Shown one piece after another: positions 1 through 33,366 of a stretch of DNA of 33,366 nucleotides. Under the pieces are notes generated by a model. The model had not been told where the DNA came from, made no database searches, and saw only the letters and a program-made list of their open reading frames with translations. Both the position numbers and the translations under genes were made by a program. Source of the DNA: Chloroflexota bacterium (GTDB lineage: Bacteria > Chloroflexota > Anaerolineae > Anaerolineales > VGOW01); the NCBI GenBank assembly GCA_016197225.1, contig JACPWC010000086.1, positions 1 to 33,366 of the forward strand, read 5' to 3'. The first letter of the stretch is position 1; each line of letters starts with the position of its first letter.

Positions 1-3000
1 AGCCTCAGCCTGAGCGCCCAACTGGATTTGAAAGCTCTGTTGAGAGCCATTGTTGACCGGGCCAGACACTTGCTGGATGCCGAAACCGGGGCCTTGTATT
101 TTTTGGACGCTGAAAGCCGGACGCTGGAGCTGGTTGTCGAGAGTGATCCTCAGCCCAGGTTTACCGGCATTCGGTTGAAGCTGGGCGAGGGCCTCTCGGG
201 CCAGGTGGCTCAAACCGGCGAGCCTTTGGTTATTGAAGACTACTCGATTTGGCCGGGCCGGACGAATGCTTTTGGCGACCCGTCTTTTCGATCCTTGCTG
301 GGCGTGCCCGTCAAGTGGCAGGGGCAGGTGATAGGCGTCATTACCGTTTCGGACAATCGAGCCTCTCGCTTTGGCCCAAGCGATCTGGAACTGGTGGGCC
401 TGTTTGCCGATCAAGCGGCAGTTGCTATTTCAAATGCCCGGCTGTTTGAAGAGTCGCAACGGCAGACGCAGGAACTGTCCGGCTTGTACAAGACGGCGCT
501 GGCGACCAGCAGTGTGCTGGAGACGGACGTGTTGTTGAGCCGGCTACACGAACAGGTTCAGCAGTTGATCAACCCGGACACGTTTGTAATTGTCTTATAT
601 GACCCGGAGGCCGAAGAACTTGAAATTGCTCTGGCCGTCGAAAACGGGGAGCGCCTGAACAAAATTAAGGTTCCCATTTCAGAGGGCGGCCCGACCGGCT
701 GGATCATTTCCAACTGCCGGCCTTTGTTAATCCACGATATGCAGACGGATGCCTTGCCGGTTCCGGCCTGGCGGGTCACTCAACCGGCGCGGTCATGGCT
801 GGGGGTTCCGCTCATTGCCCGCGATCAAACGATTGGTTCTGTGTCAGTCCAATCTTTCCAGCCTAAGGCCTTCACCGAATCGCATCGCCGCCTGCTGGAG
901 TCGCTGGCCGGGCAAATTGCCATCAGCCTTGAGAACGCGCGCCTGTTTGAAGCCACGCGGCGGCAACTGCAGGAGTTGGCGATTCTGAAAACGATTGCCA
1001 CTGCCGGAACCGAGGCGACGAGTCTCGATTCGTTGATTACTCGCGTGACCGGGCTTTTGGGCGAGACGTTTTATATTGACCACTTTGGCATTTTGTTGCT
1101 GGATGAGACGGGCCGGAATTTGCAGACGCACGATTCTTATCGCGGCCAGCAGGGCAATGTGCCGCTGAATGTTGGCATCACCGGGCGGGTGGCCGCCACC
1201 GGGCAACCGTGGCTGGTGGCCGACGTGTCACAGGAGCCGGCCTATTTTAATGCCGACGGTAACACGCGCTCTGAAGTGTGTGTGCCGTTGAAGGTTGGCG
1301 ATCAGGTGATCGGCGTCATCAATGCCGAAAGCGCCCGCCTGGATGCCTTTAGTGAACTTGATCTGCGCTTGTTGGTCACCATTTCCGAGCAGTTGGCGAC
1401 GGCCATTGAAAAGGTCAGGCTGTTTGAAGCTGAGCGCGTCGCCCGCGAGCAATCCGAGGCCTTGTCGGAGGTGGCCCGCACTCTCAACTCCAGCCTCGAC
1501 CGCGAGCAGGTTCTGCAGACGATCCTTGAGCAACTGTCGCGGGTGGTGGAATACGACAGCGCCTCGATTTTGTTGCTGGTTGAGGATGCTTTGGAAATTG
1601 CGGCGCATCGCGGGTTTCGCTCCGAAAGCCAGCTCTTTGTGCCGTTCAAAATGACGGCGGCCAAACATGTCGCCGAGGCCATTGAGAAGAAGAGCACGGT
1701 CATCATTCCCGACACCTTGCAGGACGGGCGCTGGCAACATTTCGCCGGCGCTGAATACATTCGTTGCTGGCTGGGCGTGCCGTTGCTGGTGAAAGATCGG
1801 GTGATCGGCCTGCTCAACCTGGACAAAGAAGAAACAGATTATTACACCGAGCGTCACGCCCAGTTGGCCGTTGATTTTGCCACCCAGGCGGCGGTGATCA
1901 TTGAGAATGCCCGGCTTTACGCCGAAGCCCGCGACCGCGCCGCCGAACTCGGCCAGTTGTATACGGCGGCCCAGGAGATCGGCAACAGTTTGGATCTAAA
2001 GACGGTCTTTGAGCAATTGGCCAAACACTTCACGGAGGTTCTGAGCGCGACCAGCGCTTATGTGTTAAGCGTTGACCTGGAAGCCGGCACTTTGACCGTG
2101 TTGGCCGAATATTGGGGCGCTGAAGCTTCAGAGAGTGAGCGCAAATCGGACCTCGGACAGAAATATCCTTTGCAAGATCACCGTTCCTTTGCCGGTGTCG
2201 CCGTTAATCCCCAGATCACTGCCAGACTGGCGAGCGACCCGACTCTGGCCGAGAGTGAAAGAAACCAGCTTGCGGAGTATGGCATCCAGTCATTCCTGAT
2301 CATCCCGCTCATTGTGCGCGGCCAGGTGATAGGGCTGGCTGAAGTTTGGGAGAGCCGCCGGCCACGCGCCTTCACGCCAGTCGAGCTGCGACTGGCCGAG
2401 ACGTTGAGCCAGCATGCCGCCAGTGTTATGGAAAACGCCCGCCTGCTCGAAGAAACCAGCCGCCGCGCCCACGACATGGCCCTGCTCAACGACATCACCC
2501 GCGCCACCGTCGCCACTTCCGACCTGCGTGAGTCACTGCAAGTGCTGGCTGACCGCTTAGGCGAAATATTCAACGCCGACGGTTGCTACATCACCTTGTG
2601 GGATGAAGAGCGACAAATGCCGATTCCCAGCGCCGCTTATGGCCCCCTGCGCCAGCAATACCCGGCAGTGAAGGTTGAACCGGGTGAACAGACGATGACG
2701 GCCTCTGTTTTACGCACCGGCCATGCCCTGGTCGCCGAAGATGTGTTTAACTCTCCTTACATCAGCCTGCGCATTGCCGCCATGTTCCCCGCCAAATCCA
2801 TGCTAGGCCTGCCATTGATGGCCGGCGACAATAGATTGGGAGCGGCGCTTATCTCCTTCCACCAGCCTCATCACTTCACCCCGGACGAAGTTGCTTTAGG
2901 AGAACAGGCCGCCGGCCAAATTGCTTTGGCCATCGCCAAATCCCGGCTTTTTGAAGCCACCCGCCGAAGCGCCGCCGAACTTAAGGTTGCCAGCGACATC

Positions 3001-5739
3001 CTGCGTAGCCTCAACGCCAGCCCGCAAGTGGTCAGCGTTTTCCCGGCCATCGCTTCCGAACTCAAAGCCCTGACTCAATGCGAGCGGGTCAGCCTGGCCC
3101 TCATCACCGAAGATCGCCAGAAAGTGATTATGGCCGCTCTGGACCAGCCTCGCACCGAGTTGAGTCAGGGCATCCGGTTTCCGCTCACCGCCACCTCGAC
3201 CGCGCCGGACATCCTCAAAGGCCACTTGCACCTCACCCCCGACCTGGCCGCCGAGGCGGCCTACCCGGCGGAAAAGGCCCTTTATGAAGCCGGGTTCCGT
3301 TCGCGGATCAACCTGCCTCTGCGGGTTGGCGATCAAGTGATCGGCGCCCTCAACTTCGTCTGGCCGACATTGGCCGGTTACGTTTCAGTCAACCTGTCAC
3401 TGTTGGAGCAAATTGCCGACGCGATTGCCCTGGCCATTGAGAAGAACCGATTGTTCGACGAGACCCGCCGCCGCGACGTAATCCTGGGCGCGCTTGCTTA
3501 CGCCAGTGAGCAGTTGTTGAAACCCGGCGACTTGCGCGACGAACTGCCCGCCCTGCTGGCCCGGCTGGGCCACGCCGCCGAAGTAAGCCGCGTCTACATC
3601 TTCAAAAACCACCCTGCGCCCGACGGCTCGCTACTTGCCAGTTTGCAATACGAGTGGACTGCGCCCGGGATCGCGCCACAAATTGATAACCCGCGTTTGC
3701 AAAACAGTGACTATCTGGCTCGAGGGGCCACGCGCTGGCTGCAGACGTTGATGGCCGGGCAACCCATCTTTGGTTTGACGCGCGATCTCCCGCCGGTGGA
3801 ACGGGCAACCCTGGAACCGCAGGGCATTCTTTCCATCCTCATTGTTCCCATCTTTATCGGCGAGGCCTGGTGGGGCTACCTGGGCTTCGACGAATGCACG
3901 CAGGAGCGCATTTGGCTGGGGGCCGAAGTGGAAGCCTTGAAGAGCGCGGCCGGCGCCCTGGGCGCGGCTTTTGCCCGGCAGAGGAGTGAGGCTGCTGAAC
4001 GGCGGCAACGCGAATTGACTGAAGCCCTGCGCGACACCGCCGCGGCCATGAGTAGCACCCTCAACTTCGATGAGGTGCTGGAGCGAGTGTTGGCCAACGT
4101 GGGCCGGGTAGCGCCGCACGACGCCGCCGACATCATGCTGGTCAATGCCGCCGGCACGGTGCGCGTGGCCCGTTGCCACGGCTACGCCGAGCGCGGCTTG
4201 GAAGAATGGATACTCTCGCTCGAATTCAACCTGGCCGATATGCACAACCTGAAGCACATGGCCGGGACTGGCAAACCGTACACCATTCCAGACGTTCGAA
4301 ATGATCCTGATTGGATTGACATACCGCAAAGCCGCTGGGTACGCTCCTATGCCGGCGCGCCCATCCTATTAAAAGGCAAAGTCATCGGTTTCATCAATCT
4401 CATAAGCGGCACGCCCGACTTTTTTACCCCGGCTCGGGCCGATGGCCTGAAAGCGTTTGTCGATCAGGTGGCCGTCGCCATTGATAATGCCCAGCTTTAC
4501 AATGAGGTATCGGCGCTCTACAACGCCTCGTCACAACTCATCAGCCCCGGCGGCGATTTGTCTGGCCTGGCCGAGCAGATTGCCCTCTCGGTGACGCGCG
4601 AGTTTAGTTTTGCCCATTGCGGGGTTTTGTTGATTGACGAAACCGGCCTTGAACTCAGGCGCGTGGCCCGGGCCGGCATGTTGCAGGAAATGGCCCCCTC
4701 CGTCCTGCCCTTGAGCGCCTCCACAACCCCCGCCGTGGCGGCCCGCACCGGCGAGATCGTCTACCTGCCGGATGTTACCGCCGACCCGGTTTCATTCGCC
4801 GCCAATAGCGAAACCCGCTCCGAACTGGCCATCCCTTTGAAGGTCGCCGGCAAGATCATCGGCGTGCTTGACCTGCAGAGCCGGGAGCCTGGAATTTTCG
4901 ACGATCGCACACGCCGCATTATTACCGCATTTGCCGAACATGCCGCCCTGGCGCTGGAGAACGCCCGCCTGGTGGCCAACCTGGACATGTCGCGCCAGAT
5001 GGCCGAGGACGCCAACCGCTTGAAGAGCGAGTTCCTGGCCAACACCTCGCACGAACTCCGCACGCCGCTCACCGGCATCATTGGCTCGCTGAGCATGGTG
5101 CTCGACGGACTATGCGACTCGCCGGAAGAAGAGCGTGAGTTTGCGCGCATCGCCTACACCGCCTCGGAACGTTTGTTGACGATCATTAACGACGTGCTTG
5201 ACATCGCCAAGATCGAAGCCGGGCGGATGGACGTGCGTTTGCAGGCTGTTGATCTGGACGCCCTATTCAAAGATGTTCGGTCTCTCTCTCGTGTTCAGGC
5301 TGAGGAAAAGAAGCTCACCCTGGAATTTGCATTGCCGGGGACAATGGAGTACATTTTATGGGCCGACCCGGATAAACTGCGCCAGGTCCTGCTCAATCTT
5401 ATCGGCAACGCCATCAAGTTTACCGATCATGGCGGGGTCCGGGTGGCCGCCTCGGTGGTGGATGGTGACGATGGGCACAAGCGAATACGGCTGGATGTGC
5501 AAGACACAGGCATTGGCATCCCGCTTGAAAAGCAGAGCAAGCTGTTCCAGCCCTTCGTTCAAGTGGATGGGAGTATGACGCGCCGATTCGGCGGCACCGG
5601 GCTGGGCTTGAGCATCTCACGCCGCCTCACTGAACTCATGGGCGGCGCGCTCGACTTGTCTAGTCCGGGTGAGGGTTTGGGGAGCACCTTCATGGTGACT
5701 CTGCCGGCGGTGTCACGGGCCGAGCTGGAAACTCAATGA
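1..5739 (+). CDS. Ten-GAF-domain sensor histidine kinase, 5'-truncated by the window edge
   Basis: The reading frame is open from base 1, and the residues before the first possible start (TTG at 28) already look like GAF-domain sequence, so the real start lies upstream. Counted from codon 28, ten GAF-type units follow one another. Nine end in a helix of the type ALENARLFE, near residues 136, 303, 462, 627, 803, 972, 1141, 1488 and 1646; the unit ending near 1318 has a degenerate version. A HisKA domain follows with phospho-acceptor H1675 (motif SHELRTP), then an HATPase_c domain with N-box NLIGNAIKF near 1790, DTGIGIP, and GGTGLGLS. No membrane segment or receiver domain is visible, so it is probably a cytoplasmic kinase signalling to a separate response regulator. 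GAF units bind small ligands or chromophores; I cannot tell which ones here. Confidence 0.93.
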   Translation, partial: SLSLSAQLDLKALLRAIVDRARHLLDAETGALYFLDAESRTLELVVESDPQPRFTGIRLKLGEGLSGQVAQTGEPLVIEDYSIWPGRTNAFGDPSFRSLLGVPVKWQGQVIGVITVSDNRASRFGPSDLELVGLFADQAAVAISNARLFEESQRQTQELSGLYKTALATSSVLETDVLLSRLHEQVQQLINPDTFVIVLYDPEAEELEIALAVENGERLNKIKVPISEGGPTGWIISNCRPLLIHDMQTDALPVPAWRVTQPARSWLGVPLIARDQTIGSVSVQSFQPKAFTESHRRLLESLAGQIAISLENARLFEATRRQLQELAILKTIATAGTEATSLDSLITRVTGLLGETFYIDHFGILLLDETGRNLQTHDSYRGQQGNVPLNVGITGRVAATGQPWLVADVSQEPAYFNADGNTRSEVCVPLKVGDQVIGVINAESARLDAFSELDLRLLVTISEQLATAIEKVRLFEAERVAREQSEALSEVARTLNSSLDREQVLQTILEQLSRVVEYDSASILLLVEDALEIAAHRGFRSESQLFVPFKMTAAKHVAEAIEKKSTVIIPDTLQDGRWQHFAGAEYIRCWLGVPLLVKDRVIGLLNLDKEETDYYTERHAQLAVDFATQAAVIIENARLYAEARDRAAELGQLYTAAQEIGNSLDLKTVFEQLAKHFTEVLSATSAYVLSVDLEAGTLTVLAEYWGAEASESERKSDLGQKYPLQDHRSFAGVAVNPQITARLASDPTLAESERNQLAEYGIQSFLIIPLIVRGQVIGLAEVWESRRPRAFTPVELRLAETLSQHAASVMENARLLEETSRRAHDMALLNDITRATVATSDLRESLQVLADRLGEIFNADGCYITLWDEERQMPIPSAAYGPLRQQYPAVKVEPGEQTMTASVLRTGHALVAEDVFNSPYISLRIAAMFPAKSMLGLPLMAGDNRLGAALISFHQPHHFTPDEVALGEQAAGQIALAIAKSRLFEATRRSAAELKVASDILRSLNASPQVVSVFPAIASELKALTQCERVSLALITEDRQKVIMAALDQPRTELSQGIRFPLTATSTAPDILKGHLHLTPDLAAEAAYPAEKALYEAGFRSRINLPLRVGDQVIGALNFVWPTLAGYVSVNLSLLEQIADAIALAIEKNRLFDETRRRDVILGALAYASEQLLKPGDLRDELPALLARLGHAAEVSRVYIFKNHPAPDGSLLASLQYEWTAPGIAPQIDNPRLQNSDYLARGATRWLQTLMAGQPIFGLTRDLPPVERATLEPQGILSILIVPIFIGEAWWGYLGFDECTQERIWLGAEVEALKSAAGALGAAFARQRSEAAERRQRELTEALRDTAAAMSSTLNFDEVLERVLANVGRVAPHDAADIMLVNAAGTVRVARCHGYAERGLEEWILSLEFNLADMHNLKHMAGTGKPYTIPDVRNDPDWIDIPQSRWVRSYAGAPILLKGKVIGFINLISGTPDFFTPARADGLKAFVDQVAVAIDNAQLYNEVSALYNASSQLISPGGDLSGLAEQIALSVTREFSFAHCGVLLIDETGLELRRVARAGMLQEMAPSVLPLSASTTPAVAARTGEIVYLPDVTADPVSFAANSETRSELAIPLKVAGKIIGVLDLQSREPGIFDDRTRRIITAFAEHAALALENARLVANLDMSRQMAEDANRLKSEFLANTSHELRTPLTGIIGSLSMVLDGLCDSPEEEREFARIAYTASERLLTIINDVLDIAKIEAGRMDVRLQAVDLDALFKDVRSLSRVQAEEKKLTLEFALPGTMEYILWADPDKLRQVLLNLIGNAIKFTDHGGVRVAASVVDGDDGHKRIRLDVQDTGIGIPLEKQSKLFQPFVQVDGSMTRRFGGTGLGLSISRRLTELMGGALDLSSPGEGLGSTFMVTLPAVSRAELETQ

Positions 5740-5758
5740 GAGCAATCATCAACAGGTG

Positions 5759-5793
5759 ATGACAATTGTCATGGAAGAAAAGAAGATTATTGT
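5759..5793 (+). promoter_or_regulatory. Candidate promoter with 14-bp palindrome upstream of the comX-like gene
   Basis: ATGACAATTGTCAT at 5759-5772 is a perfect 14-bp palindrome. Its right half contains TTGTCA (5766-5771), which could serve as a -35 box, followed 16 bases later by TATTGT (5788-5793) as a -10. A regulator bound to the palindrome would cover the -35 box. It is not the TTGCGG-N4-CCGCAA type of box that Bacillus ComA binds. The promoter elements are weak matches; the palindrome itself is certain. Confidence 0.35.
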
Positions 5794-5812
5794 GGTATTT
5801 TATTACAGATAA

Positions 5813-5831
5813 GGCGGATTATTTTTCCGCC
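5813..5831 (+). other. Small hairpin in the comX-like leader
   Basis: GGCGGA (5813-5818) and TCCGCC (5826-5831) form a 6-bp stem around a T-rich 7-base loop. There is no T-run after it, so it is not a convincing terminator for the upstream kinase. The rest of 5740-5900 shows nothing else beyond the candidate promoter and the ribosome binding site. Confidence 0.4.
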
Positions 5832-5887
5832 GAGCACTTATGGGCTAGCCGTTGAGGGGAATTCGGGCTAATCAAAGCCACAGGAAA

Positions 5888-5894
5888 GGAGGTG
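5888..5894 (+). promoter_or_regulatory. Near-perfect Shine-Dalgarno sequence of the comX-like gene
   Basis: AAAGGAGGTGA (core GGAGGTG, 5888-5894) is fully complementary to the usual 3' end of 16S rRNA and sits 8 bases after GGAGG before the ATG at 5901. Most genes in this window have a weak site or none. The strength of this one is the main evidence that the tiny downstream frame is translated, and at a high level. Confidence 0.85.
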
Positions 5895-5900
5895 AAAACC

Positions 5901-6068
5901 ATGGAGGAGAATATGAAGTTAGAGGAGTTCCACGCTCTGCTGAACTCGGAGTCGGGGGACAACCAACTGATCGCAGCCCTCCGCGCGCTCACGAATCAGG
6001 GGAAGCCGGAAGACGTGAGAGGAATTGACCGGACGGCGTTGGCCACTTGGCGTTGGGCAGGAGGGTAG
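5901..6068 (+). CDS. ComX-like pheromone precursor peptide (55 aa)
   Basis: A 55-codon gene, ATG at 5901 to TAG at 6066. The peptide has a charged, partly amphipathic leader (MEENMKLEEFHALLNSES at its start), no signal peptide and no Cys. It ends in TALATWRWAGG, with Trp at positions 50 and 52. Bacillus ComX precursors are about 55 aa, lack a signal peptide, and carry the Trp that ComQ prenylates three or four residues from the C-terminus; W52 is fourth from the end. The next two genes encode an isoprenyl transferase and a ComP-like kinase, and this context is the strongest argument. The inferred role is a secreted signal, cleaved from the leader and prenylated on W52 or W50. Sequence identity to known ComX is low, as expected for this fast-evolving family. 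The alternative is an unrelated RiPP-like or regulatory small peptide. Confidence 0.7.
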   Translation: MEENMKLEEFHALLNSESGDNQLIAALRALTNQGKPEDVRGIDRTALATWRWAGG

Positions 6069-6075
6069 ATATAAT
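6047..6075 (+). promoter_or_regulatory. Candidate internal promoter for the comQ-comP-like pair
   Basis: TTGGCG (6047-6052), a 17-base spacer and a perfect TATAAT (6070-6075) lie across the last codons and stop of the comX-like gene. Transcription would start near 6082, giving a leader of about 80 bases that contains the strong hairpin at 6105-6143. This would allow the transferase and kinase to be expressed separately from the precursor. Confidence 0.45.
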
Positions 6076-6104
6076 CGCCTGTTTTTGCACTAAGCCTGAA
6101 CATT

Positions 6105-6143
6105 AGTTGGCGACATACGCTTGCAAGTCGTATGTTGCCAACT
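6105..6143 (+). other. 15-bp RNA hairpin between the comX-like and comQ-like genes
   Basis: Arm 6105-6119 pairs with arm 6129-6143 over 15 positions: 14 Watson-Crick pairs plus one G-U, with a 9-base loop CTTGCAAGT. No T-run follows, so a classical intrinsic terminator is unlikely. The hairpin lies between the precursor stop and the transferase start (20 bases upstream of ATG 6164). It could stabilise or end a short precursor transcript, or control translation of the downstream gene. Confidence 0.8.
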
Positions 6144-6163
6144 GCCATCTATAGCCAAATCAA

Positions 6164-7117
6164 ATGCACACTCAAAGCATTCGTTCATACATGTCAGCTT
6201 TGCCTCGAATTGTAGAGTGGCCGGAATTGGCTGTTTTGTTTAATGAGGCTACCGAGACTCCTCGCGTTGATTGGAATTTGCCAATCATGGCCTGTCAGGC
6301 CGTTGGCGGAGATCCATTGGTTGCGCTCCCCGGTTGCGCCGCCATTGCCTTCATGCAATTAAGCATCATACTGGTAGATGATATTCTTGACGCCGATCCT
6401 CGGGGGCATCATCATCAGATCGGAGTTGGCCCGGCGGCTAACATGGCGCTTGCCTATCAAGCCCTTCCATTTCAAATAGTGGAACAGGATGTAAAAGACC
6501 CTGAGCGCCGCTCTGCGGTTGCGGCTAACCTGGCTTCGATGGCCCTGGCAACGGCTTTTGGGCAACAATTAGACGTGCAAAATCAGGGAGGCGAGGAAAA
6601 TTACTGGCGGTTAGTGCGGGCGAAGAGCACTCCTTTTTATGCCTCGGCGTTGTACATCGGCGCTGTGCTAGGCGGGGCAGACTCCAAAACAGCATATACC
6701 CTTCGTGATTTTGGCGCGATCATGGGCGAAATTGTCCAGATTCAAGATGATCTGTTTGATGCTTTTCAAACCCCGGCCAACCCCGACTGGAAACAGGGCC
6801 GCAACAACTTGCCTATCTTGTATGCCCTCACTGCTGATCATCCCGCCCGTGACCGCTTTTTAGAATTGCGATTAAGAGCGGACGATCCTGACGTTTTGCA
6901 TGAAGCGCAGAAAATTCTTATCGCCTGTGGCGCTGTTAGTTACTGCATTTATCACCTCGTCAAACGCCGCCGGCAAGCCAAGCATTTGCTTGATAATCTA
7001 TCCCTTCCCGACCCCAAACCTTTAACAGACCTCCTGACCCTCGAAATGGAGTCGCTGATCCAATTGTTGAAAATCAGTGGTGTAGACATCCCTCCCGACT
7101 TAATGTCAGAAGCCTGA
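6164..7117 (+). CDS. ComQ-like isoprenyl transferase (polyprenyl synthetase fold)
   Basis: A 317-aa all-helical trans-isoprenyl diphosphate synthase family protein. The first Asp-rich motif is DDILDAD (D72, D73, D76), the second QDDLFD (D195, D196, D199). Between them are GQQLDV (about 133-138) and RAKSTPF (K154), and the GKxxLP-type segment is KQGRNNLPILYAL (from K210). The Lys/Arg-rich GGKRxRP motif of standard chain-elongating synthases is missing near residue 45, as in ComQ proteins. Both metal-binding motifs are intact, so it should be active, transferring a prenyl group to a Trp of the upstream peptide (inferred). It starts without a clear Shine-Dalgarno and ends 4 bases before the kinase gene. 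An ATG at 6191 is a possible alternative start. The gene is visibly AT-richer than the window average. An ordinary polyprenyl diphosphate synthase is the alternative, but its placement argues against that. Confidence 0.82.
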   Translation: MHTQSIRSYMSALPRIVEWPELAVLFNEATETPRVDWNLPIMACQAVGGDPLVALPGCAAIAFMQLSIILVDDILDADPRGHHHQIGVGPAANMALAYQALPFQIVEQDVKDPERRSAVAANLASMALATAFGQQLDVQNQGGEENYWRLVRAKSTPFYASALYIGAVLGGADSKTAYTLRDFGAIMGEIVQIQDDLFDAFQTPANPDWKQGRNNLPILYALTADHPARDRFLELRLRADDPDVLHEAQKILIACGAVSYCIYHLVKRRRQAKHLLDNLSLPDPKPLTDLLTLEMESLIQLLKISGVDIPPDLMSEA

Positions 7118-7121
7118 GGCA

Positions 7122-10100
7122 ATGACTAACTTGCTCCGCCGCCTGCGCCAGTTAGAATGGTTCCCAACCACCCTCTCAATTTCAGTCTTGCTGATTTGTT
7201 TCTTTTATGCTTATGCAGGCGCTTTTGAGACCCCTTCTCCTGGCTTTGTTTACGACACGTTTTGGAATATCACCTCGGTTGATGTTTGTGATCCGGGAAA
7301 TGAGTGGTGCGCGGCTAATCAGGGTCAAATTCAAGTTGGCGACCGGTTGACTATCATTGGCAACCTGACTTATGACTCCTACCGGACAAAATTTTGGCTG
7401 ACCCCTTTTGCCGGATATGCTCCCGGCCAGGTTGTGCCTATAACACTGTCTCGCGATACTCGTGAATACCCGGTAAACTGGCAACTCCCTCCTCATAACT
7501 TTCAAGCTGAGATCATTACTTTACTTGGCGGCCTGGTTCTTCTCCTGCCCTTTTGGGTGGCAGGAACCATCGCCTTATTACTTTTACGGCCCCACGACAC
7601 CCGTTGGCGGTTGCTCATTGCTTTCAATTATCTTACGGCAGTCTGGTTGATGGCCGGCATCAACTCGGCTTCGCAAATTGCGCTTTCGGTGCCGGTTTTG
7701 CGGGTGATTAGCTGGTTGATGGCCCCGGTCTATCTTCACCTGCACCTGTTATTGCCAGTGCCAATATTCCAACGCCCTCATCGTTATGGCTTGCCCTTTT
7801 TTTACATTGCCGCCATCAGCCTCGGGGCGTTTAGCCTGTTTCAGCCCGCCTCCTCAGGTAGCTATCTGACAGGCTTATTACTAGCGCTCTTCGCCAGCTT
7901 TTTCCTGCTGGTAGCGCGATTATTCACTCCTTCTTCCGCAGGGCGGTTGGCGACCCGCCTCATGCTGGCAGGTATCGGCTTGGCATTTGGGCCAACCATC
8001 CTGTTATGGGTGATCCCTCAACTCTTGGGAATAAAGCCGGGGGATTTAGTGTCAGGTGTTGCCGCTTTTTCGATTCCTATCTTGCCCCTCTTCTACGTTT
8101 ACGCCATTTACAAACGCCACCTGGGCGGGCTGGAGTTTCGGGCCAATAACCTGATCGCCCGCTACAGCTTTGTTCTGTTGTACATCACCGCCTTCGCCAT
8201 CGTCTATTTGTGGGGTGCCACCCTGGTTCCGCCCGACCAGCTTATTACCTTTAGCCTTGTGTTATCGGCCAGCTTTGCCGTGGCGGCCTCCGGCCTCTAT
8301 CGCCGTTATCAACGCCTGGTGAACCGGCTGGCTTATGGCACAGGCTACGTTTCTGCCGACATCGTCAACCTTTTCATCAACCGCATCCCGACCGCCTCCG
8401 ATCAGGCCGCGCTGGTGTCCTTACTGGCCGACGAGATCGTTCCCAGTTTGTTGGTTCGTCAATCGGCGCTCTACCTTTTGCCGGGCGAGGCCGAAACCGG
8501 GGACGGGGCCTTGCTCTACAATCGCGGAGTTGATCTGCCGATCACCGTGCCGCCAGGCCAACTCCGGCAATTGCTCCTCCGCGCCAGCCAATATCAGCCG
8601 CCGCCGACCGAGTTGGAGATGGAGGAAGAATGGAACTGGGCGCGTCTGGTCATCTCCCTTGAAACACAGAACAAGGTTGTGGGCGCCTGGCTGTTTGGGC
8701 GGCGCGACCCTGACGATTTTTACCCGCGACCGGACATTACTCTGCTCAACACGCTGGCCCACCAGGCGGCTCTGGCAATTGAAAACTCGCGGCTTTACCA
8801 GGCGGTGCAAAAGGAGTTGAACGAACGCAAGCGGGCTGAAGAGATTCTCCGCCAGCAAAACGAGTATCTGGCCGCCTTGTACGATACCATGCTGGGATTG
8901 TTGAACCGGCTGGACATGTCCGATTTGCTGGAGGCGATTCTGACGCGGGCGGCGCAGCTGGTGAACACCCGGAACGGTTTTATTTATCTGGTCGGGCCAG
9001 ATGGCTCAGAAATAGAGGCCAAATTCGCTGTCGGCGCCCACGAAGCGCATATTGGTAATCGTTTAAAACCGGGCGACGGGGTGGCGGGAAAAGTCTGGGA
9101 AACAGGCCAACCCTTGATTCTGGATGATTACGCGGTCTGGCCCGAGCGCCTGGAGATGGCTACCTCGCGCGGCCTTCACGCCATCGCCGGTTTCCCGCTC
9201 AAGTCTGGCTTGCAAGTTGTGGGCATTCTTGGGGTGTCGCACACGGACCCTGTCCGCCGCTTCTCCCGGAACGAGATTGAACTTCTGGAGCGATTTGCCC
9301 AATTGGCCTCCATTGCGCTCGATAACGCCCGGCTCTTCACCTCGGCCCAGCAGGAACTGGCCGAACGCAAGCGGGCCGAGACAGCTCTGGCCGGGCTGAA
9401 CCTTGAACTGGAGCAGGCGCTGGTGGCCGCTAACGAGTTGTCCGTGTCGGCTCAGGCGGCCAGCCGGGCCAAGAGTGAGTTCCTGGCCACCATGAGCCAC
9501 GAGTTTCGCACGCCCTTGAATGCCGTGCTGGGCTACAGCGAGTTGATGCTGGGCACTGACCTGACGGACGAACAGCGCGCCTATTTGCGCGAAGTGATGG
9601 TTGCCGGCGAAAACCTGCTCAAGCTGTTCAGCGACGTGCTTGATTTCTCGCGGATCGAGTCGGGACGGCTGGAGTTGAAGCATGTTCCTTTCAACCTGGT
9701 GGATACGGTTGAGCAAGCCATGCAAAACATTGCCTCGTACGCCGCCTCTAAAAACCTGAAGCGCTCGCTCCACATTGATTCTGATGTTCCAGCTGAGTTG
9801 ATCGGCGACCCGGCCCGCCTGGAGCAGGTGTTGCTCATTCTGCTGAACAACGCCGTCAAGTTTACGGCTGAGGGCGAAGTGGATTTGAAGCTGAAGTGCA
9901 TTGATCGTTCGCCGGAAAAAGCCACTCTGTATTTTGCCGTGCGCGACACGGGCATTGGCATTCCACCGGAAAAACAGGAATTGATCTTTGGAGTATTTAC
10001 CCAGGCCGACGGCTCGGTGACGCGCCAGTATGGCGGGGTGGGCCTGGGGCTGAACATTGCCCGGCGGCTGGTGGAAAAATTTGGCGGACGCCTGTGGGTG

Positions 10101-10637
10101 GAGAGTGAACCGGGCGACGGGAGCATTTTCCATTTCCTTACCACCTTTGAGGTCGCGCCTCAAACAGAGGCGGCTGAACCGGCAATCGGCGCTGAAGACA
10201 TCGGGCTGTCAACAACTGCCGGGGAGACTCTGTCAATTCTGGTGGCCGAGGACAATCCGGTTAACCTGGACGTGATCGTGAGGATTTTGGAGAAACGCGG
10301 CTGGGCGGTGACGGCAGTTGATAACGGCCAGGCGGCGGTTGAGCGTTCGGCCCGGGAAGACTTCGACTTAATTTTGATGGATGTGCAGATGCCAATCCTG
10401 GACGGGTATACGGCCACCCTTTCCATCCGCGCTCGCGAGCAGGTAACGGGCCGGCACATGCCGATCGTTGGGGTGACGGCCTATGCCATGCAGGGCGACC
10501 GTGAGCGATGTTTGAAGGCCGGGATGGACGGTTACCTGGCCAAGCCGATGAAGGCCAACGAGCTATACGAGATCGTCGAAACGGTCGTCAAGCAGTTCAA
10601 GCGCGGCCGGGGTGTGGCGACGACGGAACCGGCCTGA
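7122..10637 (+). CDS. ComP-like membrane hybrid histidine kinase with PDZ-like sensor loop
   Basis: A 1171-aa protein. A first membrane helix (about 17-35) is followed by an extracytoplasmic loop (36-130) resembling a PDZ fold, with VGDRLTIIGNL near 72-82 and GQVVPITLSRD near 102-112. Then come about eight more membrane helices (132-156, 162-184, 190-212, 223-241, 249-267, 277-298, 309-330, 347-392 region). This N-terminal plan matches Bacillus ComP. The cytoplasmic part holds a GAF-like domain (about 410-560), a coiled coil, a second GAF (about 595-735), HisKA with H793 (SHEFRTP), HATPase_c with NNAVKFT and GGVGLGLN, and a receiver domain with D1087 (LILMDVQMP). Inferred role: receptor for the modified peptide. 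Unlike ComP it is a hybrid kinase and no DNA-binding partner lies nearby. The membrane part is AT-richer than the kinase part. Confidence 0.85.
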   Translation: MTNLLRRLRQLEWFPTTLSISVLLICFFYAYAGAFETPSPGFVYDTFWNITSVDVCDPGNEWCAANQGQIQVGDRLTIIGNLTYDSYRTKFWLTPFAGYAPGQVVPITLSRDTREYPVNWQLPPHNFQAEIITLLGGLVLLLPFWVAGTIALLLLRPHDTRWRLLIAFNYLTAVWLMAGINSASQIALSVPVLRVISWLMAPVYLHLHLLLPVPIFQRPHRYGLPFFYIAAISLGAFSLFQPASSGSYLTGLLLALFASFFLLVARLFTPSSAGRLATRLMLAGIGLAFGPTILLWVIPQLLGIKPGDLVSGVAAFSIPILPLFYVYAIYKRHLGGLEFRANNLIARYSFVLLYITAFAIVYLWGATLVPPDQLITFSLVLSASFAVAASGLYRRYQRLVNRLAYGTGYVSADIVNLFINRIPTASDQAALVSLLADEIVPSLLVRQSALYLLPGEAETGDGALLYNRGVDLPITVPPGQLRQLLLRASQYQPPPTELEMEEEWNWARLVISLETQNKVVGAWLFGRRDPDDFYPRPDITLLNTLAHQAALAIENSRLYQAVQKELNERKRAEEILRQQNEYLAALYDTMLGLLNRLDMSDLLEAILTRAAQLVNTRNGFIYLVGPDGSEIEAKFAVGAHEAHIGNRLKPGDGVAGKVWETGQPLILDDYAVWPERLEMATSRGLHAIAGFPLKSGLQVVGILGVSHTDPVRRFSRNEIELLERFAQLASIALDNARLFTSAQQELAERKRAETALAGLNLELEQALVAANELSVSAQAASRAKSEFLATMSHEFRTPLNAVLGYSELMLGTDLTDEQRAYLREVMVAGENLLKLFSDVLDFSRIESGRLELKHVPFNLVDTVEQAMQNIASYAASKNLKRSLHIDSDVPAELIGDPARLEQVLLILLNNAVKFTAEGEVDLKLKCIDRSPEKATLYFAVRDTGIGIPPEKQELIFGVFTQADGSVTRQYGGVGLGLNIARRLVEKFGGRLWVESEPGDGSIFHFLTTFEVAPQTEAAEPAIGAEDIGLSTTAGETLSILVAEDNPVNLDVIVRILEKRGWAVTAVDNGQAAVERSAREDFDLILMDVQMPILDGYTATLSIRAREQVTGRHMPIVGVTAYAMQGDRERCLKAGMDGYLAKPMKANELYEIVETVVKQFKRGRGVATTEPA

Positions 10638-10645
10638 GCCTCTCA

Positions 10646-11416
10646 ATGGGAATTCAACTTAAACATCCAAAAGAAATCGCGGCCATGCGCGCCGCCGGGC
10701 AGTTGGTGGCCGAAACGTTTGCCCGGCTTCGTGAGGCCATCCGGCCCGGCATTGCCTTGCGCGAATTGGACGACCTGGCCGCAAATTATCTCGCGGCGCG
10801 CGGCGCTCAGCCGCTCTATAAAGGCTATCGTGGCAAGCCGCCTACACACCCGCCATTTCCGGGCGTGATCTGCGCCTCGGTCAATCAGGAAGTCTGCCAT
10901 GGCCTGCCGGATGGCCGCATTTTGAAAGAGGGCGATATTGTGGGCATTGATATTGGCCTGAAGCTCAACGGCTTTTGCGGTGATTCGTGTGTGACTTATG
11001 CCGTTGGCAAAATTTCGGCGCCGGCCCAGCGCCTGCTTAAGGTGACTGAAGAATGTTTGTATAAAGGGATTGCGGCGGCCCGGCCCGGTCAGCGCATCAG
11101 CGACATTGGCCTGGCGATTCAATTGCACGCCGAGAGCCACGGCTTTAGCGTGGTGCGCGAGTGGGGCGGGCACGGCATTGGCCGCAACCTGCACGAAGAA
11201 CCGTCGGTGCCGCACACCGGCCCGGGCGGGCAGGGGGTGGTCATGCGCCCCGGCATGGTGTTCACCATTGAGCCAATGATCAACGCCGGGCGGCCTGACT
11301 GGAAACTGCTCAAAGACGGCTGGACGGTGGCGACAAAAGACAAGTCGCTCTCGGCCCAGTTTGAGCACACGGTCGCCATCACCGAAAACGGGCCGGAGAT
11401 TTTGTCGAAGCTGTGA
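10646..11416 (+). CDS. map: Methionine aminopeptidase, type I
   Basis: A 256-aa enzyme that removes the initiator Met from nascent proteins in the cytosol. All five metal ligands of the family are visible: D102 (GIDIGLK), D113 (CGDSCVT), H176 (GGHGIGRNLHEEP), E209 (FTIEPM) and E240 (FEHTVA); H85 matches the substrate-binding His. The frame is open further upstream, but the ATG at 10646 (MGIQLKHPKEIA) is where family similarity begins, 8 bases after the kinase stop. Its last codons overlap the GTG of pxpB in a GTGA, so the two are probably co-translated. The short N-terminus without a zinc-finger extension fits the simple bacterial type. Confidence 0.95.
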   Translation: MGIQLKHPKEIAAMRAAGQLVAETFARLREAIRPGIALRELDDLAANYLAARGAQPLYKGYRGKPPTHPPFPGVICASVNQEVCHGLPDGRILKEGDIVGIDIGLKLNGFCGDSCVTYAVGKISAPAQRLLKVTEECLYKGIAAARPGQRISDIGLAIQLHAESHGFSVVREWGGHGIGRNLHEEPSVPHTGPGGQGVVMRPGMVFTIEPMINAGRPDWKLLKDGWTVATKDKSLSAQFEHTVAITENGPEILSKL

Positions 11417-12069
11417 ACTGGCCGCGCTACCAACCGGTTGGCGACTCGGCGCTGGCGGTAGCGTTCGGCGATGAGATCGCTCCGGCCCTCAACCGCCGGG
11501 TTCACGCTCTGGCCCGCCTGCTCGATCAAGATCGCCTCCCCGGTTTTTGCGAAGCCGTCCCCACCTACTGCGCTCTGCTCATTCATTACGATCCACTTCT
11601 GATCGGTTATCAAAACGTGGTGGACTGGGTGGCCGCCAAAGTTCCCCAAATAGAGGCCGCCACCCCGGCCTCACCCCGCCGCCTCGAAATCCCCGTCCTC
11701 TACAACGGCCCCGACCTGGCGTTTGTCGCCGAATACAATCACCTGACTGTTGAAGAAGTAATCGCGATACACAGCGGCGAAGCGTACACGGTTTACATGA
11801 TGGGCTTCACGCCGGGCTTTCCTTACATGGGCCGCCTGCCGCCGGCCATCATCACGCCGCGCCTCGAAACGCCGCGCACGCGGGTGCCGGCTGGTTCGGT
11901 TGGCATTGCCGGGCCACAAACCGGAATCTATCCCATCGAGTCGCCGGGCGGCTGGCGCATCATCGGCCAGACGCGCCTCAAACTGTTTGACCTGTCTCGC
12001 GACCCGCCCTTCTTGTTTGCGCCCGGCGACGTGGTGCGCTTCACGCCAGTCTATGCTGAGAGTGCTTGA
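11413..12069 (+). CDS. pxpB: 5-oxoprolinase subunit B (KipI family)
   Basis: A 218-aa protein that, with PxpA and PxpC, hydrolyses 5-oxoproline (pyroglutamate) to glutamate using ATP; this removes a spontaneous damage product of glutamine. Family signatures are MMGFTPGFPYMGRLP near residue 130 and TRVPAGSVGIAGPQTGIYP followed by ESPGGWRIIGQT. GTG start at 11413 overlaps the map stop by four bases, and the 3' end overlaps pxpC by 17 bases. The same family includes KipI, inhibitor of the Bacillus sporulation kinase KinA, but with pxpA and pxpC present the oxoprolinase role is much more likely. Confidence 0.93.
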   Translation: MNWPRYQPVGDSALAVAFGDEIAPALNRRVHALARLLDQDRLPGFCEAVPTYCALLIHYDPLLIGYQNVVDWVAAKVPQIEAATPASPRRLEIPVLYNGPDLAFVAEYNHLTVEEVIAIHSGEAYTVYMMGFTPGFPYMGRLPPAIITPRLETPRTRVPAGSVGIAGPQTGIYPIESPGGWRIIGQTRLKLFDLSRDPPFLFAPGDVVRFTPVYAESA

Positions 12070-13012
12070 ACCCAGCCCGTTCACCACAGTGCAGGATTTG
12101 GGGCGCGCAGGTTATCAGCAATTTGGCGTGCCGGTTTCGGGCGCGATGGACGGCTTTGCTTTGCGAGCCGCCAATGCCCTGGTTGGCAACTCGCCGAACG
12201 CCGCAACTTTGGAAGTGGGTCTTGAAGGGCCAACGCTCGAAGCCACAGAGTCATGTTTGATCGCCGTGACCGGAACCGGTTTCGATTTATGGATTCACGA
12301 GCGACCGATGCCGCTGTGGGCGGCAATCTACGTTCGCCGGAACCGGGAGATTCGACTGCAAAGCCGCCAGCGCGGTGGGTGGTGTTATCTGGCCCTGGCC
12401 GGCGGCATTCAAACCCCGCTTGTGTTAGGGTCACGCTCAACTTATTTGCGCGGCGGCTTTGGCGGCCTTGAGGGCCGCACCCTGCAAACAGGCGATGAGT
12501 TGCGAAGCGGCATACCTTCCCGCCAACCTCTTGAACTTGCCGGGCGTTACCTTCCCAGAGAGTCGCGCCCGGCTTACAGTGATAACTTGACCGTCGAAGT
12601 AATCGCCGGCCCGCAACTGGATCGTTTTACTGAGGCGGGCTGGCAAACATTTTTGTCGAGCGAGTATCGAATCAGCGCCTCATCGGATAGAATGGGTTAT
12701 CGGCTGGAAGGGCCGGCCATCGAACATTCCGCCGGGGCCGACATCATCTCCGACGGTTTGGCCGCCGGTTCGGTGCAGGTTCCGGCAAGCGGCCAGCCCA
12801 TTGTGATGATGAGCGACCGCCCGACGACGGGCGGCTATCCCAAGATTGCCGCTGTTGTCAGCGCCGACCTGCCGCTGGTGGCCCAGTGTCCGCCCGGCGC
12901 GGGGCGGCTAAGGTTTCGCGAGACGACCGTTGAAGCCGCTCAAGCCCGCTGGCGGAAAATGTTGAATGATTTACGAGCCGACATCGTTGAGCCTGAAGAG
13001 GGGACGTTTTAG
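12053..13012 (+). CDS. pxpC: 5-oxoprolinase subunit C (KipA / biotin-dependent carboxyltransferase-like)
   Basis: A 319-aa protein beginning MLRVLEPSPFTTVQDLGRAG, the standard start of this family, with VPVSGAMDGFALRAANALVGN next and the late motifs SDRMGYRLEG and QVPASGQPIVMMSDRPTTGG. The frame is open further upstream inside pxpB, but ATG 12053 is where homology starts. It partners PxpB to form the part of 5-oxoprolinase that acts on the phosphorylated intermediate. The following spacer to pxpA (83 bases) contains a word-repeat hairpin. Confidence 0.94.
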   Translation: MLRVLEPSPFTTVQDLGRAGYQQFGVPVSGAMDGFALRAANALVGNSPNAATLEVGLEGPTLEATESCLIAVTGTGFDLWIHERPMPLWAAIYVRRNREIRLQSRQRGGWCYLALAGGIQTPLVLGSRSTYLRGGFGGLEGRTLQTGDELRSGIPSRQPLELAGRYLPRESRPAYSDNLTVEVIAGPQLDRFTEAGWQTFLSSEYRISASSDRMGYRLEGPAIEHSAGADIISDGLAAGSVQVPASGQPIVMMSDRPTTGGYPKIAAVVSADLPLVAQCPPGAGRLRFRETTVEAAQARWRKMLNDLRADIVEPEEGTF

Positions 13013-13035
13013 GCTTTTCACCACCAAGACACGAG

Positions 13036-13089
13036 GGCACAAAGTCACAAAGAATAACTGGTGACTTGGTGGCTTTGTGCCTTTGTGCC
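13036..13089 (+). repeat. Word-repeat hairpin between pxpC and pxpA
   Basis: The left arm at 13036-13052 (GGCACAAAGTCACAAAG) and right arm at 13073-13089 (CTTTGTGCCTTTGTGCC) are inverted copies over 17 bases with one mismatch, around a 20-base loop. Outside them, CACCAAG (13022 onward) also pairs with CTTGGTG (13065 onward). The arms are made of the repeated word CACAAAG. It has no T-run, so it does not look like a terminator. Confidence 0.75.
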
Positions 13090-13095
13090 AGCCCG

Positions 13096-13848
13096 ATGAA
13101 CATTGACCTCAACTGCGATATGGGCGAAAGTTTTGGCCGTTACTCGCTGGGGGACGACGAGGCGTTGATGCCATTGATCACCTCGACCAACATTGCCTGC
13201 GGTTTGCACGCGGGCGATCCGCTGGTGATGGCGGCGACGATTCGGCTGGCGAAACGGCACGGGGCCGCCGTCGGCGCTCACCCCGGCCACCCCGACCTGC
13301 AAGGGTTTGGCCGCCGTCCCCTTGATCTATCGCCAGATGAAGCTGAGGCGTTCGTCTTGTATCAAATAAGTGCGCTGGCCGGGTTTGCCCGCGCCGCCGG
13401 CCTTGAGTTGGCGCACGTGAAGCCGCACGGGGCGCTTTACAATCAGGCCGCGAAAGATCGGGCGTTGGCAACGGCGATTGCTCAAAGTGTGGCCCGCTTT
13501 AGCAAGAGTTTGATTCTGATGGGGCTGGCCGGTTCGGTGTTAGTTGAAGCCGGTGTTGAGGCCGGGCTGAAGGTTGCGAATGAGGGTTTTCCCGAACGGG
13601 GCTATAACGACGACGGCACGTTGAGGCCGCGCCGCTTGCCGGGCGCGGTGATTGAGTCGCCAGCGGCGGCGGCGGCCCAGGCCGTGAAAATGGTCAGAGA
13701 GGGAATCCGGTTTGGCGGGCGGCAGGTTCAGGTTGAGACGCTTTGCATTCATGGCGACAATCCGTCGGCGCCGGCAATCGCCAAAGCAATTCGTGAAGCG
13801 TTGGCGGCGAACGAAATTGACGTTTTGCCGATGGGGAAGTTTTTATGA
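13096..13848 (+). CDS. pxpA: 5-oxoprolinase subunit A (LamB/YcsF family)
   Basis: A 250-aa TIM-barrel-like protein beginning MNIDLNCDMGESFGRY, the family signature, followed by TSTNIACGLHAGDP, VGAHPGHPDLQGFGRR, HVKPHGALYNQ and LCIHGDN, which hold the conserved acidic and His residues. It completes the PxpABC 5-oxoprolinase. I chose ATG 13096 over the upstream in-frame start at 13066 because the latter would translate the repeat spacer and because the signature begins at 13096. Its stop overlaps the next start in ATGA. Confidence 0.95.
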   Translation: MNIDLNCDMGESFGRYSLGDDEALMPLITSTNIACGLHAGDPLVMAATIRLAKRHGAAVGAHPGHPDLQGFGRRPLDLSPDEAEAFVLYQISALAGFARAAGLELAHVKPHGALYNQAAKDRALATAIAQSVARFSKSLILMGLAGSVLVEAGVEAGLKVANEGFPERGYNDDGTLRPRRLPGAVIESPAAAAAQAVKMVREGIRFGGRQVQVETLCIHGDNPSAPAIAKAIREALAANEIDVLPMGKFL

Positions 13849-14165
13849 CCGACGAGATTCAACGAGAGCTGGATCGGGCGCAGAAGGCGCTGGACGAAAA
13901 GAACGAGGGCATGGCGCGTGCCTGCGCCCGCCGCGCCGCCGGGGAGGCGATCCGGGGCTGGCTGGCCCGGCAGACCCAGCCGCCGGCCTGGGGCGCGAGC
14001 GCGGTGACACGGCTGCGGGCCGTCGCCGCCGACGAAAAAGTGCCGGAAGCAGTTCGGGCGGCGGCGGCTCGAATTTCCGCCACCGTTTCCCGCGATCACA
14101 CCCTGCCGTTTGCCGAAAACCCGATTGAGGATGCGCTTTTAATCATCCGCCATTTCGGCTACTAA
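13845..14165 (+). CDS. Small hypothetical protein (106 aa)
   Basis: I do not recognise this protein. It is highly charged, Ala/Arg-rich and predicted by eye to be mostly helical, with AQKALDEKNEGMARACARRA near the start and EDALLIIRHFGY at the end. There is no signal peptide or membrane segment. The start codon overlaps the pxpA stop by four bases, so it is translationally coupled to the oxoprolinase operon and is its last gene. A HEPN-like helical bundle is a loose visual resemblance only, with no conserved catalytic motif. Confidence 0.75.
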   Translation: MTDEIQRELDRAQKALDEKNEGMARACARRAAGEAIRGWLARQTQPPAWGASAVTRLRAVAADEKVPEAVRAAAARISATVSRDHTLPFAENPIEDALLIIRHFGY

Positions 14166-14167
14166 TA

Positions 14168-14195
14168 GTTTGCCCAGGCTTCTCTACAGGCAAAC
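14168..14195 (+). other. Hairpin between convergent genes
   Basis: GTTTGCC (14168-14174) and GGCAAAC (14189-14195) form a 7-bp stem with a 14-base loop between the convergent 106-aa gene and the aminotransferase gene. It could act on both transcripts, but neither side shows a clear T-run, so terminator function is uncertain. Confidence 0.4.
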
Positions 14196-15350
14196 CTTCA
14201 ACGCTTCCACCAGCGCGTCGGCGTCCTCCGGCGAGTTATATCCCTGAAACGATACACGCATGAAATTCCGCCCGTTCCATTTGAGCAACGGGACTTCAAT
14301 ATGAAACTCGTCGTACAGGCGGGCTTTGAGCGCGTCAATATCAATCACCTCAGGCAAACGAACGGCGGCCAGTTGGCCGAGCCACTCCGTTGAGTCGGGG
14401 CAAATGGCTTCGAGGCCGGTGAGGGCGTTGAGGCGGTTTCGAGTCTCGCTCGCCAGGGCATGGCACTCGCGCCGCACCGTTTCCCAATCGTGTTCAACTT
14501 GAAATTGAATCGCAACCGGCGTTGCCAGAAACGCCGCCATGTCGCGCGTGCCTTGCCACTGATGAATGCTGATGAACGGCGTCTCGCCGAGGCCGGGCGA
14601 GGGCGGCAAGTCGTCGTTGCCCCAACCCCAGCTCACCACCAGCGGCTCCAGCCAGGCTTGCGCTTCGGGGCGGGCGTAGAGAAACGCCGAGCCTTTAGGC
14701 GCGTTGAGCCACTTGTGCAGCGCGCCCGAATACACATCCGCGCCCAGTTCGGCCAGGTTGAGCGGAAGCTGGCCGGGCGCGTGCGCGCCGTCAACGATGC
14801 TCAGGATTCCGGCGGCGCGGGCGCGGCGGCAGATTTCCTGAACCGGAAAGATGAGGGCAGTGGGGCTGGTGAGATGGCTGATGAAAATGACTCGGGTGCG
14901 CTCGCTGACGCCGTTCCAGAAGCGCTCGACAAAATCGGCGTGGGAGGTGACGGGCAAAGGAATGGGCCGGCGGAGGTAACGGGTGCCCGCCTTTTTGCAC
15001 ATAAACGTCCACGTTCGATCCATTGCCCCGTATTCATGATCGGTGCTCAGGATTTCATCACCCGGCTTCAATTGCAGGCTCCGGGCAACCCCGTTGAGGG
15101 CGGTGGTGGGGTTAGGGAAGTAAACCAGGTCGTCGGCGGCTGAACCGAGGTAGGCGGCCAGTTTGGCGCGAGAGTCGGCCATCAGTTCTGTGATCTGCCG
15201 CCCCAAAAATTCCACCGGCTGGCGCTCCAGTTCCCTCTGCCAGTTCTGATATGTTTCAAAGACCGGCCTGGGGCAGGCGCCGAAAGAGCCGTGATTGAGG
15301 AAGACGATGTTGGGGTCGAGCAGGAAGTGAGATTTGAGCAGGTTGGTCAT
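14184..15350 (-). CDS. Class V PLP aminotransferase, isopenicillin-N-epimerase-like
   Basis: A 388-aa fold-type I PLP enzyme of the group annotated as isopenicillin N epimerase-like or cysteine desulfurase-like. Visible features are VFLNHGSFGACP at the N-terminus, PNPTTALNGV near 80, SIVDGAHAPGQ (D188 contacts the PLP pyridine nitrogen) and SGALHKWLNAPKG with the PLP Schiff-base lysine K213. The frame extends upstream to a TTG at 15434, but a perfect minus-strand TATAAT at 15435-15440 would start transcription inside that extension, so ATG 15350 is preferred. The substrate cannot be told from sequence; true beta-lactam biosynthesis is unlikely without other such genes. Confidence 0.9.
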   Translation of the reverse strand: MTNLLKSHFLLDPNIVFLNHGSFGACPRPVFETYQNWQRELERQPVEFLGRQITELMADSRAKLAAYLGSAADDLVYFPNPTTALNGVARSLQLKPGDEILSTDHEYGAMDRTWTFMCKKAGTRYLRRPIPLPVTSHADFVERFWNGVSERTRVIFISHLTSPTALIFPVQEICRRARAAGILSIVDGAHAPGQLPLNLAELGADVYSGALHKWLNAPKGSAFLYARPEAQAWLEPLVVSWGWGNDDLPPSPGLGETPFISIHQWQGTRDMAAFLATPVAIQFQVEHDWETVRRECHALASETRNRLNALTGLEAICPDSTEWLGQLAAVRLPEVIDIDALKARLYDEFHIEVPLLKWNGRNFMRVSFQGYNSPEDADALVEALKVCL

Positions 15351-15434
15351 AATAGATTTGATTGATCGGATTTCGCGGAGCTTGTTGTGGCTTTTGACTG
15401 GCGTTCGGCTTGGGGCGTTTGTACCATGAGGCAA

Positions 15435-15440
15435 ATTATA
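15435..15440 (-). promoter_or_regulatory. -10 box of the aminotransferase promoter
   Basis: The minus strand reads TATAAT here, giving a predicted start near 15428 and a leader of about 78 bases before ATG 15350. I see no good -35 box. It lies back to back with the methyltransferase promoter. Confidence 0.45.
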
Positions 15441-15460
15441 GTGGAAAGCGGATTTGCGGG

Positions 15461-16558
<1,098 letters not shown>

Positions 16559-16568
16559 CGGTCGGCAG

Positions 16569-16611
16569 TCAGCTATCAGCCAAAAGCTGAACGCTGAAGG
16601 CTGATGGCTGA
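16569..16611 (+). repeat. Word-repeat hairpin between methyltransferase and MoxR genes
   Basis: The arm at 16569-16581 (TCAGCTATCAGCC) is the inverted copy of 16599-16611 (GGCTGATGGCTGA), 12 of 13 bases matching. The whole spacer 16559-16620 is made of variants of the words TCAGC and GCTGA. Confidence 0.7.
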
Positions 16612-16626
16612 CAGCCAAAGGCAATT

Positions 16627-17610
16627 ATGTTCAACTCAACATCGGACGTTGTTGATGGTTTGGGCAAGCAACAATACATCGCCTCCAACGAAATTGGCAC
16701 GGTGCTATACCTGGCCGAGCGGTTGGGCAAGCCGGTGCTGGCCGAAGGGCCGGCCGGCGTAGGCAAGACCGAACTAGCCAAAGCCTGGGCCGCCTCTACC
16801 GGACGCGAACTCATCCGCCTGCAATGCTACGAAGGGCTGGACGAAACGAAGGCGCTCTACGAGTGGGAGTACGCCAAGCAAATGCTCTACACCCAACTCC
16901 TGCGCGACAAACTGCAAAACTTGCTGGTGGGCACAGAAACCCTCGGCCAGGCCGCCGACAAAATTGCCAACGAAGAAGAAGTGTTCTTCTCGCAACGCTT
17001 CCTTCTGCCGCGCCCATTGCTCAAAGCCGTGCTCTCCGAAAAACCGGTTGCGCTCCTCATTGACGAAATTGATCGCACCGACGCCGAGTTTGAAGCCTTC
17101 CTGCTCGAAGTGTTGTCCGACTTCCAAGTGACCGTGCCGGAAATCGGCACCCTGACCGCTCGCAACCAGCCGCTCGTTCTCCTCACCTCCAACAACACCC
17201 GTGAACTTTCCGAAGCTCTCAAGCGCCGTTGCGTCTATCTCTTCATTGACTATCCGACCGCCGAGGCCGAACTTCGTGTTGTTCGACTCAAAGTGCCCGA
17301 CCTTGCGCCCGCACTCGCCAAGCAAGCCGTGGACTTTGTTCAACGGTTGCGCCGCCTCGATCTCAAGAAAAGCCCCAGTGTGAGTGAAACCCTGGATTGG
17401 GCCAAGGCCCTCGTTTTGCTCAATGCCAAAAATCTCGACAAAGAGACGCTCGACAACACCCTGACCCTTTTGCTCAAGCACGAAGCCGACGTGCAACGCG
17501 CCCGGGCCACCCTCCAGCGCGACGACGGCTCGCCACGCCGCAGAGGCCCGCAAGACCCGGACAGCGGCACGTCTTTTGATGGCAATATTCGACCGTTGAA
17601 GCGGATATAG
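16627..17610 (+). CDS. MoxR-family AAA+ ATPase
   Basis: A 327-aa AAA+ ATPase. Walker A is GPAGVGKT (41-48) and Walker B LLIDEID (143-149); sensor 1 is the Asn pair in LLTSNNTRELS, and KRRC follows as the arginine-finger region. MoxR proteins act as chaperone-like ATPases that, together with a VWA-domain partner, assemble or activate other complexes (RavA-ViaA, CoxD-CoxE). The VWA partner is the next gene. There is no clear Shine-Dalgarno. The 3' end (from about residue 305) is a charged, low-complexity tail. The client complex is not evident here: no carbon monoxide dehydrogenase genes are in the window. Confidence 0.92.
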   Translation: MFNSTSDVVDGLGKQQYIASNEIGTVLYLAERLGKPVLAEGPAGVGKTELAKAWAASTGRELIRLQCYEGLDETKALYEWEYAKQMLYTQLLRDKLQNLLVGTETLGQAADKIANEEEVFFSQRFLLPRPLLKAVLSEKPVALLIDEIDRTDAEFEAFLLEVLSDFQVTVPEIGTLTARNQPLVLLTSNNTRELSEALKRRCVYLFIDYPTAEAELRVVRLKVPDLAPALAKQAVDFVQRLRRLDLKKSPSVSETLDWAKALVLLNAKNLDKETLDNTLTLLLKHEADVQRARATLQRDDGSPRRRGPQDPDSGTSFDGNIRPLKRI

Positions 17611-17684
17611 TGAACAGTGGGAAGTGAACAGTGAACAGCAGTTGTTCGCCACTGCTCACTGCTCACTGCTCACTGCCTACTGAA
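17611..17684 (+). repeat. Heptamer-word inverted repeat between MoxR and VWA genes
   Basis: The left half repeats the word GTGAACA (17610-17637) and the right half repeats ACTGCTC three times in tandem (17651-17671). Left GTGAACAG and right CTGCTCAC are inverted copies with one mismatch per word, so the spacer can fold into an imperfect long hairpin. It contains no gene. Confidence 0.7.
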
Positions 17685-17686
17685 TT

Positions 17687-19066
<1,380 letters not shown>

Positions 19067-20032
19067 CTATTCTCGCCTTTCGGCGTAAGTTCTGCCGTGC
19101 TGTTCAAGCCACTCGAGAATGGCGTGAACACTGCCGCTGGCCAGGGCAATGCTCGTGTCCGCCGCGCCATAATACAGGTGGATAGTGTCGCCATCGGGGG
19201 CCAGGGTGTAGCCGCAAGGAAAAACGACGTTGTCCACATCCCCGCGCAACTCGTAAGGTTCTTCCGGGCCAAAGACCCATTCCTCACCGCGTTTCAAACA
19301 ATGCTCCGGAGTATGCAAGTCAAACAGTGCGAGTCCTACCCGGTAAAGACAGCCGGCCGCATTTTGCCGCACCCCGTGGTAAATCACCAGCCAGCCCTGC
19401 GGGGTTTCGATGGGCGGCGGCGAGAGTCCGATTTTATTCGCGTCCCACCACCCACCACTCCGGGCTTCCAGCATCAGCTTATGACTGCCCCAGTGCCGCA
19501 GGTCGGGCGAATAAGACATCCACATGTGCGCGCCGGGGGCGCTGACCGGGCGATGGATCATCGCCCAATGGCCGCCGATGCGATGCGGGAACAAGGCCGC
19601 ATCTTTGTCTTCGGGCGACATGATCATCCCATAGCGCTCGAAGTGGCGGAAATCCTCGGTGAGCGCCAGGGCCACGCCGGGGCCAACGCGCGAGTAGGCG
19701 GTATAGACGACGGCATATTTTTTCAGTTCGGGGATGTAGGTGATGCGTGGGTCTTCAATACCCCACCTTTCCTCCGGGTAGTTTTCGGGGTCGGCCAGCA
19801 GGGTGGGCTGGGGATCAATCTGCCAGTCATCCACCCCATTGGCAGAACGGGCGGCGCACAAATGCGAATGCCCACGCCGATCTTCCACGCGGCACAAGAG
19901 CAGGGTCGTTCCATCAGAGAGCAACGTGGCGGCCGGGTTAAACACGCTGTGAATCGGATAGGGCCAATCGGCGGCGGTCAAGATCGGATTGAGCTTGTGC
20001 CGCCGGAAGAGTTCGGGGTGTTGATTATTCAT
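19067..20032 (-). CDS. GH130-like beta-mannoside phosphorylase/glycosidase
   Basis: A 321-aa five-bladed beta-propeller enzyme of the GH130 type. Visible features are FRRHKLNPIL at the N-terminus, SVFNPAATLL, LLLCRVEDRRG, the WGIEDPRI motif carrying the likely catalytic Asp, and LVIYHGV plus YYGAADTSIA toward the end. GH130 enzymes cleave or phosphorolyse beta-linked mannosides; the exact linkage cannot be read from sequence. I chose ATG 20032 (MNNQHPELF), which overlaps the upstream gene's stop by eight bases; an ATG at 20062 is possible. It is the second gene of a two-gene operon with the glycosyltransferase, which suggests paired synthesis and turnover of one glycan. Confidence 0.88.
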   Translation of the reverse strand: MNNQHPELFRRHKLNPILTAADWPYPIHSVFNPAATLLSDGTTLLLCRVEDRRGHSHLCAARSANGVDDWQIDPQPTLLADPENYPEERWGIEDPRITYIPELKKYAVVYTAYSRVGPGVALALTEDFRHFERYGMIMSPEDKDAALFPHRIGGHWAMIHRPVSAPGAHMWMSYSPDLRHWGSHKLMLEARSGGWWDANKIGLSPPPIETPQGWLVIYHGVRQNAAGCLYRVGLALFDLHTPEHCLKRGEEWVFGPEEPYELRGDVDNVVFPCGYTLAPDGDTIHLYYGAADTSIALASGSVHAILEWLEQHGRTYAERRE

Positions 20033-22322
20033 GGGATAGGGGCTCCAGAGATTGAAGAGCATTTTCAGCCAGCCGCAATTCCAGCAAGGCCTGGAGAAAA
20101 GCCAGCGTCGACTCCGCGCCCTGATTCTCGTTCGGGCGGTCGGGGTGCAGACCGTCCCGGCAACCGCCCGTCGTCGGATCGTAGATGGGTAACTTCAGGT
20201 CGTTGCGTCCGAGGAACCACTCGAAGGCGCGGCGGGCTTCCTTGCGCCAGCGCTTGTCTCCGGTGATCCGGTAGGCTTCGAGGCAGGCAGAGACCGTGGC
20301 TTGCGCCTCCACTGGCTGTTGATCGAACCGGGCCCGCTCACGGCCCCGCTCATAAAACCCGTTAGATCCAATGGGGAGAAAATGCCTGCCTTCGGCATCC
20401 CGCTGCAAGTCAACCAGCCAGCTAAGCGACTCCAGCCCGGCATCCATCATGGCGTTATTGGGAATTGATTGGCCGCAGAGGAGGAGGGCATGCGGCAGGG
20501 CGGCGTTGCAATAGGTCAACCCGTCTTCGTACCAGCGCCAGTCGTCCGAGCGGTGGCTTTGATAAAGCGTCAAGAGCCGCCCGGCCAATTCTTCCTGCAC
20601 CTGGCTCGCCATGCGGTCACCGGCAAAACGCTGGAGATACTCGCGGATGCCGATGAGGGCGAAAGCCCAGGCTCGCGGGCTGGTTGTATCGAGAATGGCG
20701 GGCAGGGCCTGCTCGAATAATCGGCCGGCCATACTCGGCAGGGCGGGTGTGTTGGAGCGGCCTAACACGGTGCCCAACGCCCACAGGGCACGACCGTGGC
20801 TATCGTCGGAGCCGCCCTCTTCCAGCCAGTGGCGCTGGTAATCCATAAAGTTGCGAAAGCGTCCGGTCTCAGCATTGAAGGCATACCAGACGAAGGCGAG
20901 ATAACGGGTAGCCAGTTCTAAGGCTTCCCCACCGCCCAATTCTTCCAGGAGAGCGCTCACCATCAGGGCGCGGGCGTTGTCGTCGGTCGTGTAACCCTCG
21001 CGATAGTTGGGTACGGTGAACAGGGCGTGTTGCAACATGCCGGTCTCGTCGGTCATGTGGCGTAAGTGATCGAGTTTGAGCGGAGGCAATTCGCCCGGGT
21101 GTTTGTCGAGCGCTTTGGCCGTGAAGCCGGGCGGGATGAAATGGCGGCGTTCGGCGCGGGCGCGTTCAAAACTTTCCATGTAGCGGCGGGCCACCTGCGG
21201 CCAGACCATCGCCCGCCCAAACAGATAGGCCCGCTTGCGTATGGCGTGACGTTTGGACTCGTTGTCGAGCAGATCAATCACCTGTTCGGCCAACGCCGCC
21301 GGATCACGGAACGGCACCAGCACTCCCCGTTCTTCGGCCAGCATCTCTTCGGCGTACCAATACGGGGTTGAAATCACGGCCTTGCCCGCCCCCAGGGTGT
21401 AGGACAGCGTGCCCGAGGTGATCTGCGCCGCGTCGAGATAGGGCGTGATGTAAATGTCTGCCGCGCCAATGAACTCGACGAGCTCCTCCAAACTGACAAA
21501 GCGATTGTAGAAGATCACCTGACCTTCCACTCCTTGCTCCTGGGCCAGCCATTGCAGGGACAGCCGATACGTTTCGCCGTCGTACCGCTTGACGTGCGGA
21601 TGAGTCGCGCCGAGGATGATGTACACCACGTTCGGGTGCTTGGCCAAAATGGCGGGCAGGGCGGCGATGACGTTTTCGATGCCTTTGTTGGCCGAGAGCA
21701 ATCCAAAACTGAGCAGGACGATTTTGCCCTCGACTCCAAACAGGTCTTTGTGAAAACTCGGATCCACAAAGGGCACATCCGGGATGCCGTGCGGGATCTG
21801 ATCAATCTTCCCCGGCGACACGCCATAGACCTCCTGCAAGAATTCTGTGCCACGCTCGCTCATGACGACCAACCGATCGGACAGGGCCGCGACCTCCTCC
21901 AGCACCCGTCGCTGATCGGGGTCAGGCTCGCGCAGAATGGTGTGCAGGGTCGTGACGATGGGCATGCGCAATTCGCGTAAGAGGGCCAGGATGTGACTGC
22001 CCGCCCGCCCGCCGAAGATGCCATACTCGTGTTGCAGGCACACCAGGTCTACATTGTTGATATTCAGAAAGTCGGCGGCGCGGCGATAGGACTCGAGGTC
22101 CTTCTCCGTCAGTTCAAAACGAACGCGGGGCGGATAGGCATAACCGGTCTCGATGTCATTGACCGGCAGGGCAATACACGTTGTTCCGCTATACTCGGCG
22201 GCGACGGCCTCGCACAGGTCGGTGGTGAAGGTGGCGATGCCGCACTGACGCGGCAAATAGTTGCCGATGAAGGCAATGCGGTTGATGGTTGAATTGGTTG
22301 AGCTGTGATCCATGACGAACAT
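20025..22322 (-). CDS. Two-domain glycosyltransferase (GT4 plus helical toroid domain)
   Basis: A protein of 765 aa from the ATG at 22322, or 762 from the ATG at 22313, which has AAAGAG about nine bases upstream and may be the true start. Residues 1 to about 390 are a GT-B fold family 4 glycosyltransferase: FIGNYLPRQCGIATFTTDL at the N-terminus, LQHEYGIFGG, HGIPDVPF, LSFGLLSANKGIENVI and the acceptor-side segment TLGAGKAVISTPYWYAEEML. Residues about 400-755 form an alpha/alpha-toroid-like region (YTTDDNARALM, DDSHGRALWALG, QPVEAQATVSACLEAY, NQGAESTLAFLQALLELR), as in glycosidases and epimerases of six-hairpin fold. It probably makes a cell-surface or storage glycan. This arrangement next to a GH130 enzyme is a familiar pairing. 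Confidence 0.88.
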   Translation of the reverse strand: MFVMDHSSTNSTINRIAFIGNYLPRQCGIATFTTDLCEAVAAEYSGTTCIALPVNDIETGYAYPPRVRFELTEKDLESYRRAADFLNINNVDLVCLQHEYGIFGGRAGSHILALLRELRMPIVTTLHTILREPDPDQRRVLEEVAALSDRLVVMSERGTEFLQEVYGVSPGKIDQIPHGIPDVPFVDPSFHKDLFGVEGKIVLLSFGLLSANKGIENVIAALPAILAKHPNVVYIILGATHPHVKRYDGETYRLSLQWLAQEQGVEGQVIFYNRFVSLEELVEFIGAADIYITPYLDAAQITSGTLSYTLGAGKAVISTPYWYAEEMLAEERGVLVPFRDPAALAEQVIDLLDNESKRHAIRKRAYLFGRAMVWPQVARRYMESFERARAERRHFIPPGFTAKALDKHPGELPPLKLDHLRHMTDETGMLQHALFTVPNYREGYTTDDNARALMVSALLEELGGGEALELATRYLAFVWYAFNAETGRFRNFMDYQRHWLEEGGSDDSHGRALWALGTVLGRSNTPALPSMAGRLFEQALPAILDTTSPRAWAFALIGIREYLQRFAGDRMASQVQEELAGRLLTLYQSHRSDDWRWYEDGLTYCNAALPHALLLCGQSIPNNAMMDAGLESLSWLVDLQRDAEGRHFLPIGSNGFYERGRERARFDQQPVEAQATVSACLEAYRITGDKRWRKEARRAFEWFLGRNDLKLPIYDPTTGGCRDGLHPDRPNENQGAESTLAFLQALLELRLAENALQSLEPLSHE

Positions 22323-22477
22323 CTCTTTTCTGACAACCAGCCTCTTTTTAGTTGTCCCTGGCTTTTTTAATGCAAAGAGACGGTTGCCTGGTGGCCGCCT
22401 CTGTCATACCCAGAAAAAGAGTGGGATCGAGTGTTTTCTGTGGGGAAGGTGAGCCGGCAATGATTACATCGTCAACC

Positions 22478-22507
22478 ACTATACCAGACAGTCTGGGTTA
22501 ATCCTAA
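22478..22507 (-). promoter_or_regulatory. Candidate promoter and operator of the glycosyltransferase operon
   Basis: On the minus strand TTAGGA (22502-22507), an 18-base spacer and TATAGT (22478-22483) make a plausible promoter. The spacer holds the perfect palindrome CCAGACAGTCTGG (22484-22496), a position typical of a repressor site, and GGGTTA/TAACCC (22495-22500/22505-22510) forms a second dyad next to it. The leader from here to the start is about 150 bases with no gene. Confidence 0.35.
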
Positions 22508-22510
22508 CCC

Positions 22511-22678
22511 TTGAAGCGCCGGGCTAAGTGGGTGGTTTGGTTCAACCCCGAAGCCAAGTACGAGTGGGGAACCGGCGACAGCGACATGCTGCAATACGCG
22601 CCGCTGGTGGACGCAGTGCATCAGGTATCCAGCTTGCGCCAGTTGACGGAAGCGGTGGATAAGCTGTTCACGAGATAG
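22511..22678 (+). pseudogene. Detached second 3' end of the VWA gene
   Basis: It encodes LKRRAKWVVWFNPEAKYEWG and onward to KLFTR-stop, matching residues 404-459 of the VWA protein. A TAA (22505-22507) stands in frame just upstream, so it cannot be the end of a longer gene here. Differences from the intact copy are almost all silent, so both copies spent time under selection as coding sequence before this one was orphaned. It cannot be a mere recent copying error. Confidence 0.88.
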
Positions 22679-22698
22679 ACGGAACCCCGACATGGCTA

Positions 22699-22733
22699 TG
22701 CTATAATCTCCTCGAAAGCAAAATTCGAAGGAG
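22699..22733 (+). promoter_or_regulatory. Extended -10 promoter and ribosome binding site of the yebC-family gene
   Basis: TGCTATAAT (22699-22707) is an extended -10 element with a perfect TATAAT, which explains the lack of a good -35. AAGGAG (22728-22733) follows with 8 bases to ATG 22742. This is one of the few genes here with both a clear promoter and a clear Shine-Dalgarno. Confidence 0.7.
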
Positions 22734-22741
22734 TTCTCCCC

Positions 22742-23491
22742 ATGTCAGGTCATTCCAAATGGGCAACCATTAAACGCAAAAAGGGCGCGGCTGACGCCAA
22801 GCGCGGCCAACTCTTCACCCGGCTCGCCCGCGAGATCGCAATGGCGGCCCGCGAGGGCGGCGGCGACGCCGACAGTAACTTCAAGCTGAGGCTGGCGGTG
22901 GACAAAGCCCGCTCCAACAACATGCCGAAGGACAACATTGAGCGGGCCATTGCTCGCGGCACGGGCGACGGCGAAGGCGGCGCGCTGGAGCAGATTATGT
23001 ATGAAGGGTACGCCGGCCACGGGGTGGCCGTCATCATCGAGTGTGTCACCGACAACCGCAACCGCACCGTATCCGACCTGCGGCGGACGCTCACCCGAGC
23101 CGGCGGCAACCTGGGCGAAGGCAATTCGGTGGCCTGGCAGTTCCAGCGCAAGGCCTATTTTGCCTTCCCGGCAGAAGGCCACGATCAGGACAAAGTTTTT
23201 GAGATGGCAGTGGATGCCGGAGCGGACGATGTGCAATTTGGCGAGGAGCACATTGAAATTTACGCCCCGGTCGAATCCTTCAAGTCGGTGAGCGACAAAC
23301 TGCGGGCGGCCAGCATCCAGCCTGAAGAAGCTGAACTGCGGATGGAGCCGACCAACACTATGGAGCTTTCGCGCGATGACACGGTGAAAGTGCTGAAGAC
23401 CATCGAAGAGCTTGAAGAACTGGACGACGTGCAGAAGGTGTACACCAACCTGCACGTGAGCGACGAAGCCGCGGAAGCGATGGCGGCCTGA
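22742..23491 (+). CDS. YebC/TACO1 family translation or transcription regulator
   Basis: A 249-aa protein starting MSGHSKWATIKRKKGAADAK, the signature of the family, followed by DNIERAIARGTG, YEGYAGHGVAVIIECVTDN and NRTVSDLRRTLTRAGGNLG. Bacterial members have been described both as DNA-binding regulators and as factors that help ribosomes through difficult sequences; mitochondrial TACO1 is a translational activator. The gene leads a run of co-directional genes yebC-like, ruvC, ruvA, an order common in bacteria. Full length for the family. Confidence 0.95.
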   Translation: MSGHSKWATIKRKKGAADAKRGQLFTRLAREIAMAAREGGGDADSNFKLRLAVDKARSNNMPKDNIERAIARGTGDGEGGALEQIMYEGYAGHGVAVIIECVTDNRNRTVSDLRRTLTRAGGNLGEGNSVAWQFQRKAYFAFPAEGHDQDKVFEMAVDAGADDVQFGEEHIEIYAPVESFKSVSDKLRAASIQPEEAELRMEPTNTMELSRDDTVKVLKTIEELEELDDVQKVYTNLHVSDEAAEAMAA

Positions 23492-23499
23492 CAATGACG

Positions 23500-23556
23500 A
23501 ATGACAAATGACTAATGACGAAAATGGTTGTCATTTGACATTTCCCATTTGTCATT
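23500..23556 (+). repeat. Word-repeat hairpin between yebC-like gene and ruvC
   Basis: AATGACAAATG (23500-23510) and CATTTGTCATT (23546-23556) are perfect 11-base inverted copies. The whole spacer is built from the heptamer ATGACNA on the left and its complement on the right. Confidence 0.75.
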
Positions 23557-23568
23557 TTTCATTCTTCT

Positions 23569-24057
23569 ATGCTCGTCATCGGCATTGACCCCGGCACGGC
23601 GACCACCGGCTGGGGGCTGGTGCGAGAGACCGACTCGGAATTGGAGTGTGTGGCTTACGGGGCCGTGATCACGCCCGCCGGCCAGCCCTTGCCGAAACGA
23701 CTGCAAACCATTCACCGCGAACTGAAGCAGGTCATCACTCTCCACCACCCGGACTCCGGCGCGGTGGAGAAGTTGTTTTTTCAGAAGAACGTGACGACAG
23801 CCATGTCGGTCGGGCAGGGACGGGGCGTGGCCCTGCTGGCTCTGGCCGACTGCGGCCTTGAGATGGGCGAGTACACGCCGTTGCAGGTGAAGCAGGCCGT
23901 CTCCGGTTATGGCCGCGCCGACAAGCGCCAGATGCAGGAGATGGTGCGCACCCTGCTCAACCTGGAGTCCATCCCCAAACCCGACGATGCCGCCGACGCG
24001 CTGGCGGTGGCGATTTGCCACTTGTATTCGGCGAAGATGAATGCGTTGATTGAATAA
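23569..24057 (+). CDS. ruvC: Holliday junction resolvase RuvC
   Basis: A 162-aa endonuclease that cuts four-way DNA junctions during recombinational repair. The four catalytic acidic residues are present: D7 (GIDPGTATTGWG), E67 (AVEKLFF), D140 and D143 (KPDDAADALAVAICH). Length is normal. It is followed, after a hairpin spacer, by ruvA. No ruvB is within the window. Confidence 0.97.
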   Translation: MLVIGIDPGTATTGWGLVRETDSELECVAYGAVITPAGQPLPKRLQTIHRELKQVITLHHPDSGAVEKLFFQKNVTTAMSVGQGRGVALLALADCGLEMGEYTPLQVKQAVSGYGRADKRQMQEMVRTLLNLESIPKPDDAADALAVAICHLYSAKMNALIE

Positions 24058-24061
24058 TTCC

Positions 24062-24103
24062 CAATGCTCAATTCACAATGCGCAATTTGTGAATTGAGCA
24101 TTG
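24062..24103 (+). repeat. Perfect 17-bp hairpin between ruvC and ruvA
   Basis: CAATGCTCAATTCACAA (24062-24078) and TTGTGAATTGAGCATTG (24087-24103) are perfect inverted copies with an 8-base loop, and a further shifted copy of the same words runs on to 24117. No T-run follows, and the genes on either side should be co-expressed, so termination is unlikely. Confidence 0.9.
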
Positions 24104-24119
24104 AGCATTGTGAATTGAA

Positions 24120-24704
24120 ATGATCTCCTCCCTCCGCGGCCTCATCCAACATATTGACAACGACTTCCTCATCCTCGAAGTTGGCGGCGCCGGCTTGAAG
24201 GTGTTTGTGCCCGCCAGCGTCTTCGAGCAGGTTGACGGCGTGGGTAAGGTAGCTTTTCTGCACACCCATCTCATCGTCCGCGAAGATGCGCTGACGCTTT
24301 ACGGCTTTTCATCTGAGGAGCAACGGACTTTGTTTGAGACTCTGCTCGGCGTGAACGGCGTCGGCCCTAAGCTGGCGTTGGCGGTGCTGTCCTACGTTTC
24401 GCCCGACAACTTGCGGCGGGCGGTGGGCCAGGAACAGCCCGAAGTGCTGGATCGCGTGCCGGGCGTAGGCAAGAAGACGGCGGAGAAGATCGTCTTCCAC
24501 CTCAAGGATAAGTTTGGCCCCGGCCTGCCAATCGGCGCGGGCGTGCCTATTTCAGATGTGGATACTGAAATTCTGGGCGCGCTCACGGCCTTGGGCTACA
24601 GTGTGGTTGAGGCGCAGGCGGCCCTTCAGTCTATCTCGAAGGATGCTCCTAAAGATGTCGAGGAGCGGGTGAGACTGGCACTACAGTATTTTGCCAAACC
24701 GTAA
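24120..24704 (+). CDS. ruvA: Holliday junction branch migration protein RuvA
   Basis: A 194-aa protein that binds four-way junctions and loads the RuvB motor. The N-terminal OB domain (1 to about 63) starts MISSLRGLIQHIDNDFLILE, two helix-hairpin-helix motifs are GVNGVGPKLALAVLS and RVPGVGKKTAEKIV, and the C-terminal RuvB-binding domain (about 150-194) ends in VEERVRLALQYFAKP. It begins directly after the hairpin spacer without a clear Shine-Dalgarno. Confidence 0.97.
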   Translation: MISSLRGLIQHIDNDFLILEVGGAGLKVFVPASVFEQVDGVGKVAFLHTHLIVREDALTLYGFSSEEQRTLFETLLGVNGVGPKLALAVLSYVSPDNLRRAVGQEQPEVLDRVPGVGKKTAEKIVFHLKDKFGPGLPIGAGVPISDVDTEILGALTALGYSVVEAQAALQSISKDAPKDVEERVRLALQYFAKP

Positions 24705-24708
24705 ACGA

Positions 24709-24747
24709 AAATCCCAAATTCCAAAAGCCCAAAATCCCAAATCTGCG
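24709..24747 (+). repeat. Left arm of inverted repeat flanking the four-helix-bundle gene
   Basis: A 39-base arm of CCCAAA words that matches the reverse complement of 25163-25201 at 32 of 39 positions. The 17-mer CCCAAAATCCCAAATCT (24728-24744) occurs again at 33339-33355. Confidence 0.85.
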
Positions 24748-24762
24748 AGGAGATAATCAAGA

Positions 24763-25155
24763 GTGACTGGACAGAGAATGGCTCCGGGAAAGGCCGATAC
24801 ACCCTACGACATTCGAGAGCGCAGTTTTCTGTTTGGGGTTCGAGTCATAAAATGGGTCCGGACATTGCCTCGGGATTGGGCTACAGAGACGTGCGCTAAG
24901 CAACTCATCAGAGCGGCTACTTCTGTTGGGGCGAACATCGAAGAGGCGGATGGAACTGAGACAATCAAAGACAAGGTTTACAAGTGGACAACATCGCGCA
25001 AAGAAGCGCGAGAGTCTCGGTTCTGGGTGCGCACAATCTGTGCGGCCAATTCCGAATCGCCAGAGGGTCAGGCTTTGATTCAAGAAAGCTCTGAACTTAC
25101 CAACATCCTCAGCACGCTGATCAAGAAAAATAAAGACACCCTCAACTCTGACTAA
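24763..25155 (+). CDS. Four-helix-bundle protein (S23/IVP family)
   Basis: A 130-aa helical protein of the family also called S23 ribosomal protein or 23S rRNA intervening-sequence protein. Family features are an N-terminal FLFGVRVIKWVRTLP helix, CAKQLIRAATSVGANIEEAD, and KEARESRFWVR. The molecular role of stand-alone members is not settled. GTG 24763 is chosen because GAGGAG stands 10 bases upstream; ATG 24778 is an alternative. It lies between ruvA and proC inside a pair of inverted word repeats (24709-24747 and 25163-25201), as if inserted in the loop of one of the local spacer hairpins. No reverse transcriptase or variable repeat is nearby, so a link to diversity-generating retroelements is not supported. 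Confidence 0.88.
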   Translation: MTGQRMAPGKADTPYDIRERSFLFGVRVIKWVRTLPRDWATETCAKQLIRAATSVGANIEEADGTETIKDKVYKWTTSRKEARESRFWVRTICAANSESPEGQALIQESSELTNILSTLIKKNKDTLNSD

Positions 25156-25162
25156 TACCGCC

Positions 25163-25201
25163 CGTAGATTTGGGATTTTGGAAGTTGGGCTTTTGGGATT
25201 T
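25163..25201 (+). repeat. Right arm of inverted repeat flanking the four-helix-bundle gene
   Basis: The inverted partner of 24709-24747, made of TTTGGGAT words. It stops just before the AGGAG ribosome binding site of proC (25203-25207). Confidence 0.85.
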
Positions 25202-25213
25202 CAGGAGCTAACC

Positions 25214-26062
25214 ATGTTCTCCAATACCACCATCGCCTTTATAGGCTCCGGCTCGATGGCCGAAGCCATGATTTCGGGGTTGATTGCCCAGAAGTTAATT
25301 GAGCCGCAAGCCATTGTGGCCTCCGGCCCGCGCCCGGAGCGGGGCGAAGCGTTGCGCGAGAAATATGGCGTCCGCGTCACGACGAATAACCGGGAAGCGA
25401 TAGAGGGAGCCGATGTGGTCGTGTTGGCGGTCAAACCGCAGATCCTGCCAACGGTCATGCCGGAACTCAAGGGCCACATCCAGCTTGGCTCGCTGGCCCT
25501 GTCCATCATCGCCGGAGTCAAAATCGAGACGATTGCTCAAGGCCTGCTTCACACCGGCATTGTGCGGGCCATGCCCAACACCCCGGCCCAGATTGGCGAA
25601 GGTATTTCGGTGTGGACGGCTTCCCACGAAGTGACGGAGGCCCAACTCAAACAGGCCGAGGCGATTCTGGGCGCATGCGGCCAGCAGGTCTTTTTGGCCG
25701 ACGAAGATTATCTCGACATGGCAACGGCGCTCTCCGGCACCGGCCCGGCCTACGTTTTCCTTTTCATGGAAGCTCTGGTGGATGCCGGGGTGCATCTCGG
25801 CTTCTCGCGCCACGTGGCCGAGCAGTTGGTGTTGCAAACCATCAAAGGCTCTGTCGAGTATATTCTACATTCGCCCAACCACCTGGCCCGGCTTCGCAAC
25901 CAGGTCACCTCGCCCGGCGGCACCAGCGCCGAGGCCCTCTACTACCTCGAAAAAGCCGGCTTTCGCACCGCACTCTCGCGGGCGGTGTGGGCGGCTTACC
26001 AGCGGTCGGTGCAGTTGGGCCGGGGCAAGAAGCGAAGCCAGTTGGCGGATGGAGAGAAATAA
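25214..26062 (+). CDS. proC: Pyrroline-5-carboxylate reductase
   Basis: A 282-aa NAD(P)H-dependent enzyme catalysing the last step of proline synthesis. The Rossmann motif is AFIGSGSMAEAMISGL (GSGSMAEA, 11-18), VVVLAVKPQIL follows, then RAMPNTPAQIGEG, ALSGTGPAYVFLFMEAL and the family signature VTSPGGTSAEALYYLEKAG. ATG 25214 has AGGAG six bases upstream; the frame is open further upstream but only through repeat sequence. It is separated by 41 bases from the next gene, which seems to have its own promoter. Confidence 0.96.
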   Translation: MFSNTTIAFIGSGSMAEAMISGLIAQKLIEPQAIVASGPRPERGEALREKYGVRVTTNNREAIEGADVVVLAVKPQILPTVMPELKGHIQLGSLALSIIAGVKIETIAQGLLHTGIVRAMPNTPAQIGEGISVWTASHEVTEAQLKQAEAILGACGQQVFLADEDYLDMATALSGTGPAYVFLFMEALVDAGVHLGFSRHVAEQLVLQTIKGSVEYILHSPNHLARLRNQVTSPGGTSAEALYYLEKAGFRTALSRAVWAAYQRSVQLGRGKKRSQLADGEK

Positions 26063-26068
26063 CCACTG

Positions 26069-26096
26069 TTGCGCGCCCGCCGTCTTGCACTAAAAT
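26069..26096 (+). promoter_or_regulatory. Candidate leaderless promoter for the toroid-kinase fusion gene
   Basis: TTGCGC (26069-26074), a 16-base spacer and TAAAAT (26091-26096) put the transcript start at about 26103-26104, on the ATG itself. There is no Shine-Dalgarno. Confidence 0.45.
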
Positions 26097-26103
26097 AGCG
26101 GCG

Positions 26104-28797
26104 ATGACAAAACTTGGCCGTTTCACGCCTCAAGGCACGACTGCTTTAGACAAAGACGCCGACCTGGCCGTCTTTCTCCTCGATTACCTCGAACGCCAAC
26201 GCGACCCGGCCACCGGCACCTGGCCCGGCAAACCGGAGACCCGCCGCCTGCAAATTACCTCCCAGGTGTTGGAGGCGCTCGGCGAACTAGGGCTGGCCCA
26301 GGTCACCGCCCACCTGGTTGAACCGGCGGTGAAGTGGTTCACCGAGATGCCGGTTTTGGGCGATGTTCCACCCCAAGACCGTTACCTGACCCGAATTTAC
26401 CCCATGCGCTTCAAGGCGCTGGCCATGCTGGGCCGTTTCACCGCTTCGCGCCCGCGTGCCGACTTTGAAGACCTGTGCAAGCACGCCGATGTCAACACCG
26501 GCTGGCTGTTGAACGTGCCCGGTCTCAAACCAGCGCGGGCCACCATGATCTGGCTGGACACCCTGCTGTTGTTGGGCGGCGACATTCAACTGAGCTGGCA
26601 ACCGTGGCGCGATAATGGGCTGAACACTATCGCCACTGCTCTCAACATCTGGCTGGCGATTGGCGCGCCCGACTCGGATGGCACCAGTGCCCTGACCGAG
26701 ATCAACAATGCCGGGGACGCCGCCTACGCTCTCGACTTGTTGTTGCGGTCGCGGCGGCTCACCAGCCTCTCGCCAGCCATTGATCAAACCCTGTCAATTC
26801 TGATTCGCACCGCGCAGTGGCGCGATCACCAGGATACTTTCAACAAGCGGGCCTTGTATAGCGCCCTGCAATTAGCCCGCCATTTCACCGAGCACCCGGC
26901 GGCCCGCGCCACCGTGGGCGGTTTCATCGGCGAGATTCGATCTCGCTATCGCACGGGCGAACACCAGCACCAGCCCGTCCACTTTCACGCGCTCGCCCTG
27001 CGCCTGCTGGCCGCGCATCACCGCGCCAGGTTGAGCGACATGGTGTTGGAAAAACTGGAACGCCGAAGCAAAGAGCCTGAAGTTCCGCCGAAAGAGGCTG
27101 AACCGGAAACCGCCGCCGAACGACAACCGGAAGCTTCCCCGCGGGTGGCGGCCTCCTCTCACGAGGAAGAGACGGCTGAACTGAATCCACCCGCCGCTCC
27201 CGCGAGTGACGCTGTCCCGTTATCCGTGACGGCCTCACCCTCAGCCGACGTTGATCCGAGTCAACAAGCCGCGCTCACCCAACTTGTTCAGGGGCACGTC
27301 AAAGTCAAGCTGGGGCGGGTGGATAGAATCTCCGGCACGCGCGCCCGCGCCACCGTCTACCGTGTTCACTTTGGCCTGCACTCGGACGCCACCGACGGCG
27401 CGGGCCAATCGCTGACGGCCTTGCCCGATTCACTCCGCCTTGTCATCAAACAGGGAAGCATCGAGTCGCTGGCCCGCACTATCAAGCGTTACGGTGAACT
27501 GCCCGACGAACTTCTGCCCTACTTTGCCAAGCACGCCGACCAGCCCGAAAGCACCGGCGGCTCGCCGGAGTGGTATTTGGTGATGGAAGATTTGGCGGGG
27601 ATGTCGCCGCTCGGCGGGATTCTGGATCAGTTGGATGACCACGCGGCGCACGAAGAACCGATCGCGCGTCTGGCCGTCGCGGTTGGGGGAGCGTTGTCGG
27701 CCCTTCACCGGCACCGCCGCCGCGCCCCGCTGGCCAGCAACGAACTGGGCTGGCTCTACCTCACGCCGATCACCGAAGCCCTGAACAAAATTTGCGAGGC
27801 CTCGGCTTTTCCCGAACTCAAAGACTATGTTGAAATCGGTTTCGAGAGCAACGGCTGGCGCTATCACAACCTCAACACTTATCTATCCAGGTTACAGTGG
27901 CACGCCGTTATGCTCAATCCGCCCACGATTGGCACGGTTCATGGCGACTGTCACAGCCGCAACCTGATGATCGATTCGGCTTTGTCGCGCGTTAAGTTTG
28001 TTGACCTGGAGACGCTTTCGTACATTGACGACTATCTCACCGATTGGGGCCTGCTTCTCGAAGACGTGGCTCTATATCGCTACCTGCCGCGCGGCCAGCG
28101 CCCCAACTGCCTCACCCGCGACGAGATCGTCACCGGCCCCGGCCTGATCAACTATCCCTACCTGCCGCGCCAGGCCGACTCGGTTTTGCATTTTCAGAAG
28201 CGCCTCATCGAACAGGTGGAAGCCTTCGCCGGCTCGCTGAACGACGCCCGCTTCAAGCCCCGCCTGTGGCTGGCGATTGCCCGCAACCTCATCCTGCTGG
28301 CCAGCCGCCAGATTACGGCCCAGCCGCCGGAGGCTCAGGCTCACGAAGACGCCCTCAAACTGGTGATGGTGGCTTACGCCGAAGCGATCCGATTGCTGGA
28401 TGAGTTGATCGCTCACCTCAACTCGCCAGAGCGCGTGCCGCTCCTTGACCTGCCCTTCACCGGCCAGCCCAACCCTCGCGCCTCTCTGCCCTTCCCGCTC
28501 GAAAGTTTGCAGGAGGCCATCCTGCAACTTGACGTATCCATCATTCACCGCCCCTCGCCCGCCGACTCCGGCATTTCGCAATACCTCATCGAAGGCAAAC
28601 CCTTTGCCGAGATCAACGCCGGGGCCGAGCCACCCACGCTCTCGCTGGCCGGGCGGCTGGAGCAATACGTTGATGCCAGCCATATTGCCCGCCCCGTTGA
28701 TTCGGCCAACGTCGTCATCCCGCTTCAGCCGGCCACGTCGCTGGACGATGTGATCGGGCTGGTGCGGCAGGCCTACTTTCTGGCGCTGGCCGATTAG
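26104..28797 (+). CDS. Fusion of an alpha-toroid-like domain with an aminoglycoside-phosphotransferase-like kinase
   Basis: An 897-aa protein in three parts. Residues 1 to about 320 are helical repeats resembling an alpha/alpha toroid (FLLDYLERQRDPATGTW, RRLQITSQVLEALGELG, AYALDLLLRSRRL). Residues about 325-395 are an Ala/Pro/Glu-rich disordered linker. Residues about 396-780 are an APH/choline-kinase-like fold with H613-G-D615 and N620 (TVHGDCHSRNLMID) and metal-binding D634 (KFVDLETLSY), so phosphotransfer chemistry is possible; an extension follows to the end. I chose ATG 26104 because the upstream open frame only runs through proC. The substrate is unknown. Small-molecule or sugar phosphorylation is more likely than antibiotic resistance, because the kinase is fused to a large domain and lies among housekeeping genes. 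Confidence 0.82.
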   Translation: MTKLGRFTPQGTTALDKDADLAVFLLDYLERQRDPATGTWPGKPETRRLQITSQVLEALGELGLAQVTAHLVEPAVKWFTEMPVLGDVPPQDRYLTRIYPMRFKALAMLGRFTASRPRADFEDLCKHADVNTGWLLNVPGLKPARATMIWLDTLLLLGGDIQLSWQPWRDNGLNTIATALNIWLAIGAPDSDGTSALTEINNAGDAAYALDLLLRSRRLTSLSPAIDQTLSILIRTAQWRDHQDTFNKRALYSALQLARHFTEHPAARATVGGFIGEIRSRYRTGEHQHQPVHFHALALRLLAAHHRARLSDMVLEKLERRSKEPEVPPKEAEPETAAERQPEASPRVAASSHEEETAELNPPAAPASDAVPLSVTASPSADVDPSQQAALTQLVQGHVKVKLGRVDRISGTRARATVYRVHFGLHSDATDGAGQSLTALPDSLRLVIKQGSIESLARTIKRYGELPDELLPYFAKHADQPESTGGSPEWYLVMEDLAGMSPLGGILDQLDDHAAHEEPIARLAVAVGGALSALHRHRRRAPLASNELGWLYLTPITEALNKICEASAFPELKDYVEIGFESNGWRYHNLNTYLSRLQWHAVMLNPPTIGTVHGDCHSRNLMIDSALSRVKFVDLETLSYIDDYLTDWGLLLEDVALYRYLPRGQRPNCLTRDEIVTGPGLINYPYLPRQADSVLHFQKRLIEQVEAFAGSLNDARFKPRLWLAIARNLILLASRQITAQPPEAQAHEDALKLVMVAYAEAIRLLDELIAHLNSPERVPLLDLPFTGQPNPRASLPFPLESLQEAILQLDVSIIHRPSPADSGISQYLIEGKPFAEINAGAEPPTLSLAGRLEQYVDASHIARPVDSANVVIPLQPATSLDDVIGLVRQAYFLALAD

Positions 28798-28829
28798 AAT
28801 CGTTTGTCTCGCGCACTTGGAGATTATTA

Positions 28830-29024
28830 ACCACGGAGAGCACAGAGTCCACAGAGAATTTTGGCTCTACTAGATTTAACGTGAAAAAATTTTGGGGACG
28901 CGGATGAACGCTGATTTTCGCGGATAAAAAACAAAATCTGCGTTTATCCGCGTCCCATTTCCCGGTAAAGCTGGGAGACCCGAATTTTAAAGGGTTTCTC
29001 TGTGATCTTTGTGCTCTCTGTGGT
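28830..29024 (+). repeat. Two nested inverted repeats between convergent genes
   Basis: The outer arms 28830-28858 and 28996-29024 are inverted copies at 25 of 29 bases (words CACAGAG). Inside them, 28895-28918 and 28933-28956 are inverted copies at 22 of 24 bases (words GCGGATAAACGC) with a 14-base loop. The segment 28798-29043 between the toroid-kinase gene and ung holds nothing else that I can recognise. Confidence 0.85.
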
Positions 29025-29043
29025 AAAACCCCTTTGAAGTGCT

Positions 29044-29721
29044 TTACAAATCCGGAATCTGCCAGTCAATCTCCGGTTTGCCCGCCTCGCGCAGTTTGGC
29101 GTTGATCTTGGAGAAGGGCCGGCTGCCAAAGAAGCCGTTGGCCGCCGAGAGCGGCGAGGGGTGGGCCGACTGAATGATGACGTGCCTCTTGGCGTCAATC
29201 AGGCCGGCCTTCTTGCGGGCGTAAGCGCCCCACAACACAAACACAACCCGATCCGTCTTATCGTTCACGGCCCTGATCACGGCGTCGGTGAACGTCTCCC
29301 AGCCCTTGTCCTTGTGCGAGTTGGCCTGATGCGCCCGCACGGTAAGCACGGCGTTGAGCAGTAGCACGCCCTGTTTGGTCCACGGCACGAGATAGCCGTT
29401 GTTCGGAATCTTGCACCCCAGATCACTCTGCAACTCTTTGAAGATGTTGACCAGCGACGGCGGCGTTGGCACGCCGGGCCTCACCGAGAAACACAGCCCG
29501 TGCGCCTGCCCGGGGCCGTGATACGGGTCTTGCCCCAGGATGAAGACGCTCACCTGCTCGTAAGGCGTCAGGTGCAGGGCCGAGAACACCTCTTCTTCCG
29601 GCGGGAAGACCGTGTGCTTGCGCCGTTCTTCGGCCACGAACTTTTGCAGTTCTTTGTAGTAAGGCTTTTTGGTTTCTTCAATGAGGATGGGGCGCCAGGA
29701 GGTTTCTATATTTTGGGCCAT
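29044..29721 (-). CDS. ung: Uracil-DNA glycosylase, family 1
   Basis: A 225-aa enzyme that removes uracil from DNA to begin base excision repair. Visible are the catalytic D65 in GQDPYHGPGQAHGLCFSV, the LLLNAVLTVRAHQANSH segment, and the minor-groove loop H187 in HPSPLSAANGFFG. Full length, with no viral or mitochondrial-type N-terminal extension. The start is 24 bases after the macro-domain gene on the same strand and lacks a Shine-Dalgarno or a separate promoter, so it is probably the third gene of an operon with the two ADP-ribose-related genes. Confidence 0.97.
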   Translation of the reverse strand: MAQNIETSWRPILIEETKKPYYKELQKFVAEERRKHTVFPPEEEVFSALHLTPYEQVSVFILGQDPYHGPGQAHGLCFSVRPGVPTPPSLVNIFKELQSDLGCKIPNNGYLVPWTKQGVLLLNAVLTVRAHQANSHKDKGWETFTDAVIRAVNDKTDRVVFVLWGAYARKKAGLIDAKRHVIIQSAHPSPLSAANGFFGSRPFSKINAKLREAGKPEIDWQIPDL

Positions 29722-29745
29722 GAGTTTTGCGAAGGAGAAGGGTAA

Positions 29746-30366
29746 TTAGTGTTGGAGATCGCGATACGTTTCTGAATACATCAGTTGATGGCGTCTTTGG
29801 GCCTCTGACCAGGTAAGCGGGAATCGATGTTGGCCGTTTATATCATCAATGGCTTGTTTCATCTGCCTGGCGCACACCTCGGGCAACACCTTGCCGACGC
29901 CGGTACCCATGCCGGGAATGGCGACCGTCTTTACTTTGTCGCCGATAAGTGTGCCATCTTCAAACTGCCCGAATTTTATCAGCAACAGAATTGCTCGCGT
30001 TGCCAAATAGACGTTGACCGATTCGCGGAGGATCATCGGCACCCGCATGGTTGGCGCAGAAATAACAAAAGGTATTTGAGGGTGATCGGTTGACACAATT
30101 TCGGCTAGCCCAACGAGAAGTTCACCGTGATGTTTTTCCTGGATGATCTTTTGCAGGCGCTTCTCGACCTGCCAGCCGAAGAATTCTGAAATTCTTAAAT
30201 CCAGCCCACCATCCATGAACCCAAAGCTATTGGCTGGGCTGACCAAAGCATCGCACCGCGCATCGAAAATCGAGCCGTGATGAATTTCGACGTTCTCTAC
30301 GTCGGCCAATGCCGTTCGCCAGGCAACAACTAGCGCCCCCTGTACATCGGCTAGAACGATTTTCAT
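29746..30366 (-). CDS. Macro-domain ADP-ribose-binding protein
   Basis: A 206-aa single macro domain. The N-terminal strand MKIVLADVQGALV is followed by HGSIFDARCDALVSPANSFG, whose Asn (N46) and the GGLDL loop match the ADP-ribose binding site, and AIPGMGTGVGKV is the diphosphate-binding loop. Macro domains bind or hydrolyse ADP-ribose on proteins, nucleic acids or small molecules; which applies here is unknown. Its start overlaps the upstream PARG-like gene by four bases. It stands between that gene and ung. Confidence 0.88.
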   Translation of the reverse strand: MKIVLADVQGALVVAWRTALADVENVEIHHGSIFDARCDALVSPANSFGFMDGGLDLRISEFFGWQVEKRLQKIIQEKHHGELLVGLAEIVSTDHPQIPFVISAPTMRVPMILRESVNVYLATRAILLLIKFGQFEDGTLIGDKVKTVAIPGMGTGVGKVLPEVCARQMKQAIDDINGQHRFPLTWSEAQRRHQLMYSETYRDLQH

Positions 30367-31190
30367 CTCGCCTCCTCAAATGCTTTCCGAAACGGCCCTA
30401 TGAATTTCTCTTCGTCAGAAAAATCCAGAATAGCAAAAACGACCATTAGATAAACGCCTTGAAAGTTGCTTCTCAATGCTTTGCTGAACAAACCAGCAAT
30501 TTGATTTGCATCATTCCCAAAGGCACCACACCCCCAGGCACCAAGCACAATAGCGTCGTGCCCATGCTTTGCGCCAATTGTCAGAATCTTGAGAATTCGT
30601 TTCCACATTGCCTCTTCGATCTCAGAGTAGTAAAAGGGCGCATTTTGAAGAATCTCGTTGGCATTGACAGCGGCGCAAGTGATGAACGAGCAAAGAAGAG
30701 GTTCATCACGAAACGCCCCATCATCTGTGCGAAACACAGGAACATCAGGCGAATAGATGGCGTAGTCAGAATATAGGGGATTGCGCTGTTTGTGGTGATA
30801 CGCGTACATTTCATTCCCGACCAAGCAAGTGTACAAACCGGATGAACGGGCTAGAGATTCCTCCTGTGCCCTTGCGCCGCTAAGAAACCCACCGCCAGGG
30901 TGTTTGGCCGACGCAAAATTTAGCACCGCTGGGCGATATCCGGCTTGGATTAATCGTTCGGCAGAGGCAAGCGATGTTTCATTGGCGATTGCAATTGTGG
31001 TGCTTTTATGCTTTGGTGGCGGTGCCTCAGCCGGTTCATCAGCCGGATAGGATCGAGTCCCTTCCACAGCCTGCTTCAACATAGAGGCAATTTCAATGCG
31101 GTGCCCCGATTCGGAAACGTAGGAACCGGCTTCCAATATTCTCTTTGTCTCTCGGCCTTGCGCGGCGGCAAGTTCGCGATTGAGGAGCAT
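30363..31190 (-). CDS. Bacterial PARG-like hydrolase (TIGR02452 family)
   Basis: A 275-aa protein with the poly(ADP-ribose) glycohydrolase signature GGG-x7-QEE: G99-G101 and Q109-E111 in HPGGGFLSGARAQEESLAR. An N-terminal helical region (REL...RETKRILE) precedes a macro-type core ending in VLGAWGCGAFGNDA, where the phosphate-binding loop lies. It should release ADP-ribose from modified substrates. It is the first gene of an apparent operon with a macro-domain protein and uracil-DNA glycosylase. No ADP-ribosyltransferase or DarT toxin is visible in the window. Confidence 0.9.
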   Translation of the reverse strand: MLLNRELAAAQGRETKRILEAGSYVSESGHRIEIASMLKQAVEGTRSYPADEPAEAPPPKHKSTTIAIANETSLASAERLIQAGYRPAVLNFASAKHPGGGFLSGARAQEESLARSSGLYTCLVGNEMYAYHHKQRNPLYSDYAIYSPDVPVFRTDDGAFRDEPLLCSFITCAAVNANEILQNAPFYYSEIEEAMWKRILKILTIGAKHGHDAIVLGAWGCGAFGNDANQIAGLFSKALRSNFQGVYLMVVFAILDFSDEEKFIGPFRKAFEEAR

Positions 31191-31196
31191 GAGCGC

Positions 31197-31225
31197 AGTA
31201 TAGCGCAGACGATCTTACTGGGCAA
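31197..31225 (-). promoter_or_regulatory. Leaderless promoter of the PARG-macro-ung operon
   Basis: On the minus strand TTGCCC (31220-31225), a 17-base spacer and TATACT (31197-31202) put the transcript start 7 bases on, exactly at the A of the start codon (31190). There is no space for a ribosome binding site. This is the best of three such cases in the window. Confidence 0.6.
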
Positions 31226-31232
31226 TTGATTT

Positions 31233-31274
31233 ACGGTTGCCAATCCGCCGAATAATCATGCGTCGGGTGAGAGG
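31233..31274 (-). pseudogene. Detached second 3' end of the TolB-like gene
   Basis: On the minus strand it reads HPTHDYSADWQP followed by TAA, while the intact gene ends HPADDYSADWQP with TGA. The 42 bases match 31361-31402 with three differences, the first 27 being identical. It is separated from the gene end by an 86-base hairpin. Confidence 0.8.
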
Positions 31275-31283
31275 CAGTGTAGG

Positions 31284-31342
31284 GACAACGGATTCTGCGA
31301 ATTATGCGGATCGCGATCCGCGAATTCATAAAATCCGTTGTC
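31284..31342. repeat. Hairpin element between the two TolB-like 3' ends
   Basis: The outer arms 31284-31294 and 31332-31342 pair perfectly over 11 bases. Inside lies the perfect 16-bp palindrome GCGGATCGCGATCCGC (31306-31321), flanked by GAATT and AATTC. It could fold as a cruciform or a bidirectional RNA hairpin. Confidence 0.85.
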
Positions 31343-31358
31343 TCCAAACCCGTTGTCC

Positions 31359-32468
31359 TCACGGTTGCCAATCCGCCGAATAATCATCCGCCGGGTGCGA
31401 GGTGAGTTGACGGAGGTTAGAACCGTCGGCCTGCATCACGTACAGGTCAAAGTTGCCGGCGCGGTCGGCGGCGAAGAGAATAAGCCTGCCATCGGGCGAC
31501 CAGTGCGGCGTGCGTACCGCGCCCAGGTTGAAGGTCAGCCGCCGCTGGTCGGCGCCGTCGGCGTTCATCACGTAAATCTCACTCGCGCCGTCTCGCTCGG
31601 AGACAAAGACAATTTGCTTGCCATCGGGCGACCAGTCGGGGTGATAGTTGCGGGCGGCGGTGTGGGTGAGGCGCAGGACATTCGAGCCGTCGGCATTCAT
31701 GACGTAGATCTGATACTGATCGCTCTCACGCCGCGACTCGAAGACGATCTGCTCGCCGGTCGGCGACCAGTCGGCCACGGCGTCGTCGGCGGGGGCGTCG
31801 GCCACTTGTGTCAGGTCGGAGCCGTTTGGGTGCATCCGGTAAATCTGGTAGCGGCCAGAGCGATTCGAGTCGAAGAGGATCCATTCGCCGTTTGGCGACC
31901 AGGCGGGAAATTCGTCAAAGGCGGGATCGCGGGTCAGGCTTTGACGCTGGGTGCCGTCGGCGGTCATAAGGTGAATATCGGGGTCGCCGTCTCGCCGCGA
32001 GAGAAACGCGATCCAACGCCCGTCCGGCGACCAGCCTGGACTGCGGTCTTCGGCTTCGGTGAAGGTCAGGCGGACGAGGCCGGAGCCGTCGAGGGCCATG
32101 CGGTAGATTTCGGGGTTGCCGTCGCGCTCGGAGACAAAGGCGATGAGGCCGGTTCCGCCGCCGAGTTCGTCGGGCGAGAGGGTGGGAAATGAAGTTGGCG
32201 TTGGTTGGGTGGTTGGGGCGTTGGGTGGTTGGGTGGTTCGCGTCAGCGGGTTGGGAGTGAAGGTAAGAGTGATGGTGGCAGTGGCGGTTGGCGTGGGAGT
32301 CAATGTTGAGGTGTTGGCCGGGGTGAGAGGAGCCGGAGTCGGCGTCACCGTGATCAAGGCGATGGCCAGGCCGAGGTCGCCAGAAGCGGCCACCGTCAAT
32401 CCGCAAAGCGTGAAGCCGATCAACAAGATCAGGCCGAGCGCGGTCCTAACGTGTCGCGGTTTGATCAT
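31359..32468 (-). CDS. TolB-like six-bladed beta-propeller, secreted or membrane-anchored
   Basis: A 369-aa protein. It has an N-terminal hydrophobic segment (about 9-27, a signal or anchor), a Thr/Pro-rich linker (about 40-100) of repeated TPTP type, and six PD40/WD40-like repeats of the form WSPDG-xxIxFxSxRDG-xxxIYxMxADG-xxxxxLT. The sixth closes with ADWQP. Such propellers bind partners or surface ligands; no enzymatic motif is visible. ATG 32468 (MIKPRHVR) lies inside the last codons of the preceding histidine kinase (23-base overlap), so the two are probably translationally coupled. An in-frame fusion with the kinase frame is open on paper, but only because that kinase is frameshifted. 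Confidence 0.85.
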   Translation of the reverse strand: MIKPRHVRTALGLILLIGFTLCGLTVAASGDLGLAIALITVTPTPAPLTPANTSTLTPTPTATATITLTFTPNPLTRTTQPPNAPTTQPTPTSFPTLSPDELGGGTGLIAFVSERDGNPEIYRMALDGSGLVRLTFTEAEDRSPGWSPDGRWIAFLSRRDGDPDIHLMTADGTQRQSLTRDPAFDEFPAWSPNGEWILFDSNRSGRYQIYRMHPNGSDLTQVADAPADDAVADWSPTGEQIVFESRRESDQYQIYVMNADGSNVLRLTHTAARNYHPDWSPDGKQIVFVSERDGASEIYVMNADGADQRRLTFNLGAVRTPHWSPDGRLILFAADRAGNFDLYVMQADGSNLRQLTSHPADDYSADWQP

Positions 32469-33320
32469 ACGGAAGTTGCACGGTGGCAATCGTGCCCTGG
32501 CCGGGGCGGCTCCGAAGCTCCAGCCGCCCGCCGTGCCGCTCGACGATGCGCTGAACAATGGACAGGCCGAGGCCGCTTCCGGCCACGTGAGCTTGCCGGC
32601 GATGGAGTTTGAACTGCAACAAAACGAAGCCGCCCCGCTCAAATCCAAACGCCTCGAACAGCAGGTCTTCGCTCGCCGCCAAATCGAGCAAGGTCTGGCT
32701 GCGTTGCTTGACAAATTGCGGAAAACCATCAGTAGCAGTTCGCGGTCGCCTTCGATGGGCGGGATGGGCCAGGGCACTTTTTGCACGTCGAGCGCGATCC
32801 GGTCGGGCGCTTGCAGAAGCTCGACGACTTCGTCGAGCAGTTCGCCGATCTCCACGCGCTCGAATTCGAGCGGGCGTGTGCCGAGGTCGGCCAGCCGCCG
32901 CAGGCCGCGGGTGAGTTGGGCCAGCCGGTCGGCCTGCGCTCGCAGTTCGACGATGGTTTCTTTACTGTTGTGTTCACTCGCTTCGCTCGCCTGCAAGTTG
33001 TCGAGTTGCACTTGAATGGCGGTGAGGGGATTCTTGAGTTCGTGATCGAGGCGCTGGATGAAACGTCGGCGCTCGGTTTCTTCGTCGGCGGCCTGCGCGG
33101 CCAGGGCGCGTTGGAGGCGGGAGGCTTGCCAGCGTACAAGAACACTGGCGGTCAGAAGTGCGAAGGCGGCGAGCAGGGCAATGACGAGGGTGAAGTTGGC
33201 CGGGTCGGCGTCAAAGCCGAATCGCAACAGGGTCGCCGGAATCGCCAGCCGCACCACAAACGCGGCGGCCACCCCGACGATCAAAACTCCCAATCCGATC
33301 CATCCAAGCCAGCGAGACAT
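32446..33320 (-). pseudogene. Membrane sensor histidine kinase, frameshifted with a damaged ATPase domain
   Basis: Two membrane helices (about 3-25 and 43-65) are followed by HisKA with H93 (LDHELKNPLT) and the N-box start FRNLSSNA near 32705-32720. Past this point the same frame turns into unrelated, Cys/Arg/Ser-rich sequence, while a different frame (32691-32446) carries the end of the ATPase domain (GSGLGLSIVQRIVERHGG, then RPGQGTIATVQLP). The D-box DxGxG that should lie between is absent in both frames, so a deletion as well as a frameshift is likely. An assembly error is possible; otherwise this is a decayed kinase. Confidence 0.75.
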
Positions 33321-33330
33321 CAGTCAAAAA

Positions 33331-33366
33331 CCCCAAATCCCAAAATCCCAAATCTAAAATTGCCTC
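33331..33366. repeat. CCCAAAATC word repeat at the window end
   Basis: Contains the 17-mer CCCAAAATCCCAAATCT (33339-33355), identical to 24728-24744 in the arm beside the four-helix-bundle gene. A partner arm would lie beyond the window. Confidence 0.75.

Follow-up and report, generated by a model that had tools for sequence, protein, structure and literature searches.

Three adjacent genes in the window, the whole stretch of 33,366 nucleotides of a Chloroflexota genome that was analysed, encode a short precursor peptide (X), a probable prenyltransferase (Q) and a hybrid histidine kinase (P), in the order X-Q-P. All features described here lie on the plus strand. X has 55 residues (MEENMKLEEF...ALATWRWAGG, positions 5901 to 6068) with a tryptophan-bearing tail, TWRWAGG, and its gene is preceded by a near-perfect Shine–Dalgarno sequence, AAAGGAGGTG, that can be read directly at 5885 to 5894. 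The 317-residue Q (6164 to 7117) resembles trans-isoprenyl diphosphate synthases, which have the isoprenoid-synthase fold. P, the proposed receptor, has 1171 residues, starts 4 bases past the stop codon of Q and occupies 7122 to 10637. An earlier note on this DNA had described a Trp-tailed 55-residue peptide with an ideal ribosome binding site, an isoprenyl transferase with both DDxxD motifs and no GGKRxRP, and, 4 bases on, a hybrid kinase receptor with a PDZ-like outer loop and about nine membrane helices. This description was borne out, with about ten helices modelled, although the receptor role itself is still a proposal. The gene that follows P lacks the features of a regulator and reads as a methionine aminopeptidase, the name given to it in the earlier note.

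The tail of X carries the two tryptophans that had been pointed out, Trp50 (codon at 6048 to 6050) and Trp52 (codon at 6054 to 6056). When X peptides are aligned, the residue corresponding to Trp50 is invariant in 50 of 50 (and likewise in A5), amid variable tail residues, and in 44 of these it forms the first half of a W-x-x-W; Trp52 is the counterpart of the second Trp, with W-x-W spacing in the window. Judged from the sequences, Trp50 is the most likely prenylation site, the prenylation itself being inferred. The peptides are under purifying selection (dN/dS 0.06–0.46), and because dozens of genomes also have a homologous peptide at this place, the X gene is not a chance reading frame. Its relationship to known precursors is another matter. 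A Pfam search of X gave no match, including none to an NHLP-type leader, and there was no match to the ComX family (PF05952) at E-values up to 1. The PF05952 model scores the ComX of B. velezensis itself at 24.6 bits against a cut-off of 25 and is therefore weak; in the relatives it returned only sub-threshold noise, as it did in controls such as E. coli, none of which exceeded the cut-off, and that search carries no information. A profile comparison by hhalign of the 50 X peptides with three ComX sequences likewise gave no sign of similarity (prob 0.2).

The three genes are tightly linked among related genomes. Of 54 related loci, 48 carry an X homologue directly before Q, and in 51 the P-type sensor adjoins Q. 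Among the six that lack X, five are decayed copies or lie at a contig edge; at one locus, L142, Q and P are present but no X can be recognised. The earlier note would have been refuted had relatives kept the transferase and kinase without any small Trp-tailed gene, and they do keep it. Across the order, an X profile matches in 34 of 301 genomes, 32 of which also carry Q (Fisher p 1.3e-32), and in all 32 X precedes Q by 66–406 bp on the same strand. In the remaining two, X sits at contig ends that would cut off Q, and in four further genomes with Q, X falls below the profile cut-off and was found by eye. The presence, conservation and strict linkage of these genes are matters of observation, and the trio recurs, with differing outputs, in dozens of Chloroflexota genomes.

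Q matches PF00348 (E 3e-20), and its structure model (pLDDT 93.7) is closest in the PDB to 1wy0 (Z 31.8). The first Asp-rich motif, DDILD (residues 72–76, 6377 to 6391), belongs to a DD.LD pattern, and the second, DDLFD (residues 195–199, 6746 to 6760), to a DD..D pattern; both are invariant in 43 orthologues. The motifs associated with chain elongation are lost: GGKRxRP, RRGxPT and the TGK loop are gone from the aligned rows of the window family that are shown, while canonical rows have them, with variants. In a quick tree, a branch with support 99 separates 32 canonical synthase rows from the window family, so that the grouping with chain-elongating synthases that would also have counted against the earlier note is not found. 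Neither ComQ nor the window family falls within the canonical clade, and the two are not sisters, in a tree with long branches and only two ComQ sequences; descent of Q from ComQ cannot be demonstrated from these sequences.

Some other searches with Q were less informative. A structure search with the model ranks ordinary synthases first, which informs on the fold only; that no entry in the ranked list is annotated as a peptide or indole prenyltransferase excludes nothing. A Gln preceding the second Asp motif (at -1 or -3) was considered as a mark of Trp specificity and dropped, as canonical synthases in the alignment also carry it. The transferase gave only weak, partial matches on plasmids and phages.

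Given its fold and both Asp-rich motifs, Q could instead make a small isoprenoid, a terpene or an allylic diphosphate product, that is sensed by P, with X as an unrelated small regulator or chaperone whose leader could bind Q. We give this little credence: Q lacks the motifs of the isopentenyl diphosphate site, a mere chaperone has no need of an invariant Trp within a variable tail, and ComQ and PalQ, which share the fold, prenylate Trp tails beside kinases.

The sensor module of P (residues 1–420, 7122 to 8381) was modelled with AlphaFold2 at a pLDDT of 91. The model has about ten membrane helices, with a PDZ-like loop (residues 38–124, 7233 to 7493) separating helix 1 from helix 2. The loop superposes on the PDZ domain of Deg9 (VIA-align Z 9.2, rmsd 2.6 over 79 residues). 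In a profile comparison the sensor aligns with Anoxybacillus ComP (hhalign prob 94, E 1.2e-7; controls at most 0.8) over about 340 residues or columns, with unrelated proteins and local shuffles negative, a homology that we regard as observed. Seven-helix GPCR matches to the membrane part (Z about 10) were put down to common helix packing.

The output half of P (8910 to 10577) consists of GAF (residues 597–734), HisKA (783–848), HATPase (895–1005) and receiver (1039–1152) domains, and is shared with a kinase of the same genus that has no ComP-like sensor. The cassette is missing from the equivalent locus in genomes of the same genus, so in the window it seems to have been joined to a resident kinase. 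The cassette is modular, one sensor with differing fused outputs. Relatives fuse the P-type sensor to HisKA or HisKA_3 kinases (the latter at L095), to hybrid kinases or to HD-GYP, or have a NarL-type response regulator alongside, such as the REC-GerE regulator at L047, which has homologues in 26 loci. Many genomes have the sensor but neither Q nor X, so it need not always read a ligand derived from X.

We consider it probable, with good confidence, that X-Q-P is a self-contained prenyl-peptide signalling cassette, in which prenylation, its site, processing, export, ligand binding and density sensing are inferred without any biochemistry. As a working mechanism, X would be translated and Q would prenylate the invariant Trp50 of its tail, and possibly Trp52. 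Q would act as a synthase-like enzyme that has lost its isopentenyl diphosphate site, with an allylic diphosphate (GPP, FPP or GGPP) as donor. Host functions outside the cassette would remove the leader and release a short lipidated peptide, which may then bind P from outside the cell, at its PDZ loop and membrane helices. Peptide-bound P would switch its fused output, in the window the GAF-HisKA-HATPase-receiver hybrid kinase. In weighing this we counted against a signalling cassette the lack of biochemistry, the lack of ComX likeness in X, the DDxxD second motif of Q, the lack of a specific ComQ sister, the non-recurrence of an exporter or protease, the sensors without X or Q, and L142.

The same genes would be expected if X matured into a prenylated antimicrobial or another kind of secreted lipopeptide (RiPP), P serving only auto-induction or self-protection in biosynthesis with feedback. 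The product has not been seen, and the Paenibacillus set PalPXQ was published as a RiPP cluster that includes a kinase (PMC10853753). However, no immunity gene or protease recurs beside the trio, across most loci there is no recurring dedicated protease or exporter, and an ABC-exporter-like gene turns up at only 6 of 36 loci, where its position varies; the sensor, moreover, is homologous to a pheromone receptor and wired to varied regulatory outputs, as a signal would predict. We regard such a lipopeptide pathway as unlikely, if still conceivable.

A census of comQXPA in 2014 found none outside the Firmicutes (PMC4008528), a 2022 survey lists Chloroflexi with a kinase–regulator pair only (PMC8895600), and we found no report in the open-access literature of a prenyl-peptide signal of this kind in Chloroflexota. 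The combination of kinase, precursor and Trp-prenyltransferase is itself already known from PalPXQ (PMC10853753). If the signalling reading is true, signalling by lipid-tailed peptides reaches much further than has been assumed, the Anaerolineales own a directly testable pheromone language, and dozens of new candidate Trp prenyltransferases become available together with their natural substrates. The variety of receptor outputs illustrates the rewiring of a sensing module, and the window locus seems to have caught one such event. A more specific proposal, on which we are undecided and lean slightly to doubt, is a Chloroflexota pheromone family prenylated on W-x-x-W, perhaps on both Trp, that has peptide and enzyme lineages of its own, apart from ComX, and in which one ComP-type receptor module has been moved among outputs, including HD-GYP c-di-GMP hydrolysis and the pre-existing hybrid kinase of the window.

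The evidence supports a system that works like ComX-ComQ-ComP and PalX-PalQ-PalP, with prenylation and density sensing as untested inferences, but that forms a separate lineage from ComQXPA, because X has no ComX similarity, Q has a DDxxD second motif, P has HisKA and a receiver, and no ComA is adjacent. The earlier note's distant version of ComX-ComQ-ComP holds for function and for the sensor, and does not hold for membership of the ComX and ComQ families. In its favour, ComX precursors have about 52–73 residues with a Trp near the C-terminus (PMC4008528), as X does; Q has the first Asp-rich motif on an isoprenoid-synthase fold without GGKRxRP and RRGxPT; P matches BaComP in its PDZ loop between helices 1 and 2 and 8–10 membrane helices (PMC9620489), with homology over the whole sensor module; and relatives with divergent receptors have a NarL-type regulator, like ComA. 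In contrast, X usually has two Trp, the second motif of ComQ is a pseudo-SARM, NDxxx or GDxxx, for which DDxxD is said to be unsuitable (PMC5331326), and the window P has neither HisKA_3 nor a NarL-type partner, in a family whose outputs vary to include HD-GYP. The sensor homology, the similar size of X and the shared transferase superfamily might suggest a true Bacillus-type ComQXP that was horizontally transferred and then diverged; the intact SARM, the absence of ComX similarity and of a ComQ sister, the X-Q-P rather than Q-X-P-A order and the deep diversification of the family inside Chloroflexota make direct descent improbable.

ComQ and PalQ are Trp-prenylating members of the isoprenoid-synthase fold (PMC5331326, PMC10853753, PMC13290415), and prenylation by PalQ, encoded with its precursor and kinase in Paenibacillus alvei, has been demonstrated in vitro (PMC10853753). 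PalQ keeps the second-motif Asp, as Q does. PalX differs in its NHLP leader and in having Trp as its last residue, whereas X has another short leader and an internal Trp, Trp50 being sixth from the C-terminal end. Some Chloroflexota loci (L055, L056 and L201–L207, leader MTLAQVVYQLS..., single Trp) are more Pal-like than the window; the L056 enzyme matches the family profile (prob 99, E 2e-20), canonical enzymes not having been scored likewise. With canonical polyprenyl diphosphate synthases (PF00348), finally, Q shares the fold and two Asp-rich motifs, but its family forms a separate clade without the isopentenyl diphosphate-binding GGKRxRP, RRGxPT and TGK loop.

The three genes proposed in the earlier note are all in place on the forward strand of the window. 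X (5901-6068, 55 aa, preceded by AAAGGAGGTG) encodes a short Trp-tailed peptide with no Pfam domain match, Q (6164-7117, 317 aa; Pfam polyprenyl_synt, E 3e-20) a putative Trp prenyltransferase, and P (7122-10637, 1171 aa; Pfam GAF, HisKA, HATPase and receiver), beginning four bases past Q, the proposed receptor kinase. Upstream of the trio (28-5739), a 1903-aa kinase carries about ten GAF domains; the presence of a GAF kinase at this place is conserved in the genus.

A transferase search of 61 relatives gave eleven clear Q orthologues, and inspection of their flanks by eye revealed short ORFs with a Trp-rich tail directly upstream. Scanning named genomes yielded 65 loci; by our count 54 are true relatives, nearly all from Chloroflexota (Anaerolineae, Caldilineae, Ardenticatenaceae; three are labelled Acidobacteriota), and the other eleven are archaeal polyprenyl-synthase loci. 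An X profile matches 48 of the 54, but none of the eleven archaeal loci nor the same-genus loci without the trio. As this profile was made from the same peptides, the absences, not the presences, carry the information. Three of the six X-less loci are at contig edges (L102, L119, L143) and in two Q has decayed (L145, L157). The sixth, L142, has no recognisable X nearby, though Q and a hybrid P are present. L142 is from Thermoanaerobaculia, outside Chloroflexota, on a 1.2-Mb contig. In the decayed copies (L145 7640-7850, and L157) the Q N-terminus is disrupted and X is no longer in frame; L145 keeps a WDDW remnant of it. The first Trp is invariant in the alignment (50/50 peptides), while the second occurs as W-x-x-W in 44 of the 50; four peptides have a single Trp and the window X has W-x-W. 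X is under purifying selection (dN/dS 0.06-0.46, eight pairs). The trio with a conserved Trp, which the earlier note suggested seeking in related genomes, is found there.

An independent test used 301 genomes of the Anaerolineales, with a Q profile cut-off of E <= 1e-30. The X profile matches 34 genomes and the Q profile 41, with both in 32 (Fisher p 1.3e-32, a guide only, as the genomes are related). In all 32, X precedes Q on the same strand at a distance of 66-406 bp. The two genomes with X alone carry it at a contig end, 126 and 56 bases from the terminus. Where only Q was matched, four genomes (G456, G457, G463, G512) have a complete Q gene and an X recognisable by eye, and the remaining five hold distant types or fragments.

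The model of Q (pLDDT 93.7) has an isoprenoid-synthase fold (match 1wy0, Z 31.8). The family alignment bears out the claimed lack of GGKRxRP; also missing are the RRGxPT stretch that follows the first Asp motif and the TGK loop that follows the second. All three are present in canonical, chain-elongating Chloroflexota enzymes and missing in two real ComQ. In farnesyl diphosphate synthases, residues of these motifs hold IPP and diphosphate; judged from these sequences, chain elongation by the Q family would be unlikely because the motifs are missing. Firm grouping with chain-elongating synthases would have refuted the original reading, but a quick tree unites the canonical enzymes in one clade (support 99*), with the window family, ComQ and the Pal-like enzymes all outside it; how these three relate to each other is unresolved. 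Trp prenylation is known for ComQ, PalQ and ChrP, all members of this superfamily (PMC13290415). Acaryochloris marina plasmid pREC3 carries another isoprenoid-synthase-like enzyme (L063, 3923-4870), as yet unplaced, which lacks GGKRxRP and is encoded next to a DUF4157 gene.

A sensor-bearing protein adjoins Q in 51 of 54 Q loci (17 co-directed, as in the window, and 34 divergent), and a NarL-type regulator homologue occurs in 26 of 36 loci examined. Beyond the receptor, 13 loci have a 400-aa helix-turn-helix-like protein, e.g. L126 (4013-5215, reverse strand). The sensor profile matches Anoxybacillus ComP over about 340 columns (probability 94, E 1.2e-7), whereas all controls (five unrelated proteins, eight local shuffles) gave probabilities of at most 0.8. 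The modelled P sensor has about ten helices, against about nine in the earlier note, and the anticipated PDZ loop, after the first helix. ComP of B. amyloliquefaciens is described as having the same topology (PMC9620489). Sensors also occur without Q (91 genomes with sensor matches versus 41 with Q); these are solo receptors. The window's own genome has a second ComP-like sensor kinase (L058, contig C104, 4602-6842, reverse strand) with a GerE-type response regulator (3025-3699, forward strand) and no X or Q nearby, possibly a solo receptor. Sensor matches also occur at other loci in G002, G003 and G004, genomes of the same genus.

The outputs are modular. Among window-type relatives the sensor is joined to HisKA_3 (L095), HisKA with or without GAF (L096, L098, L101, L104, L106, L107, L109), PAS-HisKA (L143) or HD-GYP (L097, L099, L139, L045); in the window, L119 and L142 it is fused to a hybrid kinase. 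In G003 the orthologue of the gene 3' of the trio, which we take to be a methionine aminopeptidase, comes immediately after the upstream GAF kinase. In G002 the gap holds a hybrid kinase of 790 aa without the sensor; it shares about 50% identity with the window P from about residue 575 on, and neither X nor Q is present there. GC at third codon positions is 72% in the P output half and neighbours but 52% in Q and 60% in the sensor. Our inference is that X, Q and the sensor were added to a kinase already resident in the window; alternatively, all three were lost from the same-genus relatives. 

Some neighbouring genes deserve mention. One X-Q locus without a receptor (L128; 9644-10441, reverse strand, and 10514-16942, forward strand) keeps the regulator and directly adjoins a large polyketide-synthase-like gene, whose product may be regulated by the locus. 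Upstream of the X-Q-P of L097 (contig shared with L043), a 72-aa ORF (5733-5951) with a Trp near its end adjoins a MalT-like regulator and looks like another peptide precursor.

The comparison with ComX-ComQ-ComP holds in part: X-Q-P likely works like that system, with prenylation, export and density sensing as inferences only, but membership of ComQXPA is not established, because several defining features fail. A second Chloroflexota type (L055, L056, L201, L203-L207; in a wider listing L201-L207 and L210) combines a Q-like enzyme and the same sensor with a precursor that has an NHLP-like leader (MTLAQVVYQLS...) and one Trp near its end; L056 (locus L016) has two tandem copies of this precursor. 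The plan of this second type is close to that of Paenibacillus PalXQP.
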